From Microbacterium sorbitolivorans (GTDB lineage: Bacteria; Actinomycetota; Actinomycetes; Actinomycetales; Microbacteriaceae), in NCBI RefSeq assembly GCF_003327285.1, contig NZ_KZ848475.1, forward strand, positions 310,001 to 374,000: DNA of 64,000 bases, written 5' to 3'. The number at the start of each line of letters is the position of its first letter. Position 1 is the first letter of the stretch. Below the pieces are notes generated by a model. It did no database searches and was not told the origin of the DNA. It saw only the letters and a program-made list of their open reading frames with translations. A program made the translations under genes and the position numbers. Of this stretch, positions 1 through 64,000 are shown one piece after another.

Positions 1-198
1 GTGGTCATCGTCTCCCACCAGGCGCCCATCTGGATCGCGCACCTCGCCGTCGCGGGCGAGAAACTCTCGCACTCCCCCACCACGCGCCGTTGCGCCCTCT
101 CGAGCGTGACGAGCTTCACGCGCCGCGCCGACGGATCCTTCGAAGAGATCGCCTACGCCGAACCCGCCGCCGGCGGCATCGACCTCGGCGCGGTGTAG
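1..198 (+). CDS. Histidine phosphatase family protein, C-terminal part (5' end outside window)
   Basis: Only the last 65 residues are present, and the frame is open to the window edge. The segment VSHQAPIW near its start matches the second conserved histidine block of the phosphoglycerate mutase-like histidine phosphatases, where the His lines the phosphate pocket. The following RRCALSSVTSF stretch is typical of actinobacterial members. The GTG at position 1 is an internal codon, not a start. The family dephosphorylates small metabolites or phosphoproteins in the cytoplasm, and the substrate cannot be told from this fragment. A palindrome cluster follows immediately downstream. Confidence 0.7.
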   Translation: MVIVSHQAPIWIAHLAVAGEKLSHSPTTRRCALSSVTSFTRRADGSFEEIAYAEPAAGGIDLGAV

Positions 199-227
199 CG
201 CGGGCTACTGCCGGGCCCACCGCCGCT

Positions 228-573
228 CCCGTCGCCCAAACTGCTCCTCCCGGATCCCCTCAAGGACCGTTTGCGCGACGGGAACTCTGCGCCCTCGGTT
301 CCCGTTCGGAAATCTGCTGCTCCAAGCGCCATCTGGAGCAGATTCCCGAACCTGAACCCGGCGCCCGGCGCTGAGGTTTGAGAATCTGCTGCTCCCGGCG
401 GGATCTAGAGCAGATTCCCGAACCTGAACCGGCAGTCGGCGGTTCAGGTCGCCCAAACTGCTCTTCCCGGATCCCCTAAAGGACCGTTTGAGCGACCGGA
501 ACAACCGCCCCGCCGTTCCGGTCGCTCAAAGTGCTCCTCCCGGGGCACCGGAACGACAGTTTGGGCGACCGGA
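228..573. repeat. Cluster of imperfect palindromes (two repeat families, A-B-B-A-A order)
   Basis: The 383-bp gap between the phosphatase and DedA contains no gene. It holds a chain of hairpin-forming units. Family A has arms GTCGCCCAAAC / GTTTGNGCGAC at 230-241/269-280, 447-458/486-497 and, more diverged, 518-530/560-572. Family B has arms containing AATCTGCTGCTCC / GGAGCAGATTCCCGAAC at 304-323/335-351 and about 374-394/407-425. A further small hairpin lies at 422-449. Loops and flanks are also similar between copies, so these are true repeats rather than unrelated hairpins. The arrangement resembles REP/BIME-type elements. No transposase is nearby. Confidence 0.8.
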
Positions 574-581
574 AGCCCGGC

Positions 582-1247
582 CTACCGCCGCAGCGCGCGG
601 ATCCGCGTCACCACGAACCAGATCACCAGCGCCGCGACCACCACGATCACGACGTTCTGGGCGATGCCCATGTAGTCCTCGACGACGTGCCAGGCGGATC
701 CGAGAACCCAGCCGATCAGGATGAACGCCGTGTTCCAGATGAGGCTGCCGAGCGCGGTGTAGAGCAGGAATCGCCAGATCGGCATGCGCACGACGCCCGC
801 CGGGATCGAGATGAGGCTGCGGAAGATCGGCAGGAATCTGCCGAAGAAGACGGCGGCGGATCCGTGCCGCGTGAACCACGCGACCGTTTTGTCGATGTCG
901 TCGGCGCGCAGCAGCGGGATCTTGTCGAAGAGCCAGCGCAGGCGGTGGATCCCGACGAGCATGCCGATGAGGTAGAGCGCGAGTGCTCCGACGACGGATC
1001 CGACGGTCGCCCACGCGATCGCGGGCACGACCCCGAAGGCGCCCTGGTGCGCGGCGAAGCCGGCGGCCGGGAGGATCGCCTCGCTCGGGATCGGAGGGAA
1101 GATGTTCTCGAACGCGATCGCGAGGCCGACTCCGACGGGGCCGATCGTGTCCATGAGCGACACCGACCAGTCGACGAGCGCGCCGAGCCACGACTGCTGA
1201 TCTGAGGAAGCGGCGGCAGCAAGGCGGTGGTTCACGGGAGTTCCCAT
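582..1247 (-). CDS. DedA family membrane protein
   Basis: This 221-residue protein is the usual length for DedA/VTT proteins, which act in the membrane and are linked to phospholipid flipping and envelope homeostasis. The N-terminal block ENIFPPIPSEAILPAAGF (about residues 47-64) and the second block FGRFLPIFRSLISIPAG (about 135-151), with its conserved F/YxRFxPxxR signature, are both intact. Several hydrophobic spans follow. The ATG at 1247 was chosen because it leaves about 25 residues before the first hydrophobic segment; the in-frame GTG at 1235 is an alternative, and neither has a clear ribosome binding site. The gene is divergent from the FUSC gene with 63 bp between starts. Confidence 0.85.
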   Translation of the reverse strand: MGTPVNHRLAAAASSDQQSWLGALVDWSVSLMDTIGPVGVGLAIAFENIFPPIPSEAILPAAGFAAHQGAFGVVPAIAWATVGSVVGALALYLIGMLVGIHRLRWLFDKIPLLRADDIDKTVAWFTRHGSAAVFFGRFLPIFRSLISIPAGVVRMPIWRFLLYTALGSLIWNTAFILIGWVLGSAWHVVEDYMGIAQNVVIVVVAALVIWFVVTRIRALRR

Positions 1248-1310
1248 CGTCGGCGTTACGTAAGAGCCTACTGGCTGTTCTCCCTCAGCTCCCCGGAATA
1301 CGCTTCCCTC

Positions 1311-3002
1311 GTGACATCTCCGCGACGCTTCCAGGCGACGACCACGCTCCCGCGCATCAGGCCGCAGTTCGCGCTGTGGCCGGCGATGCGTTCCGTGCGC
1401 GCACCGCAAGACGCGTGGTACCTGCGCTCGGGGGCGCTCATCCCGTCGGCGGCGATCGCGATGGGGATCCTCGCCGCCTTCGGCCGCCTCGATCTCGCCG
1501 GTTACACGATGGCCGGATCCATGTGTGCACTCTTCGCGCATGCCCTCCCCTATCGCCGCCGCGCGATCACGCTCGCGGGCTTCATCGCCCTGCTGACCCT
1601 CGGCTGCGGCGTCTCGTTGGCGGTCGCGGCGGCGACCGAGAACATGCTCGTCCGCATCATCGTCGCGGCCCTCCTCGCCGCGATCATCAAGGTCGCCCAC
1701 GACGCGTCGAGCGTCGGCATGCCGCCGGCCGTCATCCCGATCTTCCTCGTGACGGCGCTCGGTTTCGTGCCCGAAACCTGGAGCGGCCTCGCCCTACACA
1801 TCGCCCTCATCGCCGGCGCCGGCGCAATCTCGTGGCTCGTCAGCATGGCGCCCGCGCTCGTGCGCCGAGACGGGCCCGAGCGCCGCGCGGTCGCCGTCGC
1901 GATGCGGGCGACGGCACGCGTGGGGCGCAACCCCGAGGATCCGGTCGCCCGCGACGCTCTCGCCGCCGCCATCACGGCTGCGCACCGCACCCTCGCGTAC
2001 ACGCGCGGAGAGGGTCGCGCGGCGCTCGCGGCGCACCTCGTCGCGTGCGAGCGGATCCTCGCGGATCCCTCGCAATCGCATCCCGACCGCGCGGAGGAGA
2101 ACGCCCGCGCGCTCGTGCGCTCGCGCACGCGCATCCCGACGCCGCCGCTCACCGAGGCCGAGCAGGCGCGGATCCGCGGTGCGCGGCTCGCGCTCGAGGC
2201 TCCCCGGTCGTTCGCGGCGCGGCACCGGATCCTCGCCGCCTTCCACCCGACGTCGCCCTCCGCGCCGTACTTCTGGCGCGTGCTCGTCGCGGCCCTCGTC
2301 GCGGCGCTCGTGTCGTGGGCGCTTGGCGGCGATCGTCCGTTCTGGGCGATCACGGCGGCGTCGGTCATCGTGCAGCCGAACCTGCTGCTGACCTGGCGAA
2401 AGGCGCCGCCGCGCGCCCTCGGTGCCCTCGTCGGAGTCTGGCTCTACGCCCTCATCGCGCCCGTCGCGCAGGTCGACCTGATCGTCGCCGCCGTGCTCGT
2501 GATCGTGCTCAACACCCTCACCGAGGCGTTCATCGCGCGCAACTATTTCATCGCGCAGGTGTTCGTCACGCCGCTCGCGCTGCTCATGAGCCAGTTCGGC
2601 GGGCAGCTCTCGTCGTCCGAGCTCATCTGGGAGCGCTCCGTCGACACCGTCGTCGGCGTCGTCGCCGGCGTTCTCGCCGCGTTCCTCATCCGCAACGGGC
2701 ACCTCCGCCGCCACGCGAAGGAGGCCGTCGAGCGGCTGGAGGCCGCGACGGCGGCGGCGGGGGTCGCGGATCCGGGAGCGGATCCGGACCCGGCCGCGCG
2801 CGGCGCGGAGGCGGATCCGGCCCCGGCACCCGCGGATCCGGACGCCGCCGCGCACGCACGGCGGGCGATCATCGCGGCGCTCGCCGACCTCGCCGCCGCC
2901 GTGCGGACGGCGGACAACGAGTGGTGGACGCACCGGGTCGATGAGGCGCGCGTGATCGCGGCGCAGAATGATGCGTATCGGGCGCTGGCCGGTCTGGGAT
3001 AG
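1311..3002 (+). CDS. FUSC family membrane protein
   Basis: This 563-residue protein has two hydrophobic clusters, about residues 30-180 and 330-450, separated and followed by soluble regions. That is the layout of the FUSC / aromatic acid exporter-like family. The second cluster contains the family block with [15 protein letters not shown] and a RALGxLxGVWL segment. The last 100 residues are rich in Ala, Asp and Pro. The GTG at 1311 is preferred over upstream in-frame codons because TACGCT at 1299-1304 ends exactly six bases before it, as in other apparently leaderless genes here, and there is no Shine-Dalgarno sequence. Substrate unknown. aspS follows 61 bp downstream. Confidence 0.75.
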
Positions 3003-3063
3003 TTCAGCCTGCCCCACTAAGATTGCGGGGATACTTTGTTTCCCACGCAGGAGGATCTCAGAA

Positions 3064-4839
3064 GTGCTGCGCACCCACAAAGCTGGCTCGCTTCGAGCCG
3101 AGCACATCGGTCAGACCGTCACCCTCACGGGTTGGGTCGATCGTCGTCGCGATCACGGTGGCGTCGCCTTCATCGATCTGCGCGATGCCTCGGGCATCGC
3201 CCAGGTGGTCATCCGCGACGAGGAGACTGCGCACCCGCTGCGTAGCGAGTTCGTCCTGAAGGTCACGGGCGAGGTCTCGGGCCGCCCCGAGGGCAACGCC
3301 AACGACAACCTTGCCACGGGCGATATCGAGGTCATCGCGACCGAGGTCGAGGTGCTGAACGAGTCGGCCCCACTGCCGTTCCAGGTGTCGACGGCGCTCG
3401 ACGGCCAGGAGACCGTCGGTGAGGAGGCGCGCCTCAAGCACCGCTACCTCGACCTGCGCCGCCCGGCCCCGGCGCGCATGCTGCGCCTGCGCTCGGACGC
3501 CGCGCAGGTCGCCCGCCGCGTGCTGAACGACGCCGAGTTCACCGAGGTCGAGACCCCGACGCTCACGCGTTCGACCCCCGAGGGCGCGCGCGACTTCGTC
3601 GTGCCGGCGCGCCTGAACCCCGGATCCTGGTACGCGCTCCCCCAGTCGCCGCAGCTCTTCAAGCAGCTGCTGATGGTCGGTGGCGTCGAGCGGTACTACC
3701 AGCTCGCGCGTAGCTACCGCGACGAAGACTTCCGCGCCGACCGCCAGCCCGAGTTCACGCAGCTCGACATCGAGATGGCGTTCGTCGACCAGGAAGACGT
3801 CATCGCGCTCGGCGAGCAGCTCGTCTCGGAGCTGTGGAAGCTCATCGACGTGCAGGTGCCGACGCCGATCGAGCGCATCACCTTCGCCGACGCGATGCGC
3901 CTCTACGGATCCGACAAGCCCGACCTGCGCTTCGGCAACCCGATCGTCGAGCTCGCCGAGTACTTCGCCGACACGACCTTCCGCGTCTTCCAGCAGGAGT
4001 ACGTCGGCGCCGTCGTCTACGCCGGCGGCGCCTCGCTGCCGCGACGCCAGTTCGACGCGTGGCAGGACTGGGCGAAGTCGCGCGGCGCCAAGGGCCTCGC
4101 GTACGTGACGTTCCAGGAGGACGGAACCCTCGGCGGCCCCGTCGCCAAGAACCTCTCCGACGCGGAGCGCGATGGCCTGGCCGCCATCACGGGCGCGAAG
4201 CCGGGCGACGCGGTGTTCTTCGCCGCCGGATCCACGACCGAGGCGCAGGCGCTCCTCGGTGCCGCGCGCGTCGAGATCGCCAAGCAGACCGGCGAGATCA
4301 ACAACAAGGACTGGGCCTTCGTGTGGGTCGTCGACGCACCGATGTTCAAGCCCACCGGATCCGACCCCGACGACGTCGACCTCGGCCACTCGGCATGGAC
4401 GGCTGTGCACCACGCGTTCACGTCGCCGAAGCCCGAGCACCTCGACACCTTCGACAAGGATCCCGAGAACGCCCTCTCGTACGCGTACGACATCGTCTGC
4501 AACGGCGTCGAGATGGGTGGCGGATCGATCCGTATCCACCGCCGCGATGTGCAGGAGCGCGTGTTCGAGGTCATGGGCATCGGCGAGGAAGAGGCGCAGG
4601 AGAAGTTCGGCTTCCTGCTCGACGCCTTCGCCTTCGGCGCCCCGCCGCACGGCGGCATCGCGCTCGGCTGGGACCGCACCGTCTCGCTGCTCGCGGGCGT
4701 CGACTCGATCCGTGAGGTCATCGCGTTCCCGAAGACCGGCAACGGCTTCGACCCGCTGACCGCCGCGCCCGCCCCGATCACCCCGGAGCAGCGCGCCGAG
4801 GCGGGCGTGGACTTCGTCCCGGAGGACGAGGAGGCGTAA
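3064..4839 (+). CDS. aspS: Aspartate-tRNA ligase
   Basis: This 591-residue class IIb aminoacyl-tRNA synthetase charges tRNA with aspartate. The N-terminal OB fold ([19 protein letters not shown]) binds the anticodon. Motif 2 contains [15 protein letters not shown] (about residues 223-237), the bacterial GAD insertion follows, and motif 3 is [14 protein letters not shown] (about 530-543). The length fits bacterial AspRS. The GTG start is set by an AGGAGG-type site at about 3048-3054 and by the family's conserved N-terminus; an upstream ATG in frame has no such support. Whether it is discriminating or also charges tRNA-Asn cannot be read directly. A strong hairpin follows the stop. Confidence 0.97.
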
Positions 4840-4854
4840 GCCCCCTGCATGTAC

Positions 4855-4890
4855 GACTGCGCCCCCGTTCGCTCGAGCGGGGGCGCAGTC
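4855..4890 (+). terminator. Stem-loop terminator after aspS
   Basis: The arms GACTGCGCCCCCG and CGGGGGCGCAGTC form a perfect 13-bp GC stem with a short TTCGCTCGAG loop, 15 bp after the aspS stop. No T-run follows, as is common in high-GC actinobacteria. Confidence 0.75.
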
Positions 4891-4917
4891 GCGTTCCGGT
4901 TCGCCTAGGCTGGCACC

Positions 4918-5217
4918 ATGATCCGTCACATCGTGATGTTCGGCGTCGAGGCCGACAATGAAGCAGACCGCAACGCCAAGATCACCGAGGCCGCGCTGGG
5001 CCTCGAGAAGCTCGTGGGCGTGGTGCCCGGGCTCCGCGCCATGACCGTCGGCGCGAACGGCGTCGACATCGAGGGCAACTACGACTTCGCCCTCGTCGCA
5101 GACTTCGACGACGCCGAGGCCCTCGCCGGCTACGCCACGCACCCGGCGCACGTCGAGGTGGCGCAGTTCATCGGCACGTTCAAGACGAGCCGCGCCGCGA
5201 TCGACATCGAGCTGTAA
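4918..5217 (+). CDS. Dabb (stress-responsive A/B barrel) family protein
   Basis: This 99-residue protein begins MIRHIVMF and has the DFDDAEALAGYATHPAHVEV block, both hallmarks of the dimeric alpha-beta barrel (Dabb) family. The conserved His residues of the family (H4 and the HPAH pair) are present. Members bind or transform small hydrophobic or aromatic molecules; the substrate is not predictable. There is no Shine-Dalgarno site. TAGGCT at 4906-4911 ends six bases before the ATG, so the mRNA is probably leaderless, and transcription restarts here after the aspS terminator. Confidence 0.85.
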   Translation: MIRHIVMFGVEADNEADRNAKITEAALGLEKLVGVVPGLRAMTVGANGVDIEGNYDFALVADFDDAEALAGYATHPAHVEVAQFIGTFKTSRAAIDIEL

Positions 5218-5240
5218 CCCTCGCTCTCTCGCCGAACGCA

Positions 5241-5292
5241 CAAGGTTTCGCCGAACGACTACGTTATTTCGTATCCGTTCGGCGAAACCTTG
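5241..5292. repeat. Perfect 17-bp inverted repeat between convergent genes
   Basis: CAAGGTTTCGCCGAACG at 5241-5257 and its exact reverse complement at 5276-5292 flank an AT-rich 18-base centre. The element lies between the convergent Dabb and glutaredoxin genes. It may act as a bidirectional terminator, but the long stem, AT-rich loop and absence of a T-run also fit the family of intergenic palindromes seen elsewhere in this window. Confidence 0.75.
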
Positions 5293-5327
5293 TTCTTTCG
5301 CGCGGACGCAGCGCGGCGCGGGGCGCG

Positions 5328-5585
5328 CTATGCGCCCCGCAGCGCCTCCGCGAGGCGGTCCTGCGACACGCGCCAGTGGGCGTGGAGCTTGCCGTCGATC
5401 AGAACGACGGGGATCTTTTCCCACCACTTCTCGTACAGCGCGGGGTCGTCCTGGATCGACAGCTCGGTCACCTCGACGGCGTCGCTGACCGATTCCGGCA
5501 GCCCCGCGAGGGTCACATCGATGACCTCGCGCGCGACGTCGCAGAGGTGACAGCCGGGCTTCGTGAGGAGCGTGAGGTCGGTCAT
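5328..5585 (-). CDS. Glutaredoxin family protein
   Basis: This 85-residue thioredoxin-fold protein has a CHLC redox site at about residues 12-15 (KPGCHLCDVA) and the cis-proline block IPVVLIDGK. This is the short actinobacterial 'glutaredoxin family / DUF836-like' type, not classical GrxA. It probably reduces disulfides or bacillithiol/mycothiol mixed disulfides in the cytoplasm. Its ATG overlaps the stop of the upstream rhodanese gene by four bases (ATGA), so the two are translationally coupled and may work together in sulfur or thiol chemistry. Confidence 0.85.
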   Translation of the reverse strand: MTDLTLLTKPGCHLCDVAREVIDVTLAGLPESVSDAVEVTELSIQDDPALYEKWWEKIPVVLIDGKLHAHWRVSQDRLAEALRGA

Positions 5586-5872
5586 CGCTCGACGTCGTAG
5601 CCCGCCATGATCCAGGCGTCGGTTCCGCCCGCGACGTTCGTGACGTCGTATCCGCGCGGCTCGAGAGCCATCGCGACCTGCGCCGAGCGCCCGCCCGCCT
5701 TGCAGATCACGTCGAACTCCATCGGCAGCTCCTCGAGGCGCGCGCCGATCTCCGACATGGGGATGTTGATCGCGCCGGGCGCGTGTCCGTCGACGAACTC
5801 GTACTCTTCGCGAACGTCGATGAGCGGGGTGTTGGTACGCGCCTTCAGCTCGGCGACGGTGATCTCCTGCAT
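5582..5872 (-). CDS. Single-domain rhodanese-like sulfurtransferase
   Basis: This 96-residue protein is a single rhodanese domain: IDVREEYEFVDGHAPGAINIP carries the conserved DVRE and GHIPGAxN-type signatures, and the active-site loop is CKAGGRSAQVA with Cys at about residue 58. It is likely to transfer sulfane sulfur between thiols. The ATG at 5872 was chosen because homology begins there; the frame continues upstream but without similarity. It is the first gene of a two-gene unit with the glutaredoxin. Confidence 0.85.
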   Translation of the reverse strand: MQEITVAELKARTNTPLIDVREEYEFVDGHAPGAINIPMSEIGARLEELPMEFDVICKAGGRSAQVAMALEPRGYDVTNVAGGTDAWIMAGYDVER

Positions 5873-5920
5873 GTTTCTATTCTCGCGCAGGGCGCCCGTG
5901 ACGGATCCGTAAAACACGAA

Positions 5921-5948
5921 AACGCCGACCCCCGAAGGGATCGGCGTT
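5921..5948 (-). terminator. Rho-independent terminator of the bS22 gene
   Basis: Read on the minus strand, the stem AACGCCGATCCC / GGGGTCGGCGTT has a CTTCG-type loop and is followed by TTTTCGTGTTTT. It begins about 11 bases after the bS22 stop. This is one of the few T-rich terminators in the window. Confidence 0.8.
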
Positions 5949-5959
5949 CGCACAGTCGT

Positions 5960-6058
5960 TTACTTCTTGTTACGACGCTGGTGACGAGTCTTGCGAAGCA
6001 GCTTGCGGTGCTTCTTCTTCGACATACGCTTGCGGCGCTTCTTGATGACTGAACCCAT
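5960..6058 (-). CDS. Small ribosomal protein bS22 (AURKAIP1/COX24-type)
   Basis: A 32-residue reading frame starts [12 protein letters not shown] and ends RRNKK. It contains 10 Lys and 8 Arg, and it carries the [15 protein letters not shown]-type AURKAIP1/COX24 signature. Mycobacterial 30S structures show a protein of this type bound to 16S rRNA. The ATG is preceded by a GAGG-containing site, and the gene has its own T-rich terminator, so it is a real single-gene transcription unit. At 32 codons it is below the usual length cut-off of gene finders. Confidence 0.92.
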
Positions 6059-6190
6059 GGGAACCTCACTAATAGTTAGGGGGCTGGAAGCCTGGCACAG
6101 GAGTTGTGCCGACGTCCGGGAACGGAACGGCAGAAAAAGTGCCTCAGAGGATCTTATCGCATACTCGCCCCGGCCACTGTCAGCTAGATA

Positions 6191-6811
6191 TCAGAGCCAG
6201 CCGTTTGCCTCCGCGATCCGGGCCGCGGCCATGCGATTCGCGGATCCGGTTTTCGCGATAGCGCTCGACAAATAGTTGCGCACGGTGCCGGGCGAGAGGT
6301 GCACGGTGCGGGCGATCTCGGCGACCGGATCCCCCGCGAGCGCGGCCCGCAGGATCTCGCGCTCCCGCTCGGAAAGCGGGTTGGATCCGCCGACGAGCGA
6401 CTCGGTCGCGAGCGCCGGATCCACGACCCGCCGGCCCGCGTGGACCGCGCGGACGGCGTCGGCAAGCTCGCCCGCGGGCGTGTCCTTGACGACGAATCCG
6501 CTCGCGCCGACCTCGAGAGCGCGCCGGAGGTAGCCGGGGCGCCCGAAGGTCGTGACGATGAGCGACCGCACGCCGGGCAACTCGTCGCGGATCCGCGCCG
6601 CGGCCTCGATGCCGTCGGCGCCCGGCATCTCGATGTCGAGCAGGCACACCTCGGCCCCGGATTCGCGGGCGGCGCCGACGACCTCGTCGCCGCGCCCCAC
6701 CTGCGCGACGACCTCGATGTCGGGCTCGAGGTCGAGCAACGCGGCGAGCGCGCCGCGCACGAGCGCCTGGTCGTCGGCCAGCAGAATCTTGATCGTCGCG
6801 GTGTCGTTCAC
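6191..6811 (-). CDS. NarL/LuxR-type response regulator
   Basis: This 206-residue protein has a receiver domain with ILLADDQALVRG at the N-terminus and phosphoacceptor Asp at about residue 59 (CLLDIEMPGADG). A C-terminal LuxR helix-turn-helix spans about residues 145-206 (LSEREREILR ... VAEIARTVHLSPGTVRNYLSSA). The start is GTG at 6811, which overlaps the histidine kinase stop by four bases (GTGA). As the last gene of a kinase-regulator pair behind an ABC exporter, it probably controls that exporter in response to a membrane stress or drug. Confidence 0.93.
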   Translation of the reverse strand: MNDTATIKILLADDQALVRGALAALLDLEPDIEVVAQVGRGDEVVGAARESGAEVCLLDIEMPGADGIEAAARIRDELPGVRSLIVTTFGRPGYLRRALEVGASGFVVKDTPAGELADAVRAVHAGRRVVDPALATESLVGGSNPLSEREREILRAALAGDPVAEIARTVHLSPGTVRNYLSSAIAKTGSANRMAAARIAEANGWL

Positions 6812-7914
6812 CAGCGCGCCTCCAATCGTGTTCCCGGATCCGCGGTGCCGACGTCGAAGGATCCGCCGGCGGTCGAGACGCGCTCGCGGAGCCCGCGGAA
6901 CCCGCGCTCGGCCTCGCCCGGCGAGACGCCGATGCCGTCGTCGGTGACGACGATCCCGTCGTGCGATAGCGTCACGACGCACGATTCCGCGCGCGAGTGC
7001 CGCACGACGTTCGTGATCGCCTCGCGCAGCACCCACGCGACGACGATGCGGTGTCGCGGATCCACGACAGACGGATCCGTCGGCAACTCGGCCGCGATGC
7101 CCGCGCCCGCGAGCGCGGTGCGGGCGGCGTCCAGCTCGTCGCCGAGGCGCGCGACGCGGAGGCCCGCGACGGTCGCGCGCACCTCCGCGAGCGACTCGCG
7201 CGCGAGGCTGCGGATCTCGGCGATCTCGGCCTTCGCCCGCGCGGGGTCGATGTCGATGAGCCGCTCGGCGAGCTCTGCCTTGACGGTGACGACGGTGAGA
7301 CTGTGCCCGAGCACGTCGTGCACGTCGCGGGCGACGCGCTCGCGCTCGGCGACGAGGGCCATCTGGCGCTCGATGGTGTCGTGGCGCTCCTGGGCGGCGA
7401 TGATGAGGCGCACGACGCCGACCGACACGTAGACGATCGCGGGCGGCATGAACAGCACGCCGTACTCGCCGAATCCGTCGGGCATCGCCGAGAGCACGAT
7501 CGCGAGCGCCGAGTACTCGGCGATGAGGATCCCGGTCGAGAAGATCACCGCCGTGCGCGCCTCGCCGCAGAACATCGCGAGAGAGATGAGGAAGGATCCG
7601 GCCCCGAGGGCGCCGGGGCCGATCAGCAGGGCTGCGGCGATCATGAGCGCGACCATGACGACGATCGCGGTGATGCCGCGCCGGGCGGCGCGGCCCCAGT
7701 CGTCGCTACGAATCATCCAGATGTAGCCCGCGATGTACACCGCCGCGTACGCGAGCAGCAGGCCGACGGCGAGGCCCCGTGTGCTGTCCGAGACGTCGGC
7801 GTCGAGGGCCGACGTGATCGGGAAGGCCATGAACACGACCCAGACGACGCCCATGACCCAGGCGAATCGCTCCCAGGGCCCCCGCTGCTCGTCTTCCGCC
7901 GTCACATCCCCCAT
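6808..7914 (-). CDS. NarL-type sensor histidine kinase (HisKA_3)
   Basis: This 368-residue protein has about five to six predicted membrane spans in residues 20-160. The dimerisation/phosphoacceptor segment is RERVARDVHDVLGHSLTVV, with the phosphorylated His in DVHD. The ATP-binding domain has an N box in LREAITNVVRHS and a G box in VTDDGIGVSPGEAERGFRGL. There is no obvious extracytoplasmic sensor domain, so it may sense through the membrane or through the adjacent transporter. The ATG at 7914 is chosen for its GGGAGGTGAGAGC ribosome binding site. A palindromic element separates it from the permease. Confidence 0.92.
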   Translation of the reverse strand: MGDVTAEDEQRGPWERFAWVMGVVWVVFMAFPITSALDADVSDSTRGLAVGLLLAYAAVYIAGYIWMIRSDDWGRAARRGITAIVVMVALMIAAALLIGPGALGAGSFLISLAMFCGEARTAVIFSTGILIAEYSALAIVLSAMPDGFGEYGVLFMPPAIVYVSVGVVRLIIAAQERHDTIERQMALVAERERVARDVHDVLGHSLTVVTVKAELAERLIDIDPARAKAEIAEIRSLARESLAEVRATVAGLRVARLGDELDAARTALAGAGIAAELPTDPSVVDPRHRIVVAWVLREAITNVVRHSRAESCVVTLSHDGIVVTDDGIGVSPGEAERGFRGLRERVSTAGGSFDVGTADPGTRLEARW

Positions 7915-7943
7915 GCTCTCACCTCCCTCTCCCCCAACTCCCC

Positions 7944-8031
7944 CGTACACGACGACGGTAATTTTTGCTCCCACGGCCCCGGAAACCGGTGTCCGTCCCA
8001 CTTCGGCCCAAAATTTGCGTCGTTGTGTACG
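7944..8031. repeat. Imperfect 22-bp inverted repeat inside the ABC-TCS operon
   Basis: Positions 7944-7965 and the reverse complement of 8010-8031 match at 19 of 22 bases (arms begin CGTACACGACGACG). The element lies in the 132-bp gap between the permease stop and the kinase start. As RNA it could form a long stem that separates expression of the transporter from that of the two-component genes. Confidence 0.7.
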
Positions 8032-8046
8032 GAGGGCAAGGAATAG

Positions 8047-8808
8047 CTACTGGCGGGCACGGCCGCGGCGGGCGAGCAGGATCGTGCCGATGACCAGCAC
8101 GGCGCCCCAGAAGGCCACGTTCGCGATCGGCACCCACAGCGACTCCTGCGACATCGCGCCGCCGTTCATCGACGCCGCGTAGCCCTCGGTGAGGGGGTAG
8201 CGGGCGAGCGCGACGACGCCGTAGAGCGGCGTGAAGCGCGCGATGTCGAGCATGACGCCGTCGAGCGGGAAGAAGACGTTGCCGAGGAAGCCGAGGATGA
8301 CGAGGGATCCGCTGGCCGCACCGACGGCACCCTCGCTGCGGAACAACAGGCCCGCGAGCAGGCCGAAGAAGCTGAACACGGCGGCGCCGAGGAGCACGAG
8401 CAGGCCGCTCAGGATCCACACGTGCGGCTCGGCCTTCGCTCCCGTGAGCGAGCCGATGATGAAGATCGCTGCGACCGGGATGATCGCGATGACGAAGCCG
8501 ACGGCCGCCTTGGTCGTGACGCGCTGCGCGTCGCTCATCGGCGTGAGGCCCAGCTGGCGTCCCCAGCCTTGCATCTGCTCGACGGCGGCGGATCCGCCCA
8601 CCCCGACCGTCGCGGTGACGGCGCCGTAGGCGGCCATTCCGATCATCACGTAGGCCGCGACGTTGCCGTTTCCGATGTCGATCGTGCCGTAATCCTGCAC
8701 CGCTCCGAAGATCACGTACATGAAGGCCGGCAGCACGGCGACGAAGAACATCGAGACGAAGTCGCGCATGACGCGCACGAGCTCGATGCGGAAGTAGGTG
8801 ACGTTCAT
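8047..8808 (-). CDS. ABC-2 type transporter permease
   Basis: This 253-residue protein has six hydrophobic segments in the ABC-2 pattern. The N-terminal MNVTYFRIELVRVMRDF amphipathic lead is followed by spans at about 20-40, 55-75, 105-130, 140-160, 170-190 and 225-245. It pairs with the ATPase encoded immediately upstream; its ATG overlaps that gene's stop (ATGA). Likely an exporter of a drug, peptide or lipid-like compound. Substrate not predictable. Confidence 0.88.
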   Translation of the reverse strand: MNVTYFRIELVRVMRDFVSMFFVAVLPAFMYVIFGAVQDYGTIDIGNGNVAAYVMIGMAAYGAVTATVGVGGSAAVEQMQGWGRQLGLTPMSDAQRVTTKAAVGFVIAIIPVAAIFIIGSLTGAKAEPHVWILSGLLVLLGAAVFSFFGLLAGLLFRSEGAVGAASGSLVILGFLGNVFFPLDGVMLDIARFTPLYGVVALARYPLTEGYAASMNGGAMSQESLWVPIANVAFWGAVLVIGTILLARRGRARQ

Positions 8809-9725
8809 GATGCGTTCCTCTCGGTGAGCAGGCGGAAGGCGTCGTCCATGCTCCCCGCGGAGATTTCGAGGTCGTGGGCCTCGAGCCCGGTCAGCAGGGC
8901 CCGCGCGACCGCGTCGGAGTCGGCGGCGGTGACGACGAGCCGCCCGGCATCGGCGGTGACCGCCAGCACCTCGGGCATCGCCTCGAGCGCGGCGACGGTC
9001 TCCTGCTGCCGAGAGGCGGGAACGTATGCCTGCACGCGGCGCCCCGTGGCGGTCGCGCGGATCTCGGCCGTCGTGCCGTCGGCGACCACGCGCCCGCCCG
9101 CCATCATCACGATGCGCTGGGCGAACGAGTCGGCCTCTTCGAGGTAGTGCGTCGCGAACACGACGGTGCGGCCCGCGCGGGCGTCCTCGCGCATCGTGGC
9201 CCAGAACTCGGCGCGCGCCGTGACGTCCATGCCCGCGGTCGGTTCGTCGAGAATCAGAAGCGACGGATCCGGGAGCAGCGCGAGCGCGAAGCGCAGCCGC
9301 TGCTGCTCGCCGCCGGAGCACTTCGACACCTTGCGCTTCGCGAGCGACGTAATGTTGGCGCGTTCCATGGCCGCGTCGACGGGCATCGGATCCTTGAACG
9401 TCGACGCGACGAGCATCATCGTCTCGCGGACCGACAGGTCGCGGAGCAGGCCGCCCGTCTGCAGCACAGCGGAAACATGGCCGGCGCGGATCGCGCGCCG
9501 AGGAGCTTCCCCGAAGACCGACACGCTACCCGCTGTCGGGGTGGTCAGGCCGAGCACCATGTCGAGCGTCGTGGTCTTGCCCGCGCCGTTAGGGCCGAGT
9601 AGCGCAACGATCTCGCCACGCGGGATACTCAGGTCGACTCCCCCGACGGCCGTGAAAAGGGATCCGCCGGTACGGAAGTCCTTCACCGCGCCGCGCAGCC
9701 CTATCGCTTCGTTTTGCTGGTTCAT
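8805..9725 (-). CDS. ABC transporter ATP-binding protein (drug-export type)
   Basis: This 306-residue protein has the Walker A motif GPNGAGKTT (about residues 44-52), the signature CSGGEQQRLRFALAL, Walker B LLILDEPTAGMD and an H-loop in FATHYLEEAD. A C-terminal extension of about 80 residues is typical of the DrrA/CcmA-like exporter ATPases. It is the first gene of a four-gene unit running ATPase, permease, histidine kinase and response regulator, an arrangement common for bacitracin- or lantibiotic-type detoxification modules. Confidence 0.92.
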   Translation of the reverse strand: MNQQNEAIGLRGAVKDFRTGGSLFTAVGGVDLSIPRGEIVALLGPNGAGKTTTLDMVLGLTTPTAGSVSVFGEAPRRAIRAGHVSAVLQTGGLLRDLSVRETMMLVASTFKDPMPVDAAMERANITSLAKRKVSKCSGGEQQRLRFALALLPDPSLLILDEPTAGMDVTARAEFWATMREDARAGRTVVFATHYLEEADSFAQRIVMMAGGRVVADGTTAEIRATATGRRVQAYVPASRQQETVAALEAMPEVLAVTADAGRLVVTAADSDAVARALLTGLEAHDLEISAGSMDDAFRLLTERNAS

Positions 9726-9844
9726 GACTCAAGCCAACCGCTCAAACCGGTGCGGAGCGATCCCCCGCTGTCACGAGGCGCACGTGACGAATGTCATATT
9801 CAATGGCCTTGACCGCGGACCCTCCATCCTGCTACTTCGTCGAT

Positions 9845-10816
9845 ATGCGGTTGCGGAAAACAAGTCCCCAGGACCCAGGGATCACGAGGATCCGCCGCGG
9901 CCGCGGCTTCGAGTACCGCGACGCGAGCGGCGTGCACGTGAGCGATGACGACGAGCTCACGCGCATCCGGGCGCTCGCGATTCCGCCCGCGTGGCAGGAT
10001 GTCTGGATCTGCGCGCGGCCCAATGGTCATCTGCAGGCGATTGGTATCGACGGCGCAGGGCGCACGCAGTATCTGTACCACGCGGATTGGTCGCGCCGAA
10101 CGGCGGCGAGGAAGTTCGATCGTGCTCTCGCGCTCTCCGAGAGGTTGCCTGCCGTACGGCGGCGCGTCACCCTCGACCTCCGGCGGGATGGCTTCGTCCG
10201 CGAGCGAGTGCTGGCCGGAGCGTTCCGCCTGCTCGACACGGCGCTCCTGCGGGTGGGATCCGAACGCTACGCCCAGGAGAACGGCACCGTCGGGCTCACG
10301 ACGTTGCGCGGCGAGCACGTCGTCGTCGACGGAGCGACGGTAGCGCTATCGTTCATCGGCAAGAGCGGCGAGCCGTGGGAGCGCACGTTCGACGACCCGG
10401 ATCTCGCCGCGTTGCTCGCGGAGCTGACCCAGCGCGGACCCGAGGCTCAGGTGCTGTCGTGGCACGACGGCGAGGGCTGGCACCGGCTACGCCCGGCCGA
10501 CGTCAACGACGACCTGCGAGCCCTGGCGGGCGCCGATACGAGCGTGAAGGACGTGCGCACCCTGCGCGGCACGACGATCGCGGCGCGCACACTCGCCCGA
10601 TGGGGCGTCGAGGCAACGGACGCCGCCCGGAAGCGCGCGATCGCCGCGGCATCGCGCGAAGCCGCGGCGGCCCTCGGCAACACCCCCTCCGTCGCCCGGG
10701 GCTCCTACATCGATCCGCGAGTAATCGACCGCTACGAGCACGGTGTCGTGGTGGCCGATGGCACGATCGCGCACGTCGAGGGCCAGCTCGCGGGCCTTAT
10801 CGGCGGGCGCTCCTGA
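9845..10816 (+). CDS. DNA topoisomerase IB (pox-type)
   Basis: This protein of about 323 residues starts RLRKTSPQDPGITRIRRGRGF, the usual N-terminus of bacterial type IB topoisomerases. Catalytic features include the RYAQENGTVGLTTL block (conserved Arg and Thr), the KSGEPWE segment, the DVRTLRGT block carrying the second Arg, and the active-site Tyr in GSYIDPRVIDRYEHG near the C-terminus. It relaxes supercoils through a 3'-phosphotyrosine intermediate. The ATG at 9845 is chosen because homology begins there; an ATG at 9791 is possible. No clear ribosome binding site was seen. Confidence 0.92.
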   Translation: MRLRKTSPQDPGITRIRRGRGFEYRDASGVHVSDDDELTRIRALAIPPAWQDVWICARPNGHLQAIGIDGAGRTQYLYHADWSRRTAARKFDRALALSERLPAVRRRVTLDLRRDGFVRERVLAGAFRLLDTALLRVGSERYAQENGTVGLTTLRGEHVVVDGATVALSFIGKSGEPWERTFDDPDLAALLAELTQRGPEAQVLSWHDGEGWHRLRPADVNDDLRALAGADTSVKDVRTLRGTTIAARTLARWGVEATDAARKRAIAAASREAAAALGNTPSVARGSYIDPRVIDRYEHGVVVADGTIAHVEGQLAGLIGGRS

Positions 10817-10920
10817 TACTCGTCCTTCTCCGCCCCCGCAAGCCCCTCTTTTTTCCACGGCCACCCCGTAACGCTTTTGTGAGAGCACCACTTGTCACAT
10901 CCGGACGAAGGAGAAAATAT

Positions 10921-11622
10921 ATGCCCGAACAAGACTCAGATGCCGTTGGCCGTGTAATCGTCACCGGCGGCTCGTCGAGTCTCGGCGCCGCGGTCGTCGA
11001 TGCGGTTCGTGCCGCCGGCGGGTTGCCCGCGGTCATCGATCGCGTTCCGCTCGCAGACAACGGTGCCACGCCGTTCGCGTTGGCAGACGTATCGAACCGT
11101 GTTGATATGGACCACGCCATCGCGGCTCTCGCAGCTGAGCTCGATGGGTTCGATGCCCTTGTCACGGCGGCAGGCATCGGTCCGGGCGGATCCGGAGAAG
11201 GCGATCCCGCCGAATGGGAACGCGCAATCGGCACGCATCTCATCGGAACGATCGCTGCGGTGCGCGCGGCGGTCCCTTATCTGGATCCTGTTCGAGGGCG
11301 CGTCATCATTGTCGCGGTGACGCCCGGAGGCTCCGGTACCGGCTACTCGGCTCCGTATCGCGCGTCCGAGTGGGGGGTCAGGCAGTTCTCGCGAGATCTC
11401 ACCGAGAACCTGCACGGGGGCTACAGCGTGACGACGATTCTCGCGGAAGAGAACCGCGTTCCGTTCTCCGACTCCGGCTCGAACGGCCTTGCACCGGGCG
11501 CTCTCTGCGACAGCCCGGTCGACGTTGCCGAGACAACCCGGGCGATCATGATCGCCCTTCGGCAGCCGCGCGATGCGGACATCGCAGAGCTCGTCGTGCG
11601 CCCTCGCAAGGGAGGGCGCTGA
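10921..11622 (+). CDS. SDR-fold protein lacking the catalytic lysine
   Basis: This 233-residue Rossmann-fold protein has the dinucleotide loop VTGGSSSLG at about residues 14-22, an acidic DVSN turn and an NAG-like VTAAGIG strand end. The classical YxxxK active site reads YRASE, so the lysine is replaced by glutamate, and the usual catalytic Ser position sits in an atypical TPGGSGTG segment. Known SDR chemistry needs that Lys, so the protein is either non-catalytic, for example a sensor or scaffold, or uses other chemistry. The start is fixed by AAGGAGAAAATAT just upstream. GGATCC density and neighbour context drop from here on. Confidence 0.8.
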   Translation: MPEQDSDAVGRVIVTGGSSSLGAAVVDAVRAAGGLPAVIDRVPLADNGATPFALADVSNRVDMDHAIAALAAELDGFDALVTAAGIGPGGSGEGDPAEWERAIGTHLIGTIAAVRAAVPYLDPVRGRVIIVAVTPGGSGTGYSAPYRASEWGVRQFSRDLTENLHGGYSVTTILAEENRVPFSDSGSNGLAPGALCDSPVDVAETTRAIMIALRQPRDADIAELVVRPRKGGR

Positions 11623-11715
11623 CGCTCTTGCTGGCGACGTGAGCCCCCGTCCAGGAATCGTTCGTCGGGAAGTCACCCCCTCGACGCGGGCGGCTCCGAG
11701 CGGTGTCATAGGCGC

Positions 11716-12571
11716 ATGACGGCCCATCTGATGTCCATCGGCACGGCGAACCCGGAGCAGATCGTCGCTTCGGCCGACTTCGGCGACGGCGCCGGGGCGG
11801 CGGTCGCCGCCTTCGCCCCCCGCACAGGCGAGCCACGCATGGAGATCGGCGAATCCTCGACGGCCATCAACTCGGAGTGCGAGGCCATAGGGACTGGTCG
11901 ATCGGCGACCATGGCTTCAAGATGGTGCTCACGGCACAGGTGCCGCGAATCATCGGTCGAGAGATCGGGGGCGTGGCCTCGGCGATGCTCGGGAAGGGCG
12001 TCGATCAGGTGTCCGCGGTCGACGCTCGGGCGGCGCACCCGGTGGGCGTAGCGAGCTCGACCACGTGCAGACGAGGCTCTCGCTCCCCGACGAGGCGATG
12101 GGATACTCCCGGGATGTGCTGCGCGACTATGGCAACATGTCGTGCGCGACGATCCTGTTCATTCTGAGGCGCATCGAGAGGGCGAGCGAGTCCGGGATCC
12201 GCCGGGTGCTGCTTCGCCGGCTGCGCCGCAGCCGTGTCTTCGTCATCGGCGACGCCGCGCACGAGATCAGCCCGATAGGCGGGCAGGGCATGAACCTGGG
12301 ACTGCTCGACGCGGCGACGCTGGCACCCGCGCTCGCCCACTGGCTGAGAGAACCCACGGATCTCCGGCCCGTCGACCGCTGGGAGCGCGACCGGCTCGCC
12401 TCTGCGCGGACGGCCGCGAACCTCGCGGGGATGAACACCGCAATAGGCCAGGCGCGCGGGGTCGCCGGTCACGCCGCGGCAATGGCGGCCGTGCGCGCGG
12501 CCGCCGCCACGCCGCTCGCGCGGTTCGCCGCCCACGCCCACGGCATGGGCCTGGACCGCAGTGTCAGTTGA
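11716..12571 (+). pseudogene. Remnant of a type III PKS gene joined to the end of a flavin hydroxylase gene
   Basis: The first part encodes type III polyketide synthase segments in three different frames. FGDGAGAAVAAF lies near 11780, WSIGDHGFKMVLTAQVP lies near 11897 in another frame, and then comes a damaged active-site His block (AAHPVG in place of AVHPGG). The third frame carries LDHVQTRLSLPDEAMGYSRD and YGNMSCATILFILRRI with the active-site Asn. Without a break the last frame continues into RVFVIGDAAHEISPIGGQGMNLGLLDA, the FAD-binding C-terminal motif of UbiH-type monooxygenases, and ends at 12571. At least two frameshifts and one deletion are needed. The gene pair resembles the srsA/srsC phenolic-lipid genes of Streptomyces, with the methyltransferase between them lost. 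Confidence 0.85.
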
Positions 12572-13076
12572 GCGCGGCGACGCCGGCGTTCAGCGTAGAG
12601 GCGTAGATGATCCACACGAGATACGGCGCAAGCAGCCATCCCGACGTCTTGATGCGGGTCGCGCAGAGGCCCATGTACCAGACCACGCTCACGATCAGGG
12701 CGAGCATCACGATGAGGGCGATCCACCAGGCGGCTTCTCCGATCACGGGATAGCCGGCGAAGAAGATCGGCGTCCAGGCCGCGTTGAGCGCAAGCTGGAC
12801 GACATAGACCGTGAGCGCGGGATCCCATCGTCGACCGTCCTTCGCGGCCCAGCGCCACAGCAGGAAGCCCGAGAGCGCGATCATCAGGTACAGCACGCTC
12901 CATACCGGGCCGAAGAGGGCGTTCGGCGGGTTCCACGGCACCTTCTCGGCGTCGGCGTACCAGCCGTCGACGTTGCCCATGGTCGCGAGCGAGCCGCCCG
13001 CGGCCACCGCGACGACGGCGATCAGGATCACGGCGGCGACGATGATCTGTCGTGCGAGGGACGGCGTGCGGGTCAT
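12564..13076 (-). CDS. tspO: TspO/MBR family protein
   Basis: This 170-residue protein has five predicted membrane helices and conserved TspO features: VDGWYADAEKVPWNPPNALFGPVWSVLY (split here as WYADAEKVPWNPP and FGPVWSVLY), LALNAAWTPIFF and a Trp-rich core. The family binds porphyrins and is tied to tetrapyrrole and oxidative or photo-stress responses. Its start overlaps the stop of the upstream SDR-DUF2867 gene (ATGA), making a three-gene coupled unit with the G6PD-like enzyme. Its 3' end overlaps the flavin hydroxylase remnant by eight bases on the opposite strand. Confidence 0.93.
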   Translation of the reverse strand: MTRTPSLARQIIVAAVILIAVVAVAAGGSLATMGNVDGWYADAEKVPWNPPNALFGPVWSVLYLMIALSGFLLWRWAAKDGRRWDPALTVYVVQLALNAAWTPIFFAGYPVIGEAAWWIALIVMLALIVSVVWYMGLCATRIKTSGWLLAPYLVWIIYASTLNAGVAALN

Positions 13077-14632
13077 GACGTTTCCTCCTGTGTGTGATTC
13101 TCTGCCGTTGCGATGATGCGATTCACCATGCCGCTAAAGATGAAACCGTGGAACGGGAGCATCGAGAGCCAATAGAGGCGCCCCGAGAGCCCGCGCGGGA
13201 AGAAGACGGCGCGCTGCACGTACGCGAGGCCAACCGGTGATTCGTCGATGCCGAGCTCGAGCCATGCGCTGCCTGGCACCTTCATCTCGGCGCGCAGTCG
13301 CAGCAGACGCCCCGGCTCGAGCGCCTCGACGCGCCACACGTCGAGCGCGTCCCCCACGGCGAGGTGCGAGCGGGCGCGCCGCCCGCGCTGCAGCCCGACA
13401 CCGCCCGAGAGGCGATCCATGAGCCCGCGCAGGGCCCAGAGCGCCGATCCCGAGGGCCACCCGTTGGTGCCGCCGATCTGCGTGATGACCGACCATATGG
13501 CGTCGCGATCGGCCGTCGTCGTACGGCTGCGGCGGTCGACGAGCACCGTACGCCCCGCCCAGTCCGGGTCACTCGGGAGCGGATCGCTCGGCGCCTGCGA
13601 CACGCGCGCGTCGACCCAGCTCGTTTCGACGTCGTCGATCTTAATGCGGCCGAGCGCGAGCCTGACGGCCTCGCGATAAGGCGTCAGCCCCGACTCGGGA
13701 CGCGGCAGAATCTCATCCACGGCGCGGTCGGCCATGACGCAATCGTTCTGGAGCGACTCCACGAGCGGCCGCGCGATCGTGCTCGGCACCGGCGTGACGA
13801 GCCCGACCCAGAGCGACGCGAGGCGCGGCGTGAGCACGGGCAGCGCCGCGATGCCGCGCTGGGGCAGACCCGCCTCGACGGCGTAGCCGTTCATCATCTG
13901 TCCGTAGCGCAGGACGTCGGGGCCGCCGATGTCGATGGCGCGGCTGATCGAAGGATCAGCGCGCGCCGCGGCGAGCAGGTAGTGCAATACGTCGCGGATC
14001 GCGATTGGCTGAATGCGGTTCATCACCCAGCGCGGCGCCGGCATGTAGGGCAAGACATCGGTGAGGTGGCGCACCATCTCGAACGACGCGGATCCCGAAC
14101 CGATGATGACGCCCGCTTGCAACACCAGCGTCGGCACTCCGGACGCCAGCAGGATCTCCCCCACCTCGACGCGGGAAGCGAGATGGGGCGAGAGATCGGC
14201 GCCCGCCGGGTGCAGGCCACCGAGGTAGACGATCCGCCTCACACCGGCGTCCGATGCGGCCCGCGCGACGGCGTTCGCGATCTCGCGATCACGTTGCCCG
14301 AAGCCTCGACCGCTCGACATCGAGTGCACGAGGTGGAACAGCACGTCGACGTCGTCGGTCGCGGCGGCGAGCGCACCAGCGTCGCCCGCATCGCCCTCGA
14401 CGATCTCGACGCGGTCCGCCCACGGCAGTGCGCGGATCCGTTCGGCGGAACGCGACAGCACGCGCACGCGCCAGCCTCCGCGGAGCAGTCGCGGCACGAG
14501 CCGACCGCCGACGTATCCCGTCGCGCCGAGCACGAGGGCGCGAGGCGCGGATCCGTCCTCTCGCGGCGCGGAACGGAGCGCCGCTTCCGTGCCGAGAGGC
14601 GCGCTGATGGTCGTCTCGTCCGATTCGTTCAC
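13073..14632 (-). CDS. SDR-type NAD(P)-binding protein with C-terminal DUF2867
   Basis: This 519-residue protein has an extended-SDR/NmrA-like Rossmann domain at the N-terminus (VLGATGYVGGRLVPRLL at about residues 31-47; LVHSM and YLGGL strands). A C-terminal DUF2867-type region from about residue 350 includes DAIWSVITQIGG and FFPRGLSGRLYWLSMLPFH. Such two-domain proteins often lie beside photolyase or carotenoid genes in light-induced actinobacterial clusters, which is background knowledge and not shown here. The start is GTG at 14632, overlapping the G6PD-like stop by four bases. Confidence 0.85.
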   Translation of the reverse strand: MNESDETTISAPLGTEAALRSAPREDGSAPRALVLGATGYVGGRLVPRLLRGGWRVRVLSRSAERIRALPWADRVEIVEGDAGDAGALAAATDDVDVLFHLVHSMSSGRGFGQRDREIANAVARAASDAGVRRIVYLGGLHPAGADLSPHLASRVEVGEILLASGVPTLVLQAGVIIGSGSASFEMVRHLTDVLPYMPAPRWVMNRIQPIAIRDVLHYLLAAARADPSISRAIDIGGPDVLRYGQMMNGYAVEAGLPQRGIAALPVLTPRLASLWVGLVTPVPSTIARPLVESLQNDCVMADRAVDEILPRPESGLTPYREAVRLALGRIKIDDVETSWVDARVSQAPSDPLPSDPDWAGRTVLVDRRSRTTTADRDAIWSVITQIGGTNGWPSGSALWALRGLMDRLSGGVGLQRGRRARSHLAVGDALDVWRVEALEPGRLLRLRAEMKVPGSAWLELGIDESPVGLAYVQRAVFFPRGLSGRLYWLSMLPFHGFIFSGMVNRIIATAENHTQEETS

Positions 14633-15996
14633 GAGTTCGATGTCTCCCAGTTGACAGGCCCCGCGGACCCCGCGGGGTACTCCTCCAGCGGAACCTCGCC
14701 ACGGTGCCAGGCTGTGCGTACCGGCTCGATGATCCGCCAGCATTCCTCGGCCGCGTCTGCCCGCACGGACAGCGTGACATCGCGCTCGAGGATCTGGCTG
14801 AGCACCTCGGTGTAGGCCCGGACGCTGCCCTCACCGAGTTCGAGGCCGAGCGTCTCACGGCGGAGGGCGAACGGGTCTTCGCCGCCGTTGACGTTGAGGT
14901 CGAGCCACATGGCGTCGGGCCCGAGCGAGAAGCGCAGCGTGCCGCCGTCACGGACATCGCCCGTGAGGCCGTCGGGGATGTGGCGCACGGGCGCGAACCT
15001 CACGACGATCTCCGTGCGCTTCTCGCCGAGCGCCTTGCCCGATCGCAGCACGAACGGCACGCCCCGCCAACGCGCGGTACGCACCTCGCAGACGATCTCG
15101 GCGAGCGTTTCCGTCTCGCGCGACGGGTCCACGCCTTTCTCGTCGACGTACGACGGGAGTTCGCGGTCGTCGATACGACCGTCCGTGTAGCGGGCACGAC
15201 GGGACGACGCCGCCGCGTCGTCTGCCCAGATATGCGTCGCGCGGAGCGCAGCGGCCTTCGCATCGCGCAGATCGCGTTCGCCGAGCGTCGCGGGCGGCTC
15301 CATGGCGAGGACCGCGAGTACCTGCAACAGATGGCTCTGCAGCATGTCGATCATCGCGCCCGCACGGTCGTAGTAACGCGCACGGTTCTCGAGCGCGAGC
15401 GACTCGTCGTAGCGTACGAGCACCGATTCAATGTGATCGGCCGACCACAGCGGTTCGACAACGCGGTTGGCGAAGCGCACGCCCAGGACGTTCAGCAGCG
15501 TGGATCGCCCCAGGAAGTGGTCGACCCGGAACACGCGGGACTCGGGCACGATCTCGGCGAGGGTGGAGTTGAGACGCCTCGCGCCCCCTTCGTCGCCTCC
15601 GAACGGCTTCTCGAGGGCGAGGATCGTCCGCTCCGGCAGTTCGACCTCGCGTAGGGCCTCGCAGGCCGCGGCGGCGACGGCGGGTGGAACCGCGAAGTAC
15701 AGAACGACGGAGTCGCCCGTATCTCGCACGAGGCGCGCAAGCTCCTCGGAACGCGTGATGTCGGCGACGACGTAGCGCGTCGACGAGACCCGTTCGAACG
15801 CGTCGGGAAGACCGGCGGCTTCGAACGCCTCGCGCACGGCGGAGCGCCAGCGGTTGTCGTCCCAGGGGTCGTCGCCGGCCCCGCGCAGGTCGAGATCGAG
15901 GCTCGGGTCTCGATGCAGCAACTGCGCGAGCGCGGGAAGGAGCAGACGGGAGGTGAGGTCGCCGGATGCGCCGAGGATCAGCAGCGTCGTAGACAT
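14629..15996 (-). CDS. Glucose-6-phosphate dehydrogenase-like protein (divergent paralog)
   Basis: This 455-residue protein has the N-terminal nucleotide loop LGASGDLTSRLLLPAL and the fold landmarks VDHFLGRSTLLN, the MIDMLQSHLLQVLAVLAMEPP helix with the catalytic His, and FVLRSGKALGEKRTEI. The substrate motif is normally RIDHYLGKE; here the Lys-Glu is Arg-Ser, so activity on glucose 6-phosphate is uncertain. The ATG at 15996 is preferred over 16008 because TATGGT at 16009-16004 ends seven bases before it. It heads the operon with SDR-DUF2867 and TspO and is divergent from GH15. Confidence 0.85.
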   Translation of the reverse strand: MSTTLLILGASGDLTSRLLLPALAQLLHRDPSLDLDLRGAGDDPWDDNRWRSAVREAFEAAGLPDAFERVSSTRYVVADITRSEELARLVRDTGDSVVLYFAVPPAVAAAACEALREVELPERTILALEKPFGGDEGGARRLNSTLAEIVPESRVFRVDHFLGRSTLLNVLGVRFANRVVEPLWSADHIESVLVRYDESLALENRARYYDRAGAMIDMLQSHLLQVLAVLAMEPPATLGERDLRDAKAAALRATHIWADDAAASSRRARYTDGRIDDRELPSYVDEKGVDPSRETETLAEIVCEVRTARWRGVPFVLRSGKALGEKRTEIVVRFAPVRHIPDGLTGDVRDGGTLRFSLGPDAMWLDLNVNGGEDPFALRRETLGLELGEGSVRAYTEVLSQILERDVTLSVRADAAEECWRIIEPVRTAWHRGEVPLEEYPAGSAGPVNWETSNS

Positions 15997-16065
15997 GCAT
16001 TGCACCATAGCGATGCCCGCCGCTCACCAGGAACCCCCTCGCGCCGCGCGCGCGGGCATGGCATT

Positions 16066-17865
16066 ATGACGGCGGTGACGACACGGATCGAAGATTATGC
16101 GCTCCTCAGCAACTGCCGCACGGCGGCGCTCATCTCGCGGGAGGGCAGCCTCGACTGGCTCTGTTTGCCCCGCCTCGACTCGCCGTCGGTGTTCGGCGCC
16201 CTGCTCGGCACGGAAGACAACGGCTGCTGGACACTACGCCCCGCAGAGGGACAGTCGAGCCGACGCTACGACGGCGACACAATGCTTCTTGTCACCCGCT
16301 GGGCTACCCCGACGGGTATCGCCGAGGTACACGACCTCATGCCCATCGACCCCGTTCCGCACGCCGACACGCACCGTGTCGATGTCGTGCGCCGCGTCGT
16401 CGGCGTCTCCGGCACCGTCGATTTCGAGCAGACCCTGAGACTGCGCTTCGACTACTCGCGCGCTCTCCCCTGGGTTCGGCAGACAGGCACTGAGGAAGAT
16501 CCCGAGCTCATCGCGATGGCGGGGCCGCACGCGGTCGTCGTGCGCGGCTCGAGACTGCATGCGTCGGATCACGCGCACCGCGGATCCGTAACGGTCACCG
16601 CGGGCGAGCGCGTCGATCTCGTGCTCACCTGGTTCCCATCGCACATCGCGGTGCCCGCGCCGCTCGTCGTGAATCCGGCGGTCGCCGAGACCCGCGCGTG
16701 GTGGCAGGAGTGGTCCGACAAGATCGAGCACGAGGGTGTGCACCGGGATCTCGTCGTACGTTCGCTCGTGCTGCTGCGGGCCCTCACGAACCACGCAACC
16801 GGGGGCATCGCCGCCGCCGCGACGACCTCTCTTCCGGAAGAGATCGGCGGAACGCGCAACTGGGACTACCGATTCGTATGGCTGCGAGATGCCGCGCTGA
16901 CGCTCGAGGCGCTCATCGATCACGGCTTTATCGGGCTCGCGGAGACATGGCGTTCGTGGCTGCTGCGCGCGATCGCCGGAGACCCCGCCGATCTGCAGGT
17001 CGTGTACGGTCTCGCGGGCGAGCGCGACCTCGTCGAGCGCGAGATGACGTCGCTTCCCGGCTACGAGGGGTCCGCGCCCGTTCGGATCGGCAACGGGGCA
17101 TGGAACCAGTACCAAGCCGACGTCGTCGGCGAGGTGCTCGTCACTCTCAGCGCGGGCCGCGAGGCGGGCCTCACGGAGTCGGAGTTCTCGTGGCCGCTCG
17201 AACGAAATCTCATCGCGTACGCCGCCGAACAGCTCGAGCGCCCCGACCAGAGTCTGTGGGAGATCCGCAACGAGCCACACCTGTTCACGCAGTCTCGCGC
17301 CATGATGTGGGCCGTGTTCGACCGAGGCGTGCGGGCCGTGGAACGGCACGGGCTCGACGGCCCTGTGGAGAGGTGGCGCGATCTGCGCGACCGGATCGCC
17401 CGCGAGATCGACGAGAAGGGCGTCGCAGACGGTTACTTCACCCAGCATGAGGGAACGCTCGAGGTGGATGCATCCTTGCTCCTGCTCCCCCAGGTCGGTT
17501 TCTGCGCGCCGGACGATCCCCGGATGCTGAAGACCGTTGAGCGCATTGAGCAGACCCTCATGCGCGATGGCTTCCTCATGCGCTATCGCACACAGAGCGG
17601 TTTGGACGGACTCCCCGGCGACGAGTCTCCGTTCCTCGCCTGTTCGTTCTGGCTCGTCGAGCAATACGCCTGCACCGGCCGGCTCGACGAGGCGAACGAG
17701 TTGATGGATCGCCTCTGCGCCCTCGCGAACGACGTGGGCATGCTCTCGGAGGAGTACGACACGCGCGCGAAGCGTCAGGTCGGCAACGTGCCGCAGGCAT
17801 TCAGTCACCTGGCTCTCGTGAGAGCGGCCGATGCACTCGCGAGAGCGAGCCATCGGCCGCGATAG
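16066..17865 (+). CDS. Glycoside hydrolase family 15 protein (glucoamylase/trehalase-like)
   Basis: This 599-residue cytoplasmic protein lacks a signal peptide. It has an N-terminal beta domain beginning IEDYALLSNCRTAALISREGSLDWLCLPR, followed by an (alpha/alpha)6 barrel with GGTRNWDYRFVWLRDAALTLEAL. The second acidic block is FTQHEGTLEVDASLLLLPQVGF. These are hallmarks of bacterial GH15 enzymes, several of which hydrolyse trehalose. The adjacent divergent G6PD-like operon suggests shared sugar or stress regulation. The ATG at 16066 is 70 bp from the divergent start, and no ribosome binding site is evident. Confidence 0.9.
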   Translation: MTAVTTRIEDYALLSNCRTAALISREGSLDWLCLPRLDSPSVFGALLGTEDNGCWTLRPAEGQSSRRYDGDTMLLVTRWATPTGIAEVHDLMPIDPVPHADTHRVDVVRRVVGVSGTVDFEQTLRLRFDYSRALPWVRQTGTEEDPELIAMAGPHAVVVRGSRLHASDHAHRGSVTVTAGERVDLVLTWFPSHIAVPAPLVVNPAVAETRAWWQEWSDKIEHEGVHRDLVVRSLVLLRALTNHATGGIAAAATTSLPEEIGGTRNWDYRFVWLRDAALTLEALIDHGFIGLAETWRSWLLRAIAGDPADLQVVYGLAGERDLVEREMTSLPGYEGSAPVRIGNGAWNQYQADVVGEVLVTLSAGREAGLTESEFSWPLERNLIAYAAEQLERPDQSLWEIRNEPHLFTQSRAMMWAVFDRGVRAVERHGLDGPVERWRDLRDRIAREIDEKGVADGYFTQHEGTLEVDASLLLLPQVGFCAPDDPRMLKTVERIEQTLMRDGFLMRYRTQSGLDGLPGDESPFLACSFWLVEQYACTGRLDEANELMDRLCALANDVGMLSEEYDTRAKRQVGNVPQAFSHLALVRAADALARASHRPR

Positions 17866-17879
17866 CGCGAGAGCCCGGG

Positions 17880-18551
17880 TCAGGCGGCAACCGCCATGAC
17901 CGGGTGCGGCCGCTCGGCGCGTGTGCGCAGGAATGCCTGCGGCGGGAGGGCCGCGCGGGCCGATCGGGCAATCTCACCGGCGTGCTCGTCGATGACGACG
18001 CGTGCGCCGGACAGGAGTGCAGCGCGAGCGAGCGCCTCGGCCATGGGGACGGGACCGTAACCGACGATCTCGGTGCTCTCGCGCTCATCGACCCACGGAT
18101 CCGCGGCGAGCGCCTCGAGCGTCTTGCCCGACTTCCAGAGGCGCACGTCGAGAAGAAGGGTGTCGACGCGGCCCTGCTGGAGTGCGGCCATGACGTCCTC
18201 GGCGCCGATCGTGCGTGCGCCGGTGGCGGTCGTGCCGCGGCGGAGGACGGCCTCCGACATGTCGCGGGAGTGGCACAGCATCGGCAGCACGGGCGGAACC
18301 GAGTCGTAACCGGCGAACTCGCCCCGGATCCGGCGGCCCGCGAGGGCGGCGCTGACGATCAGTTCACCGCTGCGAACGAGGATGTAACGGGCGGAGGGGC
18401 CGTCCAGTTCAGGGGCGGAATCGAAGGCGCGCATGAGGCATGCGGCGTCGGCGGAGGGGCCTTCGCGTGCGTGAGACCGGTCAGTGTCCTTCGCCGCGTG
18501 GGGCAGCCGGGGATCGTCCGCGCGACGCACGATGAGGGACGTTCGTGGCAC
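17880..18551 (-). CDS. Probable eRF1-like (baeRF/Rv2629-type) protein, N-terminally shortened
   Basis: This protein of about 223 residues has a C-terminal half that resembles an eRF1 domain-3 fold. It runs GAEDVMAALQQGRVDTLLLD, then EALARAALLSGARVVIDEH, and ends with AALPPQAFLRT in place of the usual 'AxLRY'. This is the pattern of the Rv2629/baeRF family, normally around 370 residues. The middle segment VPPVLPMLCHSRD could match the preceding family domain. The proposed GTG at 18551 directly abuts an IS630 remnant, so the gene has probably lost its N-terminal part. Assignment rests on motif recognition only. Confidence 0.5.
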   Translation of the reverse strand: MPRTSLIVRRADDPRLPHAAKDTDRSHAREGPSADAACLMRAFDSAPELDGPSARYILVRSGELIVSAALAGRRIRGEFAGYDSVPPVLPMLCHSRDMSEAVLRRGTTATGARTIGAEDVMAALQQGRVDTLLLDVRLWKSGKTLEALAADPWVDERESTEIVGYGPVPMAEALARAALLSGARVVIDEHAGEIARSARAALPPQAFLRTRAERPHPVMAVAA

Positions 18552-18605
18552 GTTCCGAGGATAGAGCCAGGTACAGCGTGTCCGTGCCGATATCGGGACC
18601 GATAG

Positions 18606-18866
18606 TTGGATCTTGTCGAGGTCTGGTTCGGGATTATCAACGGGCAGGTCATCCGTCGAGGGGTTTTCACGAGCGTGCAGGACGTGAACGCGAAGATCCG
18701 TCAGCCGGTCACGTCGTGGAACGATCGAAAGCGTCCGTTTGCCTGTGCCAAGGCTCCGGAAGAGATCCTCGCAGAAACCAACCCCAAGAAATATTTCAGA
18801 CACACGGCATTAGATATACCTCGCGGGCCATTCTGCGACCAAAGAGTCAAGAAGAGCTATGCCTAA
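18606..18866 (+). mobile_element. IS630-family transposase, C-terminal remnant
   Basis: The frame encodes DLVEVWFGIINGQVIRRGVF, TSVQDVNAKIR, TSWNDRKRPFACAKAPEEIL and AETNPKKY, matching the C-terminal end of IS630/Tc1-type DDE transposases (the EVWF and WN..p..W.kt blocks, here diverged). Only about 70 residues remain of roughly 350, with a frameshift just upstream at the S-W pair and no terminal repeats recognised. It lies between the shortened eRF1-like gene and ktrA, and overlaps the ktrA end by four bases. Confidence 0.75.
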
Positions 18867-19534
18867 CGCTCTAGTGACGCGAAGCGCTCGACGTTCTCGT
18901 TCGTACCCGAGACGATGATGAGGTCGTGGTTCGTGACGACGGTGCTGGCCTCGGCGTAGCGGAAGGGCTTCGCCGGAGACTTCACGCCCACGACGGTTAC
19001 GTTGTAGCGGGTGCGCATGCCCGAATCCTGCAGGGATACGCCGCGGATGAACTTCGGTGGGAACATCTTCGCGAGTACGAAATCGTCGTCGAAGCGGATG
19101 AAGTCGAGCATCTGGCCGCTCACCAGGTGCGCGACGCGCTCGCCAGCCTCGCGCTCGGGGTAGATGACGTGGTTCGCGCCGACGCGGGAGAGGATCTTGC
19201 CGTGCGAGAGGCTCGTCGCCTTCGCCCAGATCTGCGGCACCTTCAGGTCGACGAGGTTCGCCGTGATGAGGACCGAGGCTTCGATCGAGGATCCGGTCGC
19301 GACGACGGCGACGTCGAAGTCCTGGGCGCCGATCTGGCGCAGCGCCTCGAGGTTGCGCCCGTCGGCCTGCACGGCGTGGGTGACCCGCTCCGACCACTTC
19401 TGCACGAGCTCGAGGTTCGAGTCGACGGCGAGCACGTCGCGGTCGAGGCGGTCGAGCTCGCCCGCGCACGCCGCACCGAAGCGGCCGAGCCCGACGACGA
19501 GAACGGGAGAGTCGCTCCTGATCGGTTCAACCAA
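18863..19534 (-). CDS. ktrA: Potassium uptake regulatory protein, single RCK domain (KtrA type)
   Basis: This protein of about 223 residues has RCK_N (VLVVGLGRFGAACAGELDRL, the GxGxxG nucleotide fold at about residues 10-18) and an RCK_C domain from about residue 130. Its length fits KtrA rather than the double-domain TrkA. It gates the KtrB channel by binding ATP/ADP, and possibly c-di-AMP through RCK_C (family knowledge). The start is a TTG at 19534 (or the TTG at 19537), overlapping the ktrB stop by a few bases with AAAGG upstream; no ATG or GTG fits. Confidence 0.9.
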   Translation of the reverse strand: MVEPIRSDSPVLVVGLGRFGAACAGELDRLDRDVLAVDSNLELVQKWSERVTHAVQADGRNLEALRQIGAQDFDVAVVATGSSIEASVLITANLVDLKVPQIWAKATSLSHGKILSRVGANHVIYPEREAGERVAHLVSGQMLDFIRFDDDFVLAKMFPPKFIRGVSLQDSGMRTRYNVTVVGVKSPAKPFRYAEASTVVTNHDLIIVSGTNENVERFASLER

Positions 19535-20987
19535 CAATCGGCCTTTCGACGGGCAGCGCATACAGCTGCGATTTCGATGTCGCCGCGACAGCAGCGGCGA
19601 GAGTGACTGTACCAACGCGACCCATAAAGATGGTCACCGCCATGACCCAGAGGGCCGAATCCGGCAGGGTCTCCGTGAGCCCGCTCGTCAGTCCCACTGT
19701 GCCGAAGGCGGAGATCACGTCGAACATGACCTGCGCGATGGGGGCGTGCGTGATCTGGGCGATGACGACCGTCGAGAGCGCGACGATCGTGGCCCCCCAT
19801 GCGAGAACCGCGACGGCGACGCGCTGCACGTCCGACGGGATCCGGCGCCCGAACACCTGGACCGACTGGCGTCCCTGCGCCTCGGACCAGACGGCGAGGG
19901 CGAGGACTGCGAGAGTCGTGACCTTGATGCCGCCGGCCGTCGATGCGGATCCGCCGCCGACGAACATCAGCATGGATCCGACGACGGTGCCGGATCCGTA
20001 GAGCTCGCCCATGTCGACGACGGCGAAGCCGCCGGAGCGGGTCATCGCCGATAGGAATAGTGCCTGGAAGAGCGAGTCGCCGAAGTGCATCGACCCGAAG
20101 GTGTGCGGGTTGTCGTATTCGAGCACGAGGAACGCCGCCGCGCCGCCGACGAGCAACAAGCCGGAGGTAATGAGGGTGAGCTTGACATGAAGCGACCACG
20201 TCGACGGGCGGAAGAAGTGCGCCTTCTTGGGATGAAAGAGGTGGCGAGAGAGGGCAAAGATCACGGGGAAGCCGACGCTTCCGACGATGACGGCGAGCAT
20301 GATGACGGTCATGAACGCGTAGTCGTTCTGGAACACCGCGATGCCGCCGTCGTTGAGCGTGAATCCGGTGTTCGTGAACGCCATGGCCGCGTACATCGGC
20401 GAGACCCAGAGCGCCTCGAGCCAGCCGTACTTCGCGAGCACCGACGGGTAGATCAGCAGGCCGACGACGGCCTCGATCAGCACGGTCGAGATCGCGACGG
20501 TGCGCAGCAGCTGGCCCACCTCGCCGAGGCGGACCGCCTGAGATTCGTTCACGGATCCGCCGTGCGCGCGCAGCGGGTTCGAGTCGCCGGCGGCCATCAG
20601 CTTCGCGCGCAGGCCCATGCGCTTCGACACCACCATGCCGAGCATCGACGCGAGCGTCAGCGCGCCCATGCCGCCGATGTTGACGCCGACATAGATGACG
20701 GCCTGGCCGAAGTGCGACCAGTGCGTGCCCATGTCGACGCTCGAGAGTCCCGTGACGCAGATCGTCGACATGGCCGTGAAGAGGGCGTCTGTCAGGGGCG
20801 TGACCTTCCGGTCGGCCGAGGCGATCGGGAGCGAAAGGAGGGCCGTCGTGACGAGCACGAGCGCCGCGAACACCGTGATCGCAAAGCGCGACGGCGAGTG
20901 CGTTGTGATGAAGCGAAACCAGCGCCACCCCGCACGGGTGGTGCGCCGCATCATGGCACTGCCTACCGGAGGCTGGCTGCCAGGCAT
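19527..20987 (-). CDS. ktrB: Potassium uptake channel subunit (KtrB/TrkH family)
   Basis: This 486-residue membrane protein has the four pore-loop repeats of the Trk/Ktr/HKT superfamily: TICVTGLSSVD, AFTNTGFTL, MTRSGGFAVVD and ISAFGTVGLTSG. Each carries the selectivity-filter Gly (TGLS, NTGF, SGGF, TVGL). It moves K+ (with Na+ in KtrB) across the membrane in complex with KtrA. The ATG at 20987 is supported by AAGGGGA nine bases upstream; an internal ATG at 20954 is less likely. It is divergent from an ArsR regulator with 101 bp between starts. Confidence 0.93.
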   Translation of the reverse strand: MPGSQPPVGSAMMRRTTRAGWRWFRFITTHSPSRFAITVFAALVLVTTALLSLPIASADRKVTPLTDALFTAMSTICVTGLSSVDMGTHWSHFGQAVIYVGVNIGGMGALTLASMLGMVVSKRMGLRAKLMAAGDSNPLRAHGGSVNESQAVRLGEVGQLLRTVAISTVLIEAVVGLLIYPSVLAKYGWLEALWVSPMYAAMAFTNTGFTLNDGGIAVFQNDYAFMTVIMLAVIVGSVGFPVIFALSRHLFHPKKAHFFRPSTWSLHVKLTLITSGLLLVGGAAAFLVLEYDNPHTFGSMHFGDSLFQALFLSAMTRSGGFAVVDMGELYGSGTVVGSMLMFVGGGSASTAGGIKVTTLAVLALAVWSEAQGRQSVQVFGRRIPSDVQRVAVAVLAWGATIVALSTVVIAQITHAPIAQVMFDVISAFGTVGLTSGLTETLPDSALWVMAVTIFMGRVGTVTLAAAVAATSKSQLYALPVERPIVG

Positions 20988-21088
20988 CTCTGATCGTCCC
21001 CTTTACGTCTTCACAGATCAGCGAACATCGTATCCCCGCGTGGCTCCCGGCATGTTGTATATGTCGCCGATGGAATACGCTGAGGGGC

Positions 21089-21493
21089 ATGGCCGACATC
21101 TTTACCGTGATCGCCGACAGTACCCGCCGCGACATTCTGCGCGTGCTCCAGCAGCGCGACCAGCAGACGGAAGACGGTACGAGCGTGTCGCAGATCGTGG
21201 GCGAGCTGAGTGTGACGCAGCCCACGGTGTCGAAGCATCTCAAGGTGCTCCGCGATGCCGGGCTCGTGACGGTGCGCGAGGACGGCCAGCACCGCTTCTA
21301 TCGCCTGAATGCCGAGCCGCTCGAAGAGATCGACGACTGGCTGATGCCGTTCTTCGTTGATGACGCGACACTCGCGGCTGAGGCGACGCAGTCGCTCCAC
21401 CCGCCGCTGCCTGAGCCAGCCACACGCTTTGCCGAGTCACTCGGTCGCACTGCCGCCGTAGTGCAGACCGCGTTGAAGCGCCTCGGCGCCTAG
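21089..21493 (+). CDS. ArsR-family winged-helix transcriptional regulator
   Basis: This 134-residue protein starts MADIFTVIADSTRRDILRVL, the typical ArsR opening. Its recognition helix block is TQPTVSKHLKVLRDAGLV, followed by a wing with VREDGQHRFYRLN. There is no CxC metal motif, so it is probably not a classical metal sensor. Divergence from ktrBA suggests, but does not prove, regulation of potassium uptake. TACGCT at 21076-21081 ends seven bases before the ATG, so translation is probably leaderless. Confidence 0.9.
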   Translation: MADIFTVIADSTRRDILRVLQQRDQQTEDGTSVSQIVGELSVTQPTVSKHLKVLRDAGLVTVREDGQHRFYRLNAEPLEEIDDWLMPFFVDDATLAAEATQSLHPPLPEPATRFAESLGRTAAVVQTALKRLGA

Positions 21494-21885
21494 GTGTGAT
21501 GTCCAAGCGCGCTGTTTCACCGAGGCATCGATAAAGGCCTGAAAAGCGAGGCCCCGACACGTGGTACTGGAGGCTATCCGTGGCTTCAGGGATGTCGTCG
21601 TGTCGTTCTCAGCGACCAGAGCGGCGCGAGCGCATCCCAGAAGCGGCCAGGCCGTTAGTGGCTTCGGGAGGTCCCCATCCTCTTCGCTCGTCGTGAAGAA
21701 ATGAGGGAACCCGTACACGCGCCGGGCCGACGCGAGTTCGAGCGTATTCCGTTACCACTTCGGCGTGGATGTCGCCACCCCTGGGCCCCGATCACCCGCC
21801 GTGCGGCAGGCTGGAATTGCTTCACGATGGCATCTCATCGACCTCGAAGCATTTGGAACAGCATGGCCGACGGAAAGGTAGAACT
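21494..21885. other. 392-bp gap without a recognisable gene
   Basis: A 93-codon frame on the minus strand (21437-21718) and short plus-strand frames exist, but none resembles a known family or has a ribosome binding site. The base and word composition differ from the flanks (no GGATCC). The sequence marks the left edge of the small-gene stress island and may contain decayed genes. The last 20 bases carry GGAAAGG, the ribosome binding site of the following SDR gene. Confidence 0.5.
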
Positions 21886-22761
21886 ATGACGCTCATCGAC
21901 CCGCGTACCAAGCATCTACGTGGCCCGCTCCCCAAGGACGACCAGCCACAGCCCGGCCTGACAACCCGGACCACCCCACGCCCCGACCACGGCGAAGACA
22001 ACTACGTCGGCTCCGGTCGCCTCGAGGGCCGACGCGCCCTTATCACGGGCGGCGACTCAGGAATTGGCCGCGCGGTTGCCATCGCGTTCGCCCGCGAGGG
22101 GGCCCGCGTCGCGATCAATTACCTGCCCGCCGAGCAAGAAGACGCGGAAGCGACCGCTTGCCTCATCGATGAGCCCGAAAGCGAATGCGTGCTCCTCCCC
22201 GGCGACCTCACCGATGAGGACACCGCACGCCAGGTCGTGAGAGACGCCCATAACCAACTCGGGGGCCTCGACCTACTCGTGCTGAATGCCGCGTATCAGA
22301 AACAGCGTGAGCCCGACGCGCAGATTCCAACCGACGAGTTCGACCGGGTCATGCGCACCAACCTCTATGCACCATTCTGGATGGCCCGCGAGGCGCTCCC
22401 GCTCATGCCTCCCGGTAGCTCGGTCATCGTGACCACCTCGATTCAAGCGTTCTCGCCGTCCCCCGCTCTGCTCGACTACGCGATGACGAAGGCCGCGCTC
22501 GCGGCGTTCGTGCAGGCGCTCGCCTCCGAGCAGGGCGAGAAGGGCATCCGCGTGAACGGCGTCGCACCGGGCCCGATCTGGACGCCGCTCATCCCCGCGA
22601 CCGGCTGGCCCGATAACGTGCCGAACTTCGGATCGGGTAGCCCGCTGGGGCGCCCCGGCCAGCCCGCGGAAGTCGCGGGCGCATACGTGTACCTCGCATC
22701 GGAAGACGCCTCGTATACCTCGGGCGCGATCCTCGGCGTGACCGGAGGTGAACACCTGTGA
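21886..22761 (+). CDS. SDR oxidoreductase of the general-stress (YdaD/GSP39) type
   Basis: This 291-residue protein has a 40-residue polar lead (with PGLTTRTTPRPDHGEDNYVG) before the Rossmann loop ALITGGDSGIGRAVAIAFA. The lead is characteristic of the Bacillus YdaD/YhdF-like stress SDRs. Its active site is complete: TTSIQAF with Ser and YAMTK with Tyr and Lys, plus NGVAPGPIWTPL. It reduces or oxidises a small alcohol or carbonyl with NAD(P); substrate unknown. The start has GGAAAGGTAGAACT upstream. The stop overlaps the GTG of the next gene (GTGA), so the two are coupled. Confidence 0.88.
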   Translation: MTLIDPRTKHLRGPLPKDDQPQPGLTTRTTPRPDHGEDNYVGSGRLEGRRALITGGDSGIGRAVAIAFAREGARVAINYLPAEQEDAEATACLIDEPESECVLLPGDLTDEDTARQVVRDAHNQLGGLDLLVLNAAYQKQREPDAQIPTDEFDRVMRTNLYAPFWMAREALPLMPPGSSVIVTTSIQAFSPSPALLDYAMTKAALAAFVQALASEQGEKGIRVNGVAPGPIWTPLIPATGWPDNVPNFGSGSPLGRPGQPAEVAGAYVYLASEDASYTSGAILGVTGGEHL

Positions 22762-23246
22762 GGGAGCAACTGAACGGCCCGACGACCCACGCCTCCTGGG
22801 GCGAGGGCCGCCCGCACCTCATCATCACCTCGGAAGAAACGCGTATGACGATCGACCTGATCGAGGACGAAACGACGATCGGCTCGGCCGGCGGGAACAC
22901 AATCGAGTTGCCCGGCGCGGATCCTGTGCATGCAACAATCGACCACGATGAGCGTGACGAGTATGTACTCACCCTGCATGGTGAAGGTGAGATGAACGCT
23001 GATCCGTCCGCGACCGGCACGCACGAGGGCGCACGCACCGAGACTCTGCGCACAGGTGCTTCGTTCACGATCGGTCCGTGGCGCCTCGTGTTCCAGCGAG
23101 ACGAGTTCGCCGATCACGGTCGTCCATACGGCGGTCGTCAGGGCGGCGAATACTCTGACCAGCCCGCACAGCCGCGGCGGCCAGACTACGCGGCCGATCC
23201 CGACGGATCCGAGCGACCGCCCGGCAACGAAATCGACGAACACTGA
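22758..23246 (+). CDS. Small FHA-like protein
   Basis: This 162-residue protein has a region of about residues 25-110 that resembles a divergent forkhead-associated fold. It runs MTIDLIEDETTIGSAGGNTI, then ADPVHATIDHDERDEYVLTL (a GS..N.I..pg...HA.I layout) and SFTIGPWRLVFQRDE. The C-terminal 50 residues are polar and Gly/Asp/Pro rich, probably disordered. FHA domains bind phosphothreonine peptides. The canonical Arg and Ser positions are not clearly kept, so binding is uncertain. The GTG start lies within the stop of the stress SDR and is preceded by GGAGGTG. Confidence 0.55.
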   Translation: MREQLNGPTTHASWGEGRPHLIITSEETRMTIDLIEDETTIGSAGGNTIELPGADPVHATIDHDERDEYVLTLHGEGEMNADPSATGTHEGARTETLRTGASFTIGPWRLVFQRDEFADHGRPYGGRQGGEYSDQPAQPRRPDYAADPDGSERPPGNEIDEH

Positions 23247-23283
23247 GAATCGGGTGTCCCTTTCGATACGGGACACCCGATTC
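23247..23283. terminator. Bidirectional stem-loop between convergent genes
   Basis: The arms GAATCGGGTGTCCC (23247-23260) and GGGACACCCGATTC (23270-23283) are exact complements, 14 bp, separated by nine bases. They lie directly after the FHA-like stop and just beyond the end of the convergent DUF7882-type gene. Confidence 0.85.
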
Positions 23284-23288
23284 GCGGT

Positions 23289-23612
23289 CTAGTCGGGAAG
23301 CACCTGGTCGAGGTTGACCGTAATGTCGAGGTTGACCGTAATTCCGCCGGTAGAGTGCGTCGAGTGCGTCATCTGGTCGAGGAGGTCGGGGTTCATTTTT
23401 GCGGGCGCGGGTGAATCGAAGTCAAACCGCAGCGGAATCGCCGGATGCAACCAGATGGTGCTACGGCCCGGGGATTGCGCCCCCGAGTGCGTCCAAGAGA
23501 GCGTGAAGCTCTCGTTGCGCCGAAGCTTGGTGACGACGACAAGTTTGAGGTGCGCGAGTAGGTCATCGCCGATGTCGATACGATGACCGACGCCGTAGTG
23601 CAGTACCCCCAT
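23289..23612 (-). CDS. DUF7882-type small protein, copy 1
   Basis: This 107-residue protein belongs to a small family with the pattern MGxLxYG, DDLLAHLKLVVVTKLRRNESF, LSW, GRSTIWLHPAIPLRF and HSTHSTGGI. Two paralogs lie nearby (23622-23963 and 26165-26476). The family is widespread in Microbacteriaceae, and its function is not known to me. The mid-section (ALAHLKVVIxTKLRRxE) is the most conserved. Near the C-terminus TVNLDI/TVNLDQ reflects an 18-bp tandem duplication. It lies nine bases after copy 2 in the same direction. Confidence 0.75.
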   Translation of the reverse strand: MGVLHYGVGHRIDIGDDLLAHLKLVVVTKLRRNESFTLSWTHSGAQSPGRSTIWLHPAIPLRFDFDSPAPAKMNPDLLDQMTHSTHSTGGITVNLDITVNLDQVLPD

Positions 23613-23621
23613 GTCAGACGC

Positions 23622-23963
23622 TCACAATCGCGGTAACGATGCATCCCCGGTGGCGCCGCCCGGGGGCGTGGTCGGCTCCGGGACGAGGTGGAGACCGCCC
23701 GAAGAGTTGGCGGTGTAGGCGAGCGCATCTATCCAGGCCGGATTGAGCGCCGGTCGGCGGCTGCCGTAGAACTTGAACACCAGCGGCAATGATTGATGGA
23801 GCCACACGCTCGTGCGGCCATCGCCCAGGCTACCGTCGTCGCGCCACGAGAAGTAGAAAGGCTCTCCTCGCCTTAGCTTCGTGCCGATCACGACGTGCAG
23901 GTGTGCGAGAGCACGGTCCTCGATCTCGACCTTGACGGTGTCGGAATAGATGAACTTTCCCAT
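23622..23963 (-). CDS. DUF7882-type small protein, copy 2
   Basis: This protein of about 113 residues starts MGKFIYSDTVKVEIEDRALA and continues HLHVVIGTKLRRGEPFYFSW, then GRTSVWLHQSLPLVFKF and TANSSGGLHLVPE. The ATG at 23963 has GAGGGAGTAC directly upstream and aligns with both paralogs; an in-frame codon at 23975 lacks support. The Pro/Thr/Gly tail after the family core is unique to this copy. It is probably cotranscribed with copy 1. Confidence 0.75.
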   Translation of the reverse strand: MGKFIYSDTVKVEIEDRALAHLHVVIGTKLRRGEPFYFSWRDDGSLGDGRTSVWLHQSLPLVFKFYGSRRPALNPAWIDALAYTANSSGGLHLVPEPTTPPGGATGDASLPRL

Positions 23964-24081
23964 GTACTCCCTCATTTTTTATGGGTCCGTTTTCGGTACG
24001 GAGCTGTTTTTACTTGCGGTGCAACTACCATGACAGCACTAGTGGGGCTCCGCCATGAGCGGTGCCGCACTACAAGCAAAC

Positions 24082-24386
24082 TCAGAGCCGAATATCGGGG
24101 TCTACGCCCGGATCCTCGGTGCTGGGAAGCACGCCTGGTGCCGAGGGCTCGTCTGCGACACGGCACCGCCATGCGCCAGTGGGCGCGGGACGATCGGCGA
24201 TGAACGTCGCGAACATAGCGAGATCTCGCTCCACGGCCATCTCGTCGAGGTTGAGCACGGCGCCCACCTTCTCGACGAAGCCTTCCGGTGCCCACGACAT
24301 GATGAGGTCGACGCGGGTGCCGTCGCCCCGGGCTCAAACTCGTCCTCCCCGACCTCAGCCTTTTCACCGGCGCTCGCCCACCGGAG
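24082..24386 (-). pseudogene. SRPBCC/polyketide-cyclase family remnant
   Basis: Read on the minus strand, LRWASAGEKAEVGEDEFEPG is followed, after a one-base frame change, by GDGTRVDLIMSWAPEGFVEK. It then runs VGAVLNLDEMAVERDLAMFATFI and GAWRCRV. This is the C-terminal half of the SRPBCC/COQ10-like family ('WRS.G..k..G.V.FEP...gTRV.L.M.y.PEGfvEkvG ... dL..Fk.fIE'). The N-terminal half is absent and one base appears deleted in the GGGGC run, giving an in-frame TGA. The remaining 24387-24565 holds only the upstream region of the next gene. Confidence 0.7.
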
Positions 24387-24565
24387 CTTGCGGCCGCGGA
24401 TCTATTTGCGCTAGATTCGCGCGGCTGCGTTCATCTCGCCCCGCGTCGGATCCGATGTCGATTGTCAACCCCCTCCGCGCCGGGCGTACACCGCGCGACC
24501 CTGGATTCGTGCCGTCGCACGCGTGATCGGTACGACCACACCGCAGGAGATCACAGGAGGAACCG

Positions 24566-24826
24566 ATGAGCGATCGCTATGACAACGACCTGACCGATGC
24601 CGAGAAGACCGCGCTCGACGAGCAGATCGTCGAGCGAGACAGCGGCGACCCGAACAGCGACCGCGAGTACCTGCAGGATCTCCCGCCCGCAGATGCCGAC
24701 GACGTCGAACTCGGGGACACTGACGTTGCGGTCGAAGAGGGTGGCGCGCTGCTCGACGAGGGCGAGGGCGAGGAGGGCACGGGACTGCTCGGCGAGGACG
24801 ACTACGGAGACGGCGACGATCGCTGA
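24566..24826 (+). CDS. Small acidic protein of unknown function
   Basis: This 86-residue protein is extremely acidic: more than a third of residues are Asp or Glu, with runs such as DEGEGEEGTG and EDDYGDGDD. It has no hydrophobic core, so it is probably disordered. The start has AGGAGGAACCG directly upstream, a strong site, and a very long stem-loop follows the stop. The setting among stress-type genes suggests a role in the same response. No family was recognised. Confidence 0.65.
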   Translation: MSDRYDNDLTDAEKTALDEQIVERDSGDPNSDREYLQDLPPADADDVELGDTDVAVEEGGALLDEGEGEEGTGLLGEDDYGDGDDR

Positions 24827-24879
24827 TATGCACGATGATGCCGGGTGGCCTGTCGGCCACCCGGCATCATCGTGCATAT
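24826..24879. terminator. Perfect 25-bp stem-loop between convergent genes
   Basis: 24826-24850 and 24855-24879 are exact reverse complements separated by the four bases TGTC. The element starts at the last base of the acidic-protein stop codon and ends eight bases before the convergent gene's stop. The position fits a bidirectional terminator, but a stem this long and perfect is unusual. Confidence 0.85.
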
Positions 24880-24887
24880 CCGACGCG

Positions 24888-25085
24888 TCAGTCGACGGCC
24901 TCGCGCTGGGTCTTGATGAATTCGATGTCGTCGTCACTCAGCATCGTCTGCGCGGGGACGAACTCGCCCGTGATAGCGCGGATCTCCTCGCGGATCTCGA
25001 GGGACAGCACCTCCCCCGGACGCTCGACAAGTGCGTTCTTCGACTCGGCCGAAAGCTTCGGCCACCACTCGTTAATCTCAGCCAC
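24888..25085 (-). CDS. Small hypothetical protein
   Basis: This 65-residue protein begins VAEINEWWPKLSAES and continues with predicted helices (KNALVERPGEVLSLEIREEI, LSDDDIEFIKTQ). GTG at 25085 is chosen over the ATG at 25103 because AAAGGAAAG sits inside that longer version at the right distance. No family was recognised. It lies downstream of the DUF7218-type gene in the same direction, 26 bp away, and may be cotranscribed with it. Confidence 0.6.
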   Translation of the reverse strand: MAEINEWWPKLSAESKNALVERPGEVLSLEIREEIRAITGEFVPAQTMLSDDDIEFIKTQREAVD

Positions 25086-25111
25086 GGTCTTTCCTTTCGT
25101 CATGCGTGATG

Positions 25112-25369
25112 TCAGCTGTCGCGGAGCGCCGCGATCAGATCCTTCTTACGGAGCGCGGAGTAGCCGGTCAGGCCGATCTCCTTCGCACGGCCGCGGAGCT
25201 CGTCAACCGTCCAGTCTTCGTAGGGCTCCGCGTTGCCTCCGCGACGGCCGACCGTGCTCCGTCCGTCGCGCGCGTCCGCGTTAGCGATGCGCGCCGCCTT
25301 CTGTTTGGAGGCACCGTCCTCGAGAACGGCCTCGTACACCTCTTCATCCTTGATGCGCGGGTTCGGCAT
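25112..25369 (-). CDS. DUF7218/Rho-N domain small protein
   Basis: This 85-residue protein starts MPNPRIKDEEVYEAVLEDGA, followed by SKQKAARIANA. Its C-terminus is a Rho termination factor N-like/SAP-like helical motif: WTVDELRGRAKEIGLTGYSA and LRKKDLIAALRDS. Such modules bind nucleic acid. The family is common in actinobacterial stress clusters. GGAGGAGGGAAGAAT precedes the ATG. The Gly/Arg-rich linker (TVGRRGGNAEPYEDW) separates the two parts. Confidence 0.8.
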   Translation of the reverse strand: MPNPRIKDEEVYEAVLEDGASKQKAARIANADARDGRSTVGRRGGNAEPYEDWTVDELRGRAKEIGLTGYSALRKKDLIAALRDS

Positions 25370-25531
25370 ATTCTTCCCTCCTCCTGCTGGGGTGGCCAGG
25401 CTATGCGGAGACGTTCCCTGCCCGCATGCCCCTTTCGCGAGAGGCGACGATCAGCTATGGTCTGGCCGCAAGTGCGAGGGAGCACGACCACGACATCGAC
25501 ACCTCGTCGACCAAGACGAAGGCACGACGCT

Positions 25532-25559
25532 GGCCCGCGGAGATCGGTCTCCGCGGGCC
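25532..25559 (-). terminator. Stem-loop after the GlsB/YeaQ gene
   Basis: GGCCCGCGGAGA and TCTCCGCGGGCC form a perfect 12-bp stem with loop TCGG, 17 bases beyond the stop of the GlsB/YeaQ gene. Confidence 0.75.
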
Positions 25560-25576
25560 GCTGTCGTGAGATGGGC

Positions 25577-25843
25577 TTAGCTAGCCTTGCTTCGACCGGC
25601 GAAAAATCCCCAGATCAAAAGCACGATCAGCGAACCACCAATCGCGAGTAGCCACGTCGTCAGCGAGAAGAAAGACGTCAGATCGGCGTCGAATAGGATA
25701 CCGCCGAGCCAGCCGCCCAACAGGGCGCCGACGACGCCGAGCAACAGCGTGACGAACCAGCCGCCGCCCTGCTTGCCCGGCAGGATGAGCTTCGCGATCG
25801 CTCCAGCGATCAGCCCTAGCAACAGAAAACCTAAGAATCCCAT
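25577..25843 (-). CDS. GlsB/YeaQ/YmgE family stress membrane protein
   Basis: This 88-residue protein is almost entirely hydrophobic with three predicted membrane helices: FLGFLLLGLIAGAIAKLILPG, the glycine-rich LLLGVVGALLGGWLGGILF, and WLLAIGGSLIVLLIWGFF. The AKLILPGKQGGGW turn is the family signature. Members are induced by acid, osmotic or stationary stress. GAGGTGAGGAG precedes the ATG. It lies 27 bp after csbD in the same direction, so the two are probably one transcript ending at 25532-25559. Confidence 0.9.
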   Translation of the reverse strand: MGFLGFLLLGLIAGAIAKLILPGKQGGGWFVTLLLGVVGALLGGWLGGILFDADLTSFFSLTTWLLAIGGSLIVLLIWGFFAGRSKAS

Positions 25844-25870
25844 GGTGTTCTCCTCACCTCGGAGGGCGTA

Positions 25871-26065
25871 TTAGTCCTTCAACGAGTCGCGGGCGCCGTG
25901 AGCTGCGTCCTTGACGTCACCGAGGGCTTCCTTCGCGTGACCCTTGACTTGGTCTGCCTTACCTTCCGCTTCAAGCTTCTCGTTGTCGGTTACCTTGCCG
26001 GCGGTTTCCTTGATCTTGCCCGTGGCCTTGTCGGCCATTGCATTGATCTTGTCTTCAGCGCTCAT
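25871..26065 (-). CDS. CsbD family stress protein
   Basis: This 64-residue hydrophilic protein is made of A/K/E/D-rich helices: NAMADKATGKIKETAGKVT, DNEKLEAEGKADQVKGHAKE and ALGDVKDA. This matches CsbD, a small general-stress protein induced by the alternative sigma factor in Bacillus. The ATG at 26065 has GGAAGG upstream and aligns with the family start (MSAEDKINA); the longer frame has no support. Confidence 0.92.
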   Translation of the reverse strand: MSAEDKINAMADKATGKIKETAGKVTDNEKLEAEGKADQVKGHAKEALGDVKDAAHGARDSLKD

Positions 26066-26164
26066 AGCGTTTCCTTCCGTCGTGCGGGTGGAATGCCAGG
26101 TTAGAAGAACTGTTCCTCTCCCCATCACCCCCTTGACGAGGCATACGAAATCCGTATAAGAGCG

Positions 26165-26476
26165 TTACGCGGGAACCTCGAGGTGTTCCTCGACGAGGAT
26201 GATGCCGCCAGTCGAGTGGGCCGAGTGCGCGAGGTCATCGATCCACTGACGGCTGAGCTCTGGCGGTTCGACGTCGTCGAAGACGAATCGCATCGGGATC
26301 GACGGGTGCATCCAGATGGTACTGCGCCCCTCGGGGGTTCCCTCGGGGTGACGCCACGAGAGCGTGAAGCTCTCATTTCGACGGAGCTTCGTGGCGATGA
26401 CGACCTTCAAGTGCGCGAGCGCACGATCGTCGATGTTGATCGGGTCCTGCGCGTCGCCGTAGAGCAACATTCCCAT
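26165..26476 (-). CDS. DUF7882-type small protein, copy 3
   Basis: This 103-residue protein runs MGMLLYGDAQDPINIDDRAL, AHLKVVIATKLRRNESFTLS, then GRSTIWMHPSIPMRFVF and HSAHSTGGIILVEEH. It is clearly closer to copy 1 (shared KLRRNESFTLSW) than to copy 2. It stands alone upstream of csbD, with GAGGAG 8-13 bases before the ATG. A perfect 14-bp palindrome lies about 65 bp upstream. Confidence 0.78.
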   Translation of the reverse strand: MGMLLYGDAQDPINIDDRALAHLKVVIATKLRRNESFTLSWRHPEGTPEGRSTIWMHPSIPMRFVFDDVEPPELSRQWIDDLAHSAHSTGGIILVEEHLEVPA

Positions 26477-26540
26477 CTCAGACGGCTCCTCTCGTGGAGA
26501 TTCGAGCGTACATAGGCCCTCCTTCAAAGGAAAAATGGGA

Positions 26541-26554
26541 AGACCAATTGGTCT
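26541..26554. promoter_or_regulatory. Perfect 14-bp palindrome, possible operator
   Basis: AGACCAATTGGTCT is a perfect palindrome within a 252-bp gap, 65 bp upstream of the third DUF7882-type gene. The size and symmetry suit a TetR- or MarR-type dimer, but no such regulator is adjacent. The rest of the gap (26555-26728) shows no gene or clear promoter. Confidence 0.35.
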
Positions 26555-26728
26555 CCCCACCAAGGCTCACACTACGCCATATCAGCGCGGAAGGGCGCGG
26601 CGATATCGACGATCATGAGCGGCATAGATACATTTCCATCGTTGCCCACGCCGACGCGAGCATCCTCATAGATCGGGGCTGTACCGTCGCGTCCCAGACA
26701 GTGCACCAGAAACGGTGCTTATGACCGC

Positions 26729-27583
26729 TCAGCCCTCCGCGGCCAGTTCCTTGGCCCGGTTGTACGCCGCATCCGTTGCCGCCGAGAACGTCGCCGCGAG
26801 GTCGGCCGACTGCAGCACCTCGACGGCCTTCTCGGTCGTGCCCTTGGGGCTCGTGACGCGGCGGCGCAGCTCGGCCGGGTCCTCGCCCTCGGCCTCGAGC
26901 AGGCGGGTCGCGCCGATGAAGGTCTGCTCGGCGAGGAGGCGCGCCGTCTCGGCGTCGAAGCCCTGGTGGCGGGCGGCCTCGATGAACTGCTCGATGAGCA
27001 GGAAGACGTAGGCGGGGCCGGATCCCGAGATCGTCGAGATCGCGTCGATGCCGTCGTCGCCGTCGACCTCGACGGCAACTCCCACGGTCTCGAAGAGCCG
27101 GCGCACGAGGCCCGTGTCGTCGGCGGTCGCGTGCGTTCCGGCCGCGATGCCCGTGACGCCGCGGCCGACGGTCGAGGGCGTGTTCGGCATCGAGCGGATG
27201 ACCGCGCGGGCGCCCGTCTTCGCCTCGATCTGGGCGAGGGTTATGCCGGCGGCGAGGCTCACGATGATGGCGTCGTCGGCGAGGTGCGGGGCGATCTCGT
27301 CGAGCAGGTCGGCGATCATGTACGGCTTCACGCCCAGGATTACGACGCGCGCGCCCGCGGCCGCGCGGGAGTTTCCGGCCGGCTCGTTCTCGAGCGCGAT
27401 GGCGTCGACGCCCGCGAGGCCGGCGAGTGCCTCGGCCTTCGCGGCCGAGCGATTCGTCACGAAGACCGGGCCGTCGACGGGGCTCTCGCTCGCGACGAGA
27501 CCGCGCACGATCGCGCCGCCCATGGATCCGGCCCCGAGGAATGCGAGCGACGGGAAGGCAACTGAGGAAAGACCGTGTGGCAT
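26729..27583 (-). CDS. proC: Pyrroline-5-carboxylate reductase
   Basis: This 284-residue enzyme catalyses the last step of proline synthesis, NAD(P)H-dependent reduction of P5C. The Rossmann loop is FLGAGSMGGAIVRGL. The ProC signature is in the dimerisation domain: ISGSGPAYVFLLIEQF and RRRVTSPKGTTEKAVEVLQ. Length is normal. The ATG at 27583 is supported by TACTGT at 27596-27591 ending seven bases upstream, so the mRNA is probably leaderless. The start lies only 36 bp from the divergent CDF start. Confidence 0.96.
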   Translation of the reverse strand: MPHGLSSVAFPSLAFLGAGSMGGAIVRGLVASESPVDGPVFVTNRSAAKAEALAGLAGVDAIALENEPAGNSRAAAGARVVILGVKPYMIADLLDEIAPHLADDAIIVSLAAGITLAQIEAKTGARAVIRSMPNTPSTVGRGVTGIAAGTHATADDTGLVRRLFETVGVAVEVDGDDGIDAISTISGSGPAYVFLLIEQFIEAARHQGFDAETARLLAEQTFIGATRLLEAEGEDPAELRRRVTSPKGTTEKAVEVLQSADLAATFSAATDAAYNRAKELAAEG

Positions 27584-27619
27584 ACACATCACAGTACAAC
27601 TGGCCGTAGGCTCACGAGT

Positions 27620-28591
27620 ATGAGTGCACACGGTGGCGGCAAGGCGATTCTGGCCGCGTTCCTTGCGAACATGGGCATCGCCCTGGCGAAGTTGATCGGT
27701 TGGTTGCTGTCGGGATCGGCATCGATGCTCGCCGAGGCCGTGCACTCGATCGCCGACTCGAGCAACCAGGTGTTGCTCTTCGTCGGCGGCAAGACCTCGC
27801 GCCGCCACGCCGACCGCCAGCACCCGTTCGGCTACGGCCGCGACCGCTACGTCTACGCGTTCGTCGTCGGCATCATCCTGTTCTCGGTCGGTGGCCTGTT
27901 CTCGGTCTACGAGGGCGTCGAAAAGCTCACCCACCCGCACGAGCTCAGCGAAGACTGGTGGTGGCTGCCCATCGTGATCCTGGTGATCGCGATCGTGCTC
28001 GAGGGCTTCTCGCTCCGCACCGCCATCGGCGAGGCCAACGAGGTGCGCCCCGAGGGCCAGTCGTGGTGGCAGTTCATCCGCCGCTCGCGCTCGCCCGAGC
28101 TGCCCGTCCTGCTGCTCGAAGACACCGCGGCCCTCATCGGCCTCGTGCTCGCGCTCTCGGGCGTCACGGCGTCGGTCATGACGGGCGATCCGGTCTACGA
28201 CGCGCTCGGCACGCTCGCGATCGGCATCCTGCTGATCCTCGTCGCGATCGTCGTCGGCGTCGAGATGAAGAGCCTGCTCGTCGGCGAGGGCGCCACGAAC
28301 GAGCAGCTCGACGACATCATCCGCGCGATCGAGGCGGGCGAAGACGTCGAGAAGCTCATCCACATCAAGACCCTCTACCTCGGCCCCGACGAGCTGCTCG
28401 TCGCCGCGAAGATCGGCGTGCCCGTCGACAAGCCGCTCGGCGTCGTCGCGCGCGACATCGACGAGATCGAAGAGCGGATCCGCGCCGCCGTCCCGCAGGC
28501 CCGCGTCATCTACCTCGAGCCCGACGTGTATCGCCGCGCCGAGGGTGACAAGCCCCCGACCGAGGCGTTCGTCTTCCCGTCGAGCGACTAA
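27620..28591 (+). CDS. Cation diffusion facilitator (CDF) transporter
   Basis: This 323-residue protein has six predicted membrane helices. The CDF metal site is seen in LAEAVHSIADSSNQ (His and Asp of TM2) and HPFGYGRDRYVYAF after it, and a second site in LLEDTAALIGL (TM5). The cytoplasmic C-terminal domain starts around residue 225. It exports divalent metal (Zn, Mn, Fe or Co) by proton antiport. TAGGCT at 27607-27612 ends seven bases before the ATG, with no ribosome binding site. Its stop codon overlaps the tadA stop on the other strand. Confidence 0.92.
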   Translation: MSAHGGGKAILAAFLANMGIALAKLIGWLLSGSASMLAEAVHSIADSSNQVLLFVGGKTSRRHADRQHPFGYGRDRYVYAFVVGIILFSVGGLFSVYEGVEKLTHPHELSEDWWWLPIVILVIAIVLEGFSLRTAIGEANEVRPEGQSWWQFIRRSRSPELPVLLLEDTAALIGLVLALSGVTASVMTGDPVYDALGTLAIGILLILVAIVVGVEMKSLLVGEGATNEQLDDIIRAIEAGEDVEKLIHIKTLYLGPDELLVAAKIGVPVDKPLGVVARDIDEIEERIRAAVPQARVIYLEPDVYRRAEGDKPPTEAFVFPSSD

Positions 28592-29049
28592 CGCCGCTCG
28601 CCGAAGAACCGCTCGAGCGGGAGCTTCGTCTCCTGCTCAAGCACTCCCCCGACGACCTCGGCCCGGTACGGTAGCCGCCGGTCGCGCACCACGTCGTAGA
28701 GGGATCCGGCGGCGCCCGCCTTCTCGTCCCATGCCCCGAACACGACGCGCGAGATCCGCGCCTGCAGCAGCGCGCCCGCGCACATGAGGCACGGCTCGAG
28801 GGTCACGACGAGTGTGCAGCCGGTGAGGTTCCAGGATCCGTGGGCCGCGGCGGCCTCGCGCATCGCGAGGACCTCGGCGTGCGCGCTCGGATCGTGAGTT
28901 TCCTCGCGCCGGTTGCGGCCGGATCCGATCACCGCGCCCGACGGATCCACGACGAGGGCGCCGACGGGCACCTCGCCGGCGGCCTCGGCCTCCTCCGCGA
29001 GCGCGAGCGCGCGGCGCACCAGGGCGATATCGGAGGAATTTCGGTTCAC
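28588..29049 (-). CDS. tadA: tRNA(adenine-34) deaminase
   Basis: This 153-residue zinc deaminase converts A34 of tRNA-Arg(ACG) to inosine. The catalytic motif is HAEVLAM and the zinc-binding PCLMCAGAL is intact (His/Glu, PCxxC). The start is GTG at 29049; TAGGGT at 29061-29056 ends six bases upstream, so a leaderless transcript is likely. It is divergent from upp with only 30 bp between the two start codons. Confidence 0.95.
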   Translation of the reverse strand: MNRNSSDIALVRRALALAEEAEAAGEVPVGALVVDPSGAVIGSGRNRREETHDPSAHAEVLAMREAAAAHGSWNLTGCTLVVTLEPCLMCAGALLQARISRVVFGAWDEKAGAAGSLYDVVRDRRLPYRAEVVGGVLEQETKLPLERFFGERR

Positions 29050-29079
29050 ACTCTCACCCTAGGTCGGTAGCCTGATCGC

Positions 29080-29715
29080 ATGCGCGTGCACATTGCCGAT
29101 CATCCCCTCATTACCCACAAGCTGTCGGTGCTCCGAGACAAGCGGACCCCGTCGCCGATCTTCCGCCAGCTGACCGAAGAGCTCATGACGCTCCTCGCCT
29201 ACGAGGCCACCCGCAACGTGCGCGTCGAGGAGTGCGAGATCGAGACGCCCGTGACGAAGACCGTCGGCGTCAAGATCGCCGACCCGAAGCCGCTCGTCGT
29301 GCCGATTCTCCGCGCCGGCCTCGGCATGCTCGAGGGCATGACGAAGCTCGTCCCGACCGCCGAGGTCGGCTTCCTCGGCCTCGTGCGCGACGAGGAAACC
29401 CTCGAGCCCGTCACGTACGCCGAGCGCCTCCCGGACGACCTCTCGGGCCGCCAGTGCTTCGCGCTCGACCCGATGCTCGCGACCGGCGGATCCCTCGCCG
29501 CGGCGATCGAGTACCTCTTCGACCGCGGCGCCGAGCACGTGACCGCCGTGTGTCTGCTCGGCACCCCGCAGGGCCTGCAGAAGATCGAGGAGATCGTGGG
29601 CGACCGCGACGTCACCCTCGTTCTCGGCGCCCTCGACGAGGGCCTCAACGAGAAGAGCTACATCGTCCCCGGCCTCGGCGACGCGGGCGACCGCCTCTAC
29701 GGCACCGCCGAGTAA
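29080..29715 (+). CDS. upp: Uracil phosphoribosyltransferase
   Basis: This 211-residue enzyme salvages uracil to UMP using PRPP. The motifs are [13 protein letters not shown], the PRPP loop [15 protein letters not shown] and the uracil-binding [10 protein letters not shown] near the C-terminus. TAGCCT at 29068-29073 ends six bases before the ATG with no ribosome binding site. A strong terminator follows ten bases after the stop. Confidence 0.97.
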
Positions 29716-29724
29716 TTCAGACGC

Positions 29725-29761
29725 AAAAGTGCCGCGGACCATACGGTCCGCGGCACTTTTT
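29725..29761. terminator. Bidirectional rho-independent terminator after upp
   Basis: AAAAGTGCCGCGGACC, loop ATAC, GGTCCGCGGCACTTTTT. A perfect 12-bp GC stem is extended by A/T tails, so it works in both directions, for upp and for the convergent sugar permease gene ending at 29767. Confidence 0.93.
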
Positions 29762-29766
29762 CATGC

Positions 29767-30681
29767 CTACCCCTTCACGCTTCCGGCGAGCAGGCCTCGC
29801 ACGAAGAAGCGCTGCAGCGCGAAGAACACGATGAGCGGCAGCAGGATCGAGATGAACGCGCCGGCCGTCAGCAGGTGCCAGTCCTGGCCGCGGTCGCCCG
29901 TCATGGCGGCGAGCGCCGCCGTCAGCGGCTGCACCGTCCGGGATCCGCCCGAGAAGGTCAGACCCACGAGCAGGTCGTTCCAGACCCAGAGGAACTGGAA
30001 GATGGCGTAGCTCGCGATCGCGGGCAGCATCAGCGGCAGCATGACGCGGAGGAACACGGTGACGTGCCCCGCGCCGTCGATGCGCGCGGCCTCGATGAGG
30101 TCTCGCGGAACCTCCGACATGAAGTTATGCAGGAGGAAGATCGCGAGCGGCAGGCCGAAGATCGTGTGCGCCGTCCAGAGCGACAGGAACGGGAACATGC
30201 TCGCGACCTCGGTGCCCGAGAAGATGCGAAGCAGCGGGATCAACGCCATCTGCAGCGGCACGATCTGCAGCGTGAAGACGCCGACGAACACGATGTCGCG
30301 ACCCTTCCACTCGAGCACCGAGAACGCATACGACGCCATGATCGCGAGGATGAGCGGCGCGAGCGTTCCGGGGATCGCGATGACGATCGAGTTCTGGAAG
30401 AACACGGCGAGGTTCGTCGACGTGGATCCCTGCAGCACCTGCTGGTAGTTATCCAGCGTGAACTGCGGATCCGTGAAGATCGACCACCAGCCGCTCGACT
30501 TGATCTCGGATTCGGGGCGGAACGACGAGACGAAGAGTCCGAACGTCGGCACCGTCCAGAGCACGGCGATCACGAGCGCGACGGCGCTGCCGATGCGGTT
30601 GCCGACGAGCTTCTTGAAGCTGCCGGCGGCGGATCCGGCCTTCTTGGTCGGGTTGACCGCGGTCAGGGTCTGCGTGGACAT
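29767..30681 (-). CDS. Carbohydrate ABC transporter permease, MalG type
   Basis: This 304-residue protein has six predicted membrane helices and the EAA coupling loop EAARIDGAGHVTVFLRVMLP. An N-terminal cytoplasmic tail of about 30 residues precedes TM1. It forms the inner-membrane channel with the MalF-type partner encoded just upstream; the genes share one base (TGATG). The ATP-binding subunit is not in the operon, so a shared MsiK-like ATPase is likely, as in many actinobacterial sugar importers. Confidence 0.93.
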   Translation of the reverse strand: MSTQTLTAVNPTKKAGSAAGSFKKLVGNRIGSAVALVIAVLWTVPTFGLFVSSFRPESEIKSSGWWSIFTDPQFTLDNYQQVLQGSTSTNLAVFFQNSIVIAIPGTLAPLILAIMASYAFSVLEWKGRDIVFVGVFTLQIVPLQMALIPLLRIFSGTEVASMFPFLSLWTAHTIFGLPLAIFLLHNFMSEVPRDLIEAARIDGAGHVTVFLRVMLPLMLPAIASYAIFQFLWVWNDLLVGLTFSGGSRTVQPLTAALAAMTGDRGQDWHLLTAGAFISILLPLIVFFALQRFFVRGLLAGSVKG

Positions 30682-31655
30682 CAGCGCACCGCCTTGTTCT
30701 TGTTCATCTGGCGCACGTTGTAGATCACGACCGGAACAACGAGCAGGAAGATCACGACGGCCATCGCGGATCCGATGCCGTTGTCGCCGTAGGTGAACGA
30801 CCAGTCGTACATCTCGTTGGCGAGCACCTGCGTCTTAAACTCGGCGCCCGTCATCGTCTGGGTGATGTCGAAGACCTTGAGGGTCGCGATACAGATCGTC
30901 GTCAGCACGACGACGAGCGAGGGGCGGATCGACGGGATCGTGATGCGGGTGAAGAGCTGCCACGAGTTCGCGCCGTCGAGCTTGGCGGCCTCGACGATGT
31001 CGCTCGGCACGGCCTTGATGGCGGCAGACAGCACGACCATCGCGAATCCGGCCTGGATCCACACCATCACGACGATGAGGAAGACGGTGTTCCACGGGGA
31101 ATCCTGCAGGAAGCGCACGGGCTCGAAGCCGAGGCTCGTGATGAGGGCGTTGAGCAGGCCGATCTGCTCCTGCGCGGCGCCGCGGTATTCGTAGACAAAC
31201 TTCCAGATGATGCCGGCGCCGACGAATGAGATCGCCATCGGCAGGAACAGTAGCGACTTCGCGACCTTCTCGAAGCGCGACTTGTCGATGAGGACGGAGT
31301 AGACGAGGCCGATCACGGTGGATCCGAGCGGCACGAGCACGACCCACAGCAGCGAGTTCGCGAGCGCCTGGAGGCCGTCGTTGAAGAGGTATGCGTAGTT
31401 GTCGAGGCCGACGAAGTTGTCGCTGCGCTTGTCCATGACCGACATCCACATCGTGCGGATGGCGGGGTAGATCAGGCCGACGGCGAGCAGCAGCAGCGCG
31501 GGGCCGCCGAAGATCGCGGCCATGATGTAGACCTGCTTGCGGCCGCGCACGCGGTCGACGACCGTCGCGACGAGCAGCAGGATGGCGAGGACCGCGAGGA
31601 ACGCCAGCACGGCCAGGATCAGCTGGCCGTTCTTGGAGTACAGAAAGAATCCCAT
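30681..31655 (-). CDS. Carbohydrate ABC transporter permease, MalF type
   Basis: This 324-residue protein has an extra N-terminal helix (LILAVLAFLAVLAILLLVATV) and then the six-helix core with the EAA loop EAAKLDGANSWQLFTRITIP. The overall pattern and WMSVMDKRSDNFVGLDNYAYL resemble the alpha-glucoside-type AglF permeases. The start has AAAGGAGG at ideal spacing. It lies 69 bp after the binding-protein gene, with a strong hairpin between them. Confidence 0.92.
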   Translation of the reverse strand: MGFFLYSKNGQLILAVLAFLAVLAILLLVATVVDRVRGRKQVYIMAAIFGGPALLLLAVGLIYPAIRTMWMSVMDKRSDNFVGLDNYAYLFNDGLQALANSLLWVVLVPLGSTVIGLVYSVLIDKSRFEKVAKSLLFLPMAISFVGAGIIWKFVYEYRGAAQEQIGLLNALITSLGFEPVRFLQDSPWNTVFLIVVMVWIQAGFAMVVLSAAIKAVPSDIVEAAKLDGANSWQLFTRITIPSIRPSLVVVLTTICIATLKVFDITQTMTGAEFKTQVLANEMYDWSFTYGDNGIGSAMAVVIFLLVVPVVIYNVRQMNKNKAVR

Positions 31656-31680
31656 GGTGGTTGCCTCCTTTCAGGCGAGG

Positions 31681-31713
31681 TCGGGCCGGGGCCCCGTGGG
31701 GTGCCCCGGCCCG
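31681..31713 (-). terminator. Intra-operon stem-loop between binding protein and permease genes
   Basis: TCGGGCCGGGGC and GCCCCGGCCCGA are perfect 12-bp arms with a nine-base loop. The hairpin lies between the lipoprotein and permease genes, where such structures usually raise binding-protein expression relative to the membrane subunits by partial termination or mRNA protection. Confidence 0.7.
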
Positions 31714-31724
31714 ATGTGCGCGGC

Positions 31725-33113
31725 TTACGGCCAGCTGGCCTCGACCTTGGCGAGAGCCTCGGCCGCGGTCTCCTGACCATCGATCCAGTTGGTCAGCTCG
31801 GACCAGAAGCTACCCGCACCCACCTGCGAGGGCATGAGGTCGGATCCGTCGAAGCGGGCGGTCGCGCCCTCGTCCTGGAACAGGTCGATCGTGAGTCGGA
31901 GAACGTCGCTGGATGCCTTCGAGGGGTCGGCGCCCGAGTTCGGGCTCACCATTCCGCCGATCTCCATGCGAGCGTTCGCCCACTCGGGCGAGGCCATGTA
32001 GGCCTCGACCGCCTGCGTGGCGGGGCTGTCGCTGAACGCGGCGAGGTAGTCGCCGGCGATCAGCAGCGGCTTGTCGTCGGCGGTGTCGGCCGGCAGGTAG
32101 AAGGCGAAGATGTCGCCGTCGGGGCCGACATCGGTGCCCTCGGGCAGCTGGGCCTCGAAGAAGCTCGCGGCGCGGAACATGAAGCAGTTGTCGTTGAGGA
32201 TCTGCAGGCCCGCGTCGGCCCAGGGGGTCGTCGCGATCGAACGCGAGTCGCCGATACCGCCGTTGACGTAGTCCTCGTTCTGCAGTATGTCTCCCGCGCG
32301 CTCGAGCGACGCGACGATCTGCGGGTCGTCGAAGGGGATCTCGTGGTTTACCCACTGGTCGTAGACGTCGGCGCCGGCCTCGCGGAGGACCATGTCCTCC
32401 ATGAAGTCGGTGGCGGGCCAACCGGTCGCGCCGCCCGACTCGATGCCGAAGCACCAGGGCTTCACGCTGTCGCTGCCGTGGTCGGCCGAGATCTGGTCGC
32501 TGAGGGCCATGAGCTCGTCCCACGTCGTCGGGATCTCGTAGCCGTTCTCCTCGAACACGCTCGGCGAGTACCAGACGAACGACTTCGCGGATCCCTGGAT
32601 CGGGATGCCGTACTGCGTGCCGTCGACGTTGCCGTAGCTCAGCCAGTCTTCGGTGTAGTTGGCCTCGGCGGCCGAGAGGGCGTCGCCCTCGAGGGGCTTC
32701 AGGTAGTCGCCGTCAACCATGCGGCTGAGGAGGCCCGGCTGGGGGAAGATCGCGAGGTCGGGCGCGTTGCCACCCTCGACCTGCACGAAGATCTGCGACT
32801 CGAAGTCATTGCTGGGGTTGTGCTCGATCGTGATGCCGGTGCACGAGGCGAAGTCGGCCCACGACTGCTCGAGCATCTCGCCCTCGGTGCCCTCGATCGT
32901 CGACGAGATCTTGACCGTGTCGCCGTCGAAGGTTCCGTAACTCTCGTACGCCGCGCAGTCGGCGCTCGTGTCGCCGCCACCGCTTCCGCCCGAGTTGCTG
33001 TTTCCGCCCGAGCCGCCGCCGAGGTCGTCGCCCGCGCACCCTGCGAGAGCGAGAACCGCGACGAGACCGCCCGCAAGGGACATTCCCGCTCGGCGCATCG
33101 TGATTGTCGTCAT
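31725..33113 (-). CDS. Sugar ABC transporter substrate-binding lipoprotein
   Basis: This 462-residue protein has a lipoprotein signal peptide with lipobox LALAGC (Cys at about residue 26) and a Gly/Ser/Asn-rich linker. The family-1 binding-protein domain includes NDFESQIFVQVEGGNAPDLAIFPQ and YGIPIQGSAKSFVWYSPSVF. The sequence resembles AglE-type alpha-glucoside binders. It captures the sugar outside the membrane for the two permeases. A cre-like LacI operator lies 91 bp upstream, and the lacI-type gene is the preceding gene on the same strand. Confidence 0.93.
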   Translation of the reverse strand: MTTITMRRAGMSLAGGLVAVLALAGCAGDDLGGGSGGNSNSGGSGGGDTSADCAAYESYGTFDGDTVKISSTIEGTEGEMLEQSWADFASCTGITIEHNPSNDFESQIFVQVEGGNAPDLAIFPQPGLLSRMVDGDYLKPLEGDALSAAEANYTEDWLSYGNVDGTQYGIPIQGSAKSFVWYSPSVFEENGYEIPTTWDELMALSDQISADHGSDSVKPWCFGIESGGATGWPATDFMEDMVLREAGADVYDQWVNHEIPFDDPQIVASLERAGDILQNEDYVNGGIGDSRSIATTPWADAGLQILNDNCFMFRAASFFEAQLPEGTDVGPDGDIFAFYLPADTADDKPLLIAGDYLAAFSDSPATQAVEAYMASPEWANARMEIGGMVSPNSGADPSKASSDVLRLTIDLFQDEGATARFDGSDLMPSQVGAGSFWSELTNWIDGQETAAEALAKVEASWP

Positions 33114-33203
33114 TTCAACGTCCTCTCTGACGTGGAACTCTGTTTATGCGGCGGTGCTGCCGCGCTCACACACTGGCTATCAAACCGTGGCCGAACGCAA
33201 AAT

Positions 33204-33217
33204 GCAAGCGCTTACAG
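33204..33217. promoter_or_regulatory. LacI/CcpA-type operator (cre-like)
   Basis: TGCAAGCGCTTACA matches the LacI-GalR family cre pattern TGNAANCGNTTNCA at every fixed position, with the central CG and near-perfect dyad symmetry. It sits between the LacI-type gene and the binding-protein gene, upstream of the sugar operon, and is the obvious target for that regulator. Confidence 0.75.
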
Positions 33218-33239
33218 AAAATCGAACGTAACGGTGCGA

Positions 33240-34274
33240 TCACGCCGCGCGAACCGCAGGCGCGGGCGCGGTGGATCCGTTATCGACGAGCGCGGTCGGG
33301 AACCGCACGTCGCGACCGACGTTGGATCCGGCGATCATCTCGAGCAGCAGGCTCGCGCCCGCATCGCCCTGCGCGCGGGCGTCCTGCGCGACCGTGGTGA
33401 GCCCGATGAGCCCCGAGAGCTCGTGCCCGTCGATGCCCACGACCGACACGTCCTCGGGCACGCGGATCCCCCGCGCGCGCAGCTCCTCGAGCGCGCCGAA
33501 CGCCATCTCGTCCGAGTAGGCGAAGAGCGCCGTCATGTCGGGGTGCGCGTCGAGCAGGGCCGCGGCCGCGGCTCGCCCGCCCTCCTGCGTGTAGTCGCCG
33601 AACGCCTCGAGGGTGTCGTCATAGTCGATGCCGAGAGCGGCGAGCGCCGCCACCGTGCCGTCGTGCCGCTCGGAGGCCGACGACCAGTGCGCGTCGTACG
33701 GCAGCTTCGCGCCGATCTGACCGATGCGGCGGTGGCCGAGGGCGGCGAGGTGCTCGATCGCGATCCGGGATCCGTCGTGGTCGTCCATGCTCACCCGCAC
33801 GTGGTCGGGCGGGCCCGTGCCGACGAACACGATCGGCACGTTGAGATTGTCGAGCGTCAACCGCTCCTCCGGCGAGAGCGGGATGCCGAGCACGATCATG
33901 CCGTCGACGCGCTGCCGCATGGTCGACATGTCGATCGGGGCACGGGATCCGTCGGGCGCGAAATCGAACGCGTGCAGCAGCACGTCGAAGCCGGCCCCGC
34001 GCAGGCGCTCCTCGGCGCCCTCGACCACGTTGCGGTTGAACCAGCGCGAGAACGACGCGGTGAGCAGGCCGATGGTGCGGGTGCGGCCGCTCGCGAGCGA
34101 CGCCGCCGACGGGCTCGGCACGTAGTTGAGCTCGGCCGCGGCGCGGCGCACGCGCGCCCGCGTCGACTCGCGCACCTCCGGCAGGCCCCGAAGCGCGCGC
34201 GAAACCGTCGCCGTCGAGACGCCCGCCAGCCGCGCGACGTCGTCGATTCCTACCCCACCCAGTGCAGATCCCAC
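33240..34274 (-). CDS. LacI-family transcriptional regulator of the sugar importer
   Basis: This 344-residue protein has an N-terminal LacI helix-turn-helix with hinge (GIDDVARLAGVSTATVSRAL, then LNYVPSPSAASL). A periplasmic-binding-like effector domain follows (RTIGLLTASFSRWFNRNVVEGAEE ... DVSVVGIDGHE). It probably represses the ABC operon until the sugar binds. The GTG at 34274 is the most likely start; it leaves ten residues before the HTH, and the ribosome binding site is weak. The long in-frame extension upstream overlaps the next gene and is not coding. Confidence 0.92.
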   Translation of the reverse strand: MGSALGGVGIDDVARLAGVSTATVSRALRGLPEVRESTRARVRRAAAELNYVPSPSAASLASGRTRTIGLLTASFSRWFNRNVVEGAEERLRGAGFDVLLHAFDFAPDGSRAPIDMSTMRQRVDGMIVLGIPLSPEERLTLDNLNVPIVFVGTGPPDHVRVSMDDHDGSRIAIEHLAALGHRRIGQIGAKLPYDAHWSSASERHDGTVAALAALGIDYDDTLEAFGDYTQEGGRAAAAALLDAHPDMTALFAYSDEMAFGALEELRARGIRVPEDVSVVGIDGHELSGLIGLTTVAQDARAQGDAGASLLLEMIAGSNVGRDVRFPTALVDNGSTAPAPAVRAA

Positions 34275-34345
34275 AAGACTGAAGTGTGCACCATCGCGCG
34301 CGGATCCGCCATCGACGGCCCCGCGACCCGCGTGTTCCTGGACTG

Positions 34346-35062
34346 TTACGCCTCGAGCTCGCGGAACGCGCGATCGAAGTCGGCCGAGTCCTCGATGTCG
34401 AGCTTTGCGAAGCGCGCCCGCACGTATTCGAGGTGCTGGCGGATGTCGCGGCTCGTGCCCTGGACGACGTCCGACTCGATGCGGCCGACGGCCTCGGAGA
34501 GGATCCGCGCCTGGTCGCCGATGCCCTCGGTGAGCGAAGCGATCTCGGCGCGCGCGTCGGGCGATGCCGACGGGTACATGCGGTCGTTTTCGACCGCGAG
34601 GCCGACGACGTTCGGCAGAGTCTCGGTCGCGATCGCGCGCAGCAGCAGGATGTCGCCGTCGACGTGAGAGCGGGCGATGATGTCCGGGAGCGAGGCGACA
34701 CCGTGAAGCTGTTCGCACGCCGCCATCAGGCGTTTCTTCGCGGCGGCACCCGTCTCGCTCGTGGATCCGCGCCACAGCGGCGAGCCGAGCGCGCGCACCC
34801 GCTCGCCCTGCGCGATCGCGCCGGCGCGGATCTCGTTCAGCGCCGCCGCGACGCGCTCCGCGTCGGTCGGTTCCGGATCCGGCTTCGCGGGGATCGCGAG
34901 CGCGGCACCGCCGCCGCCGATCATGAGGCCCAGGCCGCCCGCGATGAGCGGCGAGAACTCGAGCCCGAGCCACAGGCCGAGCGTCACGACGAGCGCGCCG
35001 CCAACGCCGACGGCGCTCGGGATCGCGAGGCGCTTCAGCCTCGCCAAGCCCTCGGGCGTCAT
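34346..35062 (-). CDS. Small membrane protein of the VWA module (XpaC-like?)
   Basis: This 238-residue protein has two N-terminal membrane helices (about residues 14-34 and 37-57, glycine rich). A helical cytoplasmic domain follows, with repeated acidic/basic heptads such as ILLLRAIATETLPNVVGLAV and DIRQHLEYVRARFAKLDIED. The layout recalls XpaC proteins that accompany TelA and VWA proteins in toxic-anion or Ter-type systems, but similarity is weak and no TelA is present. Its start overlaps the stop of the VWA gene (ATGA). Last gene of a three-gene coupled operon. Confidence 0.55.
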   Translation of the reverse strand: MTPEGLARLKRLAIPSAVGVGGALVVTLGLWLGLEFSPLIAGGLGLMIGGGGAALAIPAKPDPEPTDAERVAAALNEIRAGAIAQGERVRALGSPLWRGSTSETGAAAKKRLMAACEQLHGVASLPDIIARSHVDGDILLLRAIATETLPNVVGLAVENDRMYPSASPDARAEIASLTEGIGDQARILSEAVGRIESDVVQGTSRDIRQHLEYVRARFAKLDIEDSADFDRAFRELEA

Positions 35063-36627
35063 AGGTAGCCCCGGATTTCGCGGAACACGCTCGCGAGGCT
35101 CGCGTCGGCCGCGATGAAGGTGCGGCCGCCCGTGAGCTCGGTCAGCTCGCGCATCTCGTCGGCGTCTGCCTCGGCGAACACGATCGCGTGCACGGGCACG
35201 CGGGCCGCCGCCGGGGTCGACTCGACGAAGTCCTGGTACCAGCGGGTGAAGTCGTCGAGGTCGGCACCGGATCCGTTGGCGCCGTCACTGAAGAGCACGA
35301 CCGAGCTGATGCTGTCGTCGCCCGCGTCGGCGACGGCCTGCTCGAGCGCCGTCTCGACGGTGTCGTAGATCGCGGTTCCGCCGCCGGGGTAATAGTCGTC
35401 GACCTGGTCGTTGATCTGCGCCATCGCTGCCGAGTAGCCCGCCTGATCGACGGGGATTTCTACCGTGATCTCGGACTTCAGCACGTCGGCGAACTCGAGA
35501 TAGGTGATGCGCTCGCGCGGCTGAAGCGTGAGGAATCCGCCAGAATCGGTGGCCGGTTCGCCCGAGAGCACGCGCAGCGCCTCGTGAAGGTCGTCCATGC
35601 GGCTGCCCTGCGACATCGAGCCCGAGGTGTCGATCGCGAACACCATCTGCGCGGGCTTGCGCGCCGTCGACACCCAGGTGCGCAGCAGCTGCTGCACCGT
35701 CTGCAGCTGCGCCGGGAAGGGCAGCTCGTACGTCGTCGCGGCGGCGTCGGGCGCCGTCGCGGTCGTGCGGCGGTGCGTCACATCCGAGATGCGCTTTTGC
35801 ACCTCGTCGCCCATCAGGTACTCGACGACCGCGTCATAGGCCTCGGCCGTCTCGGCGCTCGCGCCGCCCAGCAGGGTCAGCGGGTAGTCGCTCGTGATGG
35901 ATCCGTCGGACGGCACCACGGTGTCGAGGTCGATGCCGAGGCCCGAGAGCACCGATTCGTAGTTGAAGATCGCGTCGACCGCGTCCGGATCCTCGACGAA
36001 CCGCTCGGCGAGCCAGCCGCTGGATCCGGAGGCGAGGTCCTGTCCCTCCGCGAAGCCCTCGAGCAGCGGCGTGACGGTCTCGATGTCGGCATCGGTCAGC
36101 ACCGTGCCGGTGCCGGCGAGTGCCGTCGCCGCCTGCACGAGCGTCGTGAAACCGCTATTGCTCGCGACGGGGCTCGTCATCCCGTAGCTGAGGTCGCCGG
36201 CCTCGATCGCCGAGACGACGTCCTGCCAGCTCGGCGCCGTGCCGCTCGACCAGCCCAGCTGATCCGCCACATCCGGCTTGATGCCGAGCACGACGGGCGA
36301 GCGCATGATCGACGTCGACTCGTCGATCAGGTCCTGCCCCTCGGGGAACAGCGAGAGGTAGCGGTTCGACGGGAACCACGTGGCGTCCCAGTCGATGTCG
36401 CCGCCGCCGACGAGCGCCTCGGTGCCGTCGAGCGTGCCCATGTACTCGAACTCGAGGTGGACGCCGGTCGCCTTCTCCATGTCCTCGAGGATCGGGGCCA
36501 TGTCTTGCACCTCGCTGCCCGCGAGGACGCGGAGCGTGTGATCCGGTCCGCCCGTGCAGGCCGCGAGGCCGCCGATGGCGAGCAGGGTCGCGGATCCGGC
36601 CGCAATGATGCGCTGGGTGAGGTTCAT
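35059..36627 (-). CDS. Lipoprotein fusing a solute-binding domain to a VWA domain
   Basis: This 522-residue protein has a signal peptide ending in LAAC (lipidated Cys at about residue 24). A binding-protein-like fold covers about residues 30-300 (TLRVLAGSEVQDMAPILEDM; DATWFPSNRY). A von Willebrand A domain follows from about residue 325 with the MIDAS metal site DTSGSMSQGS, the Thr in PGGGTAIYDT and the Asp in FSDGANGSG. It would be exposed on the outer face of the membrane and could bind a ligand and a partner protein in a metal-dependent way. Start and stop overlap both neighbours by four bases. Confidence 0.85.
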   Translation of the reverse strand: MNLTQRIIAAGSATLLAIGGLAACTGGPDHTLRVLAGSEVQDMAPILEDMEKATGVHLEFEYMGTLDGTEALVGGGDIDWDATWFPSNRYLSLFPEGQDLIDESTSIMRSPVVLGIKPDVADQLGWSSGTAPSWQDVVSAIEAGDLSYGMTSPVASNSGFTTLVQAATALAGTGTVLTDADIETVTPLLEGFAEGQDLASGSSGWLAERFVEDPDAVDAIFNYESVLSGLGIDLDTVVPSDGSITSDYPLTLLGGASAETAEAYDAVVEYLMGDEVQKRISDVTHRRTTATAPDAAATTYELPFPAQLQTVQQLLRTWVSTARKPAQMVFAIDTSGSMSQGSRMDDLHEALRVLSGEPATDSGGFLTLQPRERITYLEFADVLKSEITVEIPVDQAGYSAAMAQINDQVDDYYPGGGTAIYDTVETALEQAVADAGDDSISSVVLFSDGANGSGADLDDFTRWYQDFVESTPAAARVPVHAIVFAEADADEMRELTELTGGRTFIAADASLASVFREIRGYL

Positions 36628-37823
36628 TCGTCTTCCTCGGCGGGGGCGGTCGTGGCGTCGCCGTCGACCGGCGCGGCGCCGCCCGCGGCGACGTCGTACT
36701 GCGCGCCGATGGTCGTGAGCAGGTAGTCCATGACCTCGTAGCTCGGCTCCTGCGCGACATCGACCATTCCGGCGGTGTCGACGTAGCCGGTGAGGCCCTT
36801 CTCGGCGATCAGGTCGTCAAAGGCCCCGGCGTAGGTGCCCGAGGGGCGGAAGCCGTGCTCGGCGAGGAGCTTCGCGAGATCCTCGTTGTTCTCGAGAAGC
36901 TCCATGACCTTCTCGCCGTTCTCCGAGTACGTGACCGCGGTGTGCTTGCTGAAGATCGTCGGCGACAGCGAGGCGAGCACCATGCCGTCGCGGATCCGGG
37001 AATTCTCGGCGACCTGCTCCTCGAGGAACTGGCCCTCGTAGATCATCACCATCGGCACGGCGCTGATGCCCTGCGAGAGGTAGTCACCGAAGGGGCCCGC
37101 CGAGCTCGCGCCCGAGTACCCCTGGGCGAGGAACAGGCGCGAGAGCTCCGGCAGGAGCTCGTCGGCGCGCGCCCGATCGGTGATGACGTTGCTGTCGTTC
37201 GCGGCGTACGCGGCGAGCGCCAGGTACTGCCCGGCCGAGTTCGACGAGCGGATGTCGGTCGACGTGATCATGATGCTGCGGGGCGAGTTGTAGCCGCCCT
37301 GCGAGATCTCGTTCCAGCGCGTGTCGTTCGCGACGAGCTCGAGGTAGGCGGCGACGTCGAGCGTCCACGCGCCGTCCTCGTCCTGCGAGGCCGCGCCCGC
37401 GGAGGCGAGGATCTCCATGATCGGCTCGAAAGTCGCGACCGCCATCGGCGAGAAGAAGGGCTGGTACAGCCCCGTGGATCCGGGGACCTCGCTGCGCAGG
37501 TGCTGCGCGGCGACCTCGGATGCCGGGAAGGCAAAGCCGTTGTCGGCGATGCCCTCGAGCTCGGCCATCCTCCAGGATCCGGACGAGCGCACCTCGACGC
37601 GCAGGCCGTTGTCTTGGAAGATTTCCTGAACCCGCGGATCCTCGAAGAACGCGACCTTCTCGCTGCCGACGACCCCGGTGACGAGGGTTCCGCCGCGCGG
37701 CGTGGATCCTCTGCCGAGGCCGAGAAGCTGAATGAGGACAACCGCCAGGATCCCGACCGCGAGAATCGCGATGCCGATGATGTGCGGGGCGCGGATCTTC
37801 TTCCGTGTCGTCTGTTCTGCCAT
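36624..37823 (-). CDS. Membrane-anchored solute-binding-like protein
   Basis: This 399-residue protein has a short cytoplasmic lead (MAEQTTRKKIRAPH), one membrane helix (IIGIAILAVGILAVVLIQLLG) and a large extracytoplasmic domain. That domain resembles a type-2 binding fold (KVAFFEDPRVQEIFQDNGLR; FSPMAVATFEPIMEIL; GFRPSGTYAGAF). The tail is Ala/Glu rich. It is not a lipoprotein. First gene of the three-gene module; TAGCCT nine bases before the ATG may be its -10 element. A 13-bp palindrome lies about 47 bp upstream. Confidence 0.7.
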   Translation of the reverse strand: MAEQTTRKKIRAPHIIGIAILAVGILAVVLIQLLGLGRGSTPRGGTLVTGVVGSEKVAFFEDPRVQEIFQDNGLRVEVRSSGSWRMAELEGIADNGFAFPASEVAAQHLRSEVPGSTGLYQPFFSPMAVATFEPIMEILASAGAASQDEDGAWTLDVAAYLELVANDTRWNEISQGGYNSPRSIMITSTDIRSSNSAGQYLALAAYAANDSNVITDRARADELLPELSRLFLAQGYSGASSAGPFGDYLSQGISAVPMVMIYEGQFLEEQVAENSRIRDGMVLASLSPTIFSKHTAVTYSENGEKVMELLENNEDLAKLLAEHGFRPSGTYAGAFDDLIAEKGLTGYVDTAGMVDVAQEPSYEVMDYLLTTIGAQYDVAAGGAAPVDGDATTAPAEEDE

Positions 37824-37869
37824 TTCATTGGCAGGCTACGTCGCGCGCCGCCCCGAGCCGGGTGACTTC

Positions 37870-37882
37870 ATGAACTGTTCAT
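37870..37882. promoter_or_regulatory. Small palindrome in a divergent promoter region
   Basis: ATGAACTGTTCAT (six-base arms around one base) lies between the start of the VWA module and the divergent BCCT transporter gene. It could be an operator for either unit. The remaining 37883-38016 contains a likely promoter region for the transporter, including AT-rich GGATATTAAACGG, but no firm hexamers. Confidence 0.35.
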
Positions 37883-38016
37883 CACAAGATCATGTCGACA
37901 ATCGGCGGATACGACTTTCAGGCGCCACGCTTAGGCTCAAACGTTGGATATTAAACGGACGAGGAAGGATCGCCCTGATGGTTGCGCTTTGCGCCTGCAG
38001 GGACAGATAGTTCTCC

Positions 38017-39900
38017 ATGAACCAAAACACGCAGACTACGATCGATCTGCTCGAAGATCTCAAGAGTGCGACGCCCAAGAAACGCTTTAGGGGCGGCAAA
38101 GAGGGTACCGACTGGATCGTCTTCGGTAGCGCCGGCGCCATCGTTCTCGGATTCATCGCCTGGGGAATCATCTCGGCGACATCGCTCGGCGACGTGGCAT
38201 CGACCGCGCTCGACTGGGTGATGGAGAACTGCAGCTGGCTGTTCGTCATCGCGGCGAGCACCTTCACGATCTTCGTGCTCGTGGTCGCGTTCAGTAAGTT
38301 CGGGCGGATCCGCCTCGGCAAGGACGACGAAGAGCCGCAATTCAAGACCGCCTCGTGGATCTCGATGATGTTCGCGACCGGCATGGGCATCGGCCTCATC
38401 TTCAATGGCGTCGCCGAGCCGCTCTACTTCTACATGTCGCCGCCGCCGGGAACGGTCGAGGGATCCACGCCCGAGGCCGTTACGACGGCCATGGGAACCG
38501 CGCTGTTCCACTGGACGCTCTACCCGTGGGCCATGTACGCGATCGTCGGCCTCGGCATGGCCTACGGCACCTACCGCCTCGGCCGCACGCAGCTGTTCTC
38601 GAACATGTTCGCGTCGATCTTCGGCGAGCGCGTCTCGCGCACCGCCGGCGGCAAGATCATCAACATCCTCGCGATCCTCGCGACCCTGTTCGGATCCGCG
38701 TGTTCGCTCGGTCTCGGCGCCCTCCAGATCGGTGGTGGACTGCGCTCCACCGGCATCACCGACGCCGTCGGATCCCCGGTTCTCGTGCTCATCATCGCCG
38801 TGCTGACGACCGCGTTCGTCGCCTCGGCCGTGTCGGGCATCGAGAAGGGCATCCAGTGGCTGTCGAACATCAACATGGTGCTGGCCGTCGTGCTCGCCGT
38901 GATCGTGTTTATTGTCGGCCCGACGCTGTTCATCCTCAACGTGATCCCGAACGCCATCGGTGGTTTCATCCAGGACCTGCCGCAGATGGCATCGCGCACC
39001 TCGGTCGCGGGCGACGAGTCGCTCTCTGACTGGATGAGCAGCTACACGATCTTCTACTGGGCCTGGTGGGTCTCGTGGTCGCCGTTCGTCGGCCTTTTCA
39101 TCGGACGCATCTCGCGCGGCCGCACGATCCGCCAGTTCATCGTGGGAGTGTTGCTCGTGCCGTCGGCGATCTCGCTGCTGTGGTTCTCGATCTTCGGTGG
39201 CGGCGCCATCGGCCTGCAGGAGCGCGCCGAGAAGGCCGCCGACCGCGGCGAGGCCCTCGTCAACATGGTGAACGGCGTGCCGAGCATCAACACCGACACG
39301 ATCCTGTTCGACATGCTCGAGAAGCTGCCCGTCGGGCCCGTCGTCGCGACCATCCTCATGATCGTCGCCGTCGTGCTCGTCGCGATCTTCTTCGTGACGG
39401 GCGCCGACTCGGCGTCGATCGTGATGGGCGGCCTCTCGGAGCGCGGCGCCGAGGATCCCACGCGCAAGTCGATCATCTTCTGGGGTGTGGCGACCGGTGC
39501 CGTGGCGGCGATCATGCTCGTCGCGGGCGGCGACGACCCGGCGGCGGCCCTCAACGGCCTGCAGAACATCACGATCGTGTCGTCGGTGCCGTTCGTGCTC
39601 GTGATGCTGTTGCTGTGCGTCGCGCTGTGGAAGGACCTGTCGAGGGATCCGCTCATCATCCGCGAGAAGCTGGCGCGCCACGTGCTCGCCGAGGCCGTCG
39701 CGACGGGTGTCGAGCGCCACGACGGCGAGCCGTTCGAGCTGCGCACCGTCGAGACCGCGGCGATCGACATCATCGCGCCGCCGGCCGAGGACGACGAGAC
39801 GATCCCCACGGCGACGGACGAGGACATCGCGGCTGCCGCGTCGGCCGAGCTCTCGGACGAGGGCGAACTCACCCACCCCTCCCCCGAGGACGAGAAGTAA
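38017..39900 (+). CDS. BCCT family transporter (betaine/choline/carnitine type)
   Basis: This 627-residue protein has 12 predicted membrane helices and family motifs GMGIGLIFNGVAEPLYF, FHWTLYPWAMYAIVGLGMAY and FYWAWWVSWSPFVGLFIGRI. The last one contains the Trp-rich substrate box. It has an N-terminal tail of about 35 residues and an acidic C-terminal tail of about 90 residues; in BetP such tails sense osmotic stress. Likely imports a compatible solute with Na+ or H+. The ribosome binding site is weak. A long palindrome and a terminator follow. Confidence 0.94.
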   Translation: MNQNTQTTIDLLEDLKSATPKKRFRGGKEGTDWIVFGSAGAIVLGFIAWGIISATSLGDVASTALDWVMENCSWLFVIAASTFTIFVLVVAFSKFGRIRLGKDDEEPQFKTASWISMMFATGMGIGLIFNGVAEPLYFYMSPPPGTVEGSTPEAVTTAMGTALFHWTLYPWAMYAIVGLGMAYGTYRLGRTQLFSNMFASIFGERVSRTAGGKIINILAILATLFGSACSLGLGALQIGGGLRSTGITDAVGSPVLVLIIAVLTTAFVASAVSGIEKGIQWLSNINMVLAVVLAVIVFIVGPTLFILNVIPNAIGGFIQDLPQMASRTSVAGDESLSDWMSSYTIFYWAWWVSWSPFVGLFIGRISRGRTIRQFIVGVLLVPSAISLLWFSIFGGGAIGLQERAEKAADRGEALVNMVNGVPSINTDTILFDMLEKLPVGPVVATILMIVAVVLVAIFFVTGADSASIVMGGLSERGAEDPTRKSIIFWGVATGAVAAIMLVAGGDDPAAALNGLQNITIVSSVPFVLVMLLLCVALWKDLSRDPLIIREKLARHVLAEAVATGVERHDGEPFELRTVETAAIDIIAPPAEDDETIPTATDEDIAAAASAELSDEGELTHPSPEDEK

Positions 39901-39956
39901 CCCCGCCCGGGCGCGCCTCCCCGGGTAGGCGCGCCCTCTGGCTGGGCCCCCAAGCC

Positions 39957-40028
39957 CGCGAGATCGCACTCTTTTCGCGAGATCGCATCGAATCCAGTGA
40001 GATCTCGCGAAAAGAGTGAGATCTCGCG
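39957..40028. repeat. Near-perfect 28-bp inverted repeat
   Basis: 39957-39984 matches the reverse complement of 40001-40028 at 27 of 28 bases. Each arm itself contains CGCGAGATC twice, so the word occurs four times. The core CTCTTTTCGCGAGATC is AT-richer than the surroundings. It sits just before a separate terminator hairpin, so it is not needed for termination. Confidence 0.85.
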
Positions 40029-40033
40029 GATGT

Positions 40034-40073
40034 GAAAATGCCCTCCGCGCCGTGAGGCGGGGAGGGCATTTTC
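40034..40073. terminator. Bidirectional terminator between the BCCT gene and thrC
   Basis: GAAAATGCCCTCC and GGAGGGCATTTTC are perfect 13-bp arms, ending in A-runs and T-runs on each side, so it can work for both convergent genes. It ends eight bases before the thrC stop. Confidence 0.9.
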
Positions 40074-40080
40074 GCGTGGG

Positions 40081-41490
40081 TTAGAGAGCCGCGTGCTTCG
40101 ACACGTAGTAGCGCAGGAGCTGCTCGTCGCTCGGCATCTCGACGACGCGCTGCGGGGCGTCGAGCATGGCGCGGAGCTCGTCATTCAGCTCGATCTCGAC
40201 GCCGATGGCCTCGGTGATCGTCTCCTGGAACTTCGCGGGCTTCGCCGTCTCCATGACGAGCATCGGCACGCCCTCTTCGACGTAGTCGCGCGCGACCTTG
40301 ACGCCGTCGGCAGTGTGGGGGTCGATGATCTCGCCGGTCGCCTTGTACACGGCCTTGATGGTCGCGAGGCGGTCGGCGTGCGTCGAGGTTCCGGATCCGA
40401 AACCGAACTCTCCCGTCAGGCGCGGCAGCTCGGCGGTCAGGTCGAGCACGCCGTTCGCGTCGAGCTCGGCCCACGCGGCGTTCATGCGCGCGGCGTCGCG
40501 CCCCAGCAGGTCGAAGAGGAAGCGCTCGAGGTTCGAGGCCTTCGAGATGTCCATCGACGGGCTCGAGGTCGCGAGGGTCTGCTCCGAGGAGCGCGGGCGG
40601 TAGAGGCCCGTGCGGAAGAACTCGTCGAGCACGTTGTTCTCGTTGGCCGCGAGCACGAGCTTGCGGATCGGTAGCCCCATCGACTTCGCGAAGTAGCCCG
40701 CGAGGATGTTGCCGAAGTTACCCGACGGCACCGCCACCGACACCTCAAGCACGCCGCGGTTGTCGGTCGCCCTCAGCCACGCCCAGAAGTAATACACGAC
40801 CTGCGCGACGATGCGCGCGAGGTTGATCGAGTTCACGGCGCCAAGGTTGTGTGCCCGCTTGAACTCGAGGTCGCCCGACAGCGCCTTCACCAGGTTCTGG
40901 GCGTCGTCGAAGACGCCCTCGACGGCGATGTTATGGATGTTCTCGTCCTGCAGCGAGAACATCTGCGCGCGCTGGAATCCGCTCATACGGCCCTGCGGCG
41001 AGAGCATGAACACGTTGATGTGCTTCTTGCCGCGGAAGGCCTGCTCGGCGGCGGATCCGGTGTCGCCGCTCGTCGCGCCGACGATGTTCAGCGTGGTGCC
41101 GCGGCGCTCGAGCGCGTACTCCATGACCTGGCCGAGGAACTGCATGGCCATGTCCTTGAACGCCAGCGTCGGGCCCTCGGACAGGCCCACGAGGGTGATG
41201 CCGCCGTCGATGTCGCGCAGCGGAACGATGCCGCCCGGGAACTTGTCGGCGCTGTAGGCGGCGTGCGTCATGGCCGAGAGGTCGTCGCGAGGAATGTCGG
41301 TCGCGAACAGCCCGATGACCTCGGTCGCGAGGTCGGCATAGTCAAGGCCGCGCCACGCCTCGAGCGTCGACGCGTCGACGCTCGGCAACTGCGTGGGAAT
41401 CGCGAGCCCCCCATCGGGCGCGAGGCCCTCCAGCAGGGTCTCGCAAAACTCGGTCGGTTCCATGCCGCCACGGGTCGAGATGTACTGCAC
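40081..41490 (-). CDS. thrC: Threonine synthase (long, class II type)
   Basis: This 469-residue PLP enzyme converts O-phosphohomoserine to threonine. The N-terminus QYISTRGG, the PLP Lys in EGPTLAFKDMAMQFLG, the phosphate loop and NIVGATSGDTGSAAEQAF identify the long E. coli/yeast type. Another conserved block is VPSGNFGNILAGY. The GTG at 41490 is chosen because GAGGAGCG lies upstream and the family start VQYISTRGG begins there. There is no hom or thrB next to it. Confidence 0.96.
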   Translation of the reverse strand: MQYISTRGGMEPTEFCETLLEGLAPDGGLAIPTQLPSVDASTLEAWRGLDYADLATEVIGLFATDIPRDDLSAMTHAAYSADKFPGGIVPLRDIDGGITLVGLSEGPTLAFKDMAMQFLGQVMEYALERRGTTLNIVGATSGDTGSAAEQAFRGKKHINVFMLSPQGRMSGFQRAQMFSLQDENIHNIAVEGVFDDAQNLVKALSGDLEFKRAHNLGAVNSINLARIVAQVVYYFWAWLRATDNRGVLEVSVAVPSGNFGNILAGYFAKSMGLPIRKLVLAANENNVLDEFFRTGLYRPRSSEQTLATSSPSMDISKASNLERFLFDLLGRDAARMNAAWAELDANGVLDLTAELPRLTGEFGFGSGTSTHADRLATIKAVYKATGEIIDPHTADGVKVARDYVEEGVPMLVMETAKPAKFQETITEAIGVEIELNDELRAMLDAPQRVVEMPSDEQLLRYYVSKHAAL

Positions 41491-41556
41491 TATGCGCGCT
41501 CCTCGCTCTAGGTTCTCCCCCATTCTCGCAGAGTCTGGGAAACCCCGAGAAATGGG

Positions 41557-42456
41557 CTACGCGGCGACCCCCGCATGCGCCCGACACACAGCAGCATCAC
41601 CGCAGTTCTCGCAAAGAACAGTCCGACGCCGGCACGAGTCGTCGGCGCAGTTCACCATGCGGCTGGAGGCGGCCCCGCAGGAAGCGCAGCGGCCGATCGT
41701 CGCGGCGTCGGATCCGAAGTCCATCGTTTCGCGGCCGTCGAAGACGTAGAGGGATCCCTCCCAGAGGCCCGTGTTGCCGAAGGTCTCGCCGTAGCGGACG
41801 ATGCCGCCGTCGAGCTGGTAGACCTCGGTGAAGCCGCGGGAGGTCATGAGGCTGGAGAGCACCTCGCAGCGGATCCCTCCGGTGCAGTAGGTGACGACGG
41901 GCTTGTTCTTCAGGTCGTCGTATCGGCCGGATTCGAGCTCGGCGATGAAGTCGTGGGTGGTTTCGGTGTTCGGAACGATGGCGTTCTTGAACTTGCCGAT
42001 CTCGGCCTCGAAGTCGTTGCGGCCGTCGAAGAAGACGACGTCGTCGCCGCGCTCGGCGACGAGCTTGTGGAGTTCGCCGGGCTTCAGGTGGGTGCCACCA
42101 CCGATGACGCCGTTCTCGTCGACGGCGAGTTCGCCGGGCGCGCCGAAGGAGACGATCTCGTCGCGCACCTTGACCGAGAGCCGCGGGAAGTCGAGGCTCA
42201 AGCCGTCGTCGTCGAGACCCGTGCCGGTCGACCATTTGAAGTCGATGCCCTTGAAGGGCTCGTACTGCTTGGTCTTGCGCACATAGGTCTTGAGCGCGGC
42301 CATGTCGCCGCCGAGGGTGCCGTTGATGCCGTGCTCGGAGATGATGATGCGTCCGCGCAGCCCGAGAAGCTCGCAGAGGTCGCGCTGCCACAGCCGCACT
42401 GCCTCGGGGTCGGCGAGCGGCGTGAAGACGTAGTAGAGCAGAATCTTTGCGGGCAC
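41557..42456 (-). CDS. trhO: tRNA uridine(34) hydroxylase TrhO (rhodanese-type)
   Basis: This 299-residue protein starts [18 protein letters not shown], has an N-terminal acylphosphatase-like region ([12 protein letters not shown]) and a rhodanese domain with [17 protein letters not shown] and active-site [11 protein letters not shown]-terminal Cys-rich segment (CASC, CADDSC, CENC) probably binds zinc. It forms 5-hydroxyuridine at the wobble position of tRNA, with oxygen. The start is GTG at 42456 with TACCCT at 42468-42463 ending six bases upstream; the six-base spacer is GGATCC. Confidence 0.93.
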
Positions 42457-42512
42457 GGATCCAGGGTACGCGGCGCGGCTTGAAGGAGTTCGTGCGGTGA
42501 GAAAATAGACGG

Positions 42513-43481
42513 ATGACGAAGAACCGAGCGGGGATCGCCCCGATTTTGAGCGTGTTCGCGACGGTCGTCGCGGGCTGCGCGATGGCGATCCAGGGATCCG
42601 TAAACGGCACCCTCGGCACGATTCTCGGCAACGGTATCTTCGCCGCGACGGTGTCGTTCCTCGTGGGTCTCGTCGTTCTGACGGTCCTGTCGCTCACGCT
42701 CCCGAAGGCCCGCGCGGGCGTCGCGAAGGCGTACCGGCTCGTGCGGACGGGAGAGTTTCCGTGGTGGATGACGCTGGGCGGCCTCGCGGGCACCCTCACG
42801 GTCATCGCGCAGGCGTTCACGGTGCCGCTCATCGGCGTCGCGGTATTCACGATGGCGTACGTCGCGGGCCAGCTTCTCGGCGCGCTCGGCGTCGATAACA
42901 CGCAGCTGCCGCCCGGCGGGCCGAAGCCGCCGACGCCGTGGCGCATTGGCGGATCCATCGTCGTACTCGTCGGCGTCGGCATTTCGGCCGCCGGCGTGCT
43001 CGGGCAGGGCGTGCCGCTGTGGGCGCCGATCCTGCCGTTCGTCGCGGGAGCGGCGACGGCGGTTCAGCAGGCGACGAACGGTCGCCTGCGTGCCGCGTCC
43101 GGATCCGCGATCGCGTCGACGTTTACGAACTTCCTCACCGGATCCGTGCTGCTCGTGCTCGCGTCGGCGGCGCTGTTCGCGTTCGGGACGCGGGTGGAGT
43201 CGTTCCCGGAACTTCCGGCGCAGTGGTGGGTGCTGATCGGCGGGCTACTCGGCATGATGTTCATCGGCATCACGGCGCAGACCGTCGCCTATCTCGGCGT
43301 GCTGCTGCTGAGCCTGATGTCGTTGTTCGGCAACCTCGTCGGCTCGCTCGTGATCGACCTGACGTTCCAGGCGTCGCACGCCGAGGTGACGGCGTCGACC
43401 TACGTGTCGATGGCGATCGTGCTGGCCGGTGTCGCGATCACCACGATCCCACCAGGGCGCTTCTCGAAGAAGCTGCGGTAG
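42513..43481 (+). CDS. DMT family transporter (fused YdcZ/DUF606 pair)
   Basis: This 322-residue protein has about ten helices made of two DMT_YdcZ units of about 150 residues. Unit 1 contains [25 protein letters not shown]; unit 2 contains the equivalent [22 protein letters not shown], so the halves are clearly homologous. Each half carries the N-G-x-L/R motif. Substrate unknown. It is divergent from trhO with 56 bp between starts. Confidence 0.88.
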
Positions 43482-43490
43482 CGGATCCGC

Positions 43491-44579
43491 CTACCGCGGC
43501 TTGTAGACGACGAGCGAGTGGAACGTGAAGCGGATCACGAAGGCCACCGCGAGCGTGATGGCCGTCGCGATGGGGCTCGGCATTCCCCACGACGAGACCA
43601 TAAGGCTCATCACCGGGATGCGCACGGCCGACTCGACGTTGTTGAAGACGAACGACGAGGCGAATCGGCGCCAGGCTCCTCGCGCGGCGCCCTTCATGTC
43701 GTAGAACACGAAGCGCTCGATGAGCAGGAAGTTCGCGACGATCGTCACCTCGGCCGCGATGATCGCCGCCCAGATGTAGTCCATACCGAACTCGGTGAGC
43801 AACCACACGATCGCGACGTTCGCCACGGCGCCGAGCGCACCGATCACGGCGAAGGCGCTCATCTTGCCGAAGCGCAGCAGGGTCAGCTGCTGGAAAAACC
43901 GCACGCCCTGCATGAGCGAAGCCTTCGAGTCGCCGGCGAAGCGGTCGGCGAAGTCAAACGGGATCTCGGCGACGCGCAGGTTCGTGCGCACGATCGTCTC
44001 GAGCAGGATCTTGAACCCGCGCGGCTTGAGCGTCGCGAGGCTGAGCTTGGAGACGTCGATCGCGAAAAAGCCCGTCATCGGATCCGTGACGTGGCGCAGC
44101 CGCAGCGGGAACATCGCGCGGGTGACGAGGGTGGATCCGCGGGACACGAGGTGGCGGGTCACGTCGGCGAGGCCCGAGGCGTCGCCGCCGCCCATGTAGC
44201 GGCTGGCGGCGACGATGTCGACGTCGGGCTCGCTCACGCGGGCGTAGAGTTCGCGGATCTTCTCCGGCGGGTGCTGCAGGTCGCCATCCATGACGACGCA
44301 GATCGCGGATGCGGCGGCCTGGAAGCCCTCGACGACCGCGCCGCCGAGGCCGTTGACCGGCTCGTCGCGGTGGATCACGCTGACGGGGAGCGGCGCGGTC
44401 TTCGCGACCTCGCGCACCACGTCGGCGGTGTCGTCGGTCGAGTCGTCGACGAAGAGGATCGCGGCGTTCAGCCCCTCGAGTGCGAGCGCCGTGCGGCGGA
44501 CGAGCTCTGCGACGTTGCCGGATTCGTTGTACGTCGGAACGATGACCGTCAGGTCATGCGCATAGGTTGCTCCCGCCAC
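43491..44579 (-). CDS. Glycosyltransferase family 2 (DPM1-like) fused to a GtrA domain
   Basis: This 362-residue protein has an N-terminal polyprenyl-phosphate mannose/glucose synthase-like GT2 domain (TVIVPTYNESGNV; metal site VVMDGDLQHPPEKI; DPMTGFFAI). From about residue 240 four membrane helices form a GtrA/DPMS module (FAVIGALGAVANVAIVWLLT; VANFLLIERFVFY). It would make a lipid-linked sugar at the membrane and perhaps flip it. The GTG at 44579 is the first plausible start before the GT2 core. Confidence 0.9.
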   Translation of the reverse strand: MAGATYAHDLTVIVPTYNESGNVAELVRRTALALEGLNAAILFVDDSTDDTADVVREVAKTAPLPVSVIHRDEPVNGLGGAVVEGFQAAASAICVVMDGDLQHPPEKIRELYARVSEPDVDIVAASRYMGGGDASGLADVTRHLVSRGSTLVTRAMFPLRLRHVTDPMTGFFAIDVSKLSLATLKPRGFKILLETIVRTNLRVAEIPFDFADRFAGDSKASLMQGVRFFQQLTLLRFGKMSAFAVIGALGAVANVAIVWLLTEFGMDYIWAAIIAAEVTIVANFLLIERFVFYDMKGAARGAWRRFASSFVFNNVESAVRIPVMSLMVSSWGMPSPIATAITLAVAFVIRFTFHSLVVYKPR

Positions 44580-44635
44580 CGTCCCATCCTGTCATGAACG
44601 AGCCACACCCCTTGACGCGCACTTATCCTGGAACT

Positions 44636-44899
44636 ATGACGACTCCTACCGCGAACACCATCACCATGTTCAGCGCTGAGTGGTGCCGTGACTGCCGCCG
44701 CACCAAGGCGCAGCTCGACGAGCTCGGCGTCGAATACACCTACATCGACCTCGAGGCCGACCCGGCTGCCGCGGATGTCGCGAAGGACATCTCGGGCCGC
44801 ACCAACATCCCCGTCGTGGTCTACCCGGACGGCAGCCACCACGTCGAGCCGTCGAACGCCGACGTCGAGGCGAAGCTGCGCGAGCTCAGCATCATCTGA
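44636..44899 (+). CDS. Mycoredoxin/glutaredoxin-like protein
   Basis: This 87-residue thioredoxin fold has the redox motif WCRDC at about residues 17-21 (ITMFSAEWCRDCRRTKAQL), the cis-Pro block IPVVVYPDGSHHVEPS and a C-terminal helix. In actinobacteria such proteins reduce mycothiol mixed disulfides. TATCCT at 44624-44629 ends six bases before the ATG, so it is very probably leaderless. Confidence 0.92.
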   Translation: MTTPTANTITMFSAEWCRDCRRTKAQLDELGVEYTYIDLEADPAAADVAKDISGRTNIPVVVYPDGSHHVEPSNADVEAKLRELSII

Positions 44900-44917
44900 C
44901 GCCCCGCGCCGCCCAGT

Positions 44918-44948
44918 GGCCCGCGTTCTGCTCGGCAGGACGCGGGCC
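44918..44948 (+). terminator. Stem-loop after the mycoredoxin-like gene
   Basis: GGCCCGCGT and ACGCGGGCC are perfect 9-bp arms 18 bases after the stop codon, with a 13-base loop. No T-run. Confidence 0.6.
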
Positions 44949-45007
44949 CCTTCGCGTACCCGCGCCGATGCCCCGCTCGGCGGTTAGGCATCACTAAGAT
45001 GGGTGGG

Positions 45008-45364
45008 GTGAGCGAGCATTTCGAAGAGGTCAGTACGCGCGATGAGATCTGGCGCGCCCGCCCCGTCGATGCCCGACTTGTCGGCATCGTCGTCGCCCGA
45101 GAGGGCATGCCGTCGATCGTCGAGCAACGCGAGCAGCTCACCGCGTTCGGCGTGCCGATCGCGGGCTTCCGTCACCCGGCGCCCAATGTCGTCGAGTCGT
45201 GGGAGGAGCGCCTTAACCGCCTCTTCGGCCGGCTCGACAAGGGCGATGTCGTCGTCGTGACGAGCGCGCACGTCTTCGGTCGCGACGCCGCGGAAGAGAC
45301 GCAGACGATCGCCGAGCTCGGCCGCCGCGGCATCATGATCAAGGTCCTCGCGCACAGCGAGTGA
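45008..45364 (+). CDS. Resolvase-fold protein lacking the catalytic serine
   Basis: This protein of about 118 residues has core features that match a serine-recombinase N-terminal domain: LVGIVVAREGMPSIVEQREQ, then LTAFGVPIAGF, NRLFGRLDKGDVVVVTSAHV, FGRDAAEE and IAELGRRGIMIKVL. The usual YxRVSTxxQ nucleophile segment is replaced by VVAREGMPS, and no DNA-binding domain follows. It is thus probably a non-catalytic relic turned to another use. The GTG at 45008 is chosen because TAAGAT at 44995-45000 ends seven bases before it; an ATG at 44999 is the alternative. Confidence 0.7.
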   Translation: MSEHFEEVSTRDEIWRARPVDARLVGIVVAREGMPSIVEQREQLTAFGVPIAGFRHPAPNVVESWEERLNRLFGRLDKGDVVVVTSAHVFGRDAAEETQTIAELGRRGIMIKVLAHSE

Positions 45365-45371
45365 GTGCCTC

Positions 45372-46085
45372 TTAGAGGTTGATCACGATCAGCGCGATGA
45401 CCACCGCGACGATCACGACGGCGCCGCCGAAGACGGCGAGCACGTTCATCGTCTTGCGCCGGCTGGCGCGCTGAGCCTCCATCGCCGACAGCGATGTGCG
45501 GGTGATGGCGCGCGGCTCTTTCGTGGGGCCGGTCGTCTGGCTGGCGATGCGCAACGTGGCGGTGTCGACGAGCGGCACTCCCCCGCTCTTCGTGCGCGGC
45601 TGATCCTTGCCCGCGACCATCGTCGCCTTCGAGGCGGTGGCGGTCGGACCGGTGACCGGCTTGATGGATCCGGTGGCGGGCCCCGAGAACGCCGTGCGCG
45701 AGACGACGACGGCGCCGACCGACTTGTCGTGCCAGCCGCGGCCGCGGCCGAGCGAGTCGAAGAACACCGAGAAGCCGCCGATGACGATCGCGCACCCGGC
45801 GGCCCACACGATGTTGCGCACGACGACGCGCCAGAACGCGAGGCGGTCACCCGTTTCCTCGCTCGCGAGGCGCACCTTCGCGACGAGCATGCCGGGAGTG
45901 CCGCCGCGCGACTGCAGGATGCAGTAGACGAGGAGCAGGAGGGCGACGGACGCGATTCCGGCAAACCAGCCGGCGGATCCGTCGGAGAGGGAGGCGACGA
46001 GCCACCAGACGAGTGCGGAGATGATCGCGATCAGCCCGAGATCGATGACGTATGCAAGCGAACGTCGACCGATCATCGTGTGCAT
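45372..46085 (-). CDS. RDD family membrane protein
   Basis: This 237-residue protein has an N-terminal RDD domain with the motif RRSLAYVIDLGLIAI (Arg and Asp) and three helices to about residue 120 (HDKSVGAVVV marks the end). A polar linker of about 90 residues follows, then a C-terminal helix (NVLAVFGGAVVIVAVVIALIVINL). The linker and last helix are additions to the usual RDD layout. Function unknown. AAGGGAG precedes the ATG. It is convergent with the resolvase-like gene, seven bases apart. Confidence 0.85.
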   Translation of the reverse strand: MHTMIGRRSLAYVIDLGLIAIISALVWWLVASLSDGSAGWFAGIASVALLLLVYCILQSRGGTPGMLVAKVRLASEETGDRLAFWRVVVRNIVWAAGCAIVIGGFSVFFDSLGRGRGWHDKSVGAVVVSRTAFSGPATGSIKPVTGPTATASKATMVAGKDQPRTKSGGVPLVDTATLRIASQTTGPTKEPRAITRTSLSAMEAQRASRRKTMNVLAVFGGAVVIVAVVIALIVINL

Positions 46086-46170
46086 GGCGAATCTCCCTTG
46101 ACCCTACAGATAGCGCTCTTCTGAGCATCACACGGACGGGCCTAGTTCACCAAACCAGCGCCCGTGCGCC

Positions 46171-46209
46171 GTGTACCGGCGGGTGGCTCCACACCGCCCG
46201 CCGGCACAC
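46171..46209 (-). terminator. Stem-loop after the acyl-CoA oxidase gene
   Basis: GTGTACCGGCGGG and CCCGCCGGCACAC pair over 13 bp with one mismatch and a 13-base loop. It starts nine bases beyond the oxidase stop on the minus strand. Confidence 0.7.
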
Positions 46210-46218
46210 GATCTGACG

Positions 46219-48240
46219 CTACTGCTTCTTCGCCTTCTTCTCGGGAATGGGCGCGTTGCCCGACTTCCGAAGCTCGGCGAAGTAGGCGCGTGCCTCGTTC
46301 TGGCGGGTGTCTTCTGCGCCCGAGGCGATCGGGGCGCGCACGTGCTCGGGGGCGAAGCCGAACGCGTCAACCAGGTCCTGCGCGTGCGGGCGCAGGCGGT
46401 TGCAGAGTCGGTCGATGTAGCTCGTGAGCGCCTGGCCGCGCTGGGCCGAGAGGCGGCCCGAGACGAGGTACCAGGCGAGGTGCTTCTCGATGAGCGAGAG
46501 GCCGAAGAGGTCGCGCAGCCACGTCAGCACCGTGCAGGTGCCCTCGTCGCTGGTCTTGTCGAGGGCGTCGGTGAACGCCTCCCACTGCAACAGCTCGCCG
46601 TGCGCGCGGGCCGCCTCGAGAAGCTCGACCTGGTTCTCGTTGAAGACCTCCTGCGCCTCGACCGGCGGCAGCTTGCGCGCGGCGTTCAGGCGGGTTCCGA
46701 CGTCGGTCACCATCTGCTGCACGCGGTCAGCGAGCAGCTGGTGCTGGTCTTCCTCGCGCAGGCCGAACTCGACCGAGCGGGCCGTGGATCCGAGGTCGGC
46801 GAACGCCTGCCCGAGCTGGCGCAGGCCGGCGCCGTGGAACACCTTCGACGCGCCCTGCTTCGCCGCGTAGGCGGCGAGCTGCTTCGAGTCCTTGCCCTTG
46901 AACTGCGCCGCGAAGTCGCCGAGGAGGCGCTTGCCGACGAGCTGAAGCAGGATGTTGTTGTCGCCCTCGAAGGTCACGTAGACGTCGAGGTCGTGGTGCA
47001 GGCCGACGAGGCGGTTCTCGGCGAGGAAACCCTGGCCACCGCAGGCCTCGCGGGCCTCCTGGATCGTGTCGAGCGCGTTCCACGTCGACAGCGGCTTAAG
47101 CGCCGCCGCGAGGGTCTCGAGATCCTGGCGGGTCTCGTCTGTGTCCTCCGCGCCGCTGAAGACGAGGTCGAACTTCTTCAGCAGCTCGTCGTGGCTGAAG
47201 GTCTGGGCATATGCCGTCGCGATGCGCGGGATGAGGCGGCGGCGGTGCTTGCCGTAGTCGAGCAGCACCGTCTCGCTACCCGTGCCGTCGTCGAACTGGC
47301 GGCGCTGGTTACCGTAGGTCACCGCGATCTTGAGCGCGAGTGCGGCGCCCCAGGTGGCGGCGCCGTCGAGCGAGACGCGGCCCTGAACGAGCGCGCCGAG
47401 CATCGTGAAGAAGCGGCGGCCAGGGCTCGCGATCGGGCTCGAGTAGGTGCCGTCGGCCGCGACGTCGCCGTACTTGTTGAGCAGGTTCTCGCGGGGCACG
47501 CGCACGTTGTCGAAGCAGAGGCGGCCGTTGTCGATGCCGTTGAGGCCGCCCTTCGGGCCGTCGTCTTCGCTGATGATGCCGTCGAGATGTTCGCCGTTCT
47601 CGTCGCGGATCGGCACGAAGAAGCAGTGCACGCCGTAGTTGACGCCGTTCGTGATGAGCTGCGCGAACACCGTCGCGGCGCGGCCGTCGTTGGCCGCGTT
47701 GCCGAGGTAGTCCTTGTACGCCCCGTGGAACGGGGTGTTGATGACGAACTCTTCCGTCTCGGGGTCGTAGGTGGCCGTCGTCGCGATCGACTGCACGTCG
47801 GATCCGTGGCCCGTCTCGGTCATCGCAAAGGCGCCGGGGAGCTTCATGCTGATGGCGTCGGGAAGCCACTTGTCCCAGTGCTTCTTCGTGCCCAGCTGGT
47901 AGATCGCCGACGTGAACAGGCCCCACTGCACGCCCGACTTGATCTGCAGGCTCGGGTCGGCCAGCACGAGCTCCTCGAAGCCGGCGATGTTGCCGCCCTG
48001 CGTCTCGTGTCCGCCGTATTCCTTCGGGAACGAGCGAGCGCCGCCATCCTTCGCGGCGAGCGTCTTCAGCTGCTCCAGCACGCGCGCTCGGTGCTCGGTG
48101 TAGTGCTGGCCGGGGATCTGCCAGAACGCTTCGTCCTTGATCATCTCTCGCGCCTCGAGCCGAATGTCGGCCCAGGTGCCGAGCAGCTGGCGGTTGAGTG
48201 CGGTGACGTCGATGCGGGTATCGCGGGCGGTGTCGAACAC
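46219..48240 (-). CDS. Acyl-CoA dehydrogenase family protein, peroxisomal acyl-CoA oxidase type
   Basis: This 673-residue protein is the length of acyl-CoA oxidases rather than the 380-residue dehydrogenases. The FAD-domain signatures are GAFAMTETGHGSDVQSIATT and FFVPIRDENGEHLDGI; REACGGQGFLAENRLVGL and the catalytic base region TFEGDNNILLQL follow. A C-terminal ACOX domain runs from about residue 480. The short Lys-rich tail is PEKKAKKQ. It oxidises acyl-CoA to enoyl-CoA in beta-oxidation, with O2 or ETF as acceptor. The GTG at 48240 has GAGAGGAACACA upstream. Confidence 0.93.
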   Translation of the reverse strand: MFDTARDTRIDVTALNRQLLGTWADIRLEAREMIKDEAFWQIPGQHYTEHRARVLEQLKTLAAKDGGARSFPKEYGGHETQGGNIAGFEELVLADPSLQIKSGVQWGLFTSAIYQLGTKKHWDKWLPDAISMKLPGAFAMTETGHGSDVQSIATTATYDPETEEFVINTPFHGAYKDYLGNAANDGRAATVFAQLITNGVNYGVHCFFVPIRDENGEHLDGIISEDDGPKGGLNGIDNGRLCFDNVRVPRENLLNKYGDVAADGTYSSPIASPGRRFFTMLGALVQGRVSLDGAATWGAALALKIAVTYGNQRRQFDDGTGSETVLLDYGKHRRRLIPRIATAYAQTFSHDELLKKFDLVFSGAEDTDETRQDLETLAAALKPLSTWNALDTIQEAREACGGQGFLAENRLVGLHHDLDVYVTFEGDNNILLQLVGKRLLGDFAAQFKGKDSKQLAAYAAKQGASKVFHGAGLRQLGQAFADLGSTARSVEFGLREEDQHQLLADRVQQMVTDVGTRLNAARKLPPVEAQEVFNENQVELLEAARAHGELLQWEAFTDALDKTSDEGTCTVLTWLRDLFGLSLIEKHLAWYLVSGRLSAQRGQALTSYIDRLCNRLRPHAQDLVDAFGFAPEHVRAPIASGAEDTRQNEARAYFAELRKSGNAPIPEKKAKKQ

Positions 48241-48300
48241 TGTGTTCCTCTCATCCTTGGCGAGGGTGCCTTCACTTCGAACCTAGGGGGATCCGCACAA

Positions 48301-48345
48301 AACCCGCCATCGCGTTGTACGAGACGCACAACGCGATGGCGGGTT
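48301..48345 (-). terminator. Perfect 18-bp stem-loop after the HTTM gene
   Basis: AACCCGCCATCGCGTTGT and its exact reverse complement surround a nine-base loop, ten bases beyond the HTTM stop; read on the minus strand the stem is followed by TTGTG. Confidence 0.88.
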
Positions 48346-48354
48346 TACGAAGGG

Positions 48355-49455
48355 TTACTTTGCGTAGCCCGCGGGAAGCGAGGCTTTCTCGCTCTTCTCG
48401 GGCTTCGCGGATCCGGCGCCGGGCGCCCGCGCCTTATCGGCATCGTCGCGGAATGCGCCGCGGACGATATCGACCGCCTTCATCCACGTCCGGTCGCGGA
48501 TGAAGATGAAGTCGATGCCGATCATCGCGAGCGAGAACCACGGCAGGCCCATGAGCACGCCGATGCCGATGTGGAAGCTCATGATTCCGAACAGCGCGAT
48601 GATGCGGGTGGGGCGGGTGAGCAGCGCGAGCGGGAAGGCGATCTGCAGGATGATGGATCCCCAGCTCATCGCCGCGACGGCGGGGCTCCAGGCGGTGACG
48701 AGATCGCTGAGGATCGGCCATGTGCCGAAGCGCTCGGTCATGAGCGGCGTGTAGACGGCGCTACCGTTCTGCCACGGTGTTCCACCGGCCTTGAAGAGGC
48801 CGCCCGAGGTGTAGACGAAGATCACCTGCGCCGTGAGGGCGACGAGCGCGAGGTTGTGCAGCAGGTTGCTGATCTCGCGGGGCAGGATCGTCGGGAAGTT
48901 CTTCTTCGCGCGGCGCGCGGCGTCGAACGACCACCGCGATGCCGGATCCGCGAACAGCATGAGCAGCAACACGATGCGGTACATGTTGTCGCCCTGGTCG
49001 CCGACGGCGTCGTTCATTTCGATGAAGCTGATCCAGAGCACGAAGTAGAACGGCAGCACGATCTTGAAGCGCCAGCCGACGGTGATCGCGACCGCGAGGG
49101 CGAGCAGGACCAGATAGAGGACCGTGAAGAGCGCGTCGTTGCCCGCGACCATGTGGAACCAGCTGAAGAGCCAGATCTTCGGGAAGTCGCTGACGGGTTC
49201 GGCGAGCTCGCCGTTCCACGCGGATCCGGATCCGAAGGTGTAGAGGCGCGTGGAGAAGTTCGTGAGGAGCAGGCCGACGCCGGTGAGGCCGATGAGGATG
49301 CGTGTGACGGCGAGGCCGTATAGCGACTTCTTCGTGTCGAGGAGCCACGACTCCGTCCAGAACCACGTGTTGGCGATGATCTCGCCGATGGTCTTGAGGA
49401 GGAGCTTGATGAGGCTGCCGATGGCGCGCGGGGCGCGCTTCACGAGACCGGCCAT
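48355..49455 (-). CDS. HTTM domain membrane protein
   Basis: This 366-residue protein has about eight membrane helices and the HTTM (horizontally transferred transmembrane, vitamin K carboxylase-like) pattern: LAVTRILIGLTGVGLLL near the start, NMYRIVLLLMLFADPASRW, and LLHNLALVALTAQVIFVYTS plus FGIMSFHIGIGVLMGLPWFS. The ATG at 49455 shares one base with the stop of the DUF5819 gene, so translation is coupled. The tail is Ala/Lys/Glu rich. Chemistry unknown. Confidence 0.85.
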   Translation of the reverse strand: MAGLVKRAPRAIGSLIKLLLKTIGEIIANTWFWTESWLLDTKKSLYGLAVTRILIGLTGVGLLLTNFSTRLYTFGSGSAWNGELAEPVSDFPKIWLFSWFHMVAGNDALFTVLYLVLLALAVAITVGWRFKIVLPFYFVLWISFIEMNDAVGDQGDNMYRIVLLLMLFADPASRWSFDAARRAKKNFPTILPREISNLLHNLALVALTAQVIFVYTSGGLFKAGGTPWQNGSAVYTPLMTERFGTWPILSDLVTAWSPAVAAMSWGSIILQIAFPLALLTRPTRIIALFGIMSFHIGIGVLMGLPWFSLAMIGIDFIFIRDRTWMKAVDIVRGAFRDDADKARAPGAGSAKPEKSEKASLPAGYAK

Positions 49456-50207
49456 TACTTGTTCATCCGTTCGTACTGCGCGCGGAACACCTTCGTGAAC
49501 GCGTCTTGCGATTGCCCGTCGACCTCGATGAGGCCGCGCCATCCCGAGAAGGAGTACTGGATGCCGGGGCGCTCCGCGTCCGGATCGTGGCGCTGCTCGT
49601 AGGGAATCACGTTCTGGCGGGTGGCCTGATACTGGATGCGCTCGACGTCGTCGCCCCAGATGGCCAGGGCGACCTGCGTGGCATATGCCGTCGCGCGGCG
49701 CTCCTGGTCCATGTAGGCGGAGACGTTGTCGGTGCCATAGGCCTTGAGCGCGGTCTCCATGCGCTCTTCCCAGTCGTCCTTGAAATAGTTGAGCCCGACG
49801 ACGCCCTGCTGGTCTTCGTTGAGCTTGCCCCAGGCGCCCTTGTACTGGCTCGAGACGTCCATGCCGACGATGCCGGCGCGCGGGGTGAAGAGGTGATAGC
49901 GGATCATCGAGAGTTCGACGTCGCTAGCCGATACCCATTCGGTCTCTTCGCCGTTGACCACGGCGCGGACCTCGAAGCGGTAGTCACCATTGATCGGCTC
50001 GGGGGCGAAGACGCTCCAGGACTGGCCGAGCATGGGGATCATGTAGCTGGAGAGGCGTTCCTGGCCGACGATCTCTCGCGCTGAGGCGGAGTACGGCGCG
50101 ATCCAGAGGAACGACGCAAGAATGTGCCACGCGGTAAACAGCGCGGCGGCGATCATGACGACGCGCACATATGGGCGGCGCCGGGGGCGAGGTGTGGTCT
50201 CGGCCAT
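49455..50207 (-). CDS. DUF5819 family protein
   Basis: This 250-residue protein has one N-terminal membrane helix after an Arg/Pro-rich lead (VVMIAAALFTAWHILASFLWI). A soluble extracytoplasmic domain follows with YMIPMLGQSWSVFAPEPING (family signature FxQxWxxFAPxP) and conserved Trp/Tyr residues. DUF5819 genes commonly stand next to HTTM genes in actinobacteria, so the two probably form one membrane complex. First gene of the pair. Confidence 0.85.
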   Translation of the reverse strand: MAETTPRPRRRPYVRVVMIAAALFTAWHILASFLWIAPYSASAREIVGQERLSSYMIPMLGQSWSVFAPEPINGDYRFEVRAVVNGEETEWVSASDVELSMIRYHLFTPRAGIVGMDVSSQYKGAWGKLNEDQQGVVGLNYFKDDWEERMETALKAYGTDNVSAYMDQERRATAYATQVALAIWGDDVERIQYQATRQNVIPYEQRHDPDAERPGIQYSFSGWRGLIEVDGQSQDAFTKVFRAQYERMNK

Positions 50208-50236
50208 CTGCTTCTCTCGTCGAAGTGCGAACTCGC

Positions 50237-50283
50237 GAACCGCCTGTGACTCGGTGAGGTTGTCACCGGGTCACAGGCGGTTC
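50237..50283. terminator. Stem-loop upstream of the DUF5819 gene
   Basis: GAACCGCCTGTGAC and GTCACAGGCGGTTC are perfect 14-bp arms with a 19-base loop. A second hairpin follows at 50295. Together they separate the surface-protein transcript from the DUF5819 unit. Confidence 0.75.
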
Positions 50284-50294
50284 AGTGCGAGTCA

Positions 50295-50334
50295 CCGGGT
50301 GCTTCGATTCACGGTAGTGGATCGAAGCACCCGG
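50295..50334 (-). terminator. Stem-loop after the first surface-protein gene
   Basis: CCGGGTGCTTCGAT and ATCGAAGCACCCGG are perfect 14-bp arms with a 12-base loop, 13 bases beyond the surface-protein stop on the minus strand. Confidence 0.85.
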
Positions 50335-50347
50335 GTACTGCAGGTTG

Positions 50348-53300
50348 TTAGCTGTTGCTGCGGCGGCGGCTGGTGGCGAACCACACGCCGGCACCGGCGA
50401 TCATCAGCAGAGCGGCGGCGCCACCGAGCGGCAGGGCCATGTCACCACCCGTGGGCGACAGGTCGCCCTTCTTCTTCTCGTACACCTCGAAGGTGGCCGA
50501 GATCGAACCGGACGTCGCACCGGTCAGCTCGACCGAGTGGTTGCCGAGCTCCGAGGAGGCCGGGACGTTCCAGGTGAAGGTGACGTCACCGTTCTCGTCG
50601 GCAACACCGCTGCCGATCGAGTACGGGGTCGAGTGCTGAACGGCCGTAACCTTCTCGCCGGCGTCGAAGCCGTGACCGTGAACGGTCTGCTTCTCGCCAA
50701 CCTGGAGGCGGGGCTGCTCGATGTCGATCGACAGGCTCTTGGCGTCAGCGTCGGCCGAGGCGTTCGCGTTCGCGGAGGCGCTGGCGTTCGAACTCGAGTT
50801 CGACGAGGCGCTGGCGTCAGCGGTCGACGACGACGAGGCGTTGGCCGAAGCCGACGAGTTGTCGTCCGAGTCGCTCGCCGTGTCGGAGTCGCTTGCGCTG
50901 TCCGAGTCGCTCGAGGTGGCCGAGTCGCTAGCCGAAGCCGAGTCGGAGTCGGTCTCGCTCTCCGAAGCAGCGTCAGCGTCCGAGTTCGTGTCGGCCGTGG
51001 TGGCCGAGTCGGAGTCGGTTGCGGCGGCGTCTGCGTCGCTGTTGGTGTCAGCGGCGGTCGAAGCCGTGGCGTTGGCCGAAGCCGCAGCCGACGAGTCGTC
51101 GTCCGAGTCGCTCGCGCTGTCGGAGTCGGTCTCGCTCTCCGAAGCAGCGTCAGCGTCCGAGTTCGTGTCGGCCGTGGTGGCCGAGTCAGAGTCGGTCGCG
51201 GCGGCGTCTGCATCGCCGTTCACGTCAGCGGCAGCGGTCGACGAGGCCGTCGACGACGAGTCAGCGTTCGATGCCGACGAGGCAGCAGCCGCGGCATTTG
51301 CCTCGGCGGCCGACGAAGCGTCAGCGTTCGAGGTCGACGTGGCGTCGGTCTGGGCCGCGGCCTGAGCAGCGGTCTGAGCGGCAGCGTTCGTCTCGGTCGT
51401 CGCGTCAGCCGAAGCCGTCGTCGACGCGTCGGTGTTCGCGGCCGACTCGGCAGCAGCCGAAGCGTCAGCGTTCGCGGCGGCCGTAGCCGTCGTGGACGCG
51501 TCCGCCTGAGCAGCAGCCTGCGCGGCAACCTGAGCGGCAGCGTTGCTGTCGTCATCAGCGTTCGCCGAAGCGGAAGCCGAGGCCGAAGCGTTCGCGTTCG
51601 TGTCCACGTCAGCGTCAACCGCGGCGTTCACGTCAGCGTCAGCATCAGCGTTCACGTCAGCGGCAGCAGTCGACGAGGCCGTCGACGACGAGTCAGCGTT
51701 CGATGCCGCCGAAGCAGCAGCCGCGGCGTTCGCCTCGGCGGCCGACGAAGCGTCAGCGTTCGAGGTCGACGTGGCGTCGGTCTGGGCCGCGGCCTGAGCA
51801 GCGGTCTGAGCGGCAGCGTTCGTCTCGGTCGTCGCGTCAGCCGAAGCCGTCGTCGACGCGTCGGTGTTCGCGGCCGACTCGGCAGCAGCCGAAGCGTCAG
51901 CGTTCGCGGCGGCCGTAGCCGTCGTGGACGCGTCCGCCTGAGCAGCAGCCTGCGCGGCAACCTGAGCGGCAGCGTTGCTGTCGTCATCAGCGTTCGCCGA
52001 AGCGGAAGCCGAGGCCGAAGCGTTCGCGTTCGTGTCCACGTCAGCGTCAACCGCGGCGTTCACGTCAGCGTCAGCATCAGCGTTCACGTCAGCGGCTGCG
52101 GTGGCCGAAGCCTCCGACGACGAGTCAGCGGTCGATGCCGCCTGAGCAGCAGCTGCAGAACTCGCGTTCGCATCAGCGGTCGCCGTCGCGTCAGCAGCCG
52201 TCGAAGCGCTCGCGTTGGTGTCCGACGTGTTGTCGGCCTGAGCAGCAGCCGTCGCCGAAGCCTGAGCCGCCGCGTTCGTCTCGGTCGTCGCGTCAGCCGA
52301 AGCCGACGTCGACGCGTCAGCGGTCGCAGCCGACTCAGCAGCAGCAGTCGCGTCGGCGTCCGCGGCAGCCGAAGCCTCCGACGTTGCGTCAGCAAAGGCA
52401 GCTGCCTGTGCGGCAACCTCAGCCGAACCGTTGCTGTTGTCATCGGCGTTCGCCGAAGCAGCAGCCGAAGCCGAAGCGTTCGCGTTCACGTCAGCAGTCG
52501 CGCTGCTGTCCGTGTCCGAATCGGTGCCAGCAGTCTCTGTGACGGTCAGCGATCCCTCAGCGGGGACGTTCGACTCGTCACCTGTCGCAATGACGCTGTA
52601 CGAGTTAGCGGCGGTTCCAGCAGGAACCGTGTAGTCGTACGAGAACGTGCCGTCGTCGCCAACCACAACATCTGTGGCCACGGTCTCACCATCGATCTCG
52701 ATCGTCACGGTCTCGCCGGGGGCGAAGCCGTCACCCGTGATCGTAGTGGTCTCGCCAGCCTCGACCGAGCTGGGGTCAACCGTGATGCTCGTGTCGTAAA
52801 CGACCGCGTCGAAGTCACCGCGAACTGTCGCGGATCCGAGAGCGAGCTGGAGGATCGGCGCGTTCGGCAGGAGCGTGAGCTCGAGGGCACGTTCGGTGAA
52901 CGTGTCCTCCGTGTTCGTTGCCTGCTCGCTGGTGAAGTCACCGCCGTACTCCTGCACGTTCGCGGTAAGCGAGAGCAGGTTGTTGGTAACGAGCCCAAAG
53001 AGCGGGTCAAGCACGTCGTTAGCCGCCTGGACGATCGGGCGGAAGATCGTGTCCAGCGCGCCCGCATCCGTAATCGCGTTAGAGAGCGGCGTAACGAGCG
53101 CGGGAAGGATCGTATTGGTCACGGCCTGGAGCACGGGCTCCAACAGGGTACCGACCGGGAGCCCAACAAGCGTGGTGCCCGAGGTATCCACCGTCGGTGT
53201 CGACGAGCCCGCGGCGCCAATGAAGTCGCCGAGCGTGCCGGCGAGTCGAACGTCAAGCTGACCGATCGAAACTGCACCAAACAGGCCGTTGATCTCGCCC

Positions 53301-54433
53301 GTGATCGCAATGTTCACGGCCGTGGAGTTCAGCGCGTCGGTGACTGCAGTCACAAGCAGCGCCGGAATCTGGTCGAGAGTCGAACCGATTGCTCCGTCAA
53401 GCGCGGCCTGGACGAGGTCCGGGTCGAGCAGCTCGGTGTTCGCATCCAGCCCGTTGAGCGTGCCGTCGTAGTCCCCACCCTGGGTGTCGGCAACAAGCTT
53501 CGCAATGTCGACGCTCACCGTACCGGCGCTCAGGTCGATCGTGAGAACGCTGTCCTCGGACGTGAGCGGCTGCGCGAGTACGGAGTCGAGGGCCGCGGCC
53601 AGGTCGACGTCCACGGTCGCGGTAACGCCGAGGTCGTCAACACTTCCGACGCCGAGGAGAACCGTATTGAGTGCGGTCGTCACGCCGTCGAGAAGCGGGT
53701 CGATCGTGGTGTCGATGACTCCACCGGCACCAGCAAGGTCGTTGATCGGGCCGGAGATCTGATCCAGCGAGGCGAGCAACGCGGCCGAAAGGTCACCGAT
53801 CGCGGGGCTTTGCAGGATCAGCGTTCCGCCGGCGATCTGGTAGTCACCCGACGGGGCGTTGTCCGCATCGACCGTGGCAGACGCCGAGATCGCACCAAGC
53901 TCAAGGCGCGCCTGGTCAAGAAGCGCGTCGAGGCCTGCCGCACCGAGGATCGGTGCGAGGTCAAGGTAGGCATTCTCGGCCGGGTCCGTGCCGGTAGCCG
54001 GGGCAATGGCGCCCTCTTCGCCAAGGAGGCCACTCGACGCGTAGGCCGAAGCGTCCGTCGTGTTGGCGTACTGTCCGACGGCGCCAAGCCCGAGGACAGG
54101 GTTCTCACCAAACAACTGGATGCCGTCGCCGAGCGAGATGTCAAGCGCGCTCAGAAGCTCCAGGTCAAGCGAGCGCGAGTTTGCACCGGGCGCACCCGGA
54201 GTTGCCGAGTAGGCCGGCGCAACCTCGGCGAGCCCATTGACCACGGCGGCCAGGTCGCCGTCGAAGGTCAGGAATCGCCCCTCAGCTTCGGCGACATCGT
54301 CCGGAGCGGCGTTTGCTGCCATCGTACCCACGCCGACGAATGCCGTAGCGATCGCGCAAGTGGTGACAACACCCCCGACCCGCTTTGCTGTGAGCCAGGG
54401 CTTCACCCGTGGCTGCTGCTTTTCAGCACGCAT
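50348..54433 (-). CDS. Choice-of-anchor G surface protein with long Ala/Ser/Asp repeat stalk
   Basis: This 1361-residue secreted protein starts with a signal peptide ending near AANAAPDD. A choice-of-anchor G head spans about residues 50-570 (LGLGAVGQYANTTDASAYAS; SGLLGEEGAIAP), and an Ig-like domain about 575-660 (ITGDGFAPGETVTIEIDGE). A stalk of about 560 residues made almost only of Ala, Ser, Asp, Asn and Thr follows, with two nearly identical 144-residue repeats. Then come a second Ig-like domain and the wall-sorting end LSPTGGD, a hydrophobic helix and SRRRSNS. GAGGGGA precedes the ATG. The 273-bp gap upstream holds no gene. Only one GGATCC occurs in 4 kb. Confidence 0.92.
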   Translation of the reverse strand: MRAEKQQPRVKPWLTAKRVGGVVTTCAIATAFVGVGTMAANAAPDDVAEAEGRFLTFDGDLAAVVNGLAEVAPAYSATPGAPGANSRSLDLELLSALDISLGDGIQLFGENPVLGLGAVGQYANTTDASAYASSGLLGEEGAIAPATGTDPAENAYLDLAPILGAAGLDALLDQARLELGAISASATVDADNAPSGDYQIAGGTLILQSPAIGDLSAALLASLDQISGPINDLAGAGGVIDTTIDPLLDGVTTALNTVLLGVGSVDDLGVTATVDVDLAAALDSVLAQPLTSEDSVLTIDLSAGTVSVDIAKLVADTQGGDYDGTLNGLDANTELLDPDLVQAALDGAIGSTLDQIPALLVTAVTDALNSTAVNIAITGEINGLFGAVSIGQLDVRLAGTLGDFIGAAGSSTPTVDTSGTTLVGLPVGTLLEPVLQAVTNTILPALVTPLSNAITDAGALDTIFRPIVQAANDVLDPLFGLVTNNLLSLTANVQEYGGDFTSEQATNTEDTFTERALELTLLPNAPILQLALGSATVRGDFDAVVYDTSITVDPSSVEAGETTTITGDGFAPGETVTIEIDGETVATDVVVGDDGTFSYDYTVPAGTAANSYSVIATGDESNVPAEGSLTVTETAGTDSDTDSSATADVNANASASAAASANADDNSNGSAEVAAQAAAFADATSEASAAADADATAAAESAATADASTSASADATTETNAAAQASATAAAQADNTSDTNASASTAADATATADANASSAAAAQAASTADSSSEASATAAADVNADADADVNAAVDADVDTNANASASASASANADDDSNAAAQVAAQAAAQADASTTATAAANADASAAAESAANTDASTTASADATTETNAAAQTAAQAAAQTDATSTSNADASSAAEANAAAAASAASNADSSSTASSTAAADVNADADADVNAAVDADVDTNANASASASASANADDDSNAAAQVAAQAAAQADASTTATAAANADASAAAESAANTDASTTASADATTETNAAAQTAAQAAAQTDATSTSNADASSAAEANAAAAASSASNADSSSTASSTAAADVNGDADAAATDSDSATTADTNSDADAASESETDSDSASDSDDDSSAAASANATASTAADTNSDADAAATDSDSATTADTNSDADAASESETDSDSASASDSATSSDSDSASDSDTASDSDDNSSASANASSSSTADASASSNSSSNASASANANASADADAKSLSIDIEQPRLQVGEKQTVHGHGFDAGEKVTAVQHSTPYSIGSGVADENGDVTFTWNVPASSELGNHSVELTGATSGSISATFEVYEKKKGDLSPTGGDMALPLGGAAALLMIAGAGVWFATSRRRSNS
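51225..52087. repeat. Two tandem 432-bp repeats inside the surface-protein gene
   Basis: About 51225-51655 and 51657-52087 are nearly identical at DNA level with a period of 432 bp (for example CGACGAGGCC at 51239 and 51671), that is 144 codons. A more diverged third copy covers about 52088-52500, and a shorter 177-bp repeat lies at about 50941-51225. The near identity, including silent sites, points to recent duplication or gene conversion and to likely length variation between strains. Confidence 0.88.
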
Positions 54434-54706
54434 TTATATCCCCTCAGATACGTACGCAAGTAGACCCCGAGGCGGACGCCCCAGGGACCGAGGAGGCCAG
54501 CGAGCGTGGAGCTGCACGCAGGATTCACTCAGTCAAGGAATATCCTGCCGTGACTTTTGGCCGTTGTCCAGCCCGTTCTGAGGAAATTTAGGATTCCCTT
54601 ACGCGGCGCGGCCCGCAGAAAACCGCGGGTTACGCCATGTTTCACGCACGATCGGCACGCGAGGGCTACGCGTGCACCCCGCTGTGCACGCCTACCCCCA
54701 CTCTGT

Positions 54707-56695
<1,989 letters not shown>

Positions 56696-56762
56696 GACTC
56701 CAGCCTAGGAGCGGGGGCTGACAATCGAGCGGGCTGTGGATAACTGGCGCCCGAACGCAAAT

Positions 56763-56800
56763 GGAGGAGGCCAAGACCCGGATGGATCTTGACCTCCTCC
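56763..56800 (-). terminator. Second stem-loop after the fimbrial-type surface gene
   Basis: GGAGGAGGCCAAGA and TCTTGACCTCCTCC pair over 14 bp with one G-T-type mismatch. It lies beyond the hairpin at 56829 in the minus-strand direction, giving a double stop before recQ. Confidence 0.65.
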
Positions 56801-56828
56801 CGGAGCCCACGCTTACGCGGGCCCCGCG

Positions 56829-56872
56829 TCACCTACTTGTGCCCGCTTGGGGGAGACGAACAAGGTAGGTGA
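56829..56872 (-). terminator. Stem-loop after the fimbrial-type surface gene
   Basis: TCACCTACTTGT and ACAAGGTAGGTGA form a 12-bp stem with a one-base bulge, nine bases beyond the stop of the surface gene. Confidence 0.65.
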
Positions 56873-56880
56873 ACGCCTGT

Positions 56881-59800
56881 TTACTGCTGGGTGCGTCGAC
56901 GGATCGCGTAGACCGCCACACCACCGACCAGCAGCGTCGCGCCCAGCGCACCAAGCGGCAGCGCCATGTCGCCACCCGTCGGGTTCAGCTCGCCCTTCGG
57001 CGTCTGCGACGGGGCCGGCGTGGGAGCCGGGGCCGGGTTCGCCGTCGGCGTCGGAGCTGGCTCCGGCGTCGGCTCGTCCGAGGGGGCCGGGCTCGGCTCC
57101 TCGGTGGGCTTCGGCTCCGGATCCTCGGTCGGCGCCGGCGACGGGTACTCCGTCGGCCGCGGTTCCGGATCCGCCGTCGGGGTCGGCGACGGAAGATCCG
57201 TCGGCTCCGGGGTCGGTTCCTCGGTCGGCGTCGGGACAACCGGCGTCGGATCCGTGGTGGGCTCAGGCGTCGGGGTCGGCTCTTCCGTGGGCTCCGGCGT
57301 GGGAGTCTTCGTCGGGGTCGGCTCGTCGGTGGGCTCAGGCGTCGGAGTCGGCTCGTCGGTCGGCTCCGGCGTAGGAGTCGGGTCCTCCGTCGGCGTCGGC
57401 TCCGGCGTCTCCGTCGGAGTCGGGTCCGGCGTGGGAGTCGGGTCCTCCGTCGGCGTCGGCGTCGGGGTCGGGTCCTCCGTCGGCGAAGGCGTCGGGGTCG
57501 GGTCCTCCGTCGGCGAAGGCGTCGGCTCCGGCGTCTCGGTCGGAGTGGGCTCCGGCGTAGGAGTCGGGTCCTCCGTCGGCGTCGGAGTCGGAGTCGGGTC
57601 CGGCGTCGGGTCCGGCGTCGGGGTCGGATCCTCAGTCGGCGTCGGAGTCGGATCCGGCGTCTCAGTCGGCGTCGGCTCCGGCGTCGGCTCGGTGGCCGGG
57701 TCATTGGCGATCGTGACGGGGCCCGACGAGCCGTCGGCGCGGATCGTCGCCGTGAAGGTGACGCCTTCCTCCGGCTGTTCGTAGCCCTTCGGCGCCTTGA
57801 CCTCGGTGATCGTGTAGGTACCGGCGGGAACCTGGTGGTCGGCGGTCTCCGGAACCACGATCGCGCTGTCGCGACCGGTCTTCGGGTCTTCGATCATGAT
57901 CTGGCCGTCGACGACGAACGCCTCGTCGGTGATCACGGATCCGTCGGGGCCGGTCACCGTGAACCGCGCGGTGCGGTCGGTGATGACCGTGTTCGGGTTG
58001 TCGGAGTCGGTCTTCAGAATCTGCAGCGGGTAGCCGTCAGAGCCCGTCACCGTCGCCTGGGCGCTACCGATCTTGTTCGTCGTGCCGACGTTCGCGACGA
58101 ACTCGTCGGCGTCGGTGTACGAGTCGATGCGCAACTTGAAGTTCACCCACGGGCTCTTGCCGTTAAGCGTCGTCCCCTCGCGCTGCGAGATCGTGACCTT
58201 GCCGTCGGTCACGGTCGCCTGCAGGTTGCCATCGAGGTCGACCGTCTGCGACGTGTTGAGCGTGTCGTTGTCGAGGTTCTCGTCGTTCACGAAGCCGAGG
58301 AAGGTCGTGCCCTCCGGCAGGTTGTCGACGATGTCGAGGATCGCGCGGTTGGCGTAGCTGCCGTGCGGCAGCACCGAGATGCGGAACACGAACTCGCTCT
58401 GCACCGGCAGACCGTCGGCGCCGAGCTCGACGCGCAGGTTCTGCGACCACTCGCCGTCACCGGCGTAGACGTGCTTCTGCACCTCGAGCTCGTTGCCGTA
58501 TGAGGTCGCGGATCCGGTGGCGTCGTTGACCCACTCGAAACCGTTCTTCGTGCCGCCGACGACCGACGCGCTGTTCGACACGTCGATGGTCTGCTTGCCC
58601 TGGACGACGTGCGTCATCAGGGTGAAGGAAATCGAGAGGTGCTTGTTGAGCGCACCTTCCGGCTTTGCCCAGGTGAGCTGCGAGCCGAACGAGTCGCTCG
58701 CCTCGAAGACGAGGTCGCCGTCGTCGGCGATCGAGAGATCGAAGTCGTCGCCGGAGAGGCCGTTCTCCCAACCGTAGGAGCCCGTGATCGAGTCCTTGAT
58801 CGCCGCGAGCGTGTCGTCGGTGACGTTGAACACGTCGTGGTTCACGTGGTCGAGGATCTTCGACTGGCCGAAATCGACGATCGCGTTCTCCGTCAGCGTG
58901 AAGGTGAAGGTGACCGGGTACGCCTCGCCCTTCGTCATCTTCGGTAGCTCGCCGACGGTCTTGTTGAAGGCGTTGTCGTCCTTGACCTCTTCGCCGGCAT
59001 CCTTCGGGATGACGAGGAAGTTCTGGCCGTAGCGGTGGTCGAAGCCGCCGCCCGCGCCGTTGTAGTAGAAGTCGGCCGTGTTCGCGGCCTGGTACTTCTT
59101 CGCGATTTTCGCGTCCCAGACGCCCTGTTCGTTGGCGCCCTCGATGCTGACGATCTGGCCGGGGACGGTGAGGATCCACTTCTCGGTGGTGTCCTGGCCG
59201 ACGTTCACGCGGAAACCGCGCGAGCCATCCTCGCGGTCGAACCACTGGTACGTGCCGACGTAGTCGTCGCCGAAGAAGTCTGCGACGCTGACGCCGGTGG
59301 CCTCGGTGAGAGCGCGGGCCTCGCCGTTCACCGTCGCGGTGATTGTGCCGCCGAGAACGATCGCGGGCTGCTCCGGGAAGTCGTTGATGACGACGTTGTG
59401 CGAGAGCGCGTAGCGCGTGTCCGCGTACTCCGCGAACTGCGTCAGGTCGGCCTGCAGCGTGTAGGTGACGTCGATCGGCTCGGTGAGCGTCTTGCCGTCC
59501 TCATCCAGAGCGATCGTCTGGTCGCCCTGGACATCGACGCTCTTCGCAAACGCGGCACCCGTGTTGGGGCGCGAGTCGCCCGGCACGTTTGCGCCCACAC
59601 CGAAGCTTCCGGTGGTCTCGCCGGCGCCGTTGATCGTGGCCGAGTTCTTCAGGTCAACGCCGAACCACCCGCCGTTGCCGGTGTTGGCGTCGATGACCTT
59701 ATCGGCCTGCACCTGCAGCGCGTCCCGGAGCGCGTCGACCTTGTCGGCCGAGACGCTGGCGGTGTAGCTGATCGTCAGAACCGACTGCTCCGGCAGGTCG

Positions 59801-60663
59801 AGGCCCGAGATCTCGAAGCTCTGGCCGTCGAAGCTCAGGCCCGCGAGGTCGATGTCGTCAACCGACTTGTTGAGGCCGTTCTCGTCCCACGTCGTGAGCT
59901 TCGCCGTGAAGCTGCCCTGGTTATAGGCGAGGTACTCAGAGATGGTGTCAGAGACCACGGCGCCGGAGCGCGCGTCGGCCGAGTTGAGCGTGAGGGTGTA
60001 CGCGACGGTCGCGTCGGTGATTCCGTCCTTCAGCGCCACCTTGCCGGTCTTGGAATCGAACGACACGTACGAACTCAGGTTCTGGTTGTCGACGTTCTTG
60101 CGCAGGCTGTTGTCGATGTTCCACGCGAACTGGTCGTCCGGGTCCTTCACGATGACCTCGTCGACGCTCGTCTGGTCGTCGAGACGCCACTCGATCTCCT
60201 CGTAGCTCGAGCCCGTCGTGGGCTCGTCGAAGTCGAAGGTGAAGTCGTAGAAGCCCTGGTTGTTCGCGAACGTCTCGCCGAACGTGACGACGAGCTCGTC
60301 GCCCTCGCGGACCACGCTGGCGATCGCCTCGTTGTCCTTGAGCGAGAAGTCGACGAGGTCGATCCCGTCGGGAACCCCGATGCGAACCTTCTGCCCCGGC
60401 GTGACCTTCGTGAGGTCATACGCGATCGAGGCGGTGTACGACGTACCGGGCTTGACGACGGTGGTGCCGTCGTACGTCTCCCCGCCGTACGTCACCGTCA
60501 GCGTGACGCCGTTCGACGTCACGGGCGCCGCAACCGCGGCGGCAGGAACGACGAGGCCCAGAATGGCCACGGCGAACGCGAGCACGGCCGCGAAGGCCGT
60601 CTTAAATGATCTGCGGATCCCGCGCTGAGGCAGCACGGAGCCCTCGGAAACGTGTTTGTGCAC
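56881..60663 (-). CDS. Wall-anchored fimbrial/adhesin-like protein with Pro-Thr stalk
   Basis: This 1260-residue protein starts with a Sec signal peptide ([23 protein letters not shown]), cut near AVAAP. Several beta-rich adhesin domains follow to about residue 880. They resemble isopeptide-forming Ig-like folds, with repeated 'Y.v.N.asV' and 'D.[10 protein letters not shown]' elements. A SpaA/prealbumin-like domain spans about 890-990 ([29 protein letters not shown]). A stalk of about 230 residues of Pro/Thr/Glu/Asp repeats and the sorting end LNPTGGD, a helix and IRRRTQQ complete it. It probably acts in adhesion. It is divergent from the LuxR-type ATPase regulator. Confidence 0.9.
56990..57700. 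repeat. Short-period repeat encoding the Pro/Thr/Glu stalk
   Basis: The plus strand repeats GGCGTCGG, GTCGGGTCCTCCGTCGGC and similar words; the minus strand encodes [14 protein letters not shown]-type repeats. The plus strand is strongly G-rich over A, giving local strand skew and many closely spaced GG runs. Unit length varies in steps of two to six codons, which fits slippage. Confidence 0.8.
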
Positions 60664-60854
60664 TGAGTCCCCTCAAAGAATGATGTCGACTTTGGCGCAC
60701 ACCAAAGTCGGCCGCGCTCAACGAGGCCATGCCTCGTCGGCTGCAGGCGAGCGAATCCCCCAATCCGCCCTGGTGTCGGCGCGCGCACAACGTGCGCAAC
60801 GCTTAGTTCCAGCCTTCCGCACGGCATTGCGCGAACGCTGAAATACGCCCCCTT

Positions 60855-60872
60855 TTACCCCCGAGTTACCCC
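60855..60872. promoter_or_regulatory. TTACCCC direct-repeat pair 1
   Basis: TTACCCC occurs at 60855 and 60866, start to start 11 bp, on one face of the helix. It lies about 190 bp upstream of the surface-protein start. The same arrangement recurs at 61150 and 61161. Confidence 0.5.
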
Positions 60873-61149
60873 TCGGGGTTACGCAACCGTTACCGCCGCA
60901 GGAAGCGAGAGGGGTGCGGGGGCTAAGAGCTCCACTTCCTAGCTCCCGCGGGGCGAACCGAGGTTCTGCCCGTGTGCGAGAACCGCAACAGTGGCGGCCT
61001 CGCGGTGCGTGGATCCCGCTGAGGGGTCGGGATCCCACGCGAGGTGGCACCAGCATCGGATCCGCGAAAACACGGCGTCCGGAGGTGCACGCTCCACTGT
61101 GCCGCACGAATCTCGGGATTCGTCTGACACCCATCGGCCTGGCGCGAAG

Positions 61150-61168
61150 TTACCCCAGATTTACCCCC
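61150..61168. promoter_or_regulatory. TTACCCC direct-repeat pair 2
   Basis: TTACCCC occurs at 61150 and 61161 with the same 11-bp phasing and four-base spacer as pair 1, about 160 bp upstream of the LuxR-type gene. The match in both sequence and spacing suggests a binding site for one regulator, plausibly the adjacent one. Confidence 0.5.
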
Positions 61169-61327
61169 ATCTCCCTCTCGCAGCGTGAGGCACAAGGGCG
61201 AAGAATAGGAGGTTTTTCGGCCCGCGGCGACGCGCATCACCCCGAACCTCCGTACAGTGATCTGTGGGGAAACTTTTTCGTGCCTCCGCGCGTAGCCCGT
61301 GCGCGTGGAGGCTTGGACGGAGTGTGT

Positions 61328-63739
61328 ATGCGGGGCGGCCGAGAGAACTATGTTTACGCTACCCATGTGGGGGTACCGCATCTCGTTGTAGTTCGTGGAT
61401 CCGCCGGGATCGGCAAGACCGATCTCGTGCGTCGATGGACGTCGAACCTGCCCGGCGCGGCCGTGCTCTGGCCTCACATCACGCCGCCGCGGAACGCGCA
61501 TAATTTCTGGATGCGCGTCATCACGCAGCTTCACGCGCGCGGCTGGATCAACGATCAGGAGCTGTTCGCCGCGATAGAGCGCGCGGGCGCACCCGATGCC
61601 AACATCCGCGACATCACGGGCGAGGTGCTCGGGCTTGTATCCGAGGCGCCCGTTCTCGTGATCGACGACCTACACGGCGTGCTCGACGACGGCATCTACC
61701 TCGAGATCCTCGGCGACCTCGCCGCCTTCCTACATGGCAACGAGCGCATGCGCGCCATCATCGTCGAGACCACCCCGTCCGATCTCGAGTCGATCGATCT
61801 GCCGAAGCACATCGTCGTCGACGAGTCGTATCTCCCGCCCGTCGCGTTCCTCGGCGAGGTCGCCGACAACCGGATCCGCTACCGCTCCCCCGCGCCCGGC
61901 CTGCGCACCCTCGTGCAGGATCCGGCGCGGCTGCGCGACGCGTGCGTCGCCGCGATCCCGCACGAGATCGACGCCGAGACGGCGTCGCTGCTCACGGGCC
62001 GCGACGGATCCGCGCTGCTCGAGACCTTCGCGCGCTGGGGTCTCGGATCCGTTCAGACGGCCGGCTGCGCAACGCGATTCGTGTTCCGCACGGAGGTGCG
62101 CGCCGAGGCGATCGCCGAGCTGCGGAGCTCATGGCCCGACGCTCTGAAGGTCGCGGCACAGCAGCTCGCGGCGCTCGCGGCATCGCACGAGCACTGGGAA
62201 CTCGCGTTCGAGTACGCGCTCCTCTCCGACGACGCGGCACTCATCACGCGCGTCGGTCTGCGGGTGCGCCCGTTCCCCATCGAGCTCACGCCGGATGTGC
62301 TCGAGGCCGTCGCCGCGATCCCGCTCGCCCAGGTCCGCGCGAACCCGCTGTTGAGCCTGCTCGCCGCCGCGTCAGCCGATTACCTCCCGCGCCCCGACCA
62401 GTCGGCGATCGAGCTCTACCGCCACACGGCCGATGCGGCGCACAACGTGCGTCGCGGATCCAGCGCGACCGAGCGGCTCGTCATGCTCGGCATCGAGTCG
62501 TTCGCGCTACGCCGGGCGGGGAACATGACCGCCGCGGTGAGCACGGCGCAGGCCTTCGGCGAGCGTGCCCAGTCAATGGCCGCCGAGCATGCCGTTGATC
62601 CCGACCTCGCTCACATCTTCGCGAACTTCGCGTATCAGGCCGCCGTCACCCTCGTCATGGGTGACGAGTTCGCGGGCGCCCTATTGCTTCTGCGCGCCCT
62701 CGAGCACTACGCCCTCGCCAACGGACTCGACGCATCGCGGCAGTTCGCCCTCGCGGCCCTCGGGTTTCTCGAGGCGCTGAGCGGCGCGATCCCCTCGGCG
62801 AAGGCGCTTGCGCGCGCCCTCGACGCACCACCCGCCCCGGTGGTGGATCGCTCGCGCAGCTACCACGCCTTCGTCGACGCCGCCGCCGTGATCCGGGCCG
62901 GAATGGTCGGCGACTTCTCGGCGCTCCAGCGCGCGGTCGCGACGTTCCGCGCTCGGCCGCACGAGATGCTGTGGGACATCCTGCTCTTCGGCGAGGTTCT
63001 GCTCGACATCGCCGGCGGAAACGCGGGCGCGGCGCGCGTGCGCTTCGACGAGGCGGTCGGCGCGAACCTCGGCCCGTCAACAAGCCGCACGACGACCCGC
63101 CGCGCGAGCTACATCCGCGCCGTGCTCGTGTTGCTCGGCGAGAATCCGCGCCTACTCAGCAACACCGGATCCCGCATGAAGGATGACCCCGCGTCGCTCG
63201 CATTCAGCGCCGGGCGCGACATCGACCAGGGCGACATCGAGGCGGCGTCGGCCAAGCTCAGCAAGGCCGCCGCCGGCGCGCGCACGCCGCTGCAGGAGCA
63301 CGTCGTGTTCACGATGCTCGCGCGCCTCGGCATCGCCGAGAACGATGCCGACAGCACACGCGACTCCGCGAGTCACCTGCTGGTGCTCGCCCGCACCCAC
63401 AAGCTACGGATCGCGTTCGCCCTGCTCTCCGACGACGAGCGGATCCGGATCCTCGAATCGCTCGGCTCGCCAGCCGAGCTCCGCGCCGCGTTCGCGGTCA
63501 CGCACCCGCTCTCGAACGAGAGCGTCGCGTCGAACGCCACGATCCTCACGGCGCGTCAGCTCATCGTGATCCGCGCGCTCGCCGAAACCGGGAGCCGCCA
63601 GGAGGTCGCGAGGCGCCTCTTCCTCTCGCCCGGAACCGTCAAGGCCCACCTACGCGCGATCTACAAGAAGCTCGACGCCCACAACGAGGCCGAGGCGCTC
63701 TACCGCGCCGCCGCCCTCGGGCTGTTGCAGAAGGACTAG
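61328..63739 (+). CDS. Large ATP-binding LuxR-type regulator (LAL/MalT-like)
   Basis: This protein of about 803 residues has the Walker A motif RGSAGIGKTDL (about residues 23-33) and Walker B VLVIDDLHGVL (about 108-118). A helical-repeat middle region follows, then a C-terminal LuxR helix-turn-helix (LTARQLIVIRALAETGSRQE; LFLSPGTVKAHLRAIYKKL). This is the layout of large ATP-binding LuxR regulators. The ATG at 61328 places the P-loop unusually close to the N-terminus; the frame extends upstream to 60914 without similarity. Divergent placement next to the adhesin gene suggests control of surface proteins. It is convergent with the VanY gene; the two stops overlap (CTAG). Confidence 0.88.
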   Translation: MRGGRENYVYATHVGVPHLVVVRGSAGIGKTDLVRRWTSNLPGAAVLWPHITPPRNAHNFWMRVITQLHARGWINDQELFAAIERAGAPDANIRDITGEVLGLVSEAPVLVIDDLHGVLDDGIYLEILGDLAAFLHGNERMRAIIVETTPSDLESIDLPKHIVVDESYLPPVAFLGEVADNRIRYRSPAPGLRTLVQDPARLRDACVAAIPHEIDAETASLLTGRDGSALLETFARWGLGSVQTAGCATRFVFRTEVRAEAIAELRSSWPDALKVAAQQLAALAASHEHWELAFEYALLSDDAALITRVGLRVRPFPIELTPDVLEAVAAIPLAQVRANPLLSLLAAASADYLPRPDQSAIELYRHTADAAHNVRRGSSATERLVMLGIESFALRRAGNMTAAVSTAQAFGERAQSMAAEHAVDPDLAHIFANFAYQAAVTLVMGDEFAGALLLLRALEHYALANGLDASRQFALAALGFLEALSGAIPSAKALARALDAPPAPVVDRSRSYHAFVDAAAVIRAGMVGDFSALQRAVATFRARPHEMLWDILLFGEVLLDIAGGNAGAARVRFDEAVGANLGPSTSRTTTRRASYIRAVLVLLGENPRLLSNTGSRMKDDPASLAFSAGRDIDQGDIEAASAKLSKAAAGARTPLQEHVVFTMLARLGIAENDADSTRDSASHLLVLARTHKLRIAFALLSDDERIRILESLGSPAELRAAFAVTHPLSNESVASNATILTARQLIVIRALAETGSRQEVARRLFLSPGTVKAHLRAIYKKLDAHNEAEALYRAAALGLLQKD

Positions 63740-64000
63740 CTGGCGTACTCGGTGGCCGCCGGGAGACCCCAGAAGTCTTCGTAGGTCTCGTAGCCGCCGT
63801 CGACGTACGCCTTGGCGAGCTCGACGCCCACGTAGCGCAGGTGCCAGGGCTCCGACTCGTAGCCGGTCGTCTCGGATCCGTGCTCGCCGTATCGCACGAT
63901 GAAACCGTACTTCCAGGCGTTCTCGTCGACCCACTGGCCCTGCGGCGTCGCGCCGAAGTCGTAGATCGTGCCGCACGACTGCCCCTCGCACGAGACGAGG
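63736..64000 (-). CDS. VanY-type D,D-carboxypeptidase, C-terminal part (runs off window)
   Basis: The last 88 residues are present on the minus strand: FGATPQGQWVDENAWKYGFI and then YESEPWHLRYVGVELA. They carry the VanY/DacB zinc-peptidase signature, in which EPWHLRYVG supplies the catalytic Glu and a zinc His. A nearby Cys pair (SCEGQSC) suggests a secreted, disulfide-bonded protein. It trims the terminal D-Ala from peptidoglycan stem peptides. The start lies beyond position 64000. Confidence 0.92.
   Translation of the reverse strand, partial: LVSCEGQSCGTIYDFGATPQGQWVDENAWKYGFIVRYGEHGSETTGYESEPWHLRYVGVELAKAYVDGGYETYEDFWGLPAATEYAS

Follow-up and report, generated by a model that had tools for sequence, protein, structure and literature searches.

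Candidate Tandem Operators of a MalT-Like Regulator beside a Surface Protein Gene in Microbacterium

RESULTS

Phased TTACCCC pairs flank the region between a surface protein gene and a regulator gene.

Within the 64-kb stretch of Microbacterium sorbitolivorans DNA that we analyzed (the window), two pairs of the heptamer TTACCCC lie between a surface protein gene and the divergent gene of a large LuxR-type ATPase. We think it probable that these pairs are tandem operators of this adjacent MalT-like regulator, within a wider Microbacteriaceae module of LAL (large ATP-binding LuxR) regulators and giant surface proteins. The sites are conserved in related genomes, lie at regulator and surface protein loci, and co-occur with one regulator clade, and a variant of the repeat is in excess at loci of this kind. 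The initial annotation had proposed the pairs as candidate sites of the adjacent LuxR-type ATPase. Comparison supports this assignment well: the candidate sites track the regulator clade across species and recur at the surface protein loci of relatives.

TTACCCC occurs on the + strand of the window at 60855, 60866, 61150, and 61161, which makes a left (60855 to 60872) and a right (61150 to 61167) candidate operator pair TTACCCC-N4-TTACCCC, each with a period of 11 bp and a spacer of 4 bp (CGAG and AGAT, respectively). Read in the sense of the surface protein gene, the left pair is GGGGTAA-N4-GGGGTAA; the right pair stands 178 bp ahead of the start codon of the regulator gene. Two weaker candidate half-sites, TTACGCA (60879) and TTACCGC (60890), follow the left pair at 13 and 11 bp and extend the left array on the same strand (60879 to 60896, 11-bp period), together making GTTAC-N6-GTTAC at 60878 to 60893. 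The initial annotation thus gave the four positions, the equal four-base spacers, and the flanking genes correctly, but it missed these two weaker half-sites, and the left array is longer than it stated.

The paired pattern is rare. With up to 2 mismatches, it is found at just two sites in the window, versus 0.04 expected, and in none of 100 shuffled windows did two paired matches occur. The exact pair is present twice in the 3.06-Mb genome, at 60855 and 61150 of this locus and nowhere else. Pairs with 1 mismatch number zero, and the five with 2 mismatches all lie elsewhere; one of these five (G000:C2:154675) is at recognizable LAL and surface protein genes. At up to 3 mismatches, the 72 matches are nearly equaled by the reversed control (58 matches), and we therefore regard only near-exact TTACCCC pairs as exceptional and informative. 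The window holds a second large sorting-type surface protein gene (50348 to 54433, 1361 amino acids [aa], with long Ala/Asp/Ser-rich repeats), upstream of which no TTACCCC pair was found.

The flanking genes encode a sortase-type surface protein and a MalT-like regulator.

The divergent gene on the left (56881 to 60663, − strand) encodes a secreted surface protein of 1260 aa with a hydrophobic N terminus, a SpaA domain, a Pro-rich stalk, and a C terminus that by eye is of the sorting type (NPTGG, a transmembrane segment, and an Arg tail), as in sortase-anchored proteins. The gene on the right (61328 to 63739, + strand) encodes a regulator of 803 aa that is best described as a MalT-like LAL protein. 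Its N-terminal ATPase module carries the Walker motifs GSAGIGKT (A) and VLVIDDLH by sequence; Pfam support for an AAA_16-like N terminus is weak, because the match (E value of 5.7e-6) scores 27.4 bits against a curated cutoff of 32.6. The C-terminal LuxR-type helix-turn-helix (HTH) matches GerE at residues 739 to 791 with 45 bits (E value of 8.2e-12). An AlphaFold model, built with two sequences and weak overall (mean pLDDT of 59), is helical in the middle of the protein, from about residue 255 to residue 725. Its top fold match is 6mfv, a STAND ATPase with tetratricopeptide repeats, at a low TM-score of 0.32 by query length. The second match, at a TM-score of 0.15 by query length, is 8bob_C, one chain of an entry that deals with how the maltose system is negatively regulated; MalT domain III (1hz4) ranks 37th.

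The pairs recur at regulator loci of relatives.

An orthologue of the regulator with 62% identity is found in M. nanhaiense, where the divergent arrangement is kept. The right pair of M. nanhaiense, which aligns with that of the window, reads TTTACCCC-GCG-GTTACCCC with a period of 11, and its left array reads TTTACCCC/TTTACCCC with a period of 12 and includes a third, weaker unit, much as the left array of the window includes weaker units. Since the spacers differ between the two species, the half-site is the conserved part. The locus was found also in Microbacterium genome G057.

More distant relatives, with regulators of about 30 to 41% identity, carry pairs as well. These are ATTACCCCGAAATTACCCCC ahead of a second regulator gene in G195, ATTACCCTCGGGTTACTCCC between the regulator and a 1589-aa surface protein in G043, ATTACCCCCCGGATACCCCC at the regulator locus in G103, TTCACCCCGCGCTTCACCCC ahead of a 2141-aa surface protein in G148, and CTTACCCTCGGGTTTACCCCC upstream of the adhesin gene in G142, where the regulator gene lies downstream of the adhesin gene. 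Pairs matching at least 12 of 14 positions with a period of 11 to 12 are thus present at seven loci (the window, G057, G195, G043, G103, G148, and G142). At each of the seven, none of 500 dinucleotide shuffles reached the best pair score, G148 having entered this test after its pair had already been seen; at the LAL locus of G295, 1 of 500 shuffles did so. The position of the G142 pair, on the adhesin side and not on the regulator side, suggests that the adhesin is a target. The region upstream of the G142 regulator itself held no pair (best score of 8/14), so autoregulation would not be universal. The neighboring surface proteins belong to different families (SpaA and DUF11/DUF7927), and the conserved unit is therefore regulator plus operator, not one particular adhesin.

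In a scan of 54 LAL upstream windows, which stopped short of the pairs in G195, G103, and G142, a TTACCCC-type pair was found in six: the own genome (G000), G057, G043 (listed twice), G148, and G295. It was not found at near relatives of the G148 LAL in G183, G245, and G032. LAL genes are tandemly duplicated at the G195 (L069, G195:C27) and G043 (L070, G043:C5) loci, with some copies lacking Walker A and one G195 copy split across two frames.

The initial annotation had also suggested looping of the 295 bp between the two pairs, and this was not borne out. In M. nanhaiense the two arrays are 312 bp apart, equivalent to 29.7 turns versus 28.1 turns in the window, so helical phase is not kept. 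At the more distant loci, a single pair was seen in the stretches from G043, G103, G148, G195, and G142, those of G195 and G103 being cut by contig ends.

The exact pair is nearly confined to this regulator lineage.

Among 295 Microbacterium genomes, the exact TTACCCC pair occurs five times, against three times for the control, and is absent from 291. Four of the five copies lie beside the LAL gene of the window or its orthologues; the fifth is within a coding sequence (G211). A search of 398 family genomes returned three exact pairs (control, one), namely, the two in the window and one in G399, at the end of an open reading frame (ORF) that we judged integrase-like. The G211 and G399 pairs were taken as chance matches.

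When the 398 family genomes were searched with the regulator alignment, 28 of them proved to contain LALs at an E value of ≤1e-30. At 22 of 55 LAL loci, which are the better-scoring matches and not a random draw and which include near-identical relatives, the LAL gene directly adjoins an open frame that is 1000 aa or longer and ends in a sorting-type C terminus. ORFs, sorting signals, and LALs were called throughout from open frames, codon-position GC, and regular expressions.

A variant repeat is in excess at other LAL and giant surface protein genes.

We searched for the variant TTTCACCC because one 2-mismatch site in the own genome, TTTCACCCCGGTTTCACCCC, adjoined a second LAL gene; it lies just after that gene and before a surface protein gene cluster. 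In this second LAL module (L165, G000:C2:148000-167000, at 4243 to 12521), the TTTCACCC pair has a period of 11 and is found at 6674. It shares its strand with the downstream gene, which is the reverse of the usual orientation. The cluster, whose ORFs we take to resemble SipW/TasA, ends in a sorting-type protein. Phased pairs upstream of other surface genes, which the initial annotation had proposed to look for, are present in sister genomes in the variant form TTTCACCC; the own genome offers just this one further candidate.

At 57 loci (0.95 Mb) picked by LAL homology, some of them from near-identical relatives, TTCACCC repeats are spaced 11, 12, and 13 bp apart 1, 12, and 4 times, respectively (17 in total). 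The remaining spacings between 8 and 60 bp together account for 4 cases, and the reversed word gives 2. On a broader scale, the genus sample yielded 20 exact copies of TTTCACCC-N4-TTTCACCC, spread over 19 of its 295 genomes, and the family sample yielded 18, in 16 of 309 genomes and 12 of 85 genera; neither sample contained a reversed control. In the own genome, the period-12 pair showed no clear excess at up to 3 mismatches (6 matches versus 3 controls).

A scripted count, made for genus and family sites alike, placed 13 of the 20 genus pairs immediately ahead of a LAL gene or a giant open frame. The script accepted a site that lay within a frame by as much as 320 bp where that frame was open at its 5′ end, and it took in one 2938-aa frame (L199) that is only a near fit to the sorting rule. 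G136 and G035 were empty in this count because the gene ran beyond the stretch; adding them from other stretches (the G035 frame opens at the site) gives 15 of 20. In the family, where 17 of the 18 sites were counted (the G076 site falls in both the genus and the family samples), 7 of 17 lie upstream of such genes. Four of these genes are of the sorting type and one encodes a LAL; the other two are giant frames that fit neither class, L230 having a LAL-like end and L228 being doubtful and on the same strand. At all scored sorting-type genes, the repeat is on the opposite strand, and it reads GGGTGAAA-N4-GGGTGAAA in the sense of the gene. The pairs that lie away from such genes (5 of 20 genus sites and 10 of 17 family sites) may reflect chance, other targets, or the limits of gene calling. 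In three family genomes (L225, L227, and L228), exact TTTCACCC pairs share similar neighborhoods with frames that look endonuclease-like by eye and with no recognized surface gene.

The TTACCCC type follows one regulator clade and its recognition helix.

We built a tree of 52 LALs, taken from the better-scoring matches with near-identical relatives included and those shorter than 700 aa left out. The window regulator falls in a clade of eight proteins from six genomes (support of 100/100), all of them at pair-bearing loci. The pair label needs 3 changes on this tree, a number that none of 500 label shuffles matched or undercut, with gene 1 of G195 and gene 2 of G043 scored as pair bearing through sharing a locus with a pair.

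The recognition helix of this clade is LSPGTVKAHLRA, with variants; three of the helix rows were read by eye from the tree alignment. The residue before T-V-K is Gly in six, Ala in one, and Ser in one of the clade proteins and Asn in none of the eight, versus Asn in 42 of the 44 other LALs of the tree. Likewise, seven of the eight clade helices have His where 43 of the 44 others have Gln. Three shorter LALs outside the tree (L130, L133, and L136) also have His, and as L130 combines it with TTTCACCC pairs, His alone does not set the half-site. At loci where a pair was found, absence of the Asn goes with TTACCCC and its presence goes with TTTCACCC. The link from helix to half-site is an imperfect correlation over few independent lineages and no proof. 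If clade, helix, and half-site do covary, they would show, as a small recognition code, how GerE-type helices choose their half-sites, and pairs of regulator and adhesin might then be predicted from sequence.

Other identities of the sites are unlikely.

Of the alternatives, the one we would give some small weight is that an OmpR-family response regulator, for example, MtrA, binds the pairs and that the LuxR-type gene is only a coregulated neighbor. The MtrA motif has the form GTWAC-N6-GTWAC, which matches the left array exactly at 60878 to 60893, and 3 of the 41 sites in the genome (up to 1 mismatch) fall in the operator region. With this consensus, enrichment over the genome is slight, however, at 41 sites versus 33 for the control. 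MtrA is expected in all Microbacterium genomes, yet the exact TTACCCC pair is missing from 291 of 295. The variant TTTCACCC lacks the GTTAC core, and its spacing is mostly 12 to 13 bp. In Streptomyces coelicolor, MtrA is reported to recognize two imperfect direct repeats of 5 to 6 nucleotides within an 18-nucleotide site (PMC5650626).

Slightly less probable again is the idea that PhoP binds the wider TTTCACCC pairs as PHO boxes, which would place the surface proteins in a phosphate regulon. The S. coelicolor PHO box has the core GTTCACC, and PHO boxes consist of direct repeat units of 11 nucleotides, 7 of them conserved and 4 less so (PMC4415409), which comes close to TTTCACCC-N4. The pairs in the window have the 11-bp period, but they read GTTACCCC and TTTACCCC, without this core; the variant does contain TTCACC, yet its modal period is 12 bp, then 13 bp. 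Exact TTTCACCC pairs are moreover present in just 19 of 295 and 16 of 309 genomes, with their excess at giant surface proteins and LALs. We set the PHO box reading aside because of period and distribution. Neither MtrA nor PhoP would explain why the sites follow one LAL clade.

It is very improbable that the GGGGTAA repeats serve as promoter elements, such as the −10 boxes recognized by a sigma factor of the SigB/SigF type, rather than as regulator sites. GGGTAA does resemble such −10 boxes, but this reading would not explain why the repeats are duplicated in tandem one turn apart or why they correlate with the LAL clade. Chance occurrence, for which the small genome excess at up to 3 mismatches (72 versus 58) and the accidental look of the lone exact pairs in G211 and G399 might be cited, is refuted by the confinement of exact pairs to this locus in 3.06 Mb, by four of five genus copies lying at LAL loci, by the shuffle tests (0 of 500 at each of seven loci), and by the 20 variant pairs versus 0 reversed.

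A tandem-operator model and its closest known counterparts.

For the putative operators of the adjacent MalT-like regulator, we infer binding, oligomerization, activation rather than repression, autoregulation, and a sensed ligand as follows. ATP and the ligand would drive the regulator into an oligomer, with a single C-terminal GerE HTH occupying each TTACCCC. With one-turn spacing, the GerE domains of neighboring subunits in the oligomer could sit next to each other along a single face of the DNA helix. The divergent gene for the sortase-type surface protein would be under the control of the left array, and the right pair, at the window locus, would control the regulator's own gene. In the wider Microbacteriaceae module, LAL regulators would be linked to giant surface protein genes with an upstream tandem operator of the TTTCACCC type.

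A broader proposal, for and against which we hold the balance to be even, is that dedicated MalT-like STAND switches form a family in the Microbacteriaceae, with links to giant cell wall surface proteins. All would read one type of tandem operator that faces the surface gene. Its letters (TTTCACCC or TTACCCC) and period (11, 12, or 13) would have changed in step with the recognition helix, so that different adhesins of one genome come under separate and insulated control. To our knowledge, few actinobacterial targets of LAL-class regulators have been described. The pairs offer a concrete, testable candidate operator for such large regulators and link them to giant surface proteins. Among the matches listed from the open-access literature, as judged from titles and the starts of abstracts, there was no report of LAL or LuxR regulators tied to sortase-type surface proteins or of the repeat.

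A LAL regulator with a direct-repeat operator is already known in type, and the module is no new kind of system. MalT of E. coli and Klebsiella and the LAL subfamily share with the window regulator an N-terminal nucleotide-binding module and a C-terminal GerE HTH; their helical middle may have a counterpart in the helical part of its weak model, and the MalT-related entries among its fold matches are those at ranks 2 (8bob_C) and 37 (1hz4). The sites of MalT are two decanucleotides in direct repeat (PMC6099782). The site here is TTACCCC or TTTCACCC and not the MalT decanucleotide, and the flanking target is a cell wall surface protein rather than sugar catabolism. TpdR of Rhodococcus jostii TMP1 is a LAL of 788 aa; the promoter on which it acts carries a direct repeat in two 15-bp copies, and one of these copies is essential (PMC6099782). 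TpdR is an actinobacterial LAL activator similar in size to the window regulator, but it controls tetramethylpyrazine degradation, and its repeat length differs.

Two other LuxR-type systems resemble the half-site. RamA, a LuxR-type regulator of Corynebacterium glutamicum, has half-sites of the form A/T/C-CCCC-N or A/T/C-GGGG-N, several per promoter (PMC4847777). This half-site is close to the ACCCC of the window. RamA is small and has no ATPase, unlike the window regulator, and we know of no strict one-turn phasing of its sites. NarL and NarP carry a GerE-type HTH and differ from the window regulator in being receiver-domain response regulators. Their heptamer, TACYYMT (PMC4886647), overlaps the TACCCC of the window, and NarL heptamers are cited as an inverted repeat (PMC6099782).

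Hairpin-capable elements and a candidate promoter lie in the same intergenic region.

The inventory of the region in the initial annotation did not include two hairpin-capable elements between the arrays, H1 (60916 to 60949) and H2 (61006 to 61041), neither of which is assigned to a strand. M. nanhaiense has the same H1 loop, AGAGCTCCACTTCC, and G195 has a similar one; the H2 loop is CTGAGGGGT, with TGAGGG in G195. The stems of both have changed with pairing kept, and in the window, M. nanhaiense, and G195 alike, H1 and then H2 precede the right pair. In comparison with shuffles, H1 of the window is not more stable (z of 0.60 on the + strand and −0.14 on the − strand), and H2 has z values of −2.29 (+) and −1.96 (−). 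The M. nanhaiense values are −1.57 for H1 and −0.97 and −0.68 for H2, the G195 stretch has a z of −2.27, and the whole 261-nucleotide region has z values of −2.48 (−) and −0.89 (+). An Rfam search with the hairpins gave no match up to an E value of 5. That the loops are conserved while the stems vary is a hint of a structured transcript, in a comparison of three sequences whose folding energies are mostly no better than those of shuffles.

Beyond the right pair, a candidate −10 element of the regulator gene, TACAGT, lies at 61253 to 61258 on the + strand. By-eye comparison aligns it with TAAGGT in M. nanhaiense and TACTGT in G195, and a conserved CTGTGGG follows it.
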